Shown piece after piece: positions 1-64,000 of a stretch of DNA of 64,000 nucleotides. Origin of the DNA: Novosphingobium piscinae (GTDB lineage Bacteria > Pseudomonadota > Alphaproteobacteria > Sphingomonadales > Sphingomonadaceae). The translations under genes were made by a program, and so were the position numbers. The notes below the pieces were generated by a model. It saw only the letters and a program-made list of their open reading frames with translations. It was not told where the DNA came from and ran no database searches. The number at the start of each line of letters is the position of its first letter. Position 1 is the stretch's first letter. The stretch lies in assembly GCF_014230355.1 (NCBI RefSeq), contig NZ_JACLAX010000015.1, forward strand, positions 1-64,000. The letters run 5' to 3'.

Positions 1-188
1 GGCGCCGCCGCCGGGCGAGCGGGCGCGGGCGCGGCGGCAGCCGGCGCAGGTGCGGCGGGAGCGCGGCTCGGCCGCGGCGCAGGTCGGTCAAAGCCAGGCG
101 GCAGCAGCGATTCCGGCGCGTCCTGGGCCATGGCCAGCGCCGAACTGATCGCCAGCGCGGTGCCCATCAGCCAGCCGGCGCGGCTCAT
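1..188 (-). CDS. Partial exported Pro/Ala-rich protein, unrecognised
   Basis: Only the N-terminus lies in the window; the gene runs off the left edge. The ATG at 186-188 overlaps the stop of the upstream 69-residue gene in an ATGA arrangement, so the pair is probably translationally coupled. The reading starts MSRAGWLMGTALAISSALAMA, a plausible signal peptide ending at AMA-QD, followed by ESLLPPGFDRP and then a low-complexity stretch of Pro, Ala and Arg. I do not recognise a function. Export is inferred from the signal-like segment. Confidence 0.6.
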   Translation of the reverse strand, partial: MSRAGWLMGTALAISSALAMAQDAPESLLPPGFDRPAPRPSRAPAAPAPAAAAPAPARPAAA

Positions 189-394
189 CGCGCCGCCTCG
201 GGCACCGCCACCGGCACGGCGATCTCGCGCAGCGGCTCGCGGCCGCCATCGACCCAGGCCCAGGCGAGAACCGCCATCACCACCACGCCGATCGCCACCA
301 TCGCCCCAATCCGTGTCCTGCCTGGCTTCACCACCACCACATGCTTCCCGACCGAGCCACCGGCATCCGCCCCGGGTGGACCGGGGTCCGGCAT
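185..394 (-). CDS. Small single-pass membrane protein, unknown function
   Basis: A 69-residue protein with one hydrophobic segment at about residues 29-47 (IGAMVAIGVVVMAVLAWAW) preceded by a basic stretch. This suggests a bitopic inner-membrane protein with its N-terminus in the cytoplasm. The tail contains WVDGGREPLREIAVPVAVP. It diverges from aroK and its stop overlaps the ATG of the next minus-strand gene by four bases. The longer open frame upstream lies over aroK and is rejected. Function unknown. Confidence 0.6.
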   Translation of the reverse strand: MPDPGPPGADAGGSVGKHVVVVKPGRTRIGAMVAIGVVVMAVLAWAWVDGGREPLREIAVPVAVPEAAR

Positions 395-442
395 GGCGCA
401 ACGCTTGCACCGGCGCCTAGCCCAACTATAGGCGGCGCTGCA

Positions 443-1024
443 ATGGAAGTCGACGAACCGCGCATGACCTCGGAGCAGATCGCGGACCTGGCACGGCGTG
501 TCAGGCAGCCGATCGCGCTGGTCGGCATGATGGGAGTGGGCAAGAGCTCGGTCGGGCGCAAGCTGGCCCATGCGCTGCGACTGCCCTTCGTCGACGCCGA
601 CGAGGCGATCGAGCAGGCTGCCAAGATGACCATCGCCGAGATCTTCGCGACCTACGGCGAAGCCTACTTTCGCGACGGGGAGCGGCGGGTGATCGCCCGC
701 CTGATCGAACAGGACCACGACGGCCGACCCTATGTGATCGCCACCGGCGGCGGCGCCTTCGTCAATCCCGAGACGCGCCGGCTGATCCTCGACCGGGCGA
801 TCGCGGTATGGCTCGATTCCGATGTCGACACCCTGGTCGAACGGGTCGGCCGCAAGGATACCCGCCCGCTGCTGCGCGGGGGCGATCCGCGCGAGATCCT
901 TGCCCGCCTCCATGCCGAACGCGCACCGTGCTACGCCGAGGCGCCGATCAAGGTGACCAGCCACAACGGCCCGCATAGCCGCACGCTCGACCAGGTGCTG
1001 AAAGGAATTGCCGCATGGCTGTAG
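443..1024 (+). CDS. aroK: Shikimate kinase
   Basis: Phosphorylates shikimate to shikimate 3-phosphate in chorismate and aromatic amino-acid synthesis; cytoplasmic. The 193-residue product has a P-loop at residues 28-35 (GMMGVGKS), the FVDADE segment expected of the shikimate-binding region, and the ATGGGAF glycine-rich motif. The ATG at 443 gives a slightly longer N-terminus than many homologues; a second ATG at 464 is possible. The last ten bases overlap aroB, a pairing typical of this pathway. Confidence 0.95.
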   Translation: MEVDEPRMTSEQIADLARRVRQPIALVGMMGVGKSSVGRKLAHALRLPFVDADEAIEQAAKMTIAEIFATYGEAYFRDGERRVIARLIEQDHDGRPYVIATGGGAFVNPETRRLILDRAIAVWLDSDVDTLVERVGRKDTRPLLRGGDPREILARLHAERAPCYAEAPIKVTSHNGPHSRTLDQVLKGIAAWL

Positions 1025-2121
1025 TCCCGGTCGACATCGCCGGCCGTCCCTACGAGGTGCGGGTCGCCCCCGGCCTGCTCGCCGACGCCGGCAACCAGTG
1101 CGCCCCGCTGCTGCGCAAGGCGCGTGTCCCGGTGGTGACCGACGCCAATGTCGAGGCGGCCTGGGGCAAGACAGTCGACGCCGCGCTGCGGCGCGCCGGG
1201 TTCGAGCCGCGCTGGAAGGTGCTGCCCGCCGGCGAGGCCACCAAGTCGTGGCGCTACCTCGCCGAGGTGGTGGACTGGCTGCTGGCCGAGGAGGTCGAGC
1301 GCAAGGACCACGTGCTAGCCCTGGGCGGCGGGGTGATCGGTGACCTGGTCGGCTTTGCCGCCTCGATGCTCAAGCGCGGCTGCCGCTTCATCCAGCTGCC
1401 CACCACCCTGCTCGCCCAGGTCGATTCCAGCGTCGGCGGCAAGACCGCGATCAACACCGCGGCGGGCAAGAATCTGGTCGGAGCGTTCCACCAGCCCGCG
1501 CTGGTCCTGGCCGACCCGCTGGCGCTGGAGACCCTGCCCCGGCGTGAGGTTGGAGCCGGTTACGCCGAAGTGGTCAAGTATGGCCTGCTCGGCGACGCGC
1601 CGTTCTTCGCCTGGTGCGAGGCCCACGGCCCCGCGCTGATGGACGGCGATCCGGCGCTGCGCGAACAGGCGGTCGCCCGCTCGGTTCAGGCCAAGGCGCG
1701 GATCGTGGCGCAAGACGAATTCGAGACCAACGGGCTGCGCGCGCTGCTCAATCTGGGTCACACCTTCGGACATGCGCTGGAGGCCGAGACCGGCTTTTCC
1801 AATCGTCTGCTGCACGGCGAGGGCGTGGCGCTGGGCATGGTCCTGGCAGCGCGCTATTCGGCGCGGCGCGGGCTGTTGGCGGAGGCTGAGGCCGAGCGGA
1901 TCCCGGTCCACTTCGCGGCGGTGGGCCTGCGCGCGGAGCTGGCGGAGTTGGGCCTCGACACTGACGGCCGCGGGCTGGTCGCGCATATGCTGCACGACAA
2001 GAAGATGGACGCAGGCACCCTGCCCTTCCTTTTGCTGCGCAGCATTGGCGAGGCTTTCCTGGCCCGGGATGTGGCGTTGGACGATGTGGCCGCGTTCCTG
2101 GATGAACAGCTGGCTGGCTAA
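1015..2121 (+). CDS. aroB: 3-dehydroquinate synthase
   Basis: Converts DAHP to 3-dehydroquinate, the second shikimate-pathway step, using NAD and a divalent metal. The 368-residue product has the nucleotide-binding GGGVIGDLVGFAAS segment, the PTTLLAQVDSSVGGKTAIN block, and a metal-ligand region containing NLGHTFGHALE and LLHGEGVALGM. It overlaps the end of aroK, and AAAGGA lies just before the ATG, so the two genes are probably cotranscribed. It ends 43 bases before a convergent gene; no clear terminator is visible there. Confidence 0.96.
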   Translation: MAVVPVDIAGRPYEVRVAPGLLADAGNQCAPLLRKARVPVVTDANVEAAWGKTVDAALRRAGFEPRWKVLPAGEATKSWRYLAEVVDWLLAEEVERKDHVLALGGGVIGDLVGFAASMLKRGCRFIQLPTTLLAQVDSSVGGKTAINTAAGKNLVGAFHQPALVLADPLALETLPRREVGAGYAEVVKYGLLGDAPFFAWCEAHGPALMDGDPALREQAVARSVQAKARIVAQDEFETNGLRALLNLGHTFGHALEAETGFSNRLLHGEGVALGMVLAARYSARRGLLAEAEAERIPVHFAAVGLRAELAELGLDTDGRGLVAHMLHDKKMDAGTLPFLLLRSIGEAFLARDVALDDVAAFLDEQLAG

Positions 2122-2164
2122 GCGCGCTTTGTTGGCCGGAACCTGACCCCGGGCTCCCCCCGGC

Positions 2165-2943
2165 TCAGCCGAACAGCGCGATCGACTGCATCCCGATCGC
2201 CATGGGCTCGCCGGCGCTGTTCCACACCTGCATGCGCTGGCTGGAGCAGCCATGCTGCGCATAATCGGCCGTGGAGCGCAGCAGCCACCAGCCATCTTCG
2301 GTCTGCGGCGCGGCGGTCAGCAGGTTGACCTGCCAGGTCATCGAGCTGATCGGCGTGGCCGGGTTCATCAAGGGCAAGGCGGCCGGAGGCAGCGCGTCGG
2401 CCAGCAGCACCAGCTCAAGCATCGGTTCGACCGCGCTGGCAGGCTTCAGCCGCACCCAGTGGCACAGGTCAGCCCGCCGCTCTGCCGGGCGCGGCAGGGC
2501 GAAGCGAACCTCAAGGTGGTGGCGCAGGAAAGCCGGCGCCAGCGGCGGCGGATTGAACGGCATTGCCTCGTCCCGCGCGATTAGCTCCGCCGGTGGTGCG
2601 GCATCGTTGAGGCTGAGCGCGCTGGGCACGGCGGCCATGAACACGAAGGTCGCGGTCAGGGCCGTGCCACCCTCGCCCTCGACCCGGGCTTCCACCCAGA
2701 CCGCATTGCGTCCCCGCCGCAGTTCGCGCGCGCGGGCCTCGACCCGGCCGGAAGCCGGGCCGACGAACGAGACCACGGCCGAGCGCAGCGGCGGCAGTTC
2801 GCCTCCGACTTGCCGGGCGGCGACCAGGGCCAGGGCGGCGGTGAACCCGCCATAGGTCGTGCGCCCCTGCATCCAGGTTTCGGGCACCACGACCGCGAAA
2901 CCGTCGTCCAGCGCCTCCGCACCGGCAAGGATCGCCGCAAAGC

Positions 2944-2947
<4 letters not shown>
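2165..2947 (-). CDS. Acyl-CoA thioesterase family protein (TesB-like)
   Basis: A 260-residue protein resembling the double-hotdog acyl-CoA thioesterase family. The N-terminal hotdog carries WMQGRTTYGGFTAALAL, where family members have GRTFGGQ-like sequence, and the second half ends with DYAQHGCSSQRMQVWNSAGEPMAIGMQSIALFG, typical of this group. It probably hydrolyses acyl-CoA esters. The ATG overlaps the pccA stop by four bases, so it belongs to the pccA transcription unit and may release CoA from intermediates of that pathway. Substrate unknown. Confidence 0.82.
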
Positions 2948-4964
<2,017 letters not shown>

Positions 4965-4965
<1 letters not shown>

Positions 4966-5180
4966 CAGCGACTCCAGCGTCGGAACAGACCGATTGTGAC
5001 GGTCCAATAAATTGTGAATGCCATGCCCACGGTCAGCCATAACGTCCGTTTGGAGTTACCGAGGCAAACTTGGTCGCCAAAGCAATCACCGAACGTGAAC
5101 CCGAACAATGCCCCGCCAGTGAGGACAATGGCCAACACCGACCAAGCGGCGAACAAAACAAATCTGCGTTCAATCACCAT
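4965..5180 (-). CDS. Small two-pass membrane protein, unknown function
   Basis: A 71-residue protein with two hydrophobic helices (about residues 6-29 and 46-66) separated by a short loop holding two cysteines (GDCFGDQVCLG). Its TGA overlaps the pccA ATG, so it is the first gene of the pccA unit and probably shares its expression. I do not recognise the family. The paired loop cysteines could form a disulfide if the loop faces the periplasm; this is inference. Confidence 0.65.
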
Positions 5181-5194
5181 CGCCCTCCAAGCTC

Positions 5195-5285
5195 GTCACC
5201 CTGAACTCGTTTCAGGGTCCAGCGCGCCCGACACGCCGCAGCCGCAAGGGGAGGAATGGATGCTGAAATGCATTCAGCATGACGT
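5195..5285. repeat. REP-like palindromic repeat, family A, copy 1
   Basis: A composite unit. It starts with an imperfect palindrome built on CCTGAACTCGTTTCAGG and ends with a second palindrome built on ATGCTGAAATGCATTCAGCAT, joined by about 35 bases. It repeats almost unchanged at 5324-5414. Related single palindromes occur at several other places in the window, always between genes or at gene ends. Confidence 0.8.
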
Positions 5286-5323
5286 GGGCCGGCCGTGACG
5301 GAAACGCCTTCGCTACCAGCGCC

Positions 5324-5414
5324 GTCACCCTGAACTCGTTTCAGGGTCCAGCGCGACCGACACGCCGCAGCCGCATGCGGAGGAATGGATGCTGAAACGC
5401 ATTCAGCATGACGG
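5324..5414. repeat. REP-like palindromic repeat, family A, copy 2
   Basis: A near-identical copy of the 5195-5285 unit in the same orientation, with the same two palindromes and the same linker containing CCGACACGCCGCAGCCGCA. About 38 bases separate the two copies, so this is a spaced tandem duplication in the promoter-side region of the 71-residue membrane gene. Confidence 0.8.
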
Positions 5415-5458
5415 GATTGCGACTTCGCAAGAGATGCCTCGGAAACGGACCCATTCCC

Positions 5459-5486
5459 GTCAGCCTGAACGTGTTTCAGGTTCCAT
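5459..5486. repeat. Degenerate family A half-unit upstream of the GIY-YIG gene
   Basis: Contains CCTGAACGTGTTTCAGG, one palindrome of the family A repeat, without the second half. It ends about 20 bases before the start of the GIY-YIG gene, so that gene is bracketed by repeats on both sides. Confidence 0.65.
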
Positions 5487-5506
5487 CTTTCGACAACAAC
5501 AGGACT

Positions 5507-5842
5507 ATGAGGGGCGAACGCCAGCCTTGCGTCTACATCCTGGCAAGCCAGCCGCGTGGCACGCTTTACATAGGCGTTACATCGAACCTCATCGCCATGC
5601 TGTGGCAGCACCGCGAAGGGACCACCCCCGGCTTCACCCGTCGCCACCATGTCAACCGGCTCGTCTTCTTCGAACGGTTCAATCAGATGGAACCCGCCAT
5701 TCTGCGCGAGAAGCAGCTCAAGCGATGGCACCGCCAATGGAAAATCAACCTGATCGAAGCCGCCAACCCGGACTGGCATGACCTGGCACCGGGGCTGGGC
5801 TTTGCCCCGTTGGCTCCGAGCAGGGGGCAAAATGGACCCTGA
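5507..5842 (+). CDS. GIY-YIG domain protein with altered active site
   Basis: A 111-residue single-domain protein of the GIY-YIG superfamily: CVYILASQPRGTLYIGVTSN holds the two tyrosine motifs, GFTRRHHVNRLVFFE and MEPAILREKQLKRW match the conserved core with the catalytic Glu, and NPDWHDL is the usual C-terminal signature. The position that normally reads VRRVWEH here reads IAMLWQH, so the catalytic arginine is missing. The gene lies inside a cluster of family A palindromes and its stop codon is supplied by one of them. It is on the opposite strand to the operon it interrupts. It may be a mobile passenger or a domesticated DNA-binding relic. Confidence 0.8.
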   Translation: MRGERQPCVYILASQPRGTLYIGVTSNLIAMLWQHREGTTPGFTRRHHVNRLVFFERFNQMEPAILREKQLKRWHRQWKINLIEAANPDWHDLAPGLGFAPLAPSRGQNGP

Positions 5843-5861
5843 AACAAGTTCAGGGTGACGG
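5834..5861. repeat. Family A repeat overlapping the GIY-YIG stop codon
   Basis: A palindrome with core ACCCTGAAACAAGTTCAGGGT. The TGA at 5840-5842 that ends the GIY-YIG gene lies within its left arm, so gene and repeat have been fixed together. Confidence 0.75.
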
Positions 5862-5897
5862 CTGTTTGGACAGCCGGGGAGGCCCCAACCGCCAACC

Positions 5898-5990
5898 TCG
5901 TCGCCCTGAACTTGGTTCAGGGCCGATGGCGCCTCACGATCCGAGGCAGCGTGAGGAAGAATGGATACCGAAACACGTTCGGCATGACGA
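5898..5990. repeat. Two further family A palindromes
   Basis: The first, 5898-5923, has core GCCCTGAACTTGGTTCAGGGC. The second, 5963-5990, has core TACCGAAACACGTTCGGCAT, a variant of the second palindrome type. They close the repeat cluster between the GIY-YIG gene and the convergent DUF3445 gene. Confidence 0.7.
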
Positions 5991-6012
5991 TTGAAGGGCT
6001 GGGCCACGACGC

Positions 6013-6819
6013 TCACGCCGCCACCTCCACACCCAGCCGCCGGTCGAGATAGCCCGCCAGCGCCGGCCCATAGTGCGGCACGCCGCGGCGTTCGTCCTCG
6101 CCGGGCATGAAGCCGGTCAGCGACTTCGCCACCCGTGCCAGGTTCTCGTCCGAGAGCGAGCCGAGCGGCGCGCGATAGATGCCGATGCCGAAGACGATCG
6201 CGCCGCTGCGCGGCAGGCGGCGCAGGGTCTCGCGTTCGCAGCGCACGTACAGCGTCTCGCCGGCGTTTTCAGGGGTCACGTGGGCGAAGCGCTGGGCCAT
6301 CGGGACGGTGGGCATGTAGCGATAATCGCTGCTGGCCAGCACGAACATGTTGGTTCGGCCGAACAGGTCCTGCGGCCGCAACTGGTCCATGAAGTGGTCG
6401 ACCGGATTGGCGAGGCGTTCGGCAAAGCCATGGGTCGGCTCATGGACGGCATGGACCGGCTTGCCGATCTTCTCGCCGATCTGCCAGTCGGTCGGATAAC
6501 CGACCGCGCCGGCGACCAGCACGAAGGGCCCGCCGGGCTCGGCCTGGGTCAGCAGGTTCCAATCCTCGTGGCAGGCGCTGGCGATGGCGGTCAGATCGCC
6601 GTCGATCCCCAGCAACTCGCCCAGTTCGGCGATGGCCGCCTCGCTCCCCGGCAGCACCCGGACCGCGTCGGGGTGCGCCCGGAACACCGCGCTGCGCGCC
6701 GCCACGTCGGGCGCCGGATCGCGCCACTCCTCCTCCGCAATGCGCACCAGACCCATCCGCAGCGGGCCGGAGACCCGCGCGGTGGGCAGCAGCGCCGCAA
6801 CGGAGAAGCCGAAGCCCAA
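6013..6819 (-). CDS. DUF3445 / haem-dependent oxidative N-demethylase family protein
   Basis: A 268-residue protein of the DUF3445 group, related to the haem-binding subunit of oxidative N-demethylases. Visible family features are VSGPLRMGLVRIAEEEW near the start, the CHEDWNLLT segment, GYPTDWQIGEKIGKPVHAVHEP and RCERETLRRLPRSGAIVFGI. The start is a TTG at 6819, because the frame opens only two codons after the scpA stop and the residues that follow match the usual N-terminus. It sits three bases behind scpA, so it is cotranscribed with methylmalonyl-CoA mutase. The substrate is unknown; the link to this pathway is inferred from position. Confidence 0.8.
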   Translation of the reverse strand: MGFGFSVAALLPTARVSGPLRMGLVRIAEEEWRDPAPDVAARSAVFRAHPDAVRVLPGSEAAIAELGELLGIDGDLTAIASACHEDWNLLTQAEPGGPFVLVAGAVGYPTDWQIGEKIGKPVHAVHEPTHGFAERLANPVDHFMDQLRPQDLFGRTNMFVLASSDYRYMPTVPMAQRFAHVTPENAGETLYVRCERETLRRLPRSGAIVFGIGIYRAPLGSLSDENLARVAKSLTGFMPGEDERRGVPHYGPALAGYLDRRLGVEVAA

Positions 6820-6822
6820 GGC

Positions 6823-8967
6823 CTACTCGGCGGCTTCGAGTTCGCTGCCGAGCGGCGGCATGTTGTGGCCCAGCAGGCGCAGCATGTCGGCGGCGCATTC
6901 AACCACGTTGGAGCCGGGGCCATAGATCCCCTGAACCCCGGCCTCACGCAGATAATCGTAGTCCTGCGGCGGGATCACCCCGCCCGCGATCACCTTGATG
7001 TCGGCCCGTCCAGCTTCCCGCAAGTGGCCGATCAGCTCGGGGATCAATGTCTTGTGCCCGGCGGCGAGCGAGCTGGCGCCGACCGCATCGACATCGTTCT
7101 CCAGCGCCAGCGCGGCGGCTTCCGCCGGGGTCTGGAACAGCGGGCCCGAGGTCACCTCGAAGCCCATGTCGCCAAAGGCCGAGGCGATCACGTTGGCGCC
7201 GCGATCGTGGCCGTCCTGGCCCATCTTGGCGACCAGCAGGCGTGGGCGTCGGCCCAGCCGGCGGGTGACCGCCGCGACCCCGTCCAGCACCTGCTGGTAG
7301 CGGCTGTCGCCCTGATAGGCGGCGCCGTAGATGCCCTTGACCGGGGTCGGGAAGGTCCCATGGCGGCCGAACACGGCCTCCATCGCGTCGGAGATCTCGC
7401 CCAACGTGGCGCGATGCCGCGCCGCCTCGACCGCGAGTTCGAGCAGGTTGGCCCCGCCCCGCGCACCCTCGGTCAGGGCGGCCAGCGCGGCGCGGCATTT
7501 CGCCTCGTCGCGGGTCTCGCGCAGGCGCTTGATCCTGGCGATCTGGCCCTCGCGGACCGCGTGGTTGTCCACCTCGAGCGTGTCGAGCTGGTCCTCGCTG
7601 GCGAGGCGGTACTTGTTGACACCGACGATCACGTCCTCGCCGCGGTCGACCCGGGCCTGACGGGCGGCGGCGGCCTCCTCGATCATCGCCTTGGGCCAGC
7701 CCGCGGCGACCGCCTTGGCCATGCCGCCTTCGGCCTCGACCCGCTCGATGATCGCCCAGGCCTGGTCGACCAGCTGCTGGGTCAGCGCCTCGACGTAGTA
7801 GGATCCGCCCAGGGGATCGACCACCTTGGTCATCCCGGTCTCTTCCTGCAGCACGATCTGCGTGTTGCGCGCGATCCGGGCGGAGAAGTCGGTGGGCAGC
7901 GCGATCGCCTCGTCGAGCGCATTGGTGTGGAGCGACTGGGTCCCGCCCAGCATCGCCGCCATCGCCTCGATCGTGGTGCGGATCACGTTGTTGTAGGGGT
8001 CCTGCTCCTGCAGCGACACGCCCGAGGTCTGGCAGTGGGTGCGCAGCATCTTGGAGCGTTCGTCCTTGGCGCCCAGCTGCGTCATCACCCGGTGCCACAG
8101 CACGCGCGCCGCGCGCAGCTTGGCCACTTCCATGAAGAAGTTCATGCCGATGGCGAAGAAGAAGCTCAGGCGCCCGGCGAACTTGTCGATATCGAGCCCG
8201 CTGGCCACGCCGTACTTCACGTACTCCATGCCGTCGGCGATGGTGAAGGCCAGCTCCTGAACCTGCGTCGCCCCGGCCTCCTGCATGTGGTAGCCGGAAA
8301 TCGAGATCGAATTGAACTTCGGCATCTCGCGGCTGGTGTAGCCGAAGATGTCCGAGATGATCCGCATGCTCGGCTCGGGCGGGTAGATGTAGGTGTTGCG
8401 GACCATGAACTCCTTGAGGATGTCGTTCTGGATGGTCCCGTCGAGCAGCTTGCGATCAACGCCCTGCTCCTCGCCCGCGACAATGAAGAACGCCAGGATC
8501 GGGATCACCGCGCCGTTCATCGTCATCGAGACCGACATCTGGTCGAGCGGGATGCCGTCAAACAGGATCTTCATGTCCTCGACGCTATCGATCGCGACGC
8601 CGGCCTTGCCGACGTCCCCGACCACGCGCGGGTGGTCCGAGTCATAGCCGCGGTGGGTGGCCAGGTCGAAGGCCACCGACAGGCCCTTCTGCCCGGCCGC
8701 CAGGTTGCGGCGGTAAAAGGCGTTGGATTCCTCGGCGGTGGAGAAGCCGGCGTACTGGCGGATCGTCCAGGGCCGCCCGGCATACATCGAGGCGCGCACG
8801 CCGCGGGTGAACGGGGCGAAGCCCGGCAGGCCGGGATCGGCGGTCACGTCCTCGGCGGTGTAGAGCGGTTTTACTGCGATCCCCTCCGGCGTGTGCCAGG
8901 TAAGGTCCTTGCCCTTCACTTCCTTGGCCGCGGCGGCCTGCCAGTCTGCCAGAGTCTTGTCGGTCAT
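6823..8967 (-). CDS. scpA: Methylmalonyl-CoA mutase
   Basis: Adenosylcobalamin-dependent isomerisation of (R)-methylmalonyl-CoA to succinyl-CoA. The 714-residue product has the substrate-binding TIM-barrel domain ([52 protein letters not shown]) and a C-terminal B12 domain with the cobalt-ligating GQDGHDRGA motif. It is a single-chain homodimer-type enzyme. An upstream in-frame ATG at 8989-8991 lies inside a repeat, so the ATG at 8967 ([10 protein letters not shown]) is preferred. Together with pccA, pccB and mce it completes propionyl-CoA to succinyl-CoA. Confidence 0.95.
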
Positions 8968-8984
8968 CCTACCATCTCGCACAT

Positions 8985-9077
8985 TCGTCATGCTGAACTT
9001 GTTTCAGCATCCAAGTTACCCAACGCGCCGCCGCACCCCGAGGCGCGATGGACCCTGAAACAAGTTCAGGGTGACGA
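8985..9077. repeat. Inverted pair of family A palindromes between mce and scpA
   Basis: The 8985-9014 copy has core ATGCTGAACTTGTTTCAGCAT and the 9048-9077 copy has core ACCCTGAAACAAGTTCAGGGT. They face each other across about 33 bases and fill the whole gap between mce and scpA. Their position inside the operon suggests an effect on mRNA stability or termination, but nothing in the sequence proves it. Confidence 0.75.
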
Positions 9078-9091
9078 TTATTGATCGAACG

Positions 9092-9532
9092 TCAGTGGTG
9101 CCCGTCCTTGGGAGTCTCCATGATCTCGGTCAGCTGCCCGCCCATGTCCTTGGGGTGGACGAAGAAGATCAGCGTGCCGTGCGCGCCGATCCGCGGCTCG
9201 CCCAGCACGCGTTTGCCCAGCCCCTCGAACCAGGCCTTGGCGGCATGGATGTCGGGCACCTCGTAACAGATGTGGTGCTGGCCCCCGAGCGGGTTCTTCT
9301 CCAGCCACTTGCCCACCGCGCTGTCGGACGAGGTCGGCTGGAGCAGCTCGATCTGGGTCCCGGCGGTACCGTTCTCGCCCGGCGTGTTGACGAAGCACAC
9401 CCGCACCTGCTGGCTTTCCAGCACGAAGGGCTCGGTCACATCGGTCGCCCCCATCACGTTGCGATAGAACGCGATGGAAGCGTCGAGATCGGGGGTGGCG
9501 ACCCCGATGTGGTTCAGTCGGCCAAGCTTCAT
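9092..9532 (-). CDS. mce: Methylmalonyl-CoA epimerase
   Basis: Interconverts (S)- and (R)-methylmalonyl-CoA, linking the carboxylase product to the mutase substrate. The 146-residue product has the glyoxalase/VOC fold with metal ligands at His8 (LNHIGVAT), the GGQHHICYEV segment (His86/87) and Glu136 (GGQLTEIME), and VATPDLDASIAFYRNVMGA. The ATG at 9532 is two bases after the thiolase stop; a GTG at 9538 is possible. Gene order with pccB, scpA and pccA confirms the pathway. Confidence 0.93.
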   Translation of the reverse strand: MKLGRLNHIGVATPDLDASIAFYRNVMGATDVTEPFVLESQQVRVCFVNTPGENGTAGTQIELLQPTSSDSAVGKWLEKNPLGGQHHICYEVPDIHAAKAWFEGLGKRVLGEPRIGAHGTLIFFVHPKDMGGQLTEIMETPKDGHH

Positions 9533-9534
9533 GC

Positions 9535-10713
9535 TCACACCCGCTCGATCACCATGGCGATGCCCTGGCCGCCGCCGATGCACATGGTGATCAGGCCATA
9601 GCGGCCGCCGGTGCGGTGCAGTTCGTAGACCGCCTTGACGGTCAGGACCGCGCCGGTCGCGCCGATCGGGTGGCCCAGCGAAATGCCCGAGCCGTTGGGG
9701 TTGGTCTTGGCCGGATCGAAGCCCAGCTCCTTGGCGACGCCGCAGGCCTGGGCGGCGAAGGCCTCGTTGCTTTCGATCACGTCGATCTGGTCCAGCGTCA
9801 GCCCGGCGCGCTGCAGGGCCACCGGCACGGCCTTGACCGGGCCCAGTCCCATCACCTCGGGCGCGACCCCGGCATGACCCCAAGCCAGCACCCTGGCGAG
9901 AGGCTTCAGCCCCTTGTCCGCCACGGCCGCGCCGCTGGCGAGGACCACGGCGGCAGCACCATCGTTGATCCCGCTGGCATTGCCCGCGGTGACCGTGCCG
10001 TCCTTCTTGAACACCGGCCGCAGCCCGGACATCGACTCCACGCTGGCGTCGGCGCGGACGTGCTCGTCGGTGTCGAACACGGTCACGCCCTTGCGGGTCT
10101 TGATCTCGACGGGGACGATCTGGTCCTTGAAGTACCCGGCGGCGATCGCGGCAGCGGCGCGGCGATGGCTCTCGGCCGCGACCTGGTCCTGCTGCTCACG
10201 GCTGATCCCGCAGCGCTCGGCCACGTTCTCGGCCGTCACACCCATGTGGATGCCCTCGAACGGATCGTGCAGCGCGCCGAGCATCATGTCTTCCAGCGTC
10301 AGGTCGCCCATCTTCTGTCCGTTGCGGGTTCCCTGCATCACGCGCAGCGCGCCCGACATCACCTCGGCCCCGCCCCCGATGGCCAGGCTGTGCTCGCCCA
10401 GCGCGATCGCCTGGCAGGCCGAAACGATCGCCTGCAGGCCCGAACCGCACAGGCGGTTGACGTTCATCGCCGGCGCCTCGATCGGGATGCCCGCGTTCAC
10501 CGCCGCGACGCGGCTGACATAGGCGTCCTTGGGCTGGGTCGGGACGACGGTGCCGACCACCACATTCTCGATGTCAGTCGGCTGGACCCCGGCGCGGGCG
10601 ATGGCCTCCTTCATGACAATGGTGCCAAGCTCGGCGGGACGGAAGCCTGCCAGGCTGCCGCCGAAGGTGCCGATGGCGGTGCGGACGCCGGAAACGATGA
10701 AGATCTCGGTCAT
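9535..10713 (-). CDS. Acetyl-CoA C-acyltransferase (biosynthetic-type thiolase)
   Basis: Condenses or cleaves acyl-CoA with acetyl-CoA. The 392-residue product has the nucleophilic Cys89 (NRLCGSGLQA), His348 (GHPIGATG) and Cys378 (CIGGGQG). The VPTQPKDAYVSRVAAVNAG segment is close to the broad-specificity beta-ketothiolase branch. Lying between pccB and mce, it may feed propionyl-CoA from odd-chain or branched substrates into the cluster. Direction and chain-length preference cannot be read from the sequence. Confidence 0.92.
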   Translation of the reverse strand: MTEIFIVSGVRTAIGTFGGSLAGFRPAELGTIVMKEAIARAGVQPTDIENVVVGTVVPTQPKDAYVSRVAAVNAGIPIEAPAMNVNRLCGSGLQAIVSACQAIALGEHSLAIGGGAEVMSGALRVMQGTRNGQKMGDLTLEDMMLGALHDPFEGIHMGVTAENVAERCGISREQQDQVAAESHRRAAAAIAAGYFKDQIVPVEIKTRKGVTVFDTDEHVRADASVESMSGLRPVFKKDGTVTAGNASGINDGAAAVVLASGAAVADKGLKPLARVLAWGHAGVAPEVMGLGPVKAVPVALQRAGLTLDQIDVIESNEAFAAQACGVAKELGFDPAKTNPNGSGISLGHPIGATGAVLTVKAVYELHRTGGRYGLITMCIGGGQGIAMVIERV

Positions 10714-10755
10714 GGGATGTCCTGCTTGCTGCGACCGCTGCGGGTCAGCGGAGAG

Positions 10756-12282
<1,527 letters not shown>

Positions 12283-12432
12283 GCCGGGCTACCCTCTCCT
12301 GGTGCTGACCGAGTGCGTCGCAGTTTTCCGCTACCGCTAAGCCACGGTCGTGGGGGCTCGTCAACTGAATTTAAGCGATCGATTAAAGGGCGGGAGGGAA
12401 TGGCGGTGTCGGGTGAGGAGCGGACGTTGATT

Positions 12433-12566
12433 GATCCTCCCCCACCGGGGGAGGGGGACCATCCGCGGGATGGTGGAGGGGCACCTTCCTTGGGCTCGGC
12501 CGTTGATCAAGGCGGGGTGCCCCTCCACCACCTTCGGTGGTCCCCCTCCCCGTTCCGGGGAGGATC
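12433..12566. repeat. Large inverted repeat, family B
   Basis: Two arms of about 53 bases, 12433-12485 and 12512-12566, read as imperfect reverse complements: each begins GATCCTCCCC from its outer end and runs to GGAGGGGCACC at its inner end. Each arm contains its own smaller hairpins (ACCATCCCGCGGATGG type). As RNA it would fold into a long stem, so it may stop transcription from either side. Confidence 0.8.
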
Positions 12567-12633
12567 TTAATGACCGACTTTGGGCGAAATCGAACAGCTC
12601 TCCCCGCTTGCCCCTATGGTCCTTTTCCCCAGA

Positions 12634-12741
12634 CCCGCTCAGGCTGAGCTTGTCGAAGCACGTGCGGTGACATTGGCCCCATGATCCTGCAACCGCGCCT
12701 CTGGATAGCGCGTGGGCTTCGACAGGCTCAGCCTGAGCGGG
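12634..12741. repeat. Inverted pair of family C repeats
   Basis: The left copy (12634-12661) contains CCGCTCAGGCTGAGC and TTGTCGAAGC; the right copy (12711-12741) contains GCTTCGACAGGCTCAG and CCTGAGCGGG. They are in opposite orientation about 50 bases apart. The same family appears at 17761-17952, where it reaches into era. Confidence 0.75.
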
Positions 12742-12832
12742 CTTTGGTTCTCAATGGCCTTGCTCTCAATGACCATTCCTTGCGCGCAACCCGCCGATCC
12801 CATCTTCCCACGCTGCCCGGCCACCCCAACGC

Positions 12833-14182
12833 TCACCGCATCAGCACCAGTTCCTCGGCCATGCTCGGATGCAGCGCCACGGTGGCGTCGAAATCGGCCT
12901 TGGTCAGCCTGGCCTTCACCGCGATCGCGGCAGCCTGGAGGATTTCCGGAGCCTCGGGCCCGATCAGGTGGACGCCCAGCACGCGATCGGTGTTGGCATC
13001 GACCACCAGCTTGTAGAGCCCACGCTCCATCCGCCCGGCGAAGACATTCTTCATCGGCCGGAAGTCCGAGGTGTAGACCTTGATGTTGCCATAGGCATTG
13101 CGCGCCTGCCCCTCGGTCAGCCCCACGCCGGCGAGCGGCGGCTGCGAGAACACGGCGCTGGGTATGCAGTCATAGTCGATCGTCCGCGGATTGTTGCCGA
13201 ACACCGTGTCGGCAAAGGCGTGGCCCTCGCGGATCGCCACGGGGGTCAGCTGGACCCGGTCGGTCACGTCGCCGACAGCATAGATGCTGGAGCACGAAGT
13301 CCGGTTGTAGTCATCGACCGGGATCTCGCCCTTGGCGCCGAGTTCGATCCCGGCGTTCTCCAGGCCCAAGCCTTCGGTCTTGGGCTGGCGGCCGGTGGCG
13401 ATCAGCACGGCGTCCGCCTCGATCGGCGCGGACTTGCCGATCGCCACCTTGAGACTGCCATTGTCCTGCTTTTCAACCGACTGGATCGGGGAGTTGAAGC
13501 GATAGACGATCCCGCGCGCCATGGTGATCTGCAGCAGGCGATCCCGCAGCGCCTCGTCATAGCCGCGCAGGATCTGGTCGCTGCGGTTGACCACGGTCAC
13601 CTCGCAGCCCAGCGCGTTGAAGATGCCGGCGAATTCCAGCGCGATGTAGCCCGCGCCCTGGATCACCACGCGCCGCGGCAATTCGGGCAGGTGGAACACC
13701 TCGTTGGAGGTGATGCAGTGCTCGACCCCCGGGAAATCGGGCTTCACCGGCCAGGCGCCAACCGCCACAAGGATGACCTTCGCCGTGATCTCGCGCCCGC
13801 TCGCCAGCCGCACCGAGTGCGGCCCGGTGATGGTCGCGCGCTCAAGGAAGCGCTCCACCCGGTTGCTCTCCAGCGTCTGGGTATAGGCGGCGTTGAGCCG
13901 GTCGACGTCGCGCAGCACGGTGTCGCGCAGCACGTTCCAGTCAAAGCGCATGCCCTCGACCGACCAGCCATAGTGCGCGGCGTCCTGCAGCTCCTCGGCG
14001 AAGTGCGATCCGTAGACCAACAGCTTCTTCGGGACGCAGCCGCGGATCACGCAGGTCCCGCCGACGCGGTACTCCTCGGCGATCGCCACCTTCGCCCCAT
14101 GTCCCGAGGCGATCCGGCTGGCCCGCACCCCGCCCGATCCCGCACCGATGACGAAGAGGTCGTAGTCGTAGGTGTCGGTCAT
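12833..14182 (-). CDS. gor: Glutathione-disulfide reductase
   Basis: Reduces oxidised glutathione with NADPH, using FAD; cytoplasmic. The 449-residue product has the FAD-binding GAGSGGVRASR, the redox disulfide Cys44/Cys49 (GGTCVIRGCVPKK), the NAD(P)-binding GAGYIALEFAG followed by VVNRSDQILRGYD, the second FAD motif IYAVGDVTDR, and the dimer-interface catalytic His438 and Glu443 (LHPSMAEE). Length is normal. It is flanked by repeats on both sides and appears to be a single-gene unit. Confidence 0.95.
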   Translation of the reverse strand: MTDTYDYDLFVIGAGSGGVRASRIASGHGAKVAIAEEYRVGGTCVIRGCVPKKLLVYGSHFAEELQDAAHYGWSVEGMRFDWNVLRDTVLRDVDRLNAAYTQTLESNRVERFLERATITGPHSVRLASGREITAKVILVAVGAWPVKPDFPGVEHCITSNEVFHLPELPRRVVIQGAGYIALEFAGIFNALGCEVTVVNRSDQILRGYDEALRDRLLQITMARGIVYRFNSPIQSVEKQDNGSLKVAIGKSAPIEADAVLIATGRQPKTEGLGLENAGIELGAKGEIPVDDYNRTSCSSIYAVGDVTDRVQLTPVAIREGHAFADTVFGNNPRTIDYDCIPSAVFSQPPLAGVGLTEGQARNAYGNIKVYTSDFRPMKNVFAGRMERGLYKLVVDANTDRVLGVHLIGPEAPEILQAAAIAVKARLTKADFDATVALHPSMAEELVLMR

Positions 14183-14293
14183 TGGCGCAGTGCTCCCGTT
14201 GGAGCGGCGGATATGGCGCGGCAGGGAACGGATTGCCAGAGGGCAGCGGGCCCCGTCAGCCTGTCATCCGCATCGGGGCATGCGCGATCACAA

Positions 14294-14407
14294 GGCCGTC
14301 GGGCCAGCGGAGGCTGGCATCTCTGACCAGACTGCGCGAGCTTCACCACGATCCATCACGGTGGCCCAATCCGGCGAAAGATCCCAGCCGGCGATGGGAT
14401 GGCGGGG
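14294..14407. repeat. Inverted pair of family D palindromes
   Basis: 14294-14324 contains GGGCCAGCGGAGGCTGGC and 14377-14407 contains ATCCCAGCCGGCGATGGGAT. They face each other between pgi and gor, like a bacterial interspersed mosaic element. Gene orientation here is tandem minus, so the pair may mark the end of the pgi transcript. Confidence 0.6.
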
Positions 14408-14423
14408 ACCTGAGGCCGCCCCC

Positions 14424-15938
14424 TCAGCCGATCCCAGCCAGCTTGAGCAGCGCCTCGGTGCTGGGGTCGAAGGTGGTCCCGCCGGCCTCGATCTGGTTGG
14501 CGATCTGCTTGCCCAGTTCGACCCCGAACTGGTCGAAGGGGTTGATCCCCAGCAGCACGGCATTCGCGAAGGTGCGGTGTTCGTGAAAGGCGATCAGGGC
14601 GCCCAGCGTGGCGGCGTTGAGGTCTTCGACAAGGATAGTGGTCGAGGGCCGGTCGCCGGAATAGGCGCGGGCCGGGTCGTCGCTGGCCTTGCCCGCCATC
14701 AGCGCGGCGCCTTGGGCAAAGCAGTTCGACAGGAGAATGCGGTGATGCGCCGGGTCGAGCGCGTCGCCGGGCTGGATCGCGGCAAGGAAATCCACCGGGA
14801 TCAGCACGGTGCCCTGGTGCAGCAGCTGGAATACCGCATGCTGGGCATCGGTCCCTACCCCACCCCAGGTGATGGGAGCGGTCGGACCATCGACCGGGGT
14901 GCCATCGGCCTTCACCGCCTTGCCGTTCGACTCCATCTCGAGCTGCTGGAGGTAGTCCGGGAACAGCGCCAGCCGCTCGTCATAGGCGAAGACCGCGCGG
15001 GTCTGGCAGCCGCGGATCCGGGTGTAGTACTGATCGGCGAAGGCGGCGCGCAGTGGCAGATTGGCCGCGCCATCGGCCTCGGCGAAATGCCGGTCGATTG
15101 CCGCCGCGCCATCGAGGAAGGCCTGGAATTCGTCCCAGCCAAGCGCCAGGGCGATCGGAAAGCCGATCGACGACCACAGCGAATAGCGCCCCCCGACGCT
15201 TTCCTGGAACGGCAGGACGCGCGTTTCGTCCACGCCCCAGGCCACCGCCTTGTCAGGCGCGGCGGTCAGCGCGATGACCCGGCCATAGGGGTCGTCCACC
15301 CCATTGTCGCGCAGCCAGGCCAGTGCCGAAGCGGCGTTGGTCATGGTCTCGATCGTGGTGAAGGTCTTCGATGCGACGGCGATCAGCGTGGTGGCGGGAT
15401 CGCAGGCGGCGAAGGCTTGCTCGAGCGCGCAGCCGTCGATGTTGGAGACCACGTGAACATCCACCTCGGCGCCGTCGCGCGCCAGCGCGTCGATCGCCAG
15501 GGCCGGCCCCAGCGCCGATCCGCCGATGCCGATGTGGATCAGGTGACGGACTTCCCCAAGGGCGCCGCCGTGGATCGCCTCGACCAGCATGTGCATGCGA
15601 CCATGCAGCGCTGCAGCCTCGTCGACCGTGTCCGGCTTGCCCATACCGCGCTGGGCGGGATGCTCGGCGGCACGGCCCTCGGTGGTGTTGACCTGCTCGC
15701 CCGACAGCAGCGCCGCGCGCCGCCCGGCGAAGTCCGCGGCCGCGGCCAGCCGCTCGAAGCCGGCCAAGAGGTCGGCATCGAGGTGGGTCTTCGACCAGTC
15801 GAACCGGATCGGCCCGCCAGGCAGGTCCAGCGTGGTCGCCAGCCGGTCGACGCGGCCAGGGTCGCCGAACAGCTCGGCGAGGGTGCGGCGCGGCTGGTTC
15901 GCCAGGGCCTGCCATTCCATCCTTACCGCCTCGCTCAT
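14424..15938 (-). CDS. pgi: Glucose-6-phosphate isomerase
   Basis: Interconverts glucose 6-phosphate and fructose 6-phosphate. The 504-residue product has the sugar-phosphate isomerase segments HIGIGGSALGP, SKTFTTIETM, GGRYSLWSSIG and the C-terminal NPFDQFGVELGKQIA. The frame is open far upstream, over lepB and rnc, but that part is antisense and rejected. The ATG at 15938 is preferred because GAGGA lies about seven bases upstream; ATGs at 15974 and 15920 are alternatives. It diverges from lepB across about 230 bases. Confidence 0.94.
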   Translation of the reverse strand: MSEAVRMEWQALANQPRRTLAELFGDPGRVDRLATTLDLPGGPIRFDWSKTHLDADLLAGFERLAAAADFAGRRAALLSGEQVNTTEGRAAEHPAQRGMGKPDTVDEAAALHGRMHMLVEAIHGGALGEVRHLIHIGIGGSALGPALAIDALARDGAEVDVHVVSNIDGCALEQAFAACDPATTLIAVASKTFTTIETMTNAASALAWLRDNGVDDPYGRVIALTAAPDKAVAWGVDETRVLPFQESVGGRYSLWSSIGFPIALALGWDEFQAFLDGAAAIDRHFAEADGAANLPLRAAFADQYYTRIRGCQTRAVFAYDERLALFPDYLQQLEMESNGKAVKADGTPVDGPTAPITWGGVGTDAQHAVFQLLHQGTVLIPVDFLAAIQPGDALDPAHHRILLSNCFAQGAALMAGKASDDPARAYSGDRPSTTILVEDLNAATLGALIAFHEHRTFANAVLLGINPFDQFGVELGKQIANQIEAGGTTFDPSTEALLKLAGIG

Positions 15939-16169
15939 CGTCTGGTCCTCGTCTTGTTCGAAAGGTGTCGCCATGTCGCCGCCGCCCCGAATCCGGGGCG
16001 GCCCGGTCTGCCCGTGGCTGGCCGATCTTCCGCCGGGTCGCAAGCCTTGCCGCCGCCCGACAATCGTATTCGCCCGAAGCCCCCCGACGGTTCCCGCCGC
16101 AGCGCCCTTTTCTCCACGGGCCCGGTCGACTATGGCCGGGCTTAGGCCGGGCGCCCCGCCGCGCCAGCA

Positions 16170-17054
16170 ATGGACACCACGATGACCGATTCCAGTCCCG
16201 CCCCGACCCCGCCGGCTGCTGCCGATGCTGCCGGCACGCCTCCGGGAGGGACAGATCCGGCGGCGGCCAAGGCCGAGCCCAAGGAGGAGAGCTTTTTCGT
16301 TTTCCTGCTCAAGCTGGTGCTGATCGTCGGTGCCTTCCGCAGCTTCGCTCTCGCCCCGTTCAACATTCCCAGCGAATCCATGCTGCCCGGCCTGCAGAAC
16401 GGCGACTACCTGCTCGCGGCCAAGTGGCCCTATGGCTATTCGCGCTATTCGCTGCCTTTCTCGCTGCCGCTGATCCCGGGACGGATTCTCGCCGCGCAGC
16501 CGCAGCGCGGCGACGTGGTGATCTTCAAGGCCCCCCCGGTCAACGACACCGACTACATCAAGCGGGTGATCGGCCTGCCGGGCGATCAGGTGCAGATGAT
16601 CGGCGGCGTGCTGCACCTCAACGGACAGCCGGTGCCCAAGGTGCGGATCGCCGATGCCGTGGTGAAGGTCTCGGCCAACACCCGGTGCTTCGGCCCGGCC
16701 TTCGCGGCGGTTGCCGCCGACGGCTCGGCCGAGTGCCACTATCCCCGCTTCCGCGAGACCCTGCCAGGCGGGCGCAGCTACGACGTGCTCGATCTGGGCG
16801 CCACGCCGCAGGACGATACCCTGCCCGTGGTCGTGCCCGAGGGCGCGCTGTTCCTGATGGGCGACAACCGCGACAATTCCATGGACAGCCGGTTCCCGGC
16901 GATGGAAGGCGCCGGCATCGGGCTGGTGCCGCAGGGCAATCTGGTCGGCCGCGCGGCGATCATGATGTTCTCGACCGACGGCTCGGCCAGCTGGCTCAAG
17001 CCGTGGACATGGTTCACCGCCACGCGTTGGAGCCGCATCGGTGGCACGTTCTGA
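16170..17054 (+). CDS. lepB: Signal peptidase I
   Basis: Membrane-bound serine protease that cleaves signal peptides from exported proteins. The 294-residue product has a disordered Pro/Ala-rich N-tail, a transmembrane helix at about residues 42-58, catalytic Ser70 (NIPSESMLPGL) and general base Lys131 (YIKRVIGLPGD), and box E GDNRDNSMDSR. The Ala/Pro-rich start is longer than usual. It is first of a lepB-rnc-era cluster, a common bacterial order, and overlaps rnc by 14 bases. Confidence 0.95.
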   Translation: MDTTMTDSSPAPTPPAAADAAGTPPGGTDPAAAKAEPKEESFFVFLLKLVLIVGAFRSFALAPFNIPSESMLPGLQNGDYLLAAKWPYGYSRYSLPFSLPLIPGRILAAQPQRGDVVIFKAPPVNDTDYIKRVIGLPGDQVQMIGGVLHLNGQPVPKVRIADAVVKVSANTRCFGPAFAAVAADGSAECHYPRFRETLPGGRSYDVLDLGATPQDDTLPVVVPEGALFLMGDNRDNSMDSRFPAMEGAGIGLVPQGNLVGRAAIMMFSTDGSASWLKPWTWFTATRWSRIGGTF

Positions 17055-17742
17055 GCCGATGCCCCTCCAGATCGGGCTCAGCGAGGACAGTCGCGCCTTT
17101 CTCGAACAGCTGTTGGGCGAACCGTTGGCCGATCCGGCACTGTGGTGCGAGGCGCTGACCCATGGCAGCACCGGCGAGCCGCGCAATTACGAGCGGCTCG
17201 AGTTTCTCGGTGACCGGGTGCTGGGCCTGGTCATTGCCGAATGGCTGCACGAGCGCGGCACCGGCAACGAGGGCAAGCTCTCGCAGCGCCTGAACGCGTT
17301 GGTCAGCCGCGACATGAATGCCGCGATCGCACGCACCATCGGCCTGGGCAGGCACATCCGGCTGGGCAAGCAGGCACGCGACGACGGTGGCGCCGACAGC
17401 GACAACATCCTTGGCGACGTGCTCGAGGCGCTGCTCGGGGCCAGTTTCGTCAGTCGCGGTTTCGCCGCGACCCGCGCGCTGGTCCGCCAGCTTTGGGCCG
17501 ATCCGGTCGAAGGGCGGGTTGGCCAGAGCAAGCATCCCAAATCGGCGCTGCAGGAATGGGCTGCGGGCAATCGCCGCCGCATGCCGCACTACAAGCTGAT
17601 CGCGCGGACCGGCCCCGACCATGCCGCCCACTTCCGCGTCGCGGTCGAGGTCCACGGCGTCGGCGAGGTCGAGGCCGAAGGCTCGAGCAAGCAGGAAGCC
17701 GAGACCGCCGCGGCGGCGGCCTTTCTCCAGCAGTTCGGATAG
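17041..17742 (+). CDS. rnc: Ribonuclease III
   Basis: Double-strand-specific endoribonuclease for rRNA and mRNA processing. The 233-residue product has the signature ERLEFLGDRVLGL, the second catalytic region DNILGDVLEALLGA and a C-terminal double-stranded-RNA-binding domain from HPKSALQEWA to the end. Start chosen at the GTG of 17041, which has GGAG nine bases upstream and overlaps lepB; the ATG at 17059 has no visible ribosome-binding site. A family C repeat separates it from era. Confidence 0.94.
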   Translation: MARSEPMPLQIGLSEDSRAFLEQLLGEPLADPALWCEALTHGSTGEPRNYERLEFLGDRVLGLVIAEWLHERGTGNEGKLSQRLNALVSRDMNAAIARTIGLGRHIRLGKQARDDGGADSDNILGDVLEALLGASFVSRGFAATRALVRQLWADPVEGRVGQSKHPKSALQEWAAGNRRRMPHYKLIARTGPDHAAHFRVAVEVHGVGEVEAEGSSKQEAETAAAAAFLQQFG

Positions 17743-17760
17743 GTTACCCAGCCAAACCGT

Positions 17761-17952
17761 AGCGCGTGGCCTTCGACAGGCTCAGGCCGAGCGGACCATG
17801 TTCTGATTGGATTGCCGATTGCCCAACACCCCCACTCCCGCTCAGCATGGCCCCGGAAAGGCCCGGGCCGAGCGGACCATGCCCTGACTGGATAGCCGAT
17901 TGCCCAACACCCCCACTCCCGCTCAGCCTGAGCCTGTCGAAGGCCACGCGCT
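17761..17952. repeat. Family C element with 27-bp perfect inverted ends and a tandem duplication
   Basis: The outer arms 17761-17787 and 17926-17952 are perfect reverse complements over 27 bases, containing CTTCGACAGGCTCAGG. Between them the segment from GAGCGGACCATG through ACTCCCGCTCAGC occurs twice with few differences. The element fills the rnc-era gap, and its right arm is in frame with era. Confidence 0.85.
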
Positions 17953-18850
17953 CCCCTCGCCCCAGCACTGCGGCCTTGTCGCGGTGATCGGCGCGCCCAA
18001 CGCCGGCAAGTCAACCCTCGTCAACCAGCTGGTCGGCCAGAAGGTGGCGATCGTCTCGGCCAAGGCCCAGACCACCCGCGCCCGCCTGATGGGGATCGCG
18101 CTGGAGGGGCCCGCCCAGATCATCCTGGCCGACACCCCCGGCATCTTCCAGCCGCGCCGGCGGCTCGACCGCGCCATGGTCAACGCCGCCTGGGACGGCG
18201 CGCAGGAGGCCGATGCGATCCTGCTGGTGGTCGATGCCCGCAAGAAGAAGCTCGACCAGCTCGAGCCGATCCTCGCCGCGCTGAAGGACCGCCCCGAGCG
18301 CAAGCTACTGGCGCTCAACAAGGTGGACCAGTGCGTCAAGGAACCGCTGCTGGTCCTGGCCGAGCAGCTCAACGCCCTGGTCGGCTTCGACGAGGTGTTC
18401 TTTGTCTCGGCGCTGAGCGGCGATGGCGTGCCCGAGCTCAAGATGCGCCTCGCCGCGCTGATGCCCGAGGGCCCCTGGCACTATCCCGAGGACCAGGTCT
18501 CAGACGCCAGCGAACGCCTGCTGGCCGCCGAGATCACGCGCGAGCAGCTCTACCGCCAGCTCCACGACGAGCTGCCCTACGACAGCGCGGTCCGCCCGGA
18601 GAGCTATACCCTGCGCAGCGACGGCTCGATCGAGATCCACCAGCAGATCGTCATCGCGCGCGATAGCCAGAAGGGCATCGTCCTCGGCAAGGGCGGTAGC
18701 AAGCTCAAGGCGATCGGCGAGGCCGCGCGCAAGGAGCTGGCCGAGCTGCTGGGGGTGAAGGTGCACCTGTTCCTGCACGTACGGGTGGAGGAAGGCTGGG
18801 CCGAGAGCCGCGAGATCTACGAAGAAATCGGCCTGGAGTGGGTGAAGTGA
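17900..18850 (+). CDS. era: GTPase Era
   Basis: Ribosome-assembly GTPase that binds 16S rRNA through a C-terminal KH domain. The 316-residue product has G1 GAPNAGKST, a T-rich switch I region (AQTTRAR), G3 DTPG, G4 NKVD, and KH motif GIVLGKGGSKLKAIG. The N-terminus is unusual: the only frame start available before the G1 strand, apart from a CTG at 17888, is a TTG at 17900, and residues 9-18 (QPEPVEGHAL) are encoded by the inverted repeat. A GTG at 17984 would delete the first beta-strand. The native start seems to have been displaced by the repeat. Confidence 0.92.
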   Translation: MPNTPTPAQPEPVEGHALPSPQHCGLVAVIGAPNAGKSTLVNQLVGQKVAIVSAKAQTTRARLMGIALEGPAQIILADTPGIFQPRRRLDRAMVNAAWDGAQEADAILLVVDARKKKLDQLEPILAALKDRPERKLLALNKVDQCVKEPLLVLAEQLNALVGFDEVFFVSALSGDGVPELKMRLAALMPEGPWHYPEDQVSDASERLLAAEITREQLYRQLHDELPYDSAVRPESYTLRSDGSIEIHQQIVIARDSQKGIVLGKGGSKLKAIGEAARKELAELLGVKVHLFLHVRVEEGWAESREIYEEIGLEWVK

Positions 18851-19695
18851 AGCGGCTTGCGCCAGCCCTGCTTGCCGCCTGCGCGCTGGGCGCCGTTCCG
18901 CTTGCCGCGCGCGATGCGGCCGGGGCGCGTGGTGCCCTGGCGCCGGGTGATACCTACGTCGCGCTGGGCAGTTCCTATGCCGCAGGCCCGGGCGTGGGTG
19001 AGCCGGCCGGCGGCCCGGCGCGCTGCAACCGCGGCAACCTGTCCTACCCCCGGCTCCTCGCCCAGCGCCTGTCGCTGACCCTGGTCGACGCCAGCTGCAG
19101 CGGATCGACCACCGAGCACGTGCTTGGCCCCTGGAACGAGCTGCCCGCGCAGATCGAGGCGGTGACCCCGGCGACCCGGCTGGTGACGATCACCTCGGGC
19201 GGGAACGACGTGGGCTTTGTCCGCAACCTCTTCGCCGCCGCCTGCGCGACCATGCCATCCGGCGGGCGCCCCGCGCAGTGTCCCACCGCGCTGCGGCCGA
19301 CCGCGGCAGACTGGACCGCCCTGGAAACGCGGATGCATGCGATCGCTGCCGAGGTCCGTCGGCGGGCGCCCGCAGCTCGGCTGGTGTTCATCGATTATCC
19401 CACCATCCTGCCGGCGCGGGGCGCCTGCCCGGCGCTGTCCGGGTCTGCCGCCGACCTGGCGGCGAGCCGGGCCGAGGCCGTCAAGCTCGCCGCCATCACC
19501 GCGCGCGTGGCCCGGGCCGAACGCGCGCTGCTCCTCAAGGCCTCGCAGCTGAGCGCCCGCCATGGTCCGTGCGATCCGGAGCCCTGGTCGTTCGGCAGCA
19601 GCGCACCGGCGGGATCGGCGCCGGTCCATCCCGGGGTCAAGGCCCACGCGGCGATCGCCGAGGCCCTCGCCGCCCTGCTCCGGCGCAAGGGGTAG
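18847..19695 (+). CDS. Exported SGNH/GDSL-type hydrolase
   Basis: A 282-residue esterase/lipase-like protein with an N-terminal signal segment (RLAPALLAACALGAVPLAA). Block I is LGSSYAAGPG, with Ser43 as the probable nucleophile; block III is SGGNDVG; the C-terminal block is APVHPGVKAH with the catalytic His but no Asp two residues before, as in the Streptomyces-esterase branch. Several cysteines are spread through the chain. The GTG overlaps the era stop (GTGA), so it is cotranscribed with era. A GTG at 18838 is also possible. Substrate unknown. Confidence 0.82.
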   Translation: MKRLAPALLAACALGAVPLAARDAAGARGALAPGDTYVALGSSYAAGPGVGEPAGGPARCNRGNLSYPRLLAQRLSLTLVDASCSGSTTEHVLGPWNELPAQIEAVTPATRLVTITSGGNDVGFVRNLFAAACATMPSGGRPAQCPTALRPTAADWTALETRMHAIAAEVRRRAPAARLVFIDYPTILPARGACPALSGSAADLAASRAEAVKLAAITARVARAERALLLKASQLSARHGPCDPEPWSFGSSAPAGSAPVHPGVKAHAAIAEALAALLRRKG

Positions 19696-19702
19696 TCCGA
19701 CG

Positions 19703-20374
19703 ATGATCCAGCGCGAATTGCTCGGCTCCGCGCAGGTTCCGGGCGGCACCGAACTGCGGCTGTTCCGCCACGATCGCGACTTCATGATCGTGATGGGCCA
19801 CAATGAACTGATGAGCAGCCGGATGAGCGGGTCGGAAGTGGCCTTGGCCACCGAAACGATCCGCCGCCTGCCCGAGCGACCCGACCCGCGCCTGCTGATC
19901 GGCGGCTATGGCATGGGCTTCACCCTGCGCGCGGCGCTGGCCGCGCTGGGTCCGCTGGCCGAGGTGGTCGTCGCCGAACTGGTCCCTGAAATCATTGCCT
20001 GGGCGCGCGGCCCGATGGCCGAGCTTGCCGCCGGCTGCCTCGACGATCCGCGCGTGCGCCTGCTGATGGGCGATGTCGGGACCACCATCGACGGCGCGCG
20101 CGGCGACTACGACGCCATCCTGCTCGACGTCGACAACGGCCCCGACGGGGTGGTGCGCGAAGGCAACGACAGCCTCTACACCGCCTCCGGCCTGCGCGCC
20201 GCCCACCGCGCGCTGCGGCCCGGCGGGGTGCTGGCCGTTTGGTCAGCCGGTCCCGATGCGGCCTTTGCCCGGCGGCTCGAGAAGAACGGCTTCATGGTCG
20301 ACGAAATGCGGGTCGCCGCACGGACCAACGGCAAGGGCCCCAAGCACACGATCTGGTTCGCCGTACCCCGCTGA
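19703..20374 (+). CDS. Spermidine synthase-like methyltransferase-fold protein
   Basis: A 223-residue protein with a Rossmann-type nucleotide site LLIGGYGMGFTLRAAL, an acidic DVDNGPDG in the position of the spermidine-synthase catalytic loop, and LRPGGVLAVWSAGPD. It lacks the N-terminal beta-domain of full spermidine synthases, so polyamine synthesis is uncertain; many such short homologues are annotated only as spermidine synthase-like. It begins seven bases after the SGNH hydrolase stop and shares the operon. Confidence 0.75.
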   Translation: MIQRELLGSAQVPGGTELRLFRHDRDFMIVMGHNELMSSRMSGSEVALATETIRRLPERPDPRLLIGGYGMGFTLRAALAALGPLAEVVVAELVPEIIAWARGPMAELAAGCLDDPRVRLLMGDVGTTIDGARGDYDAILLDVDNGPDGVVREGNDSLYTASGLRAAHRALRPGGVLAVWSAGPDAAFARRLEKNGFMVDEMRVAARTNGKGPKHTIWFAVPR

Positions 20375-20392
20375 GGGCACCGGCCGTCGGGC

Positions 20393-20680
20393 TCAACCCG
20401 TCCGGTCCTGCGCCGCGCGCAACAGCTGAAGCCTTGTCGGATGGCGGGCATAGCGCGCGCGCATGCGGACCTCGTCGCGCTCCAGGCTGCGGCAGCGCAG
20501 CTTCGCCACCGCCGCGCTGATCTGGGCCGCGCGCTCGGCATCGTAGGGTTCCTCGCCGCCCCAGTGGTTGCACCCCAGGCGGCGCTCGATCACCGCGCGC
20601 AGATCGGACGGCGCCTGGCGCAGGGCCCGGTCGAACCCGTCCCCGCTCACCCCCGCGGCGGCCAGCAGCAGCCAGAGCAT
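20393..20680 (-). CDS. Small exported protein, unknown function
   Basis: A 95-residue protein with a short hydrophobic start (MLWLLLAAAGVSG) and two cysteines (GCNHWGGEEPYD and KLRCRS). The rest is helical and charged. It follows the 59-residue HTH-like gene by six bases and ends the topA unit. I do not recognise the family. Confidence 0.6.
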   Translation of the reverse strand: MLWLLLAAAGVSGDGFDRALRQAPSDLRAVIERRLGCNHWGGEEPYDAERAAQISAAVAKLRCRSLERDEVRMRARYARHPTRLQLLRAAQDRTG

Positions 20681-20686
20681 CGGGCC

Positions 20687-20866
20687 CTACCGCAGTTTGG
20701 AGATGGCGAAGCCGTGCTGGCGCGCGGCGTCCCTGGTCGATTCCTCGGTGCGGTTGAGCGCCTTGGCGATCTCCTTCAGCCCCTTGGCCTTGCCGGCCAG
20801 GGTTTGCAGCTTCTGCAGCTCCTCGGGCTTCCACGGCTGCTTGTGGCGTGCGACCTTCTCGCTCAT
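20687..20866 (-). CDS. Small Myb/SANT-like helix-turn-helix protein
   Basis: A 59-residue basic protein read MSEKVARHKQPWKPEELQK and onward, ending FAISKLR. The pattern of a tryptophan followed by PEELQKLQTLAGKAKGLKEIAKALNR resembles a Myb/SANT or homeobox-like helix-turn-helix. Its ATG overlaps the topA stop (ATGA), so it is translated with topoisomerase I. DNA binding is inferred from the helix pattern and the charge. Confidence 0.6.
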   Translation of the reverse strand: MSEKVARHKQPWKPEELQKLQTLAGKAKGLKEIAKALNRTEESTRDAARQHGFAISKLR

Positions 20867-23442
20867 TCTGCGGCCTTCGTCTTGGCGGGCGCCTTCTTGG
20901 CGGCAGGCTTCTTGGCAGCGGGCTTCTTGGCAGCGGGCTTCGCCGCCGCCTTCTTCGCCGCCGGCTTCTTCTTGCCCTTGGCTGGTCCCTTGGCGGCGCG
21001 CGCGTCGATCAGGGCGATCGCGGCCTCCTCGGTCAGGTCCTCGGGCTTCTGGTCGCGCGGCAGGGTGGCATTGGTGGTGCCATCGGTCACATAGGGACCA
21101 TAGCGCCCGGCCATCAGCTTGATCGCCCCGCCCGAGGTGGGATGCGCCCCGAACACCTTGAGCGGCTCGGCCGCCGCCCCGCGGCCCCGCGCACCAGCCC
21201 CGGCGGCCGCTTCGGCCAGCTTGACCACGGCCGCGTTCATCCCGGTCTCGAACACCTCGGCAGTGGTCCGCAGGCGGGCGTACTTGCCGTCATGCGCCAG
21301 GTAGGGCCCGTAGCGGCCGATGCTGGCAGTGATCAGGTTGCCGGTTTCGGGATGGGCACCGACCTCGCGCGGCAGCGACAGCAGCTTGATCGCCCAGTCG
21401 AGGTCAAGCTCCGGGATGTCCTTGGGGATCGAGGCGCGCTTGGCATCCTTGCCCTCGCCCAGCTGGACATAGGGCCCGAAGCGGCCGGTACGGCGGGTGA
21501 TCTCCAGCCCGGTGGCGGGATCGGTGCCCAGCGGGGCATCCTCGCCGCCCTCGGCACCCTCCCCGCCCGGCTGGGCGAACTTGCGGGTGTACTTGCACTC
21601 GGGATAGTTCGAGCAGGCGACGAAGGCCCCGAACCGGCCGCCGCGCAGCGACAGGCGCCCGGCCCCGCACTTGGGGCACAGGCGCGGATCGCCGCCGTCG
21701 TCCTTCGGCGGGAACAGGTAGTCGGACAGGAACGCGTCGAGCTGCTCGGTGACTTCGGAGGGCTTGCGCTCCATCACCTCGTCGGACTTCGGCTTGAAGT
21801 CGCGCCAGAACGCGGCGAGCACGTCCTTCCATGCCGCCCGCCCGCCCGAGACGTCGTCGAGCTCGTCCTCCATCCCTGCGGTGAATTCATAGGCCACGTA
21901 ACGGTCGAAGAACCGCTCCAGAAACGCGGTCAGGAGTCGGCCGGATTCCTCTGCGAAGAAACGGTTCTTCTCGGTCCGCACATAGTTGCGGTCCTTCAGC
22001 ACCTGGAGCGTCGCGGCATAGGTCGAGGGCCGGCCGATCCCCAGCTCCTCCAGCCGCTTGACCAGCGAGGCTTCGGAATAGCGCGGCGGTGGCTGGGTGA
22101 AGTGCTGGGTGGCCTCCACCCCACGCCGTGCCGGGCAATCGCCGCGGGCCAGCGCCGGGAGCAACGCACCGTCCTCGTCATCCTCGGCCTTCTGGTCGCG
22201 CCCTTCCTCGTAGACCGCCAGGAAACCGGGGAACTTCACCACCTGGCCGGTGGCGCGCAGCTCGTGCTGGCCGGTTCCGTCGCGCAGGGTGACGGTGGTC
22301 CGCTCGATGTTCGCCGAGGCCATCTGGCTGGCCATCGCGCGCTTGTAGATCAGATCATAAAGCCGGCCTTCATCGCCGGAACCATAACGATCCCTGCCAA
22401 AATCGGTCGGCCGGATCGCCTCATGGGCCTCCTGCGCGTTCTTGGCCTTGGTTTCGTAGTGGCGCGGCTTTTCCGGCAGGTAGTGCCCGGAGTAACGCTC
22501 GGTGATCGCGGCACGCGCAGCCGAAATCGCGCTGGGGTCCATCTGCACGCCGTCGGTGCGCATGTAGGTGATCGCCCCGGCCTCGTAGAGCGTCTGCGCC
22601 ACGCGCATCGTGTGGCTGGCCGAAAAGCCCAGCTTGCGCGCGGCCTCCTGCTGCAGCGTGGAGGTGGTGAACGGGGGATAGGGATTGCGCCGGGTCGGCT
22701 TGGTCTCGACCTCCTCGACCCGGAACACCGCGTTTTCCACCATCGCCCGGGCGCGCAGCGCGGTGCCCTCGTCACCGATGCTCAGCCGCTCGAGCTTCTG
22801 GCCTTCGAACTTGACCAGCCGGGCGGGGAATTCGGTCCCGCCCTGCTCGAGCCGCGCCACCACCGACCAGTACTCCTGCGGACGGAACAGCTCGATCTCG
22901 CGCTCGCGCTCGACGATCAGGCGCAGCGCGACCGATTGCACGCGGCCCGCGCTCTTGGCGCCGGGCAACTTGCGCCACAGCACGGGCGAGAGGGTGAAGC
23001 CGAACAGATAGTCCAGCGCGCGGCGCGCCAGATAGGCATCGATCAGGTCCTGGTCGAGCTCGCGCGGGGCCTTCATCGCAGCGAGGATCGTGTCCTTGGT
23101 GATCGCGTTGAAGGTGACCCGCTCGACCTCCTTCGGCAGGGCCCGGCGTTTGGCGAGCAGCTCACGCACGTGCCACGAGATCGCCTCGCCCTCGCGGTCG
23201 GGGTCGGTAGCGAGAATCAGCCGGTCAGCCTCCTTGGCGGCATCGGTGATCGCCTTCACCCGGCTCGCCTTGTCGCCATAGAGCTCCCAGTCCATCGCGA
23301 ACTCCTCGTCCGGCCGGACCGAGCCGTCCTTGGGCGGCAGGTCGCGGATGTGACCGTAGGAGGCCAGGACCTTGTAGTCCTTACCGAGGTACTTCTCGAT
23401 GGTCTTGGCCTTGGCCGGGGACTCGACGATGACAAGCTGCAT
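20863..23442 (-). CDS. topA: DNA topoisomerase I
   Basis: Type IA topoisomerase relaxing negative supercoils. The 859-residue product begins MQLVIVESPAKAKTIEKYLG (Toprim start), has the acidic Toprim motif DPDREGEAISWH, the active-site tyrosine region AGAITYMRTDGVQM, and a C-terminal four-cysteine zinc finger (CPKCGAGRLSLRGG with CSNYPEC). Repeated topoisomerase C-terminal domains follow, then a Lys/Ala/Pro-rich tail of about 30 residues built from AAKKPAAKK units. Upstream in-frame extension lacks homology and is rejected. The tail resembles histone-H1-like tails common in actinobacterial and alphaproteobacterial TopA. Confidence 0.96.
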   Translation of the reverse strand: MQLVIVESPAKAKTIEKYLGKDYKVLASYGHIRDLPPKDGSVRPDEEFAMDWELYGDKASRVKAITDAAKEADRLILATDPDREGEAISWHVRELLAKRRALPKEVERVTFNAITKDTILAAMKAPRELDQDLIDAYLARRALDYLFGFTLSPVLWRKLPGAKSAGRVQSVALRLIVEREREIELFRPQEYWSVVARLEQGGTEFPARLVKFEGQKLERLSIGDEGTALRARAMVENAVFRVEEVETKPTRRNPYPPFTTSTLQQEAARKLGFSASHTMRVAQTLYEAGAITYMRTDGVQMDPSAISAARAAITERYSGHYLPEKPRHYETKAKNAQEAHEAIRPTDFGRDRYGSGDEGRLYDLIYKRAMASQMASANIERTTVTLRDGTGQHELRATGQVVKFPGFLAVYEEGRDQKAEDDEDGALLPALARGDCPARRGVEATQHFTQPPPRYSEASLVKRLEELGIGRPSTYAATLQVLKDRNYVRTEKNRFFAEESGRLLTAFLERFFDRYVAYEFTAGMEDELDDVSGGRAAWKDVLAAFWRDFKPKSDEVMERKPSEVTEQLDAFLSDYLFPPKDDGGDPRLCPKCGAGRLSLRGGRFGAFVACSNYPECKYTRKFAQPGGEGAEGGEDAPLGTDPATGLEITRRTGRFGPYVQLGEGKDAKRASIPKDIPELDLDWAIKLLSLPREVGAHPETGNLITASIGRYGPYLAHDGKYARLRTTAEVFETGMNAAVVKLAEAAAGAGARGRGAAAEPLKVFGAHPTSGGAIKLMAGRYGPYVTDGTTNATLPRDQKPEDLTEEAAIALIDARAAKGPAKGKKKPAAKKAAAKPAAKKPAAKKPAAKKAPAKTKAAE

Positions 23443-23626
23443 GATGCTGGTTGTGGCCCTTACGTGTGTACGCACGCGAGGGTGGGGATCGTGGGGCGGC
23501 GGCGTCAAGCGGCGAGTGGGGTGATTGTGATCACCCGAACGGACGTTTCGGGGTCCCGCCACGAACCTTGGCTTCGCGCGGCACCCTGCGGGCAACCGGC
23601 GCCGCAGGGGCCGGCCCAGCCGGTGC

Positions 23627-24748
23627 CTACCCCGCCCGGGACACCCGCCCCCCGGCATGGCGCACCAGCGTGCCCGCCAGCTCGAGCTCGAGCAGCGCAA
23701 GCTGCACCGCCGCAGCGCTCTCGCCCGACTGGCGCACCAGTTCATCGATGGCGACCGGGGCGGTCGTCAGCAGGCCGGCGATATCCGCCGGGCGATCCGC
23801 CGTCTCGGCCAGCATGAACGGCCCGGCGGTCTCGCGCAGCGGGGCGCGCGGGGCACCGTCGAAGGTGGAGAGCAGTTCGAGCACGTCCTCCGGCCGCTGA
23901 ACCAGCACCGCGCCATCGCGGATCAACTGGTTGCAGCCGTGCGAGCGACTGTCGAGCGGCGAGCCGGGGATCGCCATCACCTCGCGGCCGAGGTCACCGG
24001 CCAGCCGGGCGGTGATCAGCGAGCCGGAGTTGGGCGTCGCCTCGACCACCACCGTGCCCGCCGCGATCCCGGCGATGATCCGGTTGCGGGCGGGAAAGTG
24101 GCGGGCGAACGGCTCGGTGCCGGGGGGATGCTCGGTGAGAAGCAGGCCGCGGGCGGCGACCTCATCCTGCAGTGCGGCGTGTTCGGGCGGATAGGTCACG
24201 TCGATCCCGCAAGCGATCACGGCGATCGTGCCACCCCCACCGGGCGCGGTCCCGGCCAGCGCGCCCTGATGCACCGCCCCGTCGATCCCGCGGGCAAGAC
24301 CCGACACCACGGCCTGCCCTGCCCCGGCCAGCGCCAGTCCGAAGTCGCGTGCCAGCCGCACGGCGGCGGCCGAAGCATTGCGGGCGCCCACGATGGCCAC
24401 TGCCGGGCGATGGACCAGCGCGCCCTCGCCGCGCGCGATCAGGATCGGCGGCGCGCCCTCGGCTGCCCGCAGCAGCGCGGGATAGTCGGGCGAATCGTGG
24501 AACAGGTAGCGCGCCCCGGCCCGGCGCACCGCTGACAGTTCGGCCTCGATCGCGGCGACCGGCGCCGGCGCATAGGGCCGGCCGTGGCGCCCGGCGAGGT
24601 CGGGCAAGGCTGCCAGGGCGGCCTCCCCCGTGCCGAAGCGCGCCAGCAGCTGGGCATAGCTGACCGGACCGACACGGGGCGAGCGCAACAGGCGGATGCG
24701 GGCGAAGGCCTCGTCGCGGGTCAGCGCCGAGGCCGCGGCCGGGGTCAT
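23627..24748 (-). CDS. dprA: DNA-processing protein DprA
   Basis: Loads RecA on incoming single-stranded DNA during natural transformation. The 373-residue product has the Rossmann core AIVGARNASAAAVRLARDFG, SGLARGIDGAVHQGAL, FPARNRIIAGIAAGTVVVEA and GCNQLIRDGA, followed by a C-terminal winged-helix-like domain. The ATG overlaps the plsY stop by four bases, so the two genes are coupled. No other competence genes are in the window. Confidence 0.94.
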   Translation of the reverse strand: MTPAAASALTRDEAFARIRLLRSPRVGPVSYAQLLARFGTGEAALAALPDLAGRHGRPYAPAPVAAIEAELSAVRRAGARYLFHDSPDYPALLRAAEGAPPILIARGEGALVHRPAVAIVGARNASAAAVRLARDFGLALAGAGQAVVSGLARGIDGAVHQGALAGTAPGGGGTIAVIACGIDVTYPPEHAALQDEVAARGLLLTEHPPGTEPFARHFPARNRIIAGIAAGTVVVEATPNSGSLITARLAGDLGREVMAIPGSPLDSRSHGCNQLIRDGAVLVQRPEDVLELLSTFDGAPRAPLRETAGPFMLAETADRPADIAGLLTTAPVAIDELVRQSGESAAAVQLALLELELAGTLVRHAGGRVSRAG

Positions 24749-25356
24749 TCCGCGGGGCCTGCCTTGGGCTTGCTCCCTACGCGCGGTTCGGTGCCGTTCA
24801 GCAGCCGGACGATGTTGGCACGGTGCAGCCACAGCACCAGCGCGGCCAGCGCGGCCAGCACCGGGACATAGCCCGGATGGCCCAGCAGCTGGGCCGCCAC
24901 CGGCGCGGCGACCGCGGCGCTCATGCCGCCGAGCGAGGAGATCCGGGTGAGCGCGAGCATGCCCAGCCAGACGGCGGCATAGACCCCGCCGATGCCCCAG
25001 GCGAGCCCGAGCGAGACGCCCATCAGCGTGGCCACGCCCTTGCCGCCGCGGAACCGCAGCCACAGCGGGAAGCAGTGTCCGATCACCGCCGCCGCGCCCG
25101 CCACCGCCGCAGGATCGGCCACCGCGGCAGGATCGGTCGCCAGCAAGCGGCCCAGCCAGACCGCCGCAGCCCCCTTGGCGAGATCGAGCAGCAGCGTGGC
25201 GGCGGCCAGACCCTTGCGGCCGGTGCGCAGCACGTTGGTGGCGCCGATGTTGCCAGAACCGATCGCCCGCAGATCACCCGCCCCGGTGAACCGGGTGAGG
25301 AGCAGGCCGAAGGGCACCGAGCCGAGCAGATAGCCCAGCGCTGCCGCGACGAGCAT
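24745..25356 (-). CDS. plsY: Acyl-phosphate glycerol-3-phosphate acyltransferase
   Basis: Multi-pass inner-membrane enzyme transferring acyl groups from acyl-phosphate to glycerol 3-phosphate, the first step of phospholipid synthesis. The 203-residue product has the three conserved loops: GSVPFGLLLTR with GSGNIGATNVLR, the glycine-rich RFRGGKGVATLMG, and the third near WLHRANIVRLLNGTE. Start at 25356 chosen because the first transmembrane segment begins there and AGGA lies just upstream. It diverges from murI. Confidence 0.94.
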   Translation of the reverse strand: MLVAAALGYLLGSVPFGLLLTRFTGAGDLRAIGSGNIGATNVLRTGRKGLAAATLLLDLAKGAAAVWLGRLLATDPAAVADPAAVAGAAAVIGHCFPLWLRFRGGKGVATLMGVSLGLAWGIGGVYAAVWLGMLALTRISSLGGMSAAVAAPVAAQLLGHPGYVPVLAALAALVLWLHRANIVRLLNGTEPRVGSKPKAGPAE

Positions 25357-25457
25357 CGTCCTGTCCACCCCCGACCGTTCCTTTCTGCTGCGCTTGCGGC
25401 CCTGCCTTAACCAGAGTTCTTGCAATCGTGCAGGGAAAAAATAGGGATGCCGCCACT

Positions 25458-26276
25458 ATGGCGCAAACCCCTGCCTTCCCCGCCGCGGCGACCGCGCCGA
25501 TCCTGCTGTTCGATTCGGGGGTGGGCGGACTCTCGGTGCTCGAGGCGTTGCGCGGGCTGCGGCCCGATGCCCCGGTGATCTACGCCGCCGACAACGCCGG
25601 CCTGCCCTATGGCGAGAAGACCGAGGCCGAGATCGCCGCCCGGGTGGCGGGGCTGCTGGGCCGGATGACCGAGCGGCTGCGCCCGCGGCTGGTCTGCATC
25701 GCCTGCAACACCGCCTCGACCATCGCGCTCGCCATGGTGCGCGACGTGCTCGAGGTGCCGATCGTCGGCACGGTTCCGGCGATCAAGCCCGCCGCGGCCC
25801 TGACTACCACCGGAGTGATCGGCCTGCTCGGCACGGCGGCGACAATCCGCCAGGGCTATGTCGACCGGCTCGAGGCCGAGTTCGCCCGCGACAAGACCCT
25901 GCTGCGCTTCGCCGCGCCCGAACTGGTCAGCGCGGCCGAGGCGCGGCTGCGCGGCGAGCCGGTGGACCCGGCGGTCTTCGCCCGCGCCGCCGCAGGGTTG
26001 CGCGACCAGCCGGGGGGCGAGCGGATCGACACGGTGGTGCTGGCCTGCACCCATTTCCCGCTGGTCGCGGCCGAGCTGGGCGCAGCCTTTGGCCCCGGCG
26101 TCCGCTTCGTCGATGGGGCTGCCGGAATCGCCCGGCGGATCGCCAGCCTGACCGCAGGCCAGGCCTTCGCCCGCACCGCGCCCGATCTTGCCCTGTTCAC
26201 CCGCGACGGTCCGGACCTGGCCGCGCTGGGCCCGAGCCTGGCCGCGCGCGGGCTCGAGCGCGTGGCTGTATTCTGA
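25458..26276 (+). CDS. murI: Glutamate racemase
   Basis: Supplies D-glutamate for peptidoglycan. The 272-residue product has the two catalytic cysteine motifs IACNTAST and VLACTHFP, the substrate-binding FDSGVGGLS, and AADNAGLPYGEK. The ATG at 25458 is preferred over an upstream ATG because the family N-terminus starts close to the FDSG strand. It is divergent from plsY with about 100 bases between, which must hold both promoters. Confidence 0.94.
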   Translation: MAQTPAFPAAATAPILLFDSGVGGLSVLEALRGLRPDAPVIYAADNAGLPYGEKTEAEIAARVAGLLGRMTERLRPRLVCIACNTASTIALAMVRDVLEVPIVGTVPAIKPAAALTTTGVIGLLGTAATIRQGYVDRLEAEFARDKTLLRFAAPELVSAAEARLRGEPVDPAVFARAAAGLRDQPGGERIDTVVLACTHFPLVAAELGAAFGPGVRFVDGAAGIARRIASLTAGQAFARTAPDLALFTRDGPDLAALGPSLAARGLERVAVF

Positions 26277-26298
26277 GGTCAACCCGGGCCAAGAGGGC

Positions 26299-26325
26299 AG
26301 GCCGGCCGCGCCCGGCCTACCCTTC
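26299..26325 (+). terminator. Possible terminator hairpin after murI
   Basis: AGGCCGG and CCGGCCT pair over seven bases around a six-base loop, followed by ACCCTTCT. The tail is only weakly T-rich, so this is a tentative call. It lies 22 bases after the murI stop. Confidence 0.35.
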
Positions 26326-26454
26326 TAGACGCTGGAAAGGCGCCCACAGATGCGATAGAGGGCGCTGCATTGGCCGTCCCGGCGGGATCGCGACGGTGGC
26401 AACGGGCCCGTGGATCGAACGGTGCAGCAGGTCCGGCGGAGGACGTTGGTAGAC

Positions 26455-27669
26455 GTGAACTACGACCAGATTTTCGATGCCGCGATCGATCGCCTTCATT
26501 CTGAAGGTCGCTACCGCGTGTTCATCGACATCCTGCGCAACAAGGGCGCCTACCCCAATGCGCGGTGCTTCGCCGGCCACAATGGACCCAAGCCGATCAC
26601 GGTGTGGTGCTCGAACGACTATCTGGCGATGGGCCAGCACCCTAAGGTGATCGCGGCGATGGAGGAAGCGCTCCACAACGTCGGCGCCGGATCGGGCGGC
26701 ACCCGCAACATCGGCGGCAACACGCATTACCATGTCGAGCTCGAGCGCGAGCTGGCCGACCTCCATGGCAAGGACGGCGCGCTGCTGTTCACCTCGGGCT
26801 ACGTCTCGAATGACGCCACGCTCTCGACCCTAGCCCGGATCCTGCCCGGCTGCGTGATCTTCTCGGACGAGCTCAACCACGCCAGCATGATCGCCGGGAT
26901 CCGCAATTCGGGGGCCGAGAAAAAGGTCTGGCGCCACAACGACGTGGCCCACCTGGAGGAGCTGCTGGCCGATACCGATCCGGCCCTGCCCAAGCTGATC
27001 GCCTTCGAATCGGTCTATTCGATGGACGGCGACGTCGCCCCGATCCACGCGATCTGCGACCTCGCCGAGAAGTACAATGCGCTCACCTACATCGACGAGG
27101 TCCATGCCGTGGGCATGTACGGCCCGCGCGGCGGCGGCATCACCGACCGCGACGAGGCGGCGCACCGGATCGACATCATCGAGGGCACACTGGGCAAGGC
27201 ATTCGGGGTGATGGGCGGCTACATCGCCGCCGATACCCGGATTATCGACGTGATCCGGTCCTATGCCCCGGGCTTCATTTTCACCACCTCGCTCTCGCCG
27301 GTGCTGGTCGCCGGCGTTCTGGCCTCGGTCCGCCACCTCAAGGAATCCAGCATCGAGCGCGAAGGGCAGCAGGCCGCCGCTGCCACGCTGAAGCGCCTGT
27401 TCACCGAGGCTGGTCTGCCGGTCATGGCCACGACCACCCATATCGTGCCGCTGATGGTGGGCGATCCGGTCAAGGCCAAGCGGATCAGCGACATCCTGCT
27501 CGCCGAGTACGGCGTTTACGTGCAGCCGATCAATTTCCCCACCGTCCCACGCGGGACCGAGCGCCTGCGGTTCACCCCTGGCCCCTCGCATACCGAGGAG
27601 ATGATGGTGGAACTGACCCGCGCCCTGGTGGAAATCTGGGACCGGATGGAGCTGCAGCTGGCGGCCTGA
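26455..27669 (+). CDS. hemA: 5-aminolevulinate synthase
   Basis: Condenses glycine and succinyl-CoA to 5-aminolevulinate, the first haem step in alphaproteobacteria. The 404-residue product has the PLP lysine Lys248 ([13 protein letters not shown]), the glycine-rich [22 protein letters not shown] and [12 protein letters not shown]. Start set at a GTG whose product begins [14 protein letters not shown], the family N-terminus; GGAGGA lies 11 bases upstream. It uses succinyl-CoA, the end product of the methylmalonyl cluster elsewhere in the window, though no regulation linking them is visible. Confidence 0.95.
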
Positions 27670-27845
27670 GCAGCCTGCGCGCCGGCCGCCGGTTCCTTCG
27701 GCCACTGTCTTCTGATCGCATCCCTGCCTCCGCTCGTCCGGACCGAGGGAGCCGTGCCTTGAACTGGCCCGGTTGCCGCCGCACTAGGACAGGCAACAAG
27801 GACAGGCTCGCGGGCCTGTGTCAGACGGGATCGCACGGAAACGGT

Positions 27846-28490
27846 ATGGACATCACGCGACGGCGCCTGGTCGGCGCCATGGCGGTCGGCGTCTCGGCGC
27901 TCGGACTGCCGCACAGCATCACCGGGGAACGCGCCGCGGCCCAGCCGCTCGACCTCGCGGCCTCCGCCACGGGAGGCAACCGCTTCCGTGACGTCCTGCT
28001 GCCGCAGGTCCGGGCCGCGCTTGATCGGCACGCTGCCTCGATCGTGCAGCGCGACGTGGTCGGGCTGGTGGATTTCTCGGCGCCCTCGCGCGCGGCGCGC
28101 TTCTACCTGCTAGACATGGGCGAAGGCCAGGTGATCTCCACCCACCTCGTCGCCCATGGCAAGGGCTCGGACCCGGCGAACAGCGGCTGGGTCGAGCGGC
28201 TGTCGAACCGCCCGGGGTCGAACGCCTCGTGCGACGGGGCTTTCCGCACCGGGCAGACCTACTTTGGCGAACATGGCCGGTCGCGCCGGCTGATCGGACT
28301 GGACCCGCAGAACGACATGGCCGAACCCCGCGCCATCGTCATCCATGGCGCGCCCTATGTCGATCCGCGACTGGCGGTGAGCCAGGGCCGGGTCGGGCGC
28401 AGCCAGGGCTGCTTCGCGGTCGGCCGGGCCGAGATCGACGATCTGCTCGAACTGCTCGGCGAAGGCCGGCTGCTGTTCGCCGCCCGCTAG
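27846..28490 (+). CDS. Tat-exported L,D-transpeptidase family protein
   Basis: A 214-residue murein L,D-transpeptidase-like protein (the group with a QGCF active site). The N-terminus MDITRRRLVGAMAVG is a twin-arginine signal followed by a hydrophobic stretch. The catalytic region has His in AIVIHGAPYV and Cys189 in RSQGCFAVG. It probably cross-links or anchors to peptidoglycan in the periplasm. A longer upstream frame is rejected because the Tat motif marks the natural start. It lies between hemA and an aminotransferase but seems to have its own promoter. Confidence 0.85.
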   Translation: MDITRRRLVGAMAVGVSALGLPHSITGERAAAQPLDLAASATGGNRFRDVLLPQVRAALDRHAASIVQRDVVGLVDFSAPSRAARFYLLDMGEGQVISTHLVAHGKGSDPANSGWVERLSNRPGSNASCDGAFRTGQTYFGEHGRSRRLIGLDPQNDMAEPRAIVIHGAPYVDPRLAVSQGRVGRSQGCFAVGRAEIDDLLELLGEGRLLFAAR

Positions 28491-28618
28491 CGGCGTCATC
28501 GCCAGCGCGGAAGCGGCACCGGCCCGCTCCCGCCGCTGCGTCAGGGCACATGAACCAGACGCCCGAGGGCGGCCAAAGCCTCTGGCCCGCGGTGGTGTCC
28601 TGCGCCATGCTGGGCGCA

Positions 28619-29812
28619 ATGACACGCTCTGTTCACCCGATCTACGCCGCGATGGGCGAAACCGTTTTCGAGGCCATGTCGGCGCTGTGCCGCGACGGCA
28701 GCCGGATCAACCTGGGCCAGGGCTTCCCCGACGACAACGGCCCGCCTGAACTGCGCGCGGCGGCAGCGCGGGCGCTCGAGCAGCGCTCGAACCAGTACCC
28801 GCCAATGGCCGGCGTCCCCGAGCTGCGCGCCGCGCTGGCGGACTTCTACCGGCGCCATCAGGGTCTCGACCTCGCGCCGGACAGCTATGTCGTCACCTCG
28901 GGGGCGACCGAGGCGCTGACCGCGGCGATCCTCGCCGTGGTCCGCCCGGGCGACGAGGTGCTGCTGTTTGCCCCGACCTACGACCTCTATGCACCGATGG
29001 TCCGCCGGGCTGGCGCGATCCCGGTGTTCGTCCGCCTCAGTCCGCCGCTCTGGCGCTACGAGCGCGCCCAGATCGAGGCGGCCATCACCCCCCGCACTGC
29101 CGCGATGATCGTCAACGATCCGCTCAACCCGACCGGTTCGGTCGCCAGCGCTGAGGAATTGGCCGACCTGGCCGCGCTGTGCGCCGCGCACGATCTGGTG
29201 GCGATCTGCGACGAAGTCTGGGAGGGGGTGCGCTTTGACGGGATCGGCCACCGCTCCCTGCTGGACCAAACCGGCATGGCCGGGCGGACAATCAAGATCG
29301 GCTCGGCAGGCAAACTGTTCGGGCTGACCGGCTGGAAGCTCGGCTGGCTCTGCGCCTCCCCCGAACTGGCGGGGGTACTGGGCCGGGTTCACCAGTTCCT
29401 GACCTTCACCACCATGCCCGCGACCCAGTACGCGGTGGCGGAGGGGCTCGCCCGGGATGACGTGCTGTCCCGTCAGCACGCCGGCTGGGCCCGCACGCGG
29501 ACGGCCATGCTGCGCCTGCTCGACGAGGCCGGTTTCGCCGTCCTGCCGGCCCCGGCCACGTGGTTCACCTGCGTTGACCTTGCCGCCTCGGGCATTGCGC
29601 TCGACGACGCCGCGTTCAGCCGCCGCGCGGTTCACGAGGGCGGCGTGGCGACCATCCCGCTTTCGGCCTTCAGCGTTGACGGTGAGCTGACCGGGGTCGT
29701 CCGGCTATGCCACTGCAAGGACGAATCCGTGCTGGCCGAAGGCGTGCGGAGGCTCGCGGCAGTCCGGGACGGTCTGGGTGGAGCTGCACCCTGGAAGGCA
29801 GCGCCGGCTTGA
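28619..29812 (+). CDS. PLP-dependent class I/II aminotransferase
   Basis: A 397-residue fold-type I aminotransferase. It has INLGQGFPDDNGP, NQYPPMAGVPELRAALA, the phosphate and ring contacts TSGATEALTAAI, NDPLNPTGS, CDEVWEGV, and the Schiff-base Lys232 in KIGSAGKLFGLTGWKLGW. These features are closest to the kynurenine/methionine/glutamine aminotransferase branch. The ATG at 28619 is preferred over 28550 because the family N-terminus (HPIYAAMGETVFEAMS) follows it directly. Substrate not assignable. Confidence 0.88.
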   Translation: MTRSVHPIYAAMGETVFEAMSALCRDGSRINLGQGFPDDNGPPELRAAAARALEQRSNQYPPMAGVPELRAALADFYRRHQGLDLAPDSYVVTSGATEALTAAILAVVRPGDEVLLFAPTYDLYAPMVRRAGAIPVFVRLSPPLWRYERAQIEAAITPRTAAMIVNDPLNPTGSVASAEELADLAALCAAHDLVAICDEVWEGVRFDGIGHRSLLDQTGMAGRTIKIGSAGKLFGLTGWKLGWLCASPELAGVLGRVHQFLTFTTMPATQYAVAEGLARDDVLSRQHAGWARTRTAMLRLLDEAGFAVLPAPATWFTCVDLAASGIALDDAAFSRRAVHEGGVATIPLSAFSVDGELTGVVRLCHCKDESVLAEGVRRLAAVRDGLGGAAPWKAAPA

Positions 29813-29884
29813 TGGCGCCCGGGCTGACAGACCGGTCACCGCCGCAAGGGGGTCACCCGGTGCCGGGCCTGCGCCCCGTCCCTT

Positions 29885-30394
29885 TCACTCCGGACGGTCG
29901 TTCGGGTCGCTAAGGATCTGGCGCGGATTGCCGACCACGACATGGATCTGGAAATAGTACTTGTCGGTAGCCTTGCCATCGTCGTTGACGAACATGATCC
30001 TGCGGCGTGCCGCCACTCCGTCGACGTAGACCCACTTTCCGAGGAAGCGGTCGCGAACCGCAGCCAGTTCGGCGCGACCGGCCTGTGCTTTCGCCACATC
30101 GGCAGTGAGCGCCAGGGTCAGGCAGTTGCGGTCACGGTAGTCGGTCTCGGAGTTGAGGAAAAACCGGCCGTTGGCCTCCCCCACGGCCTTGACCTGGACT
30201 GCGAAGCGGCCGGCAAGCGCCCCTCTGGGCGCCAGTTGCGACGCCAGGGTCACAGCCTCGACCGGCGTGTAGCAACGCCCGGAGCATGTGGGATCGGGGG
30301 TCGCTGAAGCCGGAACCTTCACCGTCACGTCAGTCTGCGCCAGGAGCACTGGTGTCGTCAGCAGGAGCGCGAGGGGAAGCACGGGCTGTGGCAT
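29885..30394 (-). CDS. Exported protein of unknown function
   Basis: A 169-residue protein with a signal peptide (MPQPVLPLALLLTTPVLLA-QT) followed by a domain with two near-N-terminal cysteines (DPTCSGRC) and a third in DRNCLTLAL. The conserved-looking core is GRFAVQVKAVGEANGRFFLNSE and KWVYVDGVAARRRIMF. It is convergent with the aminotransferase gene and on the same strand as the downstream ATPase. I do not recognise the family. Confidence 0.6.
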   Translation of the reverse strand: MPQPVLPLALLLTTPVLLAQTDVTVKVPASATPDPTCSGRCYTPVEAVTLASQLAPRGALAGRFAVQVKAVGEANGRFFLNSETDYRDRNCLTLALTADVAKAQAGRAELAAVRDRFLGKWVYVDGVAARRRIMFVNDDGKATDKYYFQIHVVVGNPRQILSDPNDRPE

Positions 30395-30496
30395 GTCCTT
30401 GGCCTTCAACGGGTCGTTCGAACGGGCCCGGCCGGTATGCATGGCCAACCCCAGCCAGACAAGGCACCGGGCGGACGGCGGCGGCGCGAGGGCGCC

Positions 30497-31990
30497 CTAG
30501 TCCACCGCCGCGGTCGTCGCGCCCAGGGCCGGCACCCCGATCGAGCGACGCCCGCCAAAATCGGTGCGCACCACGATCAGCCCGGCCTTCTCATAGTGAT
30601 CAAGCAGCCGGCGGATGCGGCCGGCCGACTGCGTGCCGTAGATCCGCGCCAGTTCCTCATCCTCCGGGCACGGCTGGCCCCGCTGGGCGGCACGGGCAAT
30701 CGCCAGGAACGGGGCAAGCAGATCGTCAGCCACGTCCCGTGCCACCTGCAGGATATCGGCCCAGCCGGCGTCGTCGGGATCGCAGCCGGCGACGGCCATG
30801 GCGAAACGCCGGCGGAAGGCCGCCATGTCGAGCCCACCGATGCCGATCCGCTTCATCCGGCAGCGCACCGTGAAGTCCTGATACAGCGCCGCGACCGGCT
30901 GGAAGGTGCAGTCGGGCTCGGCCGCCAGTTCGAACAGGGTCTCGGTCACGGCGCGGGCATCGTCCTGCTGCTGGAACAGGCTGGGCGCGGTCGGCGGCGG
31001 AGGCTCTTCGCCCGGCGGCCCGGCGGTCTCAATCAGGTCGAGCAGGATCGCGCTGTCGACCGGCTCAGGTTCGGCGCGCGTCGGCAGGACAAGCGCCGGC
31101 GCCACCACGGGCTCGGCGACCTCGGCCAGGAGCAGGCTTTCCATGTCGGGGCCGGAGGCACTTGGCAACGGCATCAGTCCCTGCACGACATTGCGCGCGC
31201 GGGTACGCACCTCGCCGATGCGGACGGAGACCGGGCGGCGGCTGATCGCCGGGCCCAGCCCCAGGAAATGTCCGCGCGCCAGATCACGGATCTGCTCGGC
31301 CTGGCGGCGTTCCATGCCGAGCAGGTCAGCGGCGCGGACCATGTCGATATCGAGGAACGTCCGCCCCATCAGGAAGTTCGAGGCTTCGGCGGCCACGTTC
31401 TTGGCCAGCTTGGCCAGACGCTGGGTGGCGATGATCCCGGCTAGCCCGCGCTTGCGCCCCCGGCACATCAAGTTGGTCATCGCTGCCAGGCTGATCCGGC
31501 GGACCTCGTCCGACACGTCTCCGGCAGCGGCGGGAGCGAACATCTGCGCCTCGTCGACCACGACCAGCGCGGGATACCATTCTTCGCGCGGGGCATCGAA
31601 CAGGGTGGCAAGGAAGGTTGCCGCGCAACGCATCTGCGCCTCGAGGTCGAGCCCGTCGAGCGCCAGCACCACCGAGGCGCGATGCGTGCGGATCCGGGCG
31701 GCAAGCCGGACGATCTCGTCATTGGCATAGGCGCCGCCGTCGATCACCACATGGCCGAAGGGTTCGGCCAGAGTCACGAAATCACCTTCAGGGTCGATCA
31801 CCACCTGCTGAACCAGGCCCGCGCTCTCCTCCAGCAGGCGGCGCAGCAGGTGCGACTTGCCCGACCCCGAGTTGCCCTGGACCAGCAGGCGCGTGGCAAG
31901 CAGTTCCTCGATGTCGACGCGCACCGACGCACCAGCAGAATCCAAACCGATGACGACCGAGGCGCTCACCGGGGTGCTGTCGCGGATCAC
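30497..31990 (-). CDS. HerA-like / DUF87 ATP-binding protein
   Basis: A protein of about 497 residues of the FtsK/HerA ATPase superfamily. The N-terminal part has VVIGLDSAGASVRVDIEEL, the P-loop GNSGSGKSH, and Walker B ALVVVDEAQMF followed by an arginine-rich segment CRGRKRGLAGIIATQRLAKLAKN. The C-half is a winged-helix-like region ending in a dyad of DHYEKAGLIVVRTDFGGRR. It may act on DNA or as a stand-alone helicase-like ATPase; NurA is not next to it. Start is uncertain: GTG at 31990 is used, GTG at 32026 or 31969 are possible. It diverges from the DUF4169 gene. Confidence 0.78.
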   Translation of the reverse strand: MIRDSTPVSASVVIGLDSAGASVRVDIEELLATRLLVQGNSGSGKSHLLRRLLEESAGLVQQVVIDPEGDFVTLAEPFGHVVIDGGAYANDEIVRLAARIRTHRASVVLALDGLDLEAQMRCAATFLATLFDAPREEWYPALVVVDEAQMFAPAAAGDVSDEVRRISLAAMTNLMCRGRKRGLAGIIATQRLAKLAKNVAAEASNFLMGRTFLDIDMVRAADLLGMERRQAEQIRDLARGHFLGLGPAISRRPVSVRIGEVRTRARNVVQGLMPLPSASGPDMESLLLAEVAEPVVAPALVLPTRAEPEPVDSAILLDLIETAGPPGEEPPPPTAPSLFQQQDDARAVTETLFELAAEPDCTFQPVAALYQDFTVRCRMKRIGIGGLDMAAFRRRFAMAVAGCDPDDAGWADILQVARDVADDLLAPFLAIARAAQRGQPCPEDEELARIYGTQSAGRIRRLLDHYEKAGLIVVRTDFGGRRSIGVPALGATTAAVD

Positions 31991-32079
31991 CCCGCACCGC
32001 TCAACGGCCGGGCACGGCTTATCCACGGCCGCGTCGGGAGGCTGTGGCGATCCCCACTGATCCGGAGTATGGCGGGGCC

Positions 32080-32280
32080 ATGGCCGAGATCATCAACCTG
32101 CGCCTCGCCCGCAAGGCGCACAAGCGGGCCGAGGCCGCCCGCACGGCAGCCGAGAACCGCGCCCGGCACGGCCAGAGCCGCGCCGCGCGCGACCGCGCGC
32201 GCGCCGAGGCCGCCCGCACCGAACGCACCCTGTCCGGTGCGCGGCGGGACACACTGCCCGGCACTCCGGAGGCGGACTGA
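32080..32280 (+). CDS. DUF4169 family protein
   Basis: A 66-residue strongly basic, helical protein starting MAEIINLRLARKAHKRAEAA, which is the family N-terminus. It has no predicted signal or membrane segment. Its stop overlaps the next gene by one base (TGATG). Members are small alphaproteobacterial proteins of unknown role. Confidence 0.8.
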   Translation: MAEIINLRLARKAHKRAEAARTAAENRARHGQSRAARDRARAEAARTERTLSGARRDTLPGTPEAD

Positions 32281-32486
32281 TGCGGAGCACGTTCGGCACC
32301 GCGACCGTGCGGCTCTACCGGCTGGTCGATGCGGTCGGCGGCGGGGGTGAGGCCGAGACCCTGCTCTACGGCCCGCTCGACGAAGCCCTGATCCTGGCTG
32401 CCAGTCTGCCGGAACATGTCCAGGAGGACCTGTTTCTGGCCACGGACAACGATGTGGTCGCCTACCTCGATCTGGCCCCCGATTGA
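32280..32486 (+). CDS. Small protein, unknown function
   Basis: A 68-residue acidic protein reading MRSTFGTATVRLYRLVDA, then DEALILAASLPEHVQEDLFLATDNDVVAYLDLAPD. The ATG shares its first base with the stop of the DUF4169 gene, so the two are translationally coupled. No recognisable motif. Confidence 0.6.
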   Translation: MRSTFGTATVRLYRLVDAVGGGGEAETLLYGPLDEALILAASLPEHVQEDLFLATDNDVVAYLDLAPD

Positions 32487-32500
32487 TGCATGTTTACAAA

Positions 32501-32532
32501 TTCTGTCAGTCGCTTACGTCTCGGTGACAGAA
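32501..32532. promoter_or_regulatory. Inverted repeat in the promoter region of the regulator-FecR-kinase operon
   Basis: TTCTGTCA at 32501-32508 and its exact reverse complement TGACAGAA at 32525-32532, 16 bases apart, about 155 bases before the response-regulator ATG. The surroundings are AT-richer than the window average (TGTTTACAAATTC before, GAACAATTGTAAAAT after), as expected of a promoter. The binding protein is unknown; the regulator encoded just downstream is one candidate. Confidence 0.45.
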
Positions 32533-32685
32533 ACGGGGCGCACAGGACTGAACTGTCCCACATGTGAACAATTGTAAAATGCCGGGCCGGCATTTGCGCA
32601 AGCCACGGAAATGTCTGCTAACGATCGATTGTAATCAGAACCTTGGCGATGGAGAGATGCGCCGGCTCACCCCCGGCCCCCTGAT

Positions 32686-33372
32686 ATGAAAGTCGCAGTT
32701 CTCGATGATGACAAGGCCGTGCTCGAGACGGTTGCCAAGTTGCTCGACGAGGCCGGCTTCCAGTGCGCCACGTTCGACAATGGCCGCCAACTTGTGCGCA
32801 CGCTGCATCGGGAAACCTTTGACCTGTTCGTGATCGACTGGAACCTGCCCGACCTGCCAGGGCTCAACGTTCTCGAATGGATCCGAAACCAGATCGGCGC
32901 CCAGCCGCCAGTTCTGCTGCTGACCAACCGCGTGTCGGACGAAGACCTGGTGGCCGGACTGCGCGCCGGGGCGGACGATTTCGTGACCAAGCCCTACCAC
33001 CCGGCCGTGCTGCTGGCCCGGGTCGAGGCGCTTGCCCGGCGTTCGACGATGAACCTCAGCAGGACCACCGAAACCTACGGCAAGCTGGATTTCGAGCTGA
33101 CCAGCAAGACCCTGCGGCTGTCGGGCGAGGTCGTGCACCTCACCCCCAAGGAATTCAGCCTTGCGCTGCTGCTGTTCCGCAACCTCAACCGGGCCGTCTC
33201 GCGGGCCTACATTTTCGAGACAATCTGGGGCATGGACCCCGATCTCTCGACCCGGACGCTCGACATCCATATCTCCAAGATCCGCTCCAAACTGGCGCTG
33301 CGTCCGGAAAACGGCTTCCGCCTCACTCCGGTCTATGGCTACGGCTACCGGCTGGAGGAACACCTGGCGTGA
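32686..33372 (+). CDS. OmpR-type response regulator
   Basis: A 228-residue two-domain regulator. The receiver has acidic residues Asp7/Asp8 and phospho-acceptor Asp51 (LFVIDWNLPD), then the conserved VTKPYHP lysine. The C-terminal winged helix has VVHLTPKEFSLALLLFRN, TIWGMDPDLSTRTLDIHISKIRSKL and YGYGYRLE. It is followed, through a GTGA overlap, by a LysM-FecR gene rather than directly by a kinase; the kinase is third. The partner kinase is probably the CHASE2 protein of this operon. Confidence 0.92.
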   Translation: MKVAVLDDDKAVLETVAKLLDEAGFQCATFDNGRQLVRTLHRETFDLFVIDWNLPDLPGLNVLEWIRNQIGAQPPVLLLTNRVSDEDLVAGLRAGADDFVTKPYHPAVLLARVEALARRSTMNLSRTTETYGKLDFELTSKTLRLSGEVVHLTPKEFSLALLLFRNLNRAVSRAYIFETIWGMDPDLSTRTLDIHISKIRSKLALRPENGFRLTPVYGYGYRLEEHLA

Positions 33373-34736
33373 GCAGGTCGCGCGCGGTGCGTCGGACAGC
33401 GGCCGCAATGCTGCTGCTCGGAACGGCCTCGGCGCTGGCCGCAGCTCCGCCCCCGGGCGCTCCGGCCGAGGCCGAAGTCCGCTACACCATCCAACCCGGA
33501 GATACGCTCTACCAGCTGGGCCGCGCCTATTTGGCCGGACCGCGTGCGCTGGTCCGGGTCCGCCGGGTCAACCGCATCCCGGCGAACAGCCTGATCGTGG
33601 CGGGCAAGGACCTGCGTCTGCCGCGCAGTGTGCTGCGCGATGAGCCGATCACCGCAAGGATCGACAGCTTCAGCGGCGGGGTGACGCTGCGCAACGGCGC
33701 GGCAGTGGTTCCGGCCAAGGCAGGGGTCGACCTCGGTGAAGGGACCGTGATCGAAACCGGGCCGCGGGGCTTTGTCTCGCTCCGCCTGACAGACGACAGT
33801 ACGATCACCGTGCCGTCGCAAAGCGTGGTGCGCATCGTCCGCCTGCGCCGCCTGCTGATCAACCAGGCGGTCGAGCGCGAGTTCGCCACCCAGTCCGGAC
33901 GCGTGCGCGCCCGGGTCACCCCGATGGGTGATCCAGCCAGTTCGTTCCGCGTGACCACGCCGATCACGGTCTCGGCAGTGCGTGGCACCGACTTCCGGGT
34001 AAACTACGATGCCGCCGCGGCCCGCGCCCTGACCGAGGTCGAGGATGGCCAGGTGGCCTTCGCCCTCGGTCAGAACGATGCGCCCGCAGCAGCCCGTCCC
34101 GACTTGGCCCGGGCGGAGACGATGCTGGCCCCCGGGTTCGGCGCGCTTGCGACCCCAGGTAAGGTCGGAACCGCCACGGCGCTGTTGGCCTCGCCTCGCC
34201 TCGTCGACCCCGACCGTGCCCAGACCGAGCCGGACCTTGCCTTTTCTGTTGTCCCCGACGATCAGGCTGCGGGATATCGCCTCCAGATTGGCCGAGACGC
34301 CGGGTTGCTCGACCTGATCGACGAGACCAGCGGCAGCACGCCGCGCTTCAGCTTGCCAGGGGTCCCGACCGGCACCTATTTCGTGCGGATCGCCGCGCTT
34401 GACGCCCAGGGGGCCGAAGGTCGCGGCCGGACCTATGCCTTCGACCGGGTGCTCAATGCCGTGGCCGGATCGGCCACCGCCGAGGGCCGGCGCTACCGCT
34501 TCAAGTGGACCAGCGCCGCCGACGGGACGCCGCAGTTTCGCTTCCGCCTGGTCCGCAAGGACCGGCCCGACCTGCCGATCGTCGACGAGGCGCTGGGCAC
34601 GGCCCGCGAGATCTCGGTCACCGCGCTGCGCCCGGGGGAATACAGCTGGCGGGTGCTCTCGCTGGTGCCCTTCCGGGACCGGATCGTCGCGACCTGGTCG
34701 GCCGAGCAGGGCTTCGAGGTAACCGCGCCGAGGTGA
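33369..34736 (+). CDS. Exported LysM-FecR domain protein
   Basis: A 455-residue protein starting at a GTG that overlaps the regulator stop. It has a signal-like segment (about residues 5-25), a LysM peptidoglycan-binding motif at about 38-84 (YTIQPGDTLYQLGRAYL), a FecR domain at about 94-230 (GTVIETGPRGFVSLRLTDDSTI, SSFRVTTPITVSAVRGTDFRV), and a C-terminal half with fibronectin-like beta segments (GYRLQIGRDAGLLDLI, GEYSWRVLSLVPF). Between the regulator and the kinase, it may be a periplasmic sensing partner. That role is inferred. Confidence 0.88.
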   Translation: MSRSRAVRRTAAAMLLLGTASALAAAPPPGAPAEAEVRYTIQPGDTLYQLGRAYLAGPRALVRVRRVNRIPANSLIVAGKDLRLPRSVLRDEPITARIDSFSGGVTLRNGAAVVPAKAGVDLGEGTVIETGPRGFVSLRLTDDSTITVPSQSVVRIVRLRRLLINQAVEREFATQSGRVRARVTPMGDPASSFRVTTPITVSAVRGTDFRVNYDAAAARALTEVEDGQVAFALGQNDAPAAARPDLARAETMLAPGFGALATPGKVGTATALLASPRLVDPDRAQTEPDLAFSVVPDDQAAGYRLQIGRDAGLLDLIDETSGSTPRFSLPGVPTGTYFVRIAALDAQGAEGRGRTYAFDRVLNAVAGSATAEGRRYRFKWTSAADGTPQFRFRLVRKDRPDLPIVDEALGTAREISVTALRPGEYSWRVLSLVPFRDRIVATWSAEQGFEVTAPR

Positions 34737-36631
34737 GCTTGCCGGCCGGTCTGCGATGGCTCGGGCGCCGGCGCCGCGACGGGTGGTTGACCGTGCTGGC
34801 CTGCCTGCTCGGGGCCACGGCGCTGGAGGGCGGCGGCCTGGTCGCCCGGCTCGATCACATCGCCTACGACGCCCTGCTGGGGCACCGCCCGCCACCGCCG
34901 ACCGACCGCATCCTGATCGTGGCGATCGACGCGCGCAGCCTGACCGCGATCGGCGCCTGGCCCTGGCCGCGGCAGGTCCAGGCCGAACTGGTCCGGCGGC
35001 TGTCCGCCGCCCGGCCGCAGGCGATCGGGATCGACGTGCTGCTGACCGAGCCGCGCGATCCGGCGGGCGATGCCGCCTTGGCCGAGGCCCTGGCCGAAGC
35101 GGGCAATGTCTACCTGCCGCTGGCCTTCGAGCTGCCCGGCCGCAATGGCCGCGCGGTCGACGTGTTGCGCCCGCTGCCGGCCTTCGTCCGCGCCAGCGCC
35201 GGGCTGGGGCACGTCAACCTCTCCCCGGACAGCGATGGGGTGATGCGCACCGGGTGGCGGACCTATCAGGCGGATGGCACGGGCTGGCCGGCCCTGCCCG
35301 CGGCCATGCTGGGCCAGCCTGCGGACCGGGCACCGCCAGCGTCCGGCCTGACCCGGGCTGCCCCGCTGATGATCGACTATCCGGGCTCGGCCGGCACCCT
35401 GGCCTCAGTCCCGGCCGCAGCCGTGCTGCGCGGCGAGGTTCCGGCTGCACTGATCGCCGGCAAGCTGGTGCTGGTCGGGATGACCGCGAGCGGGCTGGGC
35501 GACATGCACGCGACGCCGCTGTCGGCCGACGCCCAGTTGATGCCCGGGGTCGAGATCCAGGGCAGCCTGCTCGCCACGCTGCTTGCCCCGCGCCAGCTCA
35601 TCCCGGCCTCCCCGGCGCTGCAATGGGCCTTCGCGCTGGCACCGGTGCTGGCGCTGTTCGCGGGGCTGGCCTGGCTACCCAGTCGGCGCGGACTGGCCTG
35701 GACCGCGCTGCTCGCCATCGGGGTGGTCGCCATCAGCGCCGGCGGGCTGATCCTCGGCAATCTCTGGCTGCGTCCGGCGGTCCCGCTGGTGGCGCTGGCG
35801 GTGAGCTATGCCGTCTGGTCGTGGCGGCGGCTTGCCGTGGCCAGCGGCATGGTCTCCGCAGAACTCGAACGCGCCAGCCGTGAGGCAGGTCTGCCCGCCC
35901 CGCCGCCAGCGGCCGGGATGCTTGACCGCCAGATCGACCTGCTGACCGAGATGACCGCGCGCGAACGGGCGCTGCGCCACGAGCATGAGTCGGTGGTCCG
36001 CTTGCTCTCGCACGACATGCGCGCGCCGCAGAGCGCGATCCTCGCGCTGCTCGATCAGGGAGGCGGCTGCCCGCCCGACCTCGCTACCCGGATCGGCGCC
36101 CATGCCCGCCGCACGCTCGAGCTGGCCGACGGGTTCGTCCATCTGGCGCGGGCACAGGCGGTGGCACCGGGGACCGAACTGATCGACCTGCGCGATCTGG
36201 CCATCGAAGCCGCCGACGCACTCTGGCCGCAAGCCCAGTCCCGGGGCATCGCCCTGCGGACGCCCGACGATGCGGCAGAGGTGCTGGTGCGCGGCGATCG
36301 CTCGCTGCTCGCCCGCGTGCTGGTCAACCTGCTCGACAACGCGATCAAGTATGGTGCGGCCGGCACACCGGTGACGATCGGAATCGCCACGCTCGGCGAT
36401 CAGGCCGAAGTGACCGTGCGCAACCACGGGCCGGACATCCCCGCCGACCAGCTCGACCGCATCTTCGAGAGTTTTGCCCAGGCTCCGGGTCGCGGACGCC
36501 GCGCCGACGGGGTGGGTCTGGGCCTGGCCTTCGTCCACACGGTGGTGACGCGTCACGGCGGCACGGTGACCTGCCGCAGCGCCGGGGGCGAGACCGGCTT
36601 CAGCCTGGCGCTGCCTGCGGCGCAGCCTTGA
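34733..36631 (+). CDS. CHASE2 sensor histidine kinase
   Basis: A 632-residue membrane sensor starting at a GTG that overlaps the FecR gene stop. A first membrane segment is followed by a periplasmic CHASE2 domain (about residues 40-300: RILIVAIDARSLTAIGAWPWPRQV, IDYPGSAG, VLVGMTASGLGD). Three more membrane helices, about 305-375, precede a short coiled-coil. The kinase has His427 (LLSHDMRAPQS), N-box LVNLLDNAIKYG and G-box GVGLGLAF. The H-box reads HDMRAP rather than HELRTP. The last 32 bases overlap the convergent lipoprotein gene. Confidence 0.92.
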   Translation: MSLPAGLRWLGRRRRDGWLTVLACLLGATALEGGGLVARLDHIAYDALLGHRPPPPTDRILIVAIDARSLTAIGAWPWPRQVQAELVRRLSAARPQAIGIDVLLTEPRDPAGDAALAEALAEAGNVYLPLAFELPGRNGRAVDVLRPLPAFVRASAGLGHVNLSPDSDGVMRTGWRTYQADGTGWPALPAAMLGQPADRAPPASGLTRAAPLMIDYPGSAGTLASVPAAAVLRGEVPAALIAGKLVLVGMTASGLGDMHATPLSADAQLMPGVEIQGSLLATLLAPRQLIPASPALQWAFALAPVLALFAGLAWLPSRRGLAWTALLAIGVVAISAGGLILGNLWLRPAVPLVALAVSYAVWSWRRLAVASGMVSAELERASREAGLPAPPPAAGMLDRQIDLLTEMTARERALRHEHESVVRLLSHDMRAPQSAILALLDQGGGCPPDLATRIGAHARRTLELADGFVHLARAQAVAPGTELIDLRDLAIEAADALWPQAQSRGIALRTPDDAAEVLVRGDRSLLARVLVNLLDNAIKYGAAGTPVTIGIATLGDQAEVTVRNHGPDIPADQLDRIFESFAQAPGRGRRADGVGLGLAFVHTVVTRHGGTVTCRSAGGETGFSLALPAAQP

Positions 36632-37088
36632 GCGCGGCGCAGAGCGGCGCGGCCAACGTGGTGCCATCGCCGACCGGTTCATCGGGGCGCAGCACACGCA
36701 GCACCGATCCCCGCCACAGCACCGCACCGCTGGTGCGGTCGGTGAGCGTCAGGGTCAGTTCCTCGCGGTCCTTGCGGCGCGACGGACTGCGGCCGCGCGG
36801 CGGGTCCTCGCCGGCCCGCAGCACGGCGGCGCGCGCCGGGCGGAGCGCATGGGCACTGTGCAGCAGCACGGTGGCAGGCTGGCCGGGAACCAGCCCGGCG
36901 GCACGGACACAGCCTTCGAGCACGCTGGCAGCCGGCGTCGACGCCCCATCTCCGGCGGGCAGGACCAGCGCATAGCGCGCACCGGCCGGCACGGTTCCGG
37001 ACAGGTTGACCTGCTGCGCCGGGCCGGCGGCGCAGCCCGCGAGCAACAGGAAGGGGGCGGCGGCAGCCGCGGTCCGCAGGGTGATCAT
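36600..37088 (-). CDS. Predicted lipoprotein, unknown function
   Basis: A 162-residue protein with a lipobox, LLLAGCA, cleaved before Cys19, so it is probably an outer- or inner-membrane-anchored periplasmic protein. The body carries an arginine-rich loop (RGRSPSRRKDREELTLTLTDR) and GAVLWRGSVLRVLRPDEPVG. It overlaps the CHASE2 kinase tail-to-tail by 32 bases. No family recognised. Confidence 0.68.
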   Translation of the reverse strand: MITLRTAAAAAPFLLLAGCAAGPAQQVNLSGTVPAGARYALVLPAGDGASTPAASVLEGCVRAAGLVPGQPATVLLHSAHALRPARAAVLRAGEDPPRGRSPSRRKDREELTLTLTDRTSGAVLWRGSVLRVLRPDEPVGDGTTLAAPLCAALKAAPQAAPG

Positions 37089-37288
37089 CCTGCCGGGTTA
37101 GACAGGGCCGCGACGCGAGGCAACCGCTGGCCCGCCGCCTGGCGGCAGTGTTTACATTCGGTGATGTGACCCAGCCGGGCCAGCTCGCCCCTGCGCAGCG
37201 CAGCCCCTGCGCGGGGCCTCGAAACGTATTAAGTGGCTTTACGTAGGTATTTGCCCTTTCTTAACCACGAACGGGGCATTCTCGCAGC

Positions 37289-38266
37289 ATGTCGAGAACA
37301 CCGTTCAATATTGCCCTCACCGGTCTGACCCTGACGGCCGCGCTTTGCGTGCGCCCGGCCTGGGCTGCGGGCGTTGCCGCCGGCACCGTGATCGAGAACG
37401 TCGCCACCGCGACGTACAGCAGCGGTGCCGGGACCGCCTCGATCCAGTCCAACCGCGTCAGCCTGCGCGTCGATGAGTTGCTCGACGTCGCCGTGGCCAC
37501 GCTCTCGACCGCTCCGCAGCCGCTGTCCGGCGGCACGGCCGTGCTCAGCTATGCGGTCACCAACAGCGGCAACGGGAGCGAGGCCTACACCCTCGCCGTG
37601 GATCCGGCCGTGGCGGGCAATCCCTTCACCGCAACGATCCAGGCGATCGTCGCCGACAGCAACGGCAACGGCACCTACGATGCCGGGGTCGACGCCGTCC
37701 TCGCCACCGGCGCGAGCACCCCGGCGCTCGCCGCCGATGCCGCGCTGCGGGTCTTCGTTCTGGTCGGCCTGCCGGCCGGCGCGGCCGACGCCGCGATCAG
37801 CCAGGTGCGGCTCACCGCTACGGCCGAAACCGGCTCGGGCACCCCCGGCACCACCTTCGCCGGAGCCGGTGACGGCGGCGTCGATGCCGTGGTTGGCGCC
37901 AGCACTGCGCGCTCTGCCACGCTCGCCGCGGTCATCGCCCGGCTTGGCGCCGTGGGCCTGACCAAGTCCGCGGTCATCGCCGATCCCTTTGGCGGCAGCC
38001 GCCCGGTTCCCGGCGCCCTGGTCACCTACAGCCTCGTCACCCGGATCAGCGGATCGGGCTCGGCCGAGGGGGTGACCGTGAGCGACGGCATTCCCGCCGG
38101 CACGACCTATCAGGCCGGCACGCTCAAGCTCGACGGCGCGGCACTCAGCGACGCTGCCGATGCCGATGCAGGCACCGCCGCCGCCTCGGGCGTGGCCGTG
38201 GCGCTCGGCACGCTGGCCGCCGGCTCGCCCGACCGCACCATCTCGTTCACCGTCAAGATCAACTGA
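37289..38266 (+). CDS. Exported DUF11-type repeat protein 1
   Basis: A 325-residue protein with a signal peptide (LTLTAALCVRPAWA). The N-terminal module AGTVIENVATATYSSG is shared with the products of the genes at 38831 and 39947. It has the Ca-loop-like DSNGNGTYDAGVDAV and a C-terminal DUF11-like domain (LTKSAVIADPFGG, VPGALVTYSLVT, VTVSDGIPAGTTY). It begins a four-gene plus-strand run. Function unknown; surface or periplasmic location inferred. Confidence 0.75.
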   Translation: MSRTPFNIALTGLTLTAALCVRPAWAAGVAAGTVIENVATATYSSGAGTASIQSNRVSLRVDELLDVAVATLSTAPQPLSGGTAVLSYAVTNSGNGSEAYTLAVDPAVAGNPFTATIQAIVADSNGNGTYDAGVDAVLATGASTPALAADAALRVFVLVGLPAGAADAAISQVRLTATAETGSGTPGTTFAGAGDGGVDAVVGASTARSATLAAVIARLGAVGLTKSAVIADPFGGSRPVPGALVTYSLVTRISGSGSAEGVTVSDGIPAGTTYQAGTLKLDGAALSDAADADAGTAAASGVAVALGTLAAGSPDRTISFTVKIN

Positions 38267-38277
38267 GGACCACAGCC

Positions 38278-38769
38278 ATGTTCCGATCCCTGCTGATTGC
38301 CATCGCCGCGGCCCTCGCCGCACCGCTGGCCCTGCTGCCCGCACCGGCCCTCGCGGCCGACACCGCGACCAGTCCGGTCGCGCTCACCGGCGAGGTCAAG
38401 GTCGACCGCGTCGTCACCGAGAACGGCGCGACCCGCCACGTGCTGGTCCAGCCCGACAAGGTCGTCCCCGGCGAACGGCTGGTGTTCACCACCCGTTACC
38501 GCAACACCGGGGCCAAGCCGATCCAGAACTTCGTCGTGACCAACCCGGTCCCGGCCGCCGTCGTGCTGGCCGACAACACCGACCGCGCGCTGGTCGTCTC
38601 GGTCGACGGCGGCACCAGTTGGGGCCCGCTCGCCAGCCTGACCGTGCCCGATGGCGCCAAGGGCCGCCGCGCTGCCGGCCCGGCCGACGTCACCCATCTG
38701 CGCTGGACCATCCCGGTGATCGCACCCGGCGCCGATGGCGCTGTCGAATACCACGCGACGGTTCGCTGA
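38278..38769 (+). CDS. Exported DUF11-like single-domain protein
   Basis: A 163-residue protein with a signal peptide (LLIAIAAALAAPLALLPAPALA) and a single beta-rich domain: VVPGERLVFTTRYRNTGAKPIQNFVVTNPVP is the DUF11-like core, followed by VDGGTSWGPLASLTVPDG. It starts 11 bases after the preceding stop. It resembles a detached copy of the domain repeated in its neighbours. Confidence 0.72.
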   Translation: MFRSLLIAIAAALAAPLALLPAPALAADTATSPVALTGEVKVDRVVTENGATRHVLVQPDKVVPGERLVFTTRYRNTGAKPIQNFVVTNPVPAAVVLADNTDRALVVSVDGGTSWGPLASLTVPDGAKGRRAAGPADVTHLRWTIPVIAPGADGAVEYHATVR

Positions 38770-38830
38770 CCGCTTGCGTGCCCCTCGTCCGCGGGGCCCG
38801 GCGGACATGCTGTAAGTTGAGGACAAGATC

Positions 38831-39895
38831 ATGAAAAACAACAACAAGCTGCTGGCTGCGGCGGGCCTCACGGCGCTTGCGGCCAGCCTCGGCGCGGGAA
38901 CTGCCCACGCTGCCGGCACGGTCGCCGGCCAGACCATCACCAACACGGTGACGGTCAACTTCCAGGTCAGCGGGGTCACCCAGACCGCCCAGACCGGGAC
39001 CAACGCGATCACGGTCGACCGCCGCGTCGTGCTCACCGTGACCGGCGCCCCGGCGACCACCTCGGCGGCTCCGGGGCAGATCGATGCGGTTACCGCCTTC
39101 CAGGTGACCAACACCTCGAACGACACGCTCGACCTGCAGCTCACTGCGGTGAACCAGGCCGGCGGCGCCACCGTGCACGGCGGCACCGACGTGTTCGACG
39201 TGACCAACTTCGCGTACTTCCTCGATTCGAACACCAACGGGGTCTACGACGCCGGGGTCGACGCGCAGATCACCTACCTCGACGAGATCGCGCCCGATAC
39301 GACCCGGACGGTCTTTGTCCATGCCGACATTCCGGGCGGCGCCACGAATGCCCAGGCCTCCGGCATCACCCTGACCGCGCGCGCTGCGGCGGCCGGTGCG
39401 GCCGGCACCCAGGGCGCGCTGCTCACCGCCACGACCACGGCCAACACCGCCGGGATCGATACGGTCTTCGCCGATGCCGCCGGTGCCACCGATGCCGCCA
39501 ACGACGGCGCCTTCTCGGCCCGCGGCAGCTACACGGTTGCCGGCGCGTTGCTGACGGTCAGCAAGTTCAGTTCGATCATCAGCGATCCGGTGAATGGGAC
39601 GACCAATCCCAAGGCGATCCCGGGCGCTGTGGTGGAATACTGCCTGGCCGTGTCGAACGGGGCCGGCGCGGCAACCGCGACGGGTCTTGCGCTGAGCGAT
39701 CCCCTGCCCTCGACCGTCACCTACAACACGGCCTTCGGCATCCTCGTCAATGCCACGGTCAGCGGCAGCACCTGCACGGGCGGCACCGCCGGCGGGACCT
39801 ATTCGGCCACGCCGACCCCGACCGTCAGCGGCACGCTCAACAACCTCGCCGCCGGCGCCGCTGCGGCGCTGCGCTTCCGTGTGACGATCAACTGA
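38831..39895 (+). CDS. Exported DUF11-type repeat protein 2
   Basis: A 354-residue protein with a lysine-tagged signal peptide (MKNNNKLLAAAGLTALAAS ending AHA). It repeats the N-terminal module (AGTVAGQTITNTVTVNF), the DSNTNGVYDAGVDAQ loop seen in protein 1, and a DUF11-like C-terminus with ISDPVNGTTNPKAIPGAVV. The last motif recurs nearly unchanged in the convergent adhesin gene at 45016. No anchoring or sorting signal is visible at the C-terminus. Confidence 0.75.
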   Translation: MKNNNKLLAAAGLTALAASLGAGTAHAAGTVAGQTITNTVTVNFQVSGVTQTAQTGTNAITVDRRVVLTVTGAPATTSAAPGQIDAVTAFQVTNTSNDTLDLQLTAVNQAGGATVHGGTDVFDVTNFAYFLDSNTNGVYDAGVDAQITYLDEIAPDTTRTVFVHADIPGGATNAQASGITLTARAAAAGAAGTQGALLTATTTANTAGIDTVFADAAGATDAANDGAFSARGSYTVAGALLTVSKFSSIISDPVNGTTNPKAIPGAVVEYCLAVSNGAGAATATGLALSDPLPSTVTYNTAFGILVNATVSGSTCTGGTAGGTYSATPTPTVSGTLNNLAAGAAAALRFRVTIN

Positions 39896-39905
39896 GGACC
39901 CCTCT

Positions 39906-39930
39906 CGGGCCCGGCCGCGTGCCGGGCCCG
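39906..39930 (+). other. Perfect hairpin between the third and fourth DUF11 genes
   Basis: CGGGCCCGGC and GCCGGGCCCG form a perfect 10-bp stem with a five-base loop, 10 bases after one stop and 17 before the next ATG. No T-tract follows, so it is not a canonical terminator. It could stabilise the 3' end of the upstream message and lower expression of the giant downstream gene. Confidence 0.5.
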
Positions 39931-39946
39931 GGCACCTCCCCCATTC

Positions 39947-42900
39947 ATGCCAGCCAGCCACGCCTTGCGAGCGGCGGGAGCCTTGCTCTGCGCCCTGTGG
40001 TGGGCCCTGCTCGCAGGGTTCGCCGCACCGGCGCACGCCCAGGCGATCAGCAACACGGCCAGCGCCAGCTGGACCCAGGCTGGCCAGACCTTCTCCACCC
40101 TGTCCAACACCGTCGCCTTCGATGTCGCGCCCGTCGCCGTGACCATCGAGACCTTCGCCGCTGCAGCGTCGCGCGAATCGCTCGCCTTCACCCCGTCGCA
40201 CTGCGGCAACACGCCGATCTTCGTGGGCAACGGCGAGGCCGGGGTCCAGATCATCGCCGGGGTCGCGCCAGCGTCGAAAGTGCGGATCGGCGATGCCTTC
40301 TACTTCCGCGTGACCGCCGCCGCGGCAAACCTCGATCCTGCCGCGATCGACCGGCTAGAGACCACCCTGATCACCAGCAGCGGTGATCGCGAGACGGTGG
40401 TGATCTTCGAGACTGCGGCCAACAGCGGGGTTTTTGTCGGCGGCGTGCCGACGGCCGCGGTTCCGCCCGATGCCCGCACCGAGGACTGCCACCTCAGCGT
40501 GGCCACGGGCGACACGATCTCGATCGTCTGCCGCCAGAGCACCGACGAGGCGGTGCTCGCCACGGCCCAGCTCGACGTGCTGGCCGATCCGTTCGGCTAT
40601 GTCTTCGACAGCGAGGACGGCAGCCCGGTCGATGGCGTGCGTGTGACCCTCGTCGAGGCGGCAACCGGTCAGCCGGCGACCGTTTTTGCCGACGATGGTC
40701 AGACGCGATGGCCTTCCACCGTGATCACCGGTGAGCCGATCGTTGATGCGGCGGGCAACCGCTATGTCCTGCCGTCCGGCGAGTACCGCTTCCCCCTGGC
40801 CGCGCGGGGCGAATACCGGTTGCTGATCGAGCCGCCCGATCCCTACGTCGCGCCCTCCACCGCCAGCGCTGCGCAACTGGCCGGCGTCCTGCGGCCCGAC
40901 GGCTCCGCGCTCACGCTCAGCCCCGCCTCGACCGGCGGGGTTCTGACGCTGAATTCGACCGAGGCCGTGCGGATCGACGTGCCGGTCGACCGCCCCGGCA
41001 AGCCGGTCACCCTGAGCAAGAGCGCCTCGCGTCCGCGCGCCCAGCCGGGCGACCTGGTGTTCTACACCATCGTGGTCGGCAACCCGGACAGCGCTCACGC
41101 CAAGCGCGAGGTCACCTTGCGCGATGTGCCTGACGCGGCCCTGCGGCTGCGCGCGGATTCGTTGCGGATCGACGGTCAGCCCGCCGGCGATGCGCTGGTC
41201 ACCACGCCCGATGGCAGCGCCTTCACGCTGCGGCTGGGCACGATCCCGGCGCGCGGCCGCCGCAAGGTGACCTATGCCGCCTCGGTCCGGCCCGATGCGA
41301 TCCCCGGAGCGGCACAGAACCGGGTCACCGCGACCGATTCGCGGGGCTTTACCGCCGCCACGGGGGCGGTCGTGCAGATCGAGGAGGACGGACTGACCGC
41401 GCGGATGACCCTGGTTGGCCGCGTAACCGACGGCGGCTGCGCCGCGCGCGGGACCGGACAGGGCATCCCCGGGGTGCGGGTAACGCTGGAGGACGGCAGC
41501 TTCGCCGTCACCGACGCCGAAGGGCGCTATCATTTCGAAGGGCTACTACCGGGCAGCCACGTGGTTCAGGTTGCGCGCTCGACCCTGCCGGAAGGCGGAC
41601 GCTTCGTCGATTGCCAGCGCTCCACCAACAGCGCCGGAAGCGCGATCTCGCGCTTCGTGCGGGGCCAGGGCGGTAGCCTGGCGGTGGCCGATTTCCACGC
41701 CCGCCTGCCCGAGGGCGCGCGGCCCGAGACCCGGAGCGCGACCGTTCCCGCCGCCGCGTCGGACCAGGTGGCAGCCGGTGCCGAGATCGACTGGCTGGCC
41801 CAGGCCGATGGTCCGCCCGCGTTCCTCTTCCCGGCCGCCGACCACAACCCGCGCTCCCCCTCGGTGCGGGTCGCGATCCGCCACCGGGCCGACCAGACGG
41901 TGACCCTCACCGTCAACGGCAAGGCGGCCGACAAGGTCAGCTTCGACGGGCTCAAACTGGATGCCACGCGCACCCGCGGGGTCAGCCTGTGGCGCGGCAT
42001 TCCGCTGGGCGGTGAGACCACCCTGCTCCACGCCGAGGTGCGCAATGCCGACGGGACCCTCGCGGCCGACCTGGCGCGCGAGGTCCACTTCACCGAAACC
42101 CCGGCCGACGTCGAGTTCCTGCCCGACCGCTCGCGGCTGGTGGCCGACGGGCGAACCCGGCCGGTGCTCGCGCTGCGGCTGGTCGATCGCCACGGCCGCC
42201 CGGTCCATGCCGGGCTGTCGGGGCAGTTCCAGCTCTCCGCCCCTTACGAGACCGCCGAGACCGCCGACGCCCAGCAGACCCGCGCGCTGTCGGGCGCTGC
42301 GGTGCTCACCCCGCACTGGACGGTCAAGGGCGACGACGGCGTGGCCTATGTCGAGCTGGCCCCGACCATGGTCAGCGGCGCGGTGCAGCTCGATTTCGTC
42401 TTCCCCGACGGCCAGCAGCAACCGCGCCGCCGCACGCTGAAATCGTGGATGGTCCCGGGCAAGGTCGAGTGGACGCTGGTCGGCCTGGCCGAAGGGTCGG
42501 CCGGCGCCCGCTCGATCGCTGACGAGATGGAGCGCAGCGGGCGGTTCGACAGCGATCTCGGCCGCGATGCCCGCGTCGCCTTCTATGCCAAGGGTCGGCT
42601 GCGCGGCTCGACCCTGCTCACCCTGGCCTACGACAGCGCCAAGCAGAAGGCCGACCAGCGCCTGCTCGGCGCGATCGATCCGCGCGCCTACTACACGATC
42701 TATGCCGATGCCTCGGCCCGTCGGTTCGATGCCGCCAGCCGCGACAAGCTCTACGTGCGGATCGAGAGCCGCGCCTTTGTCGCGCTGTTCGGCGATTTCG
42801 AAACCGGCTTCGCACAGACCCAGCTAGCGCGCTACAACCGCATCGCAACGGGGGTGAAAGCCGAATACGACAATGGCCGCGTCCATGCGCAGGCCTTCGC

Positions 42901-45001
42901 CACCCGGGTGGCCGGACGCCACCGCCGGATCGAGCTGCAGGGCGCCGGGATCACCGGTCCCTACCGCCTGGGCCGTGAGGCGGTGATCCCCAACAGCGAG
43001 ATCGTGGTGCTCGAGGTGCGCGACCGGTTCCGTTCGGAAGTGATCGTCGAGCGCCGCACCCTGACCCGCTTCCTCGACTACGACATCGACCTCCTGGCTG
43101 GCACGCTGACCTTCAAGCAGCCGGTGCTGAGCCGCGATGCCGCGCTCAACCCCCAGTTCATCGTGGTCGATTACGATATCGACCCGGGCCTCGCCGGGGG
43201 CGGCGCGCTGACCGCGGGACTGCGCACCGACTGGACGAGCCGGGATGGCCGGCTGCGACTGGGCGCCACCGGGCTCAGCGAGCAGGGCGACACTGCCCGC
43301 ACGTCGCTGGGCGGGGCCGATCTGCGCTTCCGCCCGGATGCGCGTACCGAGGTGCGGGCGGAAACCGCGCTGAGCACCCGCTCCGGCGCACTGGCCTCGG
43401 CCTGGCTGGTCGAGGCCGAGCGCCGCGACGGCCGGCTGTCCCTGCTCGCCTATGCCCGCTCGGCCGATGCCGACTTTGGCCTCGGCCAGCTCAACGGCGC
43501 CGAAACCGGGCGCCGCAAGTTCGGCGCCGATGCCCGCGTCGCCCTGACCAGCGCCCTGGCGGTCAGCGCCAGCGCCTGGACCGATCGCAGCCTGACCGAC
43601 GGCTCGCGCCGCGAGGCGCTGCGTGTGCGCGGCGAGTATCGCACCCGCCCGGCCGACGCCTGGATCGGAGCGAGTGCGATGCAGGACCATTTCGCCGATG
43701 GCAGCGCGCCGTCCTCGGTGCTGCTCGAAGCCGGGATCGGGCGCCGCTTCCTGGGCGGCAAGCTGCAGGTCGATGCCGCGACCAGCGTCGGCCTGGGCGG
43801 CACCACTGCGGCTGATCTGCCGGCGCGCCACCAGGTCTCGGCGAGCTATGCGGTGACCTCGTGGCTCAAGCTGCTGGGCACCTACGAGATCGCGGTGGGC
43901 GCGGTCGAGGCCAGCACCGCGCGCGCCGGGTTCGAGCTGCAGCCGTGGCGCGGCGGACGCGTCACCACCGCGCTCGGCCGGCAGCGCCAGGGCGGGGCTG
44001 GTCAGGGCGAAGAGGGGCGGCGCAGCTTCGCCGCCTTCGGTCTGTCCCAGGCCTGGCAGGTCGACAGCCGGCTCAGCCTCGATGCCACGCTGGACGCCAA
44101 CCGCATCCTTGCCGGCTCGCCCGCGGCGCGCCCGGTCAACCCGGCCCAGCCGCTGGCCAGCGGCGGCCACCTGGGCGGCAACGGCACGCTGGTCGAAGGC
44201 TTCACCGCGCTGACGCTGGGCGCGGGCTGGCGGACCGAACGCTGGTCGATCACCGCCCGGGCCGAATGGCGCCAGGGCGAGCTGGCCGATCGCCACGGCC
44301 TGACCCTCGGCGCGATCCGCCAGCTCGGCGAGGGCCGCATGCTCGGCGCCGGGGCCACCTGGACCCGCGCCACCGGCGCCGACGGCAGCCGCAGCGAACT
44401 GCTCGACGGGGCGGTGGCCCTGGCCTGGCGGCCGGCCGGTGCGACCATGGCCCTGCTCTCCAAGCTCGAGCTGCGTGCCGATACCGCCACGCTTGGCGCG
44501 GCAACCACGACCACCGACCGCCTCGCCCTGGGCGATCTGTTCGCCGCTGGCACCGCGGGCCGGTCGCGCCGGGTGATCGCCAGCCTGTCGGGCAACTGGA
44601 CCCCGTGGGCCCGCCAGGACGACACCGCGGTGCAGCGGCTCGAGCTGGGCCTGTTCGGCGCGGTTCGCGCCAAGCTCGACGGCTTCGACGACCAGCGCAT
44701 TGCCGGGACCACCCTGCTGACCGGGCTGGACCTGCGCATCGGCCTGACCCCGCGTGTGGCGATCGGCGGCAGCGCCACGCTGCGCAGCAACCTGGCCGAC
44801 GGCACCACCCAGGTCGCCTATGGCCCGCAGGTGCAGGTGGTCCCGGCGAAGAATACCGTGCTGAGCCTGGGCTACACCTTCGCCGGCTACCGCGACCGCG
44901 ATTTTGCCGAGGCACGCACCACCCGCCAGGGGGTCTTCGCCACGCTGCGGCTCAAGCTGGATGGCGACAGCCTTGGCTTCCTTGGGCTTGGCCGGCGCTG
45001 A
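39947..45001 (+). CDS. Giant exported DUF11 protein with predicted C-terminal beta-barrel
   Basis: A 1684-residue protein. After a signal peptide (to about residue 31) comes the shared module AISNTASASWTQAGQTF. Two carboxypeptidase-regulatory/SdrD-B-like folds follow, near 210-310 (FDSEDGSPVDGVRVTLVE) and 485-545 (IPGVRVTLEDGSFAVTDAEGRYHFEGL). A DUF11 domain lies between them, about 350-475 (LSKSASRPRAQPGD). An Ig-like segment around 720-850 (LVADGRTRPVLALRLVDRHGRPV) leads into a long region, about 850 to the end, of alternating strands with aromatic girdles (YYTIYADASARRFD, LYVRIESRAFVALFGDFETGF, TRFLDYDIDLLAGTL) typical of outer-membrane barrels. It could anchor or export the smaller DUF11 proteins; this is inferred. 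Confidence 0.8.
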   Translation: MPASHALRAAGALLCALWWALLAGFAAPAHAQAISNTASASWTQAGQTFSTLSNTVAFDVAPVAVTIETFAAAASRESLAFTPSHCGNTPIFVGNGEAGVQIIAGVAPASKVRIGDAFYFRVTAAAANLDPAAIDRLETTLITSSGDRETVVIFETAANSGVFVGGVPTAAVPPDARTEDCHLSVATGDTISIVCRQSTDEAVLATAQLDVLADPFGYVFDSEDGSPVDGVRVTLVEAATGQPATVFADDGQTRWPSTVITGEPIVDAAGNRYVLPSGEYRFPLAARGEYRLLIEPPDPYVAPSTASAAQLAGVLRPDGSALTLSPASTGGVLTLNSTEAVRIDVPVDRPGKPVTLSKSASRPRAQPGDLVFYTIVVGNPDSAHAKREVTLRDVPDAALRLRADSLRIDGQPAGDALVTTPDGSAFTLRLGTIPARGRRKVTYAASVRPDAIPGAAQNRVTATDSRGFTAATGAVVQIEEDGLTARMTLVGRVTDGGCAARGTGQGIPGVRVTLEDGSFAVTDAEGRYHFEGLLPGSHVVQVARSTLPEGGRFVDCQRSTNSAGSAISRFVRGQGGSLAVADFHARLPEGARPETRSATVPAAASDQVAAGAEIDWLAQADGPPAFLFPAADHNPRSPSVRVAIRHRADQTVTLTVNGKAADKVSFDGLKLDATRTRGVSLWRGIPLGGETTLLHAEVRNADGTLAADLAREVHFTETPADVEFLPDRSRLVADGRTRPVLALRLVDRHGRPVHAGLSGQFQLSAPYETAETADAQQTRALSGAAVLTPHWTVKGDDGVAYVELAPTMVSGAVQLDFVFPDGQQQPRRRTLKSWMVPGKVEWTLVGLAEGSAGARSIADEMERSGRFDSDLGRDARVAFYAKGRLRGSTLLTLAYDSAKQKADQRLLGAIDPRAYYTIYADASARRFDAASRDKLYVRIESRAFVALFGDFETGFAQTQLARYNRIATGVKAEYDNGRVHAQAFATRVAGRHRRIELQGAGITGPYRLGREAVIPNSEIVVLEVRDRFRSEVIVERRTLTRFLDYDIDLLAGTLTFKQPVLSRDAALNPQFIVVDYDIDPGLAGGGALTAGLRTDWTSRDGRLRLGATGLSEQGDTARTSLGGADLRFRPDARTEVRAETALSTRSGALASAWLVEAERRDGRLSLLAYARSADADFGLGQLNGAETGRRKFGADARVALTSALAVSASAWTDRSLTDGSRREALRVRGEYRTRPADAWIGASAMQDHFADGSAPSSVLLEAGIGRRFLGGKLQVDAATSVGLGGTTAADLPARHQVSASYAVTSWLKLLGTYEIAVGAVEASTARAGFELQPWRGGRVTTALGRQRQGGAGQGEEGRRSFAAFGLSQAWQVDSRLSLDATLDANRILAGSPAARPVNPAQPLASGGHLGGNGTLVEGFTALTLGAGWRTERWSITARAEWRQGELADRHGLTLGAIRQLGEGRMLGAGATWTRATGADGSRSELLDGAVALAWRPAGATMALLSKLELRADTATLGAATTTTDRLALGDLFAAGTAGRSRRVIASLSGNWTPWARQDDTAVQRLELGLFGAVRAKLDGFDDQRIAGTTLLTGLDLRIGLTPRVAIGGSATLRSNLADGTTQVAYGPQVQVVPAKNTVLSLGYTFAGYRDRDFAEARTTRQGVFATLRLKLDGDSLGFLGLGRR

Positions 45002-45015
45002 GGGATCTTCCCGCG

Positions 45016-46881
45016 CTAGCGGACCAGCGCCTGGATGCTGAGGGTGAAGCTGGGCGGCGTGCCGGTCGACCCGGCCATCGCCCCCTTGGGATTGAGGCAG
45101 ACGAACCGCACCGCCGGATCATAGGCCGAAACCGGGGTATAGGAGCAGCCGGCGAAGCTGGTCGGGGCCACGGCGGCGTTGGAATAGCGGATGTCGGTCG
45201 CCGCGTTGAAGGTCAGGCCGCTGGTGGGCGAACCCTGGGTAAACACCGGACTGGCCGCCGTGCCGACGCTGAGCTGGCTCGGCAGGGTGTCGATCAGCCA
45301 GACCGTATTGGTGTCGACCGCACGAGGCCCGGTGTTGCTGACGGTGAAGGTGTAGCGCACGATCGCCCCGGGGATGTACTTCGGGTTGGTCGTGCCGTTG
45401 ACCGGATCCGACAGCGGCACCGCATCCTTGGCGATGGTCAGCCGGGCATTGGCGGCGATCCGGGTGTTGGTGATCGTGCAGGTCACCACGTCGCCCATCG
45501 TCGGGGTGATCGTCCCGCCGACGGTGGTGGGCAGCGCTGTGCCGGTCCCGCTGGCGGCGTTGGTGCAGGCCATCGTGGCATTGTACTGGTTCAGGCTGGT
45601 GACACCGGCCCCGCTTTCGGCCAGGCTATAGGGGGTGCCGGCGGTCGCCTGGAACTGCGGCGTGGCGGCATTGCCGACGGTGGCCCCGGTCCCGGTCGTG
45701 GTCGTGGTGGCCATCACCGTGCTGCCCTGACTGATCGACAGGACGAACTGGTCACTGGCGAACTGCCGCCCGGTGGCACCCAGCGCCTTGCGCAGGGTCA
45801 GCTGCGGGAACGGCGTCGCGGTGAAGGCGCATTGCACCGCATCACCGAACTGCAGCGCCGGAAAGGCATAGGAGGTGGTCACCACACCGCTGGGCAGCGG
45901 CGTGGCCGAGGCGCCGTTGCTGTTGGTGCAGGTCAGCGTCGACCGGTAGCGGGCCAGCGTGCTGGCGCTGCCGCTGGCCATCGCCTGGTTGAGCGTGACC
46001 GGCAGTGACGAGGTGACCGACAGCGCCGCCGCGGTGAAGGGCCCCAGCCCGGTGCCGGTGCTGGTGCCGGTGGCGAGGACCGTGCCGCTGGACCCGGCAT
46101 TGATCGAGAAGGTGAACTGGTCTGACGCGGCGGCGCGGGCGCCGCTGATCTGGGTGGTCAGCCGGATCGAGGCGAAGCGCACGGCGAACATCGCACCCTG
46201 CAGGCCGCCGCCGACGATCGTCGTGGTGACCGTGGTCGGGATGGTCGAACCGACGATATAGGCGCCCACCGTGCCTGGCACGCCGGTGGTGGTGAAGGTG
46301 GCCGAGCCGGTGCCGGTCGCGCCGGGATAGGTAGCGCCGCTGATCGGGCCCACCTGATCGAGCAGCACCCAGCCGCCACCGTTGCTCTGGAACGAGAGCG
46401 ATTCGCCATCATTGCTCGATTCCGCATCGGCCGCGACGAACATGAAGTTCGATACCGCACCGGCGCCGGGCGGCGGGGTGATGACGATGTTCGAGATCGT
46501 CACCGTGGTGGTGCCGGCCGCCGACTGGTAGAGCGCCGGCCGCCCCGGGATGCCGAGGAAGGCGGTGTTGCCCACGGCCCCACCGGTCCAGGTGGGCGTC
46601 GCCACGGCGGTGATCGCCGCGCCCGAGACGCGCATCACGAAGCTCATCACGCTGCCGTCCTGCAGGGTCAGCGAATAGCTCTGCCCGCCGGTCGAGCGGG
46701 CCTGGACATCGTTGTAGGTGGCGAAATCGATCCAGCAGTAGGTCTGCCAGCTGGACGGTCCGGTGGCGCCCTGCGCCGTGGCATAGTTGCAGTTGGCCGC
46801 CTGGGCGGTGCCGGCGCCGGCGATCAGCAGGGTCACAAACGCCCAGAACCGCAGCAGTGCTCGTCCCAATCTTACGTGCAT
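45016..46881 (-). CDS. CshA-like fibrillar adhesin-related protein with DUF11 domain
   Basis: A 621-residue exported protein. The signal peptide ends at AGTAQA-AN. The N-terminal about 200 residues (SSWQTYCWIDFATYNDVQARS, NTAFLGIPGRPALYQ, FVAADAESSNDGESLSFQSNGGG, LLDQVGPISGATYP) look like the non-repetitive domain of CshA/CshB fibrillar adhesins. Two similar beta-domains follow, then a DUF11 domain with LSDPVNGTTNPKYIPGAIVRY. It is convergent with the giant beta-barrel gene, 14 bases away, and divergent from the glycosyltransferase fusion. Upstream in-frame extension is antisense and rejected. Confidence 0.78.
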   Translation of the reverse strand: MHVRLGRALLRFWAFVTLLIAGAGTAQAANCNYATAQGATGPSSWQTYCWIDFATYNDVQARSTGGQSYSLTLQDGSVMSFVMRVSGAAITAVATPTWTGGAVGNTAFLGIPGRPALYQSAAGTTTVTISNIVITPPPGAGAVSNFMFVAADAESSNDGESLSFQSNGGGWVLLDQVGPISGATYPGATGTGSATFTTTGVPGTVGAYIVGSTIPTTVTTTIVGGGLQGAMFAVRFASIRLTTQISGARAAASDQFTFSINAGSSGTVLATGTSTGTGLGPFTAAALSVTSSLPVTLNQAMASGSASTLARYRSTLTCTNSNGASATPLPSGVVTTSYAFPALQFGDAVQCAFTATPFPQLTLRKALGATGRQFASDQFVLSISQGSTVMATTTTTGTGATVGNAATPQFQATAGTPYSLAESGAGVTSLNQYNATMACTNAASGTGTALPTTVGGTITPTMGDVVTCTITNTRIAANARLTIAKDAVPLSDPVNGTTNPKYIPGAIVRYTFTVSNTGPRAVDTNTVWLIDTLPSQLSVGTAASPVFTQGSPTSGLTFNAATDIRYSNAAVAPTSFAGCSYTPVSAYDPAVRFVCLNPKGAMAGSTGTPPSFTLSIQALVR

Positions 46882-47105
46882 ATACGTGCAGGTGCCAAGA
46901 AACCGCGGTTCAGGCAAGCGCGACGGCCGGTCCGCCCCCACCCCGCCGGTCGGTACATTGCCAATCCGTAATGGTCTCCCCACGGTCCGGTCGTCCTGGC
47001 AGGCCCATAGACCGGGGCGACGGCACGGCGTCTTCCTCGCACCAGCCCCGGCGCGGCAAGGCCCGGCCGTCACCCCCGCCCCGGCCCAGCAGCAGGATCT
47101 CCGCC

Positions 47106-50100
47106 TTGATCCGACCGGTGTTCTTCGATCCGTCCGGCCGGCGCCGGGTGCGGGCACGCCGGATCCTGCTGGCGCTGCTGGCCCTGTTGAGCGTGGCCTG
47201 CGCGGTCTTCGCCACCACCGTGCTCGACGTGCCCACCCAGGCCCCGCTGCCGATCGGCTACGAACGGTTGACGCCCCTACCCCTGCCTGCCCAGCTGAGC
47301 CACCTGCGCCACCGGGTGAGCGCGCTGCTGCCGGCCGGGGTGCGTGCCGCCCCGCCCCACGGCCACCCGCTGACGCTGGGCTTCTACACCCCCGAGGCCG
47401 AGGACGGCGTGCCCTCGCTGCGGCGCCATATCGGCCAGCTCGACTGGATCGCCCCGACCCTGCTCGGCCTGTCCGCTGCGGGACGGCTAGAGGTTCGCGA
47501 CGATCCGGCGCTGCGCCAGGTGATCGGTGGATCGCTGCACCGTCCGCTGGTGATCCCCGTGCTCCAGAACCTGCAGGATGGCGAGTGGAGCGGCGCCACC
47601 GCCGCGCGCATGCTGCATGATGCGGGGCAACGGCGCCGGCTGGAGCTGGACATCGCCGCGCATCTCGCTGCGAGCGGCGATGCGGGGATCCTGTTCGACC
47701 TCGAAAACCTGCCGGATGCCGCGCTGCCCGACCTGGTGCGGCTGGTGGCCGAAACCCGCGCGCGGCTGGCCCCGGCCGGCCGGCTGGTGGCGGTGACCAT
47801 GCCGATCGACGCTCCGGCCTGGCCGGCCCGGGCACTGGCCCGCGCCGCCGACAAGCTGGTGCTGATGGCCTATGACGAGCACTGGGAGGGCGGCACCCCC
47901 GGTCCGATCGCGTCGGAGCCATGGTTCGCCGCCCGGCTGGCCGCGACCGTGGCGGGCCTGCCGGCCGACCGGGTGATCGTCGCCTTGGGCAACTATGCCT
48001 ATGACTGGCACGCCGGCCAGGCCGAGGCCCTGACCGTGGCTGAGGCCTGGCTGACCGCGCGCGACAGCGAGGCCCGGCCCCGCTTCGTTAACGCACTGGG
48101 CAATGCCGCCTTCTCCTATGCCGATGGCGGGGTGCGCCACGACGTGTGGCTGCTCGATGCGGCCGCCAGCTGGAATGAGTTGCACGTGCTGCGCCAGCTC
48201 GGCCTCGCCAATGTCGCGCTGTGGCGGCTGGGTTCGGAGGACCCCGGCTTCTGGTCCGTGCTGGCGCGCTGGCGCAGCGGCGCGGGTCGGCCGACCCTGA
48301 CCACCATCGCCCCGCCGCAGACGGTCGATGTCGCGGGCAGCGGCGAGATCTTGCGGATCGCGGCCACGCCCCAGGCGGGCCGGCGCCAGCTGACCTATGC
48401 ACCCCGCGGTGAGCGCATCGTCGACGAGCGTTTCCTCGCCCTGCCCACGCCTTTCGAGGTGCAGCGCACCGGGAACCGGCCCCGGCTGGTCGCCCTGACC
48501 TTCGATGACGGTCCCGACCCGACCTGGACCCCGCGGATCCTCGACGTCCTTGAGCGGTTCCATGTCCCGGCAACCTTTTTCATCGTGGGCGAGAACGGCG
48601 TGGCCCAGCGCGGACTGCTGCGCCGGATCGCCGAGGACGGAGACGAGATCGGCAACCACAGCTATACCCACCCGAACATGGCCGAGGAGGCGCCGGCCGG
48701 GATCGGGCTCGAGCTCAATGCCACGCAGCGCCTGATCGAAGCCTATACCGGCCGCTCCACCCGGCTGTTCCGCGCGCCCTATTTCGGCGATGCCGAGCCG
48801 ACCACCGCCGACGAGCTGCAACCCGCGCTGGTCGCCCAGCGCCGCGGCTACACCGTGGTCGGCCTGCACGTCGATCCCGGCGACTGGCAGCGCCCGGGCA
48901 CGGCGGCGATCGTCGCCCGGACCATCGCCGGGGTCGAGCATCCCGCGCCGGGCCGTTCGGGTAACGTGGTGCTGCTTCACGACGGCGGGGGCGACCGTGC
49001 CCAGACCCTGGCCGCCCTGCCGCTGATCATCGCCCGGCTGGAACATGATGGCTACCGCCTCGTTCCGGTCTCGACCCTGGCGGGGCTGGGGCATGATCAG
49101 GTCATGCCGCGGGTCGAGGGGATCGATCTCGCCGCGGTGCGCGCGGATGTGTTCCTGTTCGGTGCGATCGGCGCGGGACTGACCGGGCTGAACTGGCTGT
49201 TCTTCTTCGCCATCGCGCTCGGGCTGGGTCGGGCCGTGCTGCTCACCGGGCTTGCGCTCCTGCCAGGGCGGATCCGCCCGCGCGCCTGCGCCGTCCCGTT
49301 CCGGCCGACCGTGACGGTCATCATCCCGGCCTACAACGAGGAGCGGGTGATCGCCGCCGCGGTGCGGCGCGTGCTGGACAGCGACTATCCCGATATCGAG
49401 CTGATCGTCGCCGACGACGGATCACGCGACCGCACCAGCGCAATCGTCGCGGCTACCTTCGGCAGCGAGCCGCGCATGCGGCTGCTCACCCTGGCCAACG
49501 GCGGCAAGGCGGCGGCGCTCAACCGCGCGCTGGCCGAGGCCCACGGCGAGGTAATCGTCGCGCTCGACGCCGATACCCAGTTCGAACCGGCCTGCATCGG
49601 GCGGCTCGTGCGCTGGTTCGCCGATTCGGCGATCGGGGCCGTGGCGGGCCATGCCAAGGTGGGGAACCGGGTCAACCTCGTCACCCGCTGGCAGGCGGTC
49701 GAATATGTCACGGCCCAGACCATCGAGCGGCGCGCGCTGGCCCGGTTCGACGCCATCATGGTGGTGCCCGGTGCGGTCGGGGCCTGGCGGCGCGCGGCGC
49801 TCGATGCGGTGGGCGGCTATCCCGAAGACACCCTCGCCGAGGACCAGGATCTGACCATCGCGGTGCAGCGGGCCGGCTGGACCGTGGTCTATGACGAAGA
49901 GGCCGTGGCCTGGACCGAGGCGCCCGAAAGCTTCGCCGCCCTGTCGCGCCAGCGCTTCCGCTGGTCGTTTGGCACGCTGCAGTGCCTGTGGAAGCATCGC
50001 GCGGTGCTGGCGCGGCGCCAGCCCGGCGGGCTGGCCACGGTCGGCATGCCGCAGGCCTGGCTGTTCCAGATCGCCTTCGCGCTGGTCTCGCCACTGATCG

Positions 50101-50513
50101 ACCTGGCGTTGGCGGTATCGATCGGCGGCACCGCACTGCGGGTGCTGCAGCATGGCTGGGCCCAGACCCAGACCGACGTGCTGCGCATGGGTGCCTATTG
50201 GCTGGCTTTTACCGTGGTGGACCTGCTGTGCGGATTCGTCGCCTTCCGGCTGGACGTGCGCCGGGAACGCTTCCGGCCGCTGCTGCTGCTGGCGCAGCGG
50301 TTCGTCTACCGGCAGCTGATGTATGTCGTGGTGATCCGCGCCGTGGCCGCAGCCTGGGCGGGCCGTGCGATCGGCTGGGGCAAGCTCGAACGATCGGGTC
50401 GGGTCAGCGACCGCGCCGTGGCCGGCCCGCTAGACCAGAGGGAGGCGCAGCCGCGCGACCAGCCCCCCCGCCTGTCCCCCGCCAGCGTCCCCAACCCGCC
50501 CCCCGTCGCCTGA
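47106..50513 (+). CDS. GH18-like / polysaccharide deacetylase / GT2 fusion protein
   Basis: A 1135-residue membrane protein joining three enzymes of polysaccharide metabolism. After a first membrane helix comes a GH18-like domain with FDLEN (Asp198, Glu200). A NodB deacetylase follows with TFDDGPDP (Asp467/468), GNHSYTHPN, RAPYF, DPGDWQRPG and VLLHDGG. Then, after membrane segments, a GT2 domain has VIIPAYNEE (about 736 onward), DDGSRDRT, DADTQ, EDQDLT and QRFRWSFGT, with further helices. All GT2 motifs of processive hexosaminyl synthases are present, so it probably makes and deacetylates an N-acetylhexosamine polymer. Start TTG at 47106 (MIRPVFFDPSGRRR) is preferred over far-upstream ATGs; AGGA precedes it. 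Confidence 0.88.
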   Translation: MIRPVFFDPSGRRRVRARRILLALLALLSVACAVFATTVLDVPTQAPLPIGYERLTPLPLPAQLSHLRHRVSALLPAGVRAAPPHGHPLTLGFYTPEAEDGVPSLRRHIGQLDWIAPTLLGLSAAGRLEVRDDPALRQVIGGSLHRPLVIPVLQNLQDGEWSGATAARMLHDAGQRRRLELDIAAHLAASGDAGILFDLENLPDAALPDLVRLVAETRARLAPAGRLVAVTMPIDAPAWPARALARAADKLVLMAYDEHWEGGTPGPIASEPWFAARLAATVAGLPADRVIVALGNYAYDWHAGQAEALTVAEAWLTARDSEARPRFVNALGNAAFSYADGGVRHDVWLLDAAASWNELHVLRQLGLANVALWRLGSEDPGFWSVLARWRSGAGRPTLTTIAPPQTVDVAGSGEILRIAATPQAGRRQLTYAPRGERIVDERFLALPTPFEVQRTGNRPRLVALTFDDGPDPTWTPRILDVLERFHVPATFFIVGENGVAQRGLLRRIAEDGDEIGNHSYTHPNMAEEAPAGIGLELNATQRLIEAYTGRSTRLFRAPYFGDAEPTTADELQPALVAQRRGYTVVGLHVDPGDWQRPGTAAIVARTIAGVEHPAPGRSGNVVLLHDGGGDRAQTLAALPLIIARLEHDGYRLVPVSTLAGLGHDQVMPRVEGIDLAAVRADVFLFGAIGAGLTGLNWLFFFAIALGLGRAVLLTGLALLPGRIRPRACAVPFRPTVTVIIPAYNEERVIAAAVRRVLDSDYPDIELIVADDGSRDRTSAIVAATFGSEPRMRLLTLANGGKAAALNRALAEAHGEVIVALDADTQFEPACIGRLVRWFADSAIGAVAGHAKVGNRVNLVTRWQAVEYVTAQTIERRALARFDAIMVVPGAVGAWRRAALDAVGGYPEDTLAEDQDLTIAVQRAGWTVVYDEEAVAWTEAPESFAALSRQRFRWSFGTLQCLWKHRAVLARRQPGGLATVGMPQAWLFQIAFALVSPLIDLALAVSIGGTALRVLQHGWAQTQTDVLRMGAYWLAFTVVDLLCGFVAFRLDVRRERFRPLLLLAQRFVYRQLMYVVVIRAVAAAWAGRAIGWGKLERSGRVSDRAVAGPLDQREAQPRDQPPRLSPASVPNPPPVA

Positions 50514-51812
50514 ACCGAGCGAGAAGCTGCCGCCATGCAGGCGCGCGATCGCCGCGACCGTGGCCAGCCCGAGCCCCGCACCGGGCCGTGTCCGGGCGTT
50601 GTCGAGCCGGGTGAAGCGTTCGAGCGCCCGCTCGCGGTCGGCAGCGGGGATGCCGCGGCCGTCGTCCTCGACCTCGATCACCACGGCCTCCTCGGCGGGT
50701 ACTGTCCGCACCATGATCCGGCCGCCGCCGTACTTGAGCGCATTGTCGATGAGGTTGGCGAGCGCACGCGACAGCAGCTCGCGGTCGCCCAGCACGGTGG
50801 CCGGGACCCCGCTTGCGACAAGTTCGACGCCGGTCTGTTCGGCGAGCGGCTCATAGAGCTCGGCCAGGTCGAGCACCAGCGCGCGCACCTCAAGCGGGGC
50901 GCGCCGGTCAGCCATGGCTCCGCTTTCCAGCCGGGCCAGTTCGAGCGCCGCCGCCAGCATCGCCTCGAGCACCTCGGCGTCGGACAGCGCCAGCTGCAAC
51001 GCGTCCTGCGCCGCTCCCTCGGGCACGGCCGCCTGCGCGGTCTCGATCGCCGCGCGCAACCGCGCGACGGGCGAGCGCAGATCGTGCGCCAGCCCGCCGG
51101 CAACCGACTGCAACTCGCTCACCAGCCCGTCGATCCGCTCGGCCATCAGGTTGATCTGGCGACCGAGGTGGTCGAACCCGTCGCCGAACCCGCTGCTCTC
51201 CACCCGCGCCGCAAAGTTGCCCGCGGCCAGCGCCTCGGCCGTCTCGGCAATGGCATGGGCGCGGCGGCTGACGACCAGGCCGGTCAGCATCGCCCCGCCC
51301 AGCGCCAACCCGGCCGTGAGCACGATCACCAGCGCGAGCGCCTCGACGAAGGCAAGATCGAAGTGCCGATCGGGCGTGGTCAGGATCCCGACAACGAGAT
51401 GGGTGCCATCGGCCAGGTCCGCCGCCAAGGCGAGCGCCTCCGCCGGAGGGCCACCGCTGGCATGGTAGGCCCGGATGCGCACGGGACGATCGCCCGCCGC
51501 CACCTGCGGCACCGCGGCGAGGTGACTGAGCACCGGCTTGCCGTGGCCCGAAACCGCTACGAACAGCAACGGATCGCTGACGCTGCCGCGCCGCTCGGCA
51601 ACGGCGCTGGCCAGTTCGCGGTAACCGCCCGCATAGAAGGCGCCGAGCAGCTCGTTGCGCAGATCAACAATCTGCCGCGTGCGGTCGAGATCGATGACCT
51701 GCAGCATCTTGGCGCGCAGCAGCCCGATCGCCGCGCCGCCGGAAATCACCTGCAGCACGAAGATCGCCGCGATCAGCCGCGCGACGGTGGACGAGGCAAG
51801 GCGCCGCAGCAT
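50430..51812 (-). CDS. Sensor histidine kinase of the ABC-HlyD-TolC operon
   Basis: A 460-residue kinase with two membrane helices (about 10-30 and 160-182) around a periplasmic domain, HAMP (about 180-235), His243 in GGLAHDLRSPVARL, N-box ALANLIDNALKYG and G-box GAGLGLATV. It follows its regulator by 13 bases and ends the secretion-like operon. Its last 84 bases overlap the 3' end of the convergent GH18-NodB-GT2 gene. Confidence 0.93.
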   Translation of the reverse strand: MLRRLASSTVARLIAAIFVLQVISGGAAIGLLRAKMLQVIDLDRTRQIVDLRNELLGAFYAGGYRELASAVAERRGSVSDPLLFVAVSGHGKPVLSHLAAVPQVAAGDRPVRIRAYHASGGPPAEALALAADLADGTHLVVGILTTPDRHFDLAFVEALALVIVLTAGLALGGAMLTGLVVSRRAHAIAETAEALAAGNFAARVESSGFGDGFDHLGRQINLMAERIDGLVSELQSVAGGLAHDLRSPVARLRAAIETAQAAVPEGAAQDALQLALSDAEVLEAMLAAALELARLESGAMADRRAPLEVRALVLDLAELYEPLAEQTGVELVASGVPATVLGDRELLSRALANLIDNALKYGGGRIMVRTVPAEEAVVIEVEDDGRGIPAADRERALERFTRLDNARTRPGAGLGLATVAAIARLHGGSFSLGSGDGGRVGDAGGGQAGGLVARLRLPLV

Positions 51813-51825
51813 GGCGGGCCGAACG

Positions 51826-52515
51826 CTACCCGGCCGCGATCATGTAGCCGGCGCCGCGCACCGTGCGCAGCAGCGCCTCGGGCTCGCCATCGTCGATCTT
51901 GCGGCGCAGACGGCTGATGTGGACGTCGATGACATTGGTGCCGGGATCGAAGTGATAGTCCCACACCGCCTCGAGCAGCATGGTGCGGGTCACCACCTGG
52001 CCGGCATGGAGCAGCAGGTACTCGAGCAGGCGAAACTCGCGCGGTTGCATCGGGATCTTGCGGCTGCCGCGCCGCACCTGCCGGGTCAGCCGGTCCAGCT
52101 CGAGCTCGCCGCAGCGCAGCACGGCGGCTTCGGCCTGGGCCGGTCCGCCCTTGTCGCGGCGCAGCAGGGCCTGGACCCGCGCCAGCAGCTCGGCAAAGGA
52201 GAACGGCTTGCCGAGATAGTCGTCGGCGCCGGCGGTCAGGCCCTCGATCCGGTCGTTGGTATCGGCCAGGGCCGACAGGATGATCACCGGCGTGCGCACT
52301 CCGGCGGCGCGCATCGCCTTCAGCACGGCCATGCCATCCATTCCCGGCAGCATCCGGTCGAGGATCACCACGTCATGCTGCGCGTCCGTGGCGAGGAACA
52401 GCCCGTCGCGCCCGGTGGCGGCGCGGTCGACGGTGAAGTTCTGCTCGAGCAGCCCGCGCGAGATGTACTCGGCGAGCCGATCGTCGTCCTCCACCACCAG
52501 CACCCGTCCAGCCAT
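51826..52515 (-). CDS. OmpR-type response regulator of the ABC-HlyD-TolC operon
   Basis: A 229-residue regulator with receiver acidic residues (VVEDDDRLAEY), phospho-acceptor Asp53 (VVILDRMLPGMDG), conserved lysine in LGKPFSFAELL and a winged-helix domain (MQPREFRLLEYLLLHAGQVVTR, NVIDVHISRLRRKID, VRGAGYMI). It belongs to the CusR/QseB-like branch. It lies 62 bases after the TolC gene and before its kinase. Confidence 0.93.
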   Translation of the reverse strand: MAGRVLVVEDDDRLAEYISRGLLEQNFTVDRAATGRDGLFLATDAQHDVVILDRMLPGMDGMAVLKAMRAAGVRTPVIILSALADTNDRIEGLTAGADDYLGKPFSFAELLARVQALLRRDKGGPAQAEAAVLRCGELELDRLTRQVRRGSRKIPMQPREFRLLEYLLLHAGQVVTRTMLLEAVWDYHFDPGTNVIDVHISRLRRKIDDGEPEALLRTVRGAGYMIAAG

Positions 52516-52577
52516 CCGGTCCTCCTGATCAGCGGCACGAGCCTAGGCAAATCCGCGGTGGAGAGAAAGGGGCGCGG

Positions 52578-53975
52578 TCAGAGTCCGAGCTGGCGCACGT
52601 CGATGGTGGCGGCGATCAATTCGGCATTGGCGGTGGATTCGCGCAGCTGGGCATCGACCAGCCGCAGCCGGGCATCGGCCGCGGCCTCTTCGCGCAGGTT
52701 GACCAGGATGAAGTCGCTGGCGCCGAGGGTGAAGCGGCGGCGTTCCGCATCGGCCATGTTGGCCGAGAGGCGGGTCTCGTCCTCGGCCAGGGTGACCAGC
52801 TTGGCCGCCGCGTCGACCTGCACGGTCAGCCCGCGCACCTCGACCTGGATCTGGTCCTCGAGCAGCCGCCGCCGCGCCTGCAGCGCCTCCTGCTCGGCCT
52901 GGACCTCGGCCACGCGGCCCTTGGCCTGGCGGCGCTGCAGCGGGACCGAGAAGCGCAGACCGACGAAGCCCTCGGCCGGGGTCCGGGTCGGCCCGCCCAG
53001 CCCGACCGCCCCGATGTCCTTCGAAGCTTCGACCCGCAGGTCAAGCCGCGGATCAAGCTGGTTCTCGGCCAGCCGCCGGCGGGCTTCGAGCTGGTCGAGC
53101 CGGGTGATCAGGGCTGAAAGGTCGGGACGGTCGGGGCGGATCAGCGAGGCCGGATCGAGCGACACCGGCTCGAGCCGCGGCAGCTCGTTCGGCAAGCGCT
53201 CGGGCCCGGGGACCTGTGGTTCGCCCAGCTCGTTGCGCCAGAAGAATGACAGCGCGTTCGCGGCCACCGCCAGCTCCTGCTCCGACCGGACCAGCAGCGA
53301 ATTGCGGCGCACGATGTTCTGGCGGTTCTCGACGCCAAGGATCGCCGGCCGCGCACCCAGCGCGATCAGGCGATCGATCGAGGTCTGGCGCTCGGTCGCC
53401 AGAGCCAGCAGCTCGCGATAGATCGCCACGCGGTTGCCCGCCGCGACCCACTGCTGATAGGCTGCCATGGCCCGGCGCTGGACGCCCACCGCCACCAGTT
53501 CGCGATCGAGCCGCGCCAGTTCGACGTCGGCCGCGGCCAGACCCAGCGTGGTCCGCCGTTCGTCGATCACCCGGTCGCGCAGCAGTGCGAACAGCGCCCC
53601 GACCTTCACCTCGCCGAGCTGGTTGGTGTAGCCCTTGGCCTCATAGCCGGGAAAGTTCCCGCGCGAGACCCGGTAGCTGCCATAGAGGTTGCCGCCGTTG
53701 TCGCGCAGCGGGCTGGTCACCTTGGTCTCGAAGGTCGAGCCGTCATAATAGCCGAACGGCTGGACCTGCGCCTCGGCATCGAACACCAGGTCGAAGGCGC
53801 CGTTGGCCGACAGCTCGCGGCCGGACGCCGCGCGCTCGCGCGCCATGGCCTCGACGATCGCCGGCGAATGCTGCGCCGAGGCACGCAGCACCTCCGCGAG
53901 GGTGAGCGGGGTCGCGGCCCGGGCCACCCCGGCAAGGGTCAGCAGGATCAGGCAGGCCAGCAGCCGTCGGATCAC
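52578..53975 (-). CDS. TolC-family outer-membrane channel protein
   Basis: A 465-residue outer-membrane efflux protein. The start is a GTG overlapping the HlyD stop (GTGA), followed by a signal peptide (RRLLACLILLTLAGVARA-AT). The two long helical repeats of the family are visible: LTLAEVLRASAQHSPAI in the first and PDLSALITRLDQLEARRRLAENQLDPRLDLRVEASKD in the second, followed by FVGLRFSVPLQRR. It would form the outer-membrane exit of the transport system encoded upstream. Confidence 0.9.
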   Translation of the reverse strand: MIRRLLACLILLTLAGVARAATPLTLAEVLRASAQHSPAIVEAMARERAASGRELSANGAFDLVFDAEAQVQPFGYYDGSTFETKVTSPLRDNGGNLYGSYRVSRGNFPGYEAKGYTNQLGEVKVGALFALLRDRVIDERRTTLGLAAADVELARLDRELVAVGVQRRAMAAYQQWVAAGNRVAIYRELLALATERQTSIDRLIALGARPAILGVENRQNIVRRNSLLVRSEQELAVAANALSFFWRNELGEPQVPGPERLPNELPRLEPVSLDPASLIRPDRPDLSALITRLDQLEARRRLAENQLDPRLDLRVEASKDIGAVGLGGPTRTPAEGFVGLRFSVPLQRRQAKGRVAEVQAEQEALQARRRLLEDQIQVEVRGLTVQVDAAAKLVTLAEDETRLSANMADAERRRFTLGASDFILVNLREEAAADARLRLVDAQLRESTANAELIAATIDVRQLGL

Positions 53976-55072
53976 TTGCCACCGTCCTTGCCGCTGTCGC
54001 CCTCGGCCGGCTTGGCCTTGGCCTTGGCGCCGTTGCCCTTGCTGTCGGCAGCCTCGGCGGCCTGCCGGATCGAGCCGAACTCGGGCGGGAAGTTGTTGAG
54101 CTGCCGCCACAGTTCGTAGCCCACCGTAACCGTGTCGAGCCGGACCCAGCCGCGCACCTTGGCGCCCAGGCGGATCTGCTCGGCCGCCGGCCAGGGACGT
54201 GCGCCCGGGGCAGGCTCAACCAGCACGCGGAACAGGCCGTCGGTGCGCGCCGAGGGATCGACCGAGCGGACCCGGGCATCGAACATGCCATAGGCGACCG
54301 ACGGCCAGCCACTGAACTGGATCGCCGGCCAGCCCTCGAACTCGATCCGGACCGAGCGACCGGAGTGCACCAGCGCGATGTCGCGCCCGTCGATCAGCAG
54401 TTCGATCACCCGCACCGGCTCGCTGGGGGCCAGCGTGGCGAGCACATCGCCCGCGCTGACCAGCGTGGCCCCGGCGGCGGCGTTGATCGACTGGATACGG
54501 CCATCGCGCGGCGCCCGCACGATCTGCGCTGACTGGCGGGTCAACGCCACGTCGACGCGGTTGAGCTTGGCCCGCGATTCCGCCAGCTTGGCCCGGTGGT
54601 CCGCCACCTTGATCATGCTCGCCTCGTATTCGCGCCGCGCGACGAGGCCCTCGGAGAGCAGCTGGCGTGACCGGCCGACATCGATCTGGGCTACGGCCAT
54701 GGCCTGCTGGGCCGCTTCGATCTCGGCCTCGACCTGGGCCCGCTCGGCGGCGAGCCGGGCGAGCAGGCCGGGATCGTTGTCGACCACCTGGGCGATCGGA
54801 TCGCCCTTGCGGACCGTTTCGCCGTCGCGCACGAACCAGCGCTCGACCCGGCCGGGCACCAGCGCGGTGACCGACTGGACCCGGTCCTCGGGGTGGAGCG
54901 CCACCACCGTGCCGTAACCCGAGGTGGTCTGGACCCAGGGTACGGCGAAAAGGATCACCACCACCACCGCGGCGCCGAACAGGATCATCGTCGACAGGAC
55001 CCGAGCCAGCCGCGGCGGCTCCAGCGCGGCCAGCGTCGCGAAGCGACGCATGTGATCAGGCCGTGCGGACAT
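53972..55072 (-). CDS. HlyD-family periplasmic adaptor
   Basis: A 366-residue membrane-fusion protein. One inner-membrane helix (about 28-48) is followed by a lipoyl/barrel-sandwich fold (VQSVTALVPGRVERWFVRDGETVRKGDPIAQV), a coiled-coil of about 90 residues (ERAQVEAEIEAAQQAM through RQSAQ), the returning lipoyl half (VRAPRDGRIQSINAAAGATLV), and a beta-barrel domain. The C-terminus has an extra Lys/Ala/Gly-rich tail. It overlaps the end of the ABC gene by 17 bases. Confidence 0.92.
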   Translation of the reverse strand: MSARPDHMRRFATLAALEPPRLARVLSTMILFGAAVVVVILFAVPWVQTTSGYGTVVALHPEDRVQSVTALVPGRVERWFVRDGETVRKGDPIAQVVDNDPGLLARLAAERAQVEAEIEAAQQAMAVAQIDVGRSRQLLSEGLVARREYEASMIKVADHRAKLAESRAKLNRVDVALTRQSAQIVRAPRDGRIQSINAAAGATLVSAGDVLATLAPSEPVRVIELLIDGRDIALVHSGRSVRIEFEGWPAIQFSGWPSVAYGMFDARVRSVDPSARTDGLFRVLVEPAPGARPWPAAEQIRLGAKVRGWVRLDTVTVGYELWRQLNNFPPEFGSIRQAAEAADSKGNGAKAKAKPAEGDSGKDGGK

Positions 55073-56744
55073 CGTTGCTCTCCTCCTGCGCGGCCACCGC
55101 GCTCAATTCCTCGACGCTCGCACAGAAGTGCTGCTCGCTGCGACCGAACCACATGTAGCGGTCTCGCTGCACGCCTTCGGGCCGGCGGGTGAACTGCAGC
55201 ACCGTCGTGCCCAGCTGCCGGAACCGCGCGAGGGCGCCGTCGAGGCAGTCGGGCGGCAGCAGATCGTACAGCGGCGAAAGCACCAGCACCTTGGGCTGCG
55301 CCAGCAGCGCCGCGGCCAGCTTCAGGGCCATCAGATCGCCCACCGACAGGGGCCAGCCCGAGGTCGAGATGATCGCGTCGAGACCACCGGGCAGGTGGAT
55401 CAGGCGGCTGGTCAACCCGACCGCCTCGAGCGCACCCATGATGTCGGCCTCGCGCTCGCCCGCTGCAAGCTGGAGATAGTCGCGGATCGACATTTCGACG
55501 AAGGTCGGACGGTCGAGCACGCGGATATCGCCGCGCAGGCGGTACATGTCGAAGGCCGAGATGTCCTGGCCGCCGATCACCACCAGCCCCTGCGCCGCGG
55601 TTTCGTGCCGCTTGAGCAGCAGGATGAAGGCCTGCTGGACCTCGGGTGGGCCGACCACCGCCACTTGCTCGCCGCTGTCGAGCGCGAAATCGAACCGGAA
55701 ACGACCGGTGCGCACCGTGTTCATGCGCAGCGTCCCGTCGGCCGGGCCATTGCCGTCGCCCTTCGGCGTCTGCTGCGGAATATCCCAGAACAGCGACAGC
55801 TCCTCGAGCCCGGCGACCAGGTCGTAGAACGATTCCAGATAGCTGCCGAGCTGCGCGACGCCGTAGAACACGCCCGACAGGATCAGCTCGGCGGCGACCA
55901 GCTGGCCGATCGACAGCTGGCCCTGGATGATCAGCCAGCCGCCCAGCGCCAGTAGGCTGGCGCTGGCGAGCGCGTAGGTGAAGAGCAGGCAGACGGTCTG
56001 CGCGAAAGTCGTGCGGAAGTGGCGCTCATGAGCCTGCACGTAGGTCTTGGTGACCTGCTCCGAGCGGTCGATCGCATAGTCGAGATGGCGGATCGACTGG
56101 TAGAAGCCGTTCGAACCACCGACGCTTTCGAGCCAGTAGGCCGTGGCGTGCTTGGCATGGCTCTTGGTGATCGCCGTGGTGATGCCGCTGCGGGTCCAGA
56201 CCCGCCAGATCACGATCAGCACGATCACCAGCACCAGGTTGAACGCCAGAAAGAACGGATGGTAGAAACTGGTCACGATCAGCCCGACCGCGCTCTGCAG
56301 CAGGATCGTGAAACCGCCCACCAGCAGGCTGGGCAGCGCCTTCTGGACCGTCATCAGATCGAAGAAGCGGTTGAACAGGTGACCGTTGCCGGCGTCGGCG
56401 AAGAACGGGTTCTTGGCGTGGACCGCACGCAGGGTGATTTCCGCGACCATCCGGGCGAACAGGCGCCGCTCGAACAGCGACATCAGGCGGACCCGCAGGG
56501 CGCTGAGCAGCCCGACCATCAGCAGCAGGCCGAACAGGATGCCGGCCAGGGTGAACAACGGCGCGCTCAGCGCCACGTTGGCAACCGAGTTGATCAGCAG
56601 CTGGACCGAGATCGGGGTGGCCAACGACAGCAGCGAGATCGCGCCGCCATAGACGAGGGCGAATTTGACGAACACGGCATCGGGGCCGAGGATCAATCGG
56701 ATCCACCCCGCCACTTCGCGCAGCCCTGCGCTGTGCTGTGCCAT
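55056..56744 (-). CDS. Type I secretion-like ABC protein with a degenerate nucleotide-binding domain
   Basis: A 562-residue protein with the exporter arrangement: a membrane domain (about residues 15-300, five to six helices, with AKNPFFADAGNGHLFNRFFD typical of type I exporters) and a C-terminal domain aligned with an ABC ATPase. The ATPase motifs are lost. The P-loop site reads GPPEVQQA (365-372) instead of GxxGxGKS; the signature is LSVGD (466-470); Walker B reads KVLVLSPLY (485-493) with no Asp/Glu pair; the Q-loop and H-loop residues are also replaced. It lacks a peptidase domain. HlyD and TolC follow directly. It may be a non-hydrolysing scaffold or need another ATPase. Confidence 0.88.
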   Translation of the reverse strand: MAQHSAGLREVAGWIRLILGPDAVFVKFALVYGGAISLLSLATPISVQLLINSVANVALSAPLFTLAGILFGLLLMVGLLSALRVRLMSLFERRLFARMVAEITLRAVHAKNPFFADAGNGHLFNRFFDLMTVQKALPSLLVGGFTILLQSAVGLIVTSFYHPFFLAFNLVLVIVLIVIWRVWTRSGITTAITKSHAKHATAYWLESVGGSNGFYQSIRHLDYAIDRSEQVTKTYVQAHERHFRTTFAQTVCLLFTYALASASLLALGGWLIIQGQLSIGQLVAAELILSGVFYGVAQLGSYLESFYDLVAGLEELSLFWDIPQQTPKGDGNGPADGTLRMNTVRTGRFRFDFALDSGEQVAVVGPPEVQQAFILLLKRHETAAQGLVVIGGQDISAFDMYRLRGDIRVLDRPTFVEMSIRDYLQLAAGEREADIMGALEAVGLTSRLIHLPGGLDAIISTSGWPLSVGDLMALKLAAALLAQPKVLVLSPLYDLLPPDCLDGALARFRQLGTTVLQFTRRPEGVQRDRYMWFGRSEQHFCASVEELSAVAAQEESNDVRTA

Positions 56745-57034
56745 GATCTGCGGCTCTCCTGCTCAATCGTTCAAAGACGCCTGTCGGCGACGGGGGGTGA
56801 TCGCGGCTCGATCCGGTCCGGCGGACCTTTGCGAAGCGGCCGGCTCAGGCTCCTATAGCAAAGGTTTGTGACGCGCGCGCGCTGCTTCGACCGTGGCCGG
56901 CAACGGTGGCGCATCCACCGGTCAATGCCAGGTCTGAGATCATCGGGCGAGCTTACCTCCACAGGGCCATGACACGCAGCACCCTTGCTGCATCGCACCA
57001 AAGTACGAACGCCGTCATTTCCCGACACCCATCT

Positions 57035-57046
57035 AATTGTTACAAA
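57035..57046 (+). promoter_or_regulatory. AATTGTTACAAA element, copy 1
   Basis: The 12-base sequence occurs here on the plus strand and again, reversed, upstream of the TorF-like gene. It is embedded in one of the few AT-rich patches of the region, about 290 bases before the ABC ATG. GTTAC/GTAAC half-sites resemble targets of some OmpR-type regulators, three of which are encoded in this window. The link is speculative. Confidence 0.35.
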
Positions 57047-57442
57047 TCATTGCGAAAAGGCGATTTGTCGGGTGGATGGCACGGCGCACCGCGCGGAGCA
57101 CGATTTTCGCCCGGTGGCGTGCCCCAACCGGCAGCTCGAGCCCAGACATACAACGTTACGAAGCTGAGCGGATCACGCACACGCCCGCTGGTAGATCCCG
57201 TGCACCGCAGTTTTCGGAGTCCGAAATGCCCACTGCAGTGCGCTGTACACCCCGTTTCCGTCCCCGGGGTGGAGCGAGCGACCTGGCGAAGGTTGCTCAT
57301 GGCAGCTGCGGCATCTGGTGACGATGGCCAGACCGGCCCCGTTCCCCGAGGTCCGAACCCGGTCCTTGCCGGGTGGACAGGCACGCAAGCATGCGGCTTT
57401 GGCTGACGCCCTCTGACTGCCCAGACGCAAGGGCTCAGCCCC

Positions 57443-57509
57443 TGACTGAACGTCCCACCCACGTTTCAGTCGCAAACTGGGGAGCCGCCGCGCGGCTCCC
57501 CATCTTTGT
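57443..57509 (+). ncRNA. Candidate small RNA 3' end or bidirectional terminator
   Basis: Two adjacent stem-loops. The first pairs GACTGAAC..(57443) with GTTTCAGTC (to 57470) around a loop containing CCCACCC. The second pairs GGGGAGCCGC (57478-57487) perfectly with GCGGCTCCCC (57491-57500) and is followed on the plus strand by ATCTTTGTT. This is the layout of a small-RNA tail with an intrinsic terminator. The second hairpin could instead end the minus-strand TorF transcript, whose stop is about 90 bases away, but the T-tract there is poorer. The 5' end cannot be placed. Confidence 0.4.
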
Positions 57510-57590
57510 TGGCCCTGGCCCGCAATGGGGCGAGGCCGAGCCGGCCGGCGCCGTGGCGGCGCCAGCCGGGGTGGTGTGCTCAGGCCCGGC

Positions 57591-58409
57591 TCAGAACGCC
57601 GCGGTGAGCGAGACGACCACGGTGCTGCCCGCGATCGACTTGCCGTCCTTGGTCGACGAGAAGTTGGGCTGCAGGTAGGCGGCCTCGCGGTCGGTGATGT
57701 CGGTGTCGATGTACGACACGTTGACGGTCAGGCCGGCCACGGCGATGTCCGCGCCCAGCGCCCAGTCCCAGTACTTGCCGGTCGGCGCGACGCTGGTGCC
57801 GTTCGGGCCGAGGCCGGGGTTGCCCTTCGACCAGCCGGCGTGGGCCTTCAGCGTGACCGGGGTACCCGGCACGGCAGCGCTGGTGTCACCCCAGAGATAG
57901 AGGTTGTCCTGCTTCTGGCCGCGGCTGATCGTGGTGTTCGAGAAGTTGCCAAGCGCGATCTGCTTGGGCGCATAGGCCACACCGGCGAGCACGTTGAGCG
58001 GACCGGCCGCGCCGCTGACCTTCACGTAGGGCTCGACGAAAGACGTGCGATCGGCGCCGCCCGGATAGTTGTACCAGGTCGCACCGGCATCGACGGTCAG
58101 CGCACCGGCCGGAATGGCCACACCGGCGATCAGGTCAAGCTCGAGGTTCGGGCCGCCGAAAGTGCCCCAGCCCGACAGGTTCGACGCCCAGAAGCCGGCA
58201 TAGACGCCGCTCTTGTGCTTGGCGGTCACACCGCCCTGGATCGCCATGCCGCCGTTCGACTGCGAAACGCCGCGGAAACGGTAGTCGCTGGCCAGGGTGG
58301 CCGAACCGGAAATCGTGATATCCTTGGGGGCATCGGCCTCTTGGGCCAAGGCAGGAGCAGCACTGCACAGCGCACAAGCGGCGGCGGCAACAGCAAAGAT
58401 AGTCTTCAT
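57591..58409 (-). CDS. TorF-family putative porin
   Basis: A 272-residue outer-membrane protein. A signal peptide (MKTIFAVAAAACALCSAAPALA-Q) is followed by a barrel-type sequence: ITISGSATLASDYRFRGVSQSNGGMAIQGG is the family start, with SGVYAGFWASNLSGWG and repeated beta-strands, ending VVVSLTAAF with a terminal Phe. Start at 58409 chosen for the signal peptide; the frame upstream is leader sequence. It follows the kinase gene by about 190 bases and probably has its own promoter near 58560. Substrate unknown. Confidence 0.88.
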   Translation of the reverse strand: MKTIFAVAAAACALCSAAPALAQEADAPKDITISGSATLASDYRFRGVSQSNGGMAIQGGVTAKHKSGVYAGFWASNLSGWGTFGGPNLELDLIAGVAIPAGALTVDAGATWYNYPGGADRTSFVEPYVKVSGAAGPLNVLAGVAYAPKQIALGNFSNTTISRGQKQDNLYLWGDTSAAVPGTPVTLKAHAGWSKGNPGLGPNGTSVAPTGKYWDWALGADIAVAGLTVNVSYIDTDITDREAAYLQPNFSSTKDGKSIAGSTVVVSLTAAF

Positions 58410-58473
58410 GGAACAATCCCTCATGTTTTTGGGTTGTTCCTCCTGCGCCCCGAGACCGACGCCGTTTTCTCCT

Positions 58474-58497
58474 CCAAGCCTGCCGGGACAGGCTTGG
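58474..58497 (-). promoter_or_regulatory. Stem-loop in the leader of the TorF-like gene
   Basis: CCAAGCCTG and CAGGCTTGG form a perfect nine-base stem with a six-base loop, 65 bases upstream of the ATG. It is inside the likely 5' leader and could affect translation or stability. No T-tract follows on the transcribed strand. Confidence 0.4.
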
Positions 58498-58561
58498 CGG
58501 GTACACCGTACCTCGGGACCTTTTCCGTTTATCGGCTGAAAACCGGCTCGTCGATTGCAGT

Positions 58562-58573
58562 TTTGTAACAATT
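58562..58573 (-). promoter_or_regulatory. AATTGTTACAAA element, copy 2
   Basis: On the minus strand the sequence reads AATTGTTACAAA, identical to the plus-strand site at 57035-57046. It lies about 150 bases before the TorF-like ATG in an AT-rich patch, directly upstream of where that gene's promoter would be. Confidence 0.35.
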
Positions 58574-58596
58574 TGTTGCTGAACGAGCTGTCAGGG

Positions 58597-59940
58597 TCAT
58601 GCCTCTGTGGTTGTGCGGGGCAGCAGAAGCGTCGCCACCAACCCGCCTCCGGGACGGTTGGCCAGGTCCAGCCGCCCTCCTTCGGCCTGAATCACGCGGT
58701 CGACGATGGCCAGTCCCAGCCCCATGCCGCGGGTGTTGCGCGCCCGTGCATCGTCCAGCCGGGTGAACGGCTGGCGCACATCGTCGAGCCGTTCCTCGGG
58801 GATGCCTGGCCCGCGGTCGGCCACGGCCAGCTCGACCCACTCATCGCCGGGACGCAGGCTCACCTCGGCGGTGCCGGCATAGCGGTGGGCGTTCTGCAGC
58901 AGGTTGGCGATGGCCCGGCGCAGCCCGGCCGGATGGGCCCGGATCTCGAGCGAATCCGGACCTTCGTAGGTCACCTCGAGCCCGGCATCGGCGGCCCCGT
59001 CGATCTGCGAGCGGACCATCGCGGCCAGATCGATGGCCCGCGCCGGCCCGCTGTCCTGACCGGACTCGACGAAGGCCTGCAACGAGGCGAGCAGTTCGGA
59101 CATCTCCGAGATGTCCTCGTCCATCTCCCCGCGGGTCGCCTCGTCGATCGGGGCGCCATCAACCCGCAGCTGCAGCCGCGCGAGCGGTGTGCGCAGGTCA
59201 TGGCCCACCGCCAGCAGGGTCTGGGTGCGGCTGGTCAGCAGCTGGTGGATCCGCTCGTTCATGCGATTGAACGCCCGGATCAGCTGGCGCACCTCGCTCT
59301 GGCCGGCCTCGGGCAGCAGTTCCATGTCATCGGTGCCGACCTGGCGCATCGCCGTGACCAGCCGCTGGAGCGGGGCCACGCTGGTGCGCACCAGCCACCA
59401 GGCGACCAGGAAGAACAGCAGCGAGGGCAGCGAGAAGCGCAGCAGCAGATCCCAGTTGAGCGACCACGACACCAGCCGCTTGGACCGGAACACCAGCTCG
59501 GACCCGTCGGGGAGCAGCGCCGATCCGGCCATCCCACCCCCGCGCGACAGCGGCACCAGCACCAGTTGCAGATCGGCGCTGGCCAGTTCGCGCTGGGCCT
59601 GGACGATCTCGTCCTTGAGCGAGGGCAGCGCGGCAAAATCGTTCTCGGCCGGCCGGCGGGCGCGCCAGTCGATGTGGAAGCGGCTGGTCGAGAGCTGGTG
59701 CGCCACCAGCGGGCGCGAGTGGCGCGGTGCATCGGCCAGCACCCGACGGGCCACGACGAGGTGTTCGGCGGCGCGGGCCACCTCCTCCGAATTGACCACG
59801 AAGGTCCGCGCCCGCTCGAACATCAGCGAGTTGGCGACGAAGTCGGCGACCAGGATCACCAGCATGATCGCCAGCAGCCGCGCTGCCAGGCTCAGGCTGA
59901 TCCGTTCATACCAGCGCCGCAGCGTGGCCGAGACGCTCAT
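58597..59940 (-). CDS. Sensor histidine kinase
   Basis: A 447-residue kinase with membrane helices at about 17-37 and 165-187, a periplasmic domain between, HAMP, His247 (LAVGHDLRTPLARL), N-box IANLLQNAHRYAG and G-box GMGLGLAIVD. Arrangement resembles EnvZ/RstB-type sensors. It overlaps its regulator by four bases. Confidence 0.93.
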   Translation of the reverse strand: MSVSATLRRWYERISLSLAARLLAIMLVILVADFVANSLMFERARTFVVNSEEVARAAEHLVVARRVLADAPRHSRPLVAHQLSTSRFHIDWRARRPAENDFAALPSLKDEIVQAQRELASADLQLVLVPLSRGGGMAGSALLPDGSELVFRSKRLVSWSLNWDLLLRFSLPSLLFFLVAWWLVRTSVAPLQRLVTAMRQVGTDDMELLPEAGQSEVRQLIRAFNRMNERIHQLLTSRTQTLLAVGHDLRTPLARLQLRVDGAPIDEATRGEMDEDISEMSELLASLQAFVESGQDSGPARAIDLAAMVRSQIDGAADAGLEVTYEGPDSLEIRAHPAGLRRAIANLLQNAHRYAGTAEVSLRPGDEWVELAVADRGPGIPEERLDDVRQPFTRLDDARARNTRGMGLGLAIVDRVIQAEGGRLDLANRPGGGLVATLLLPRTTTEA

Positions 59941-60677
59941 TGCCGCGTGACGGGGACGGTGAACATGTAGCCGACACCGCGCACCGTCTTGATCGGCGCG
60001 CTGCCATCAGGCCCCGCCAGCTTGCGCCGCAGCCGGCTGACCAGCACGTCGACGCTGCGGTCGGAGGAATCGCCCAGGCGGGTGCGCGACAGCTCGATCA
60101 GCTTCTCGCGCCCGATCGCCCGCTGCGGATAGCTGACAAAGGCGTTGAGCAGGTCGAACTCGGCGGTGGTCAGATCGACCAGCATCCCGCTCGGCGAACG
60201 CAGCTCGCGGCTTGCCCGGGCCAGGGTCCAGCCGCTGAAGACGATGTCGCCGGCAGCCGCGCGCGGCTCGGACAGGACCTCGCCCGACCGCCGCCGCAGC
60301 ACCGCACCGATCCGGGCGACCAGCTCGCGGGTGTTGAACGGCTTGGGCAGGAAATCGTCGGCACCCAGCTCCAGTCCGACGATCCGGTCCTCCTCGCTGC
60401 CGCGCGCGCTGAGGAAGATCACCGGGGTGTCGAGGGTGCGGCGCAGGCGCCGCAGCACGTCGAGCCCGTTCATCCCCGGCAGCATGATATCGAGGATGAT
60501 GAGGTCGAAGCTCTCCTTCTCCAGCACCAGCCACAGCTCGGCGGCGGTCGCCACAGCGGCGATCTCGAAACCGTGCTCGCGCAGATTGCGCGTGATCAGC
60601 GTCCGCAGCGGACCATCGTCCTCGACCAGCATGAGGCGGGTTACGGCAAACTGTTGTTCGTACACGGGAGCGTCCAT
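59937..60677 (-). CDS. OmpR-type response regulator
   Basis: A 246-residue regulator with Asp63 as phospho-acceptor (LIILDIMLPGMNG), the lysine of FLPKPFNTRELV and a winged-helix domain (VDLTTAEFDLLNAFVSYPQRAIGR, RSVDVLVSRLRRKL, VRGVGYMFTVPV). The ATG at 60677 is preferred; the upstream frame lacks family features. It is cotranscribed with the kinase, and the TorF-like gene downstream is a plausible target. Confidence 0.92.
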   Translation of the reverse strand: MDAPVYEQQFAVTRLMLVEDDGPLRTLITRNLREHGFEIAAVATAAELWLVLEKESFDLIILDIMLPGMNGLDVLRRLRRTLDTPVIFLSARGSEEDRIVGLELGADDFLPKPFNTRELVARIGAVLRRRSGEVLSEPRAAAGDIVFSGWTLARASRELRSPSGMLVDLTTAEFDLLNAFVSYPQRAIGREKLIELSRTRLGDSSDRSVDVLVSRLRRKLAGPDGSAPIKTVRGVGYMFTVPVTRQ

Positions 60678-60848
60678 CTGGCTGATATGGGTGTGCAGCG
60701 CAGGGCTGACCACCCCCGCTTCGTCGCCTCGCTTATCGCCTCCAACCGCGTCTGCTGCCAAGTAACTTTGCATTGCCGGAATCGCGCTGCAGCGTAACGC
60801 TGCACGTGCGGTCCGCGGCATCCTGCGATCGCGGCCTGCGCCGCGCGC

Positions 60849-61310
60849 CTAACGGCTGAGCGCGCGGCGCAGGCCGAGCGGCGTCACGATCAGCGCGAGC
60901 AGCGCTCCATAGACCATCTTCAGCGCCAGGGCAGCGCTCGGGGACAGGGCGGAGAGCCCGGCCAGCCCCGCCAGCCCCGCCACCGCAGCCGTGCCCAGGA
61001 CCACGCCCAGCACCGCCATCAGCAGCGCCCGCACGACCAGATTGCCCGGCAGCCGCCCCGGCGCACCCGCGGGCCGGATCCGCCCCGCCCGCACCGCGCG
61101 CCCCGCGATGGCGCCAGGCACCAGGGTGCTCATCAACGCGATCATGAAGCTTTGCGGGATGAAATCGAACACCCAGTAGCCCAGCCCCCAGACCTGCACC
61201 GGGTCCTGCCCGCGAAACACCAGCCAGAAGGCCGCGGCCGACAGCACGGTGTTGATCACCACCGAGACGAGCGTCTCGCGGCGGATATAGGTCACATGGT
61301 CCTGCGTCAT
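60849..61310 (-). CDS. Four-helix membrane protein, unknown function
   Basis: A 153-residue protein with four hydrophobic segments at about 14-34, 45-70, 92-117 and 122-147 and a basic loop (RAVRAGRIRPAGAPGR) between the second and third. The start MTQDHVTYIRRETLVSVVIN is preferred over an ATG seven codons upstream. No family was recognised. Confidence 0.7.
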   Translation of the reverse strand: MTQDHVTYIRRETLVSVVINTVLSAAAFWLVFRGQDPVQVWGLGYWVFDFIPQSFMIALMSTLVPGAIAGRAVRAGRIRPAGAPGRLPGNLVVRALLMAVLGVVLGTAAVAGLAGLAGLSALSPSAALALKMVYGALLALIVTPLGLRRALSR

Positions 61311-61444
61311 GCCCTCACCTGTCACGTCCACCGGCGCCCGGCGCGCCTCCTCGCGCGCCGCCCGGCCGTCCCGCTGTTGTCAGGACACAGACCCGGCGAC
61401 AAGCCCGTTTGGTGGATAGGCATCGTCCCCCCGGATCGACCGGC

Positions 61445-62785
61445 TCAGCCAATGGCCAGTTCGCCGGTCGCGTCCGCGTCATAGGCGGCGCGGTCGAGCA
61501 AGCCTTCGCGGCGCGCCACGATCACCGGGATCAGGATCTGCCCGGCTACGTTCACCGCGGTGCGGCCCATGTCGAGGATCGGGTCGATCGCCAGCAGCAG
61601 GCCGGCGCCCTCGAGCGGCAGGCCCAGCGTGGTGAGCGTCAGCGTGAGCATCACCAGCGCCCCGGTCACCCCCGCGGTCGCCGCAGAGCCGAGCACCGAG
61701 ACCAGCACGATCAGCAGGTACTGCGCCGGGTCCAGCGTCAGGCCATAGAACTGCGCAATGAAGATCGCCGCGACGGCCGGATAGATCGCGGCGCATCCGT
61801 CCATCTTGGTGGTCGCCCCGACCGGCACGGCAAAGGCGGCATAGGCCTCGGGCACGCCGAGGCGCTGGGTGGTGATGGCCTCGGCGACCGGCAGCGCCGC
61901 CACCGACGAGCGCGTCACGAAGGCCAGCTCGATCGCCGGCCACGCCTTGGCAAAGAAGCGCAGCGGGCTGAGGCCATGCGCCTTGAGCAGCAGCGGGTAG
62001 ATCACGAACAGCACGATCCCGAGGCCGAGGTAGACCGCCAGCGCGAACTGGGCGATCGAGCCCAGCGTGTCCCAGCCATACTTGACCACGGCATTGCCGA
62101 TCAGCCCGGCCGAACCGTAAGGCGCCAGCTGGACCAGCCAGCCGAGGAGGCGGCGCAGCACCACCAGGACCTGGCCGACCCCGTCGAGCAGCCGCTCGCC
62201 CGCCTCGCCGGAGCGCAGCGCGGCGAAACCGAGGGCGATCGCCATGACCACGATCTGCAGCACATTGAATTCAAGCCCGGTCGATACGGCGCCCTCGGTC
62301 AGCTTGCTGCTCGCACTGAGGCCAAGGAAGTTGGCCGGAACCAGGCTGCGGGTAAAGTCGAGCCAGGTGCCGACGCTCTTGGGCGCCGTGGCGCTCGCCG
62401 CCGAGACGCCGGCGTGAACCCCGGGCTCGAGTGCGAGGCCCAGCGCGATCCCCGTGAGCACCGCCAGCAGCGCGGTCAGCGCGAACCACAGCAGGGTCTG
62501 CCCGGCCAGCCGCGCCGCGTTGTTCAAGGTCCGGAGCCGGGCGATGCTGGCGACGATCGCCGCGAAGATCAGCGGCGGCACCAGCACCTTGAGCAGTTGC
62601 ACGAAACTGCTGCCGACCAGCGCGAGCAGCTGCGCGATGGCGTTGGGGCTGCCGTCGGCAGCCGGGCCGATCGCCCCGGCCGTCAGCCCCAGCACCAGCC
62701 CGGCGCCGATGCCGATCAGCACCCTGAGCCCGAAACTGGCGCGCCGCGGCGGGGCCGGCGTCGCGGGATTGGCGGTTGCAGACAT
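61445..62785 (-). CDS. Dicarboxylate/amino-acid:cation symporter (DAACS family)
   Basis: A 446-residue secondary transporter of the GltP/DctA family. It has SSFVQLLKVLVPPLIFAAIVASI, LVPANFLGLS, the serine-rich re-entrant loop FVTRSSVAALPVAEAI, the cation/substrate motif FAVPVGATTKMDGCAAIYPA, and DMGRTAVNVAGQI. The ATG at 62785 follows a GGAAGGAG ribosome site; the upstream frame is rejected. A run of nine C lies about 26 bases before the start. Likely substrate glutamate, aspartate or C4-dicarboxylates. Confidence 0.93.
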   Translation of the reverse strand: MSATANPATPAPPRRASFGLRVLIGIGAGLVLGLTAGAIGPAADGSPNAIAQLLALVGSSFVQLLKVLVPPLIFAAIVASIARLRTLNNAARLAGQTLLWFALTALLAVLTGIALGLALEPGVHAGVSAASATAPKSVGTWLDFTRSLVPANFLGLSASSKLTEGAVSTGLEFNVLQIVVMAIALGFAALRSGEAGERLLDGVGQVLVVLRRLLGWLVQLAPYGSAGLIGNAVVKYGWDTLGSIAQFALAVYLGLGIVLFVIYPLLLKAHGLSPLRFFAKAWPAIELAFVTRSSVAALPVAEAITTQRLGVPEAYAAFAVPVGATTKMDGCAAIYPAVAAIFIAQFYGLTLDPAQYLLIVLVSVLGSAATAGVTGALVMLTLTLTTLGLPLEGAGLLLAIDPILDMGRTAVNVAGQILIPVIVARREGLLDRAAYDADATGELAIG

Positions 62786-62963
62786 GACGGGCTCCTTCCG
62801 GCAGGCTGAGCGGGGGGGGGCTACCGGGCACACCCCTGCCCGGCCGGTCAGGAAAGGTGCCACGCCGCGCGCCGCATGCAAGATGCCTTGTCTGCGGGGG
62901 ATAGTAGGAAAACTGGCAGCCGGACGGGCGGTCGCGCCCGCCGCGGCACGCCGTGCCGGCGGG

Positions 62964-64000
62964 CTACAGCGCCTCGACGATCGTCACGTTGGCGATTCCC
63001 CCGCCCTCGCACACCGCCTGCAGGCCAAAGCGCTGGCCGCGTGCCCGCAGCGCATGGACCAGCGTGGTCATCAGCTTGGTCCCGGTCGCGCCCAGCGGAT
63101 GGCCCAGGGCGATGGCCCCACCGTTGACATTGAGCCGGGCCGGATCGGCCCCCAGCGCCTTGAGCCAGGCGAGCGGGACCGAGGCGAAGGCCTCGTTCAC
63201 CTCGAACAGGTCGATGTCGTCAAGGGTCATCCCGGCGCGGGCCAGGACCTTGCGGGTGGCGTTGATCGGCTCTTCCAGCATGATCACCGGATCGCCCGCG
63301 GTCACCCCCATCGCGACGATCCGGGCCATCGGGGTCAGGCCATGGGCCTTGAGCGCAGCCTCGCTGACCACCAGCACGGCGCTGGCGCCATCACAGATCT
63401 GGCTGGCATTGGCGGCCGAGATCACTCCGTCCTCGCTCAGCAGCTTGACCGCGGCGATCGATTCCAGCGTGGCATCGGCGCGGATCCCCTCGTCGCGGCT
63501 GTGCATCCCGCCTCCCACGGCCAGCGGCACGATCTCTTGCGCGAAGGCCCCGGCCGCAGTCGCGGCTGCGGCCCGCTGGTGGCTTTGCAGGGCAAAGCTG
63601 TCGAGCGTCTCGCGATCGAGTCCGTACTTGCGCGCGAGCATCTCGGCGCCCTCGAACTGGCTGAAACCGCTGACCCCGTAGCGCTGCAGGATGCGCGGCG
63701 AGAACGGGCCGATGCCGACCCCTTCGGCCGCGTGGAAGGTGATGTTCGAGAACATCGGCACCCGGGTCATGCTCTCGGCGCCCGCCGCGACAACCATGTC
63801 CTGGGTGCCGCTCATCACCGCCTGGGCGGCGAACTGGAGGCACTGCTGGCTGGATCCGCACTGCCGGTCAACCGTGACCGCGGGCACGCTGTCGGGCAGC
63901 TTCGAGGCCAGCACCGCGTTGCGGGCAAAGGCGAAGCCCTGCTCGCCGGCCTGGGTGACGCAGCCGAGCACCACGTCCTCGATCGCCGCCGGATCGATCC
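62964..64000 (-). CDS. Acetyl-CoA acetyltransferase (thiolase), 5' end outside window
   Basis: The start lies beyond the right edge. About 345 residues are visible, with the catalytic Cys in DRQCGSSQQCLQFAAQA, the active-site His in GHPLGATGTKL and the C-terminal Cys in CEGGGIANV. The DRQCGSSQQ version of the active site and the GVGIGPFSPRI segment differ from the thiolase at 9535 and suggest a fatty-acid or steroid-degradation branch (FadA-like). Confidence 0.9.
   Translation of the reverse strand, partial: IDPAAIEDVVLGCVTQAGEQGFAFARNAVLASKLPDSVPAVTVDRQCGSSQQCLQFAAQAVMSGTQDMVVAAGAESMTRVPMFSNITFHAAEGVGIGPFSPRILQRYGVSGFSQFEGAEMLARKYGLDRETLDSFALQSHQRAAAATAAGAFAQEIVPLAVGGGMHSRDEGIRADATLESIAAVKLLSEDGVISAANASQICDGASAVLVVSEAALKAHGLTPMARIVAMGVTAGDPVIMLEEPINATRKVLARAGMTLDDIDLFEVNEAFASVPLAWLKALGADPARLNVNGGAIALGHPLGATGTKLMTTLVHALRARGQRFGLQAVCEGGGIANVTIVEAL

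Follow-up and report, generated by a model that had tools for sequence, protein, structure and literature searches.

ABC exporters are generally presented as requiring one or more functional ATP sites, and heterodimeric members such as TM287/288, TAP and TmrAB keep one consensus composite site. Heterodimeric exporters in which one site is degenerate are described as common (PMC7756269). SbmA is described as an ABC-fold transporter that is powered by protons and carries a glutamate ladder, and a descent of SbmA/BacA from full ABC transporters via loss of the NBD has been proposed (PMC13316013). Likewise, NBD-less LmrA is reported to perform proton-ethidium symport, with a pH dependence that requires E314 in TM6 (PMC2704374, PMC6155054), and NBD-less MsbA to transport ethidium with a pH gradient (PMC4979069). 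Both transporters are reported to be strongly inhibited when the Walker A Lys is missing (PMC2704374; PMC4979069), so that loss of the ATPase alone would be insufficient to yield an ion-driven pump. The HlyBD2-OMP2 system of Blastomonas fulva T2, comprising hlyB (1659 nt), hlyD2 and omp2, is described as related to genes of Novosphingobium aromaticivorans (PMC9505733).

The locus and its ATPase motifs

The window, i.e. the whole 64-kb stretch of DNA analysed, contains an ABC-like gene followed on the minus strand by HlyD, OEP/TolC, response regulator and histidine kinase genes, with the following features:

55056..56744, minus strand: ABC-exporter-like protein of 562 aa whose NBD is dead (ORF 56744..55056)
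55770..56687, minus strand: membrane domain, approximately residues 20-325 (Pfam ABC_membrane over 38-290; six long helices in a low-confidence AlphaFold2 model)
55887..55889, minus strand: Glu286 in TM6, family-invariant (alignment of 71)
55113..55745, minus strand: degenerate NBD, approximately residues 334-544; the model preserves its fold
55629..55652, minus strand: dead Walker A, GPPEVQQA, residues 365-372
55503..55520, minus strand: Q-loop replaced by the family motif VLDRPT, residues 409-414
55335..55349, minus strand: degenerate signature LSVGD, residues 466-470
55263..55289, minus strand: dead Walker B, VLVLSPLYD, residues 486-494
55176..55208, minus strand: switch region without His, TTVLQFTRRPE, residues 513-523
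53972..55072, minus strand: HlyD-type periplasmic adaptor, 366 aa (Pfam HlyD_3, HlyD_D23)
52578..53975, minus strand: TolC-family outer membrane factor (Pfam OEP; probable start within ORF 54110..52578)
51826..52515, minus strand: OmpR-type response regulator, adjoining the operon in the window
50430..51812, minus strand: sensor histidine kinase, adjoining the operon in the window

The first-pass annotation had placed an intact gene at 55056-56744, and both its boundaries and its open frame (562 aa, no frameshift) were reproduced on the minus strand, the plus-strand reading containing a stop. A GGAG lies 11 bases 5' of the ATG, the gene overlaps that of HlyD by 17 bp, and the putative TolC start at 53975 would overlap the HlyD stop by 4 bp. 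A promoter scan at the locus gave no signal over chance. The ABC-like gene does head the HlyD and TolC genes, as had been annotated, but the two-component pair assigned to the same operon is a local feature, and in part of the related loci a LysR gene is found upstream instead (clustering and Pfam).

Direct reading confirmed the loss of the P-loop Lys, the Walker B acidic pair, the Q-loop Gln and the switch His, and the protein has none of the six canonical ATPase features that mark an ATP-driven ABC transporter. The broader claim that all ATPase motifs are lost holds for Walker A and B, Q-loop and switch, but the signature (LSxG) retains Ser and the second Gly and is thus the least degenerate of the motifs. 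R412 of the VLDRPT motif is invariant in alignment A1. The domain order is that of a type IV ABC exporter, with ABC_membrane (41.5 bits, cut-off 28) followed by the NBD. A profile search against ABC ATPase families, suggested in the first pass, recovered Pfam ABC_tran only below threshold (19.2 bits, cut-off 25). The best NCBIfam models are of the HlyB/LssB type, and TIGR01846 scored 73.6 bits against a curated cut-off of 725.55, placing the protein outside the T1SS HlyB subfamily. In PHROGs, a phage-borne ABC transporter family was matched with 113.1 bits.

The AlphaFold2 model of the whole protein has a mean pLDDT of 63.2 and a pTM of 0.43, with pLDDT values of 60-90, mostly >70, over residues 341-520. 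The modelled NBD superimposes on the ComA NBD (3vx4_A) over 212 residues with Z 19.9 and rmsd 3.5 in VIA-align, from which only the NBD rows were used and the whole-chain rows (rmsd ~14.5-18) were set aside. According to this model, the NBD fold is kept in the dead family member. Foldseek TM-scores of the whole model were ~0.30-0.36, and owing to these low scores and the low model confidence the geometry of the membrane domain and the facing of E286 were left uninterpreted. When the A1 profile was compared with solved structures, P-glycoprotein, HlyB and ComA appeared among the best 60 of 263 matches, and no solved member of the dead-NBD family was recognised among these 60.

Conservation of the motif loss

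None of the 71 distinct family proteins combines the Walker A Lys with the Walker B Asp and Glu, Q-loop Gln and LSGG are each absent throughout (0/71), and 58 proteins lack all six canonical features. The P-loop Lys is missing in 62/71, while the signature Ser and Gly, as in the window LSVGD, are found in 17 and the Ser or the second Gly is gone in 54. The family extends over Sphingomonadales, Methylobacterium, other classes of the phylum and Bacteroidota. Judged from the alignments, the ATPase loss is old and common to a family spanning two or more phyla, and not peculiar to the window gene. The first-pass annotation had asked for an orthologue alignment, in which normal Walker A and B motifs would have marked the window copy as decaying; motif loss turned out to be conserved and a normal pair occurs in 0/71, hence the copy is not decaying. 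Relatives from distant bacteria show all or most of the same loss, and five (L103, L117, L118, L085, L119) still have the P-loop Gly-Lys but lack a complete catalytic pair; the four of these that were scanned (L103 and L117 under the handles L123 and L125) exceed the ABC_tran cut-off. At E ≤ 0.01, ABC_membrane is recognised in 45/45 rows of A1 and ABC_tran, weakly, in 21/45, the latter having been checked in A1 and five further proteins, a subset of the 71.

Among Sphingomonadales genomes 56 have a match, and 48 were read for motifs (the remainder being G194, G284, G258, G277, G143, G246, G280 and G093, whose match covers residues 8-330 only). Six of 18 plasmid records are among the 71 (H1, H4, H13, H16, H18, and H17 fetched as H21), as is one of four Riemerella records (H22); plasmid records H3, H5, H7, H8 and H11 were used for annotation only. 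In Novosphingobium aromaticivorans DSM 12444, the gene SARO_RS19820 on pNL2 belongs to the family. L011, a fragment, and L013, which is canonical, stand outside the family set. In trees built with 32 of the 71 family rows, long canonical rows disturbed the root at first (86/97), with one canonical row misplaced; after removal of five long canonical rows the dead-NBD family formed one side of a branch (100/100). A literature search that left out most subscription journals and bioRxiv preprints gave no recognisable description of the motif loss of this family.

Both domains are under purifying selection. The dN/dS of the NBD was ≤0.363 in the 12 of 15 hand-chosen pairs that were not saturated (one with dS 3.04), that of the membrane domain was ≤0.21 in 11 of the 15, and the comparison of the window gene with L006 gave 0.303 and 0.152, respectively. 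These low values contradict a loss of purifying selection, which the first pass had named as a possible refutation; they are silent on what the NBD does. NBD identity is lower than membrane-domain identity in 44/44 family rows (0.445 vs 0.625). The opposite holds for a canonical exporter taken from the same bacterial family, whose NBD is the more identical domain in 24/24 orthologues (0.806 vs 0.626; drawn from 25 fetched loci of the 56 that matched). This inverted pattern suggests a released ATPase constraint.

Energisation and role of the dead domain

HlyD is adjacent to the dead ABC gene in 63/63 loci, and TolC lies downstream by blastp in 56 and by Pfam OEP in three of the other seven, i.e. 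in at least 59/63, providing the linked adaptor and outer membrane factor of a tripartite exporter. Together with the motif tally, this linkage bears out the earlier view of a tripartite exporter with a fully dead ABC subunit. Beyond ABC, HlyD, TolC and the partial LysR, no further conserved gene hinting at a substrate was found in these loci.

We give about even weight to the reading that this is a tripartite ABC-fold exporter working without ATP hydrolysis, probably ion-driven, in which the dead NBD is structural or gating. The ABC-like protein would be the inner-membrane subunit, paired with a dedicated HlyD adaptor and TolC channel, and the membrane domains of two copies, presumably a homodimer, would probably form the translocation path. 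Alternating access would be powered by an ion gradient, most likely protons, and transport would run in the export direction. The NBD would persist in a structural capacity, keeping the dimer together or gating it via conserved coupling-helix contacts; the segments at the ABC-exporter coupling-helix sites, whose position in the family protein we assume, are conserved. By analogy, SbmA, NBD-less LmrA and NBD-less MsbA serve as precedents for ion-driven operation.

As coupling site, the strongest candidate would be the TM6 carboxylate E286, which is Glu in 71/71 family proteins and is the sole strongly conserved acidic residue seen inside a predicted membrane helix. In canonical exporters the column holds N, V, M, Q or a gap in 12 rows and V in a 13th (Glu 0/13). 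E286 is found also in members retaining the P-loop and consequently need not have arisen with the ATPase loss, and it could be an adaptor contact instead. The ion-driven reading is weakened by the presence of one membrane acid here versus a ladder in SbmA, and the weak ABC_tran matches in 21/45 rows of A1 also count against it. Identity of E286 with LmrA E314 was rejected on residue count, which puts E286 closer to the periplasmic end of TM6 by ~20 positions: it lies 93-99 residues before the Walker A Lys position (omitting one badly aligned row at 75), compared with 74 for E314 in the numbering of the paper. D308, the residue to which the E314 count leads, is acidic (D or E) in 64/71, but one of three canonical controls has D there as well, and it was dismissed as not diagnostic.

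The first pass had left three options, namely a pseudo-ABC scaffold, a partner ATPase encoded elsewhere, or another driving force; the last is favoured here, on indirect grounds. A heterodimer with a canonical half-transporter that supplies the ATPase is unlikely, even though precedents exist among degenerate-site exporters, the genome holds five other PF00664 matches (one below cut-off) plus a further ABC protein on C1, and the Ser and Gly of LSVGD could complement the Walker site of a partner. With two canonical exporters as blastp queries, a search that divergent lone ATPase genes may escape, no exporter-type ABC gene was found near the dead gene in 63 loci. Four other ABC-like matches were discarded as partners, three being UvrA (NCBIfam above cut-off) and the fourth a lone ATPase subunit of 310 aa, encoded on the other strand ~4.9 kb beyond TolC. 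The earlier statement that no second ATPase gene is near was upheld by these searches, by the window profile search (no second ABC_membrane match; contig C6) and by a by-eye check for lone ATPase genes among the ORFs of 48000-64000. Distribution was followed for two half-transporters of the genome. P0002, which is facultative and T1SS-like by eye, occurs in 4/296 genomes, taken as the same sample as in the dead-gene search, and three of these belong to the 56 genomes in which the dead gene was matched; it was rejected as a partner for lack of co-occurrence. The C7 exporter is near-universal in the bacterial family (56/59 genomes), so that its distribution gives no tie to the operon; a housekeeping half-transporter would still be conceivable as a partner. 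Finally, the lost signature Ser or second Gly in 54/71 would leave neither composite site consensus.

A role without energised transport, in which the protein is a scaffold, a sensor or a gated passive channel and serves solely to position HlyD and TolC, appears rather improbable. Such a role would fit the loss of ATPase motifs under continued selection on both domains, as well as the conserved Q-loop and coupling-region residues, but conservation is higher in the membrane domain than in the NBD (0.70 vs 0.55), as would be predicted for a functioning translocation path, and the varied gene settings of the cassette (ten annotated records) suit an independent pump. Regulation by ATP or another nucleotide bound without hydrolysis at a remodelled site is highly improbable: the P-loop relatives above would be compatible with it, but the lysine is absent from the window protein and most of the family, and the site sequence varies. 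For a decaying pseudogene or sequencing artefact nothing speaks in the window gene, and the one fragmentary relative, L011, comes from a 3.9-kb contig; the intact frame, low dN/dS, conserved operon and loss common to 71 proteins reduce this explanation to a negligible chance.

More tentatively, and at somewhat less than even confidence, the ion-driven exporter proposed above may stand for a widespread class of tripartite exporters that passed from ATP-driven to ion-driven, the entire NBD staying on as a dead domain for gating. Such exporters would represent an extant halfway stage from ABC exporters to SbmA-like transporters, and the P-loop-only relatives would record the steps. A family in which both sites are apparently dead and in which adaptor and channel co-travel across phyla makes a natural ion-driven ABC-exporter fold testable, and its graded relatives, whose P-loops range from retained through partial to fully lost, offer a route to trace the conversion of an ATPase domain. 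Caution is also warranted with genes annotated 'ABC transporter ATP-binding protein', which may not bind ATP.

Comparison with described systems

HlyB/LssB-type T1SS permease-ATPases share the order of membrane domain and NBD and the adaptor and TolC partners; the window protein differs in having no ATPase motifs, in its length (562 aa vs models of 694-696) and in its separate branch. The heterodimers TM287/288, TAP and TmrAB resemble the family in their partial loss of catalytic residues, but here no member has the full motif set and blastp gave no linked partner. The HlyBD2-OMP2 system of B. fulva is, by its description rather than by sequence comparison, probably a member of the family; its authors presented it, on the strength of annotation, as a conventional ABC efflux pump, and the available text mentions no motif loss (PMC9505733). 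NBD-less LmrA and MsbA share ion-gradient transport by an ABC-exporter membrane domain, with a TM6 glutamate in LmrA, but they are engineered truncations of working transporters and E314 differs in position from E286. SbmA/BacA (SLiPT) are alike in their type IV ABC-exporter-like membrane dimer, SbmA being ATP-independent, but SbmA is described as a peptide importer with a multi-residue glutamate ladder and with neither NBD nor coupling helices (PMC13316013). The window protein lies outside the SLiPT definition by the latter two features: in the dead-NBD family the NBD and coupling regions are present, and adaptor and channel are encoded alongside.

Motif loss in the exporter gene and its relatives

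The first-pass annotation described the exporter gene as lacking its ATPase motifs, and at the sequence level this is borne out: the P-loop site reads GPPEVQQA, Walker B VLVLSPLYD and the signature LSVGD, while the Q-loop and the switch histidine are replaced, by VLDRPT and TTVLQFTRRPE, respectively. A check for frameshifts found that the gene reads through in an intact frame. The proposed operon likewise holds, with the ABC-like gene first, HlyD and TolC following as an overlapping run, and then the two-component pair. The gene and further features noted by eye are:

56744-55056, minus strand: ABC-exporter-like gene, 562 residues, frame intact
58571-57591, minus strand: putative outer membrane protein (by eye), between the second two-component pair and the operon
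60821-58597, minus strand: second two-component pair, response regulator plus histidine kinase (by eye), upstream of the operon
46857-50513, plus strand: 1218-aa ORF, by eye a chitinase-like and polysaccharide deacetylase part joined to a glycosyltransferase

The membrane domain (TMD) of the protein is recognised by Pfam (41.5 bits, cut-off 28), and a profile search of the ATPase domain returned 19.2 bits, below the cut-off of 25. The closest NCBIfam model is of the HlyB type, and the score of 73.6 bits falls short of its cut-off of 725.55. Seven sequences went into an AlphaFold2 model with a mean pLDDT of 63.2; values are 60-90 for residues 341-520 and low over much of the TMD. Whole-chain Foldseek comparison with the PDB gave ABC exporters as top matches at low TM-scores (0.30-0.36), and the nucleotide-binding domain (NBD) part of the model superimposes on the ComA NBD with Z 19.9 and rmsd 3.5 over 212 residues.

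Orthologues were found in 56 of 296 genomes of the order sample (E <= 1e-40), and further relatives occur in Novosphingobium, Sphingomonas and Methylobacterium genomes, on plasmids, in additional classes of the phylum, as judged by kinship label, and in Bacteroidota. Six canonical features were scored in 71 distinct family proteins (Walker A Lys, Walker B Asp and Glu, Q-loop Gln, switch His and LSGG), and 58 of them have none. The Walker A column is Lys in nine, only five of which carry it after Gly in P-loop style (L085, L103, L117, L118 and L119). The Walker B columns hold Asp in 3/71 and Glu in 5/71, and the switch His is present in one; Q-loop Gln and LSGG were each absent from all 71 proteins read, as was the combination of Lys, Asp and Glu. 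No orthologue with normal Walker A and B was thus found among the 71, and the motif loss is not the decay of one copy. The signature LSxG is kept in 17/71, the window protein included, and its Ser or second Gly is lost in the other 54. Motifs of the family's own replace the ATPase ones: hLDRPT-VE-TIR-YL at the Q-loop, PLS--E---LKLA-ALL--P at and after the signature, and TTV--FT-RP at the switch. Pfam ABC_tran gives a weak match (E <= 0.01) in 21 of the 45 members of the family alignment, including the window protein, itself below cut-off. As read from these sequences, the motif loss is old and common to the family.

The observation is real and broader than first noted: this is a conserved family of ABC-fold exporters, linked to an adaptor and a channel, that lack a working set of ATPase motifs. 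Among the papers listed by literature searches, none was recognised as an account of motif loss in this family. The available portion of a report on Blastomonas fulva (PMC9505733) presents HlyBD2-OMP2, probably a member judging by its description, as an ordinary ABC efflux pump.

Gene surroundings, selection and a possible partner ATPase

The neighbourhood sample comprised 64 loci with flanks, of which one (L013) is canonical, leaving 63 family loci. The ABC-like gene and the HlyD adaptor are adjacent and on the same strand in all 63. TolC lies downstream in 56 by blastp with the window TolC (57 by clustering), and Pfam places OEP directly downstream in three of the other seven, giving TolC in at least 59/63 loci. 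The remaining four, the Methylobacterium loci L008, L009, L010 and L012, have no blastp TolC match in the fetched stretch; their sole same-strand ORF of >=300 aa within 2.5 kb is a 339-aa ORF in L012. Ten annotated records show the three-gene set recurring in varied settings. On the Sphingobium plasmid pHAL16 (L084), the operon is immediately preceded by a DUF2309 gene (1362-3914), with a carbonic anhydrase gene (12286-13032) further off.

A LysR-like gene occurs in the fetched stretch of 23/64 loci in either orientation, two being Pfam-confirmed. In 15 loci (L007, L044-L047, L049, L051, L061, L063, L066, L069, L072, L075, L081 and L086) it precedes the ABC-like ORF by no more than ~400 bp, and in L008-L010 and L012 by up to 1 kb. 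In the window the operon is instead followed by a two-component pair.

Purifying selection on the gene was examined in 15 chosen pairs, and dN/dS is low in both domains (NBD <=0.363 in 12 unsaturated pairs, TMD <=0.21 in 11). Against Novosphingobium aerophilum (L006, 81% identical) the window protein gives 0.303 for the NBD and 0.152 for the TMD. The TMD is more identical to the window protein than the NBD in 44/44 aligned relatives (means 0.625 vs 0.445), whereas a canonical exporter from the same bacterial family shows the opposite order in 24/24 orthologues (TMD 0.626, NBD 0.806). In combination, these results indicate that the NBD has been released from ATPase constraint, yet is not free to decay.

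A housekeeping ABC partner encoded elsewhere may supply ATPase to the dead subunit. The genome offers candidates, with six PF00664 matches (the window gene included, one below cut-off) and one more ABC protein on contig C1. The exporter on contig C7 occurs in 56/59 genomes of the bacterial family; a facultative half-transporter (P0002) is present in 4/296 genomes, and three of these (G000, G209 and G002) also belong to the 56 that carry the dead gene. Around the 63 family loci, blastp with two canonical exporters as queries found no exporter-type ABC gene; of the four other matches, three are to UvrA and the fourth is to a 310-aa ATPase subunit. Against such a partner stands the signature damage in 54/71 members, which would leave both composite sites impaired in most of the family whatever the partner. 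Known heterodimeric exporters retain one consensus site. A review, in its available part, may be compared on this point (PMC7756269), and an excerpt of a review of tripartite systems ties degenerate ATP sites to heterodimers such as TmrAB (PMC8277102).

Relatives with partial motif loss

L103 (genome G637) and L117 (G773) keep the P-loop and the Walker B Asp and have lost the Glu, the full signature and the His. The Gly-Lys of the P-loop is also kept in Riemerella (L118) and Persicobacter (L085 and L119), and the P-loop Gly is absent in Aureibacter (L087). Trees took in 32 family rows, the final one with seven T1SS-type exporters as canonical rows. In this membrane-domain tree a single branch (100/100) separates the seven from all 32 family rows; an earlier tree with five more long-branched canonical rows was less clear. 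All five P-loop rows lie in one seven-row clade (98/98) alongside two rows without a P-loop, and, given the starred branches, the P-loop label must have changed three times or more, so that the P-loop was lost more than once, or regained. Repeated loss would be the simpler reading.

H162, in the TM3-TM4 region, is His in 69/71, the exceptions being the two proteins with P-loop and Walker B Asp (L103/L123 and L117/L125). Its absence there may reflect a link of the His to ATPase loss, or merely shared descent.

Energy source and known systems

The mechanism we consider most likely, with about even confidence, is ATP-independent, ion-driven export, in which the dead NBD would be kept as a structural or gating domain. 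E286 lies early in TM6 and is invariant as Glu (71/71 family proteins); twelve canonical rows have N, V, M, Q or a gap at this column, and a thirteenth has V. Even the relatives retaining a P-loop carry it, so it need not have arisen together with ATPase loss. The work on LmrA has reportedly been debated. According to the portions of the reports available, full-length LmrA (PMC2704374, PMC6155054) and full-length MsbA (PMC4979069) are strongly inhibited when the Walker A Lys is missing. The same excerpts describe proton-ethidium symport by NBD-less LmrA, with TM6 E314 required for pH dependence (PMC2704374, PMC6155054), and ethidium transport with a pH gradient by NBD-less MsbA (PMC4979069). 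By residue count, however, E314 of LmrA and E286 of the family are ~20 residues apart. SbmA, an ABC-fold dimer without an NBD, is described in part of a further report as proton-driven through a glutamate ladder (PMC13316013). By analogy, the precedents of LmrA, MsbA and SbmA make an ion-driven exporter plausible.
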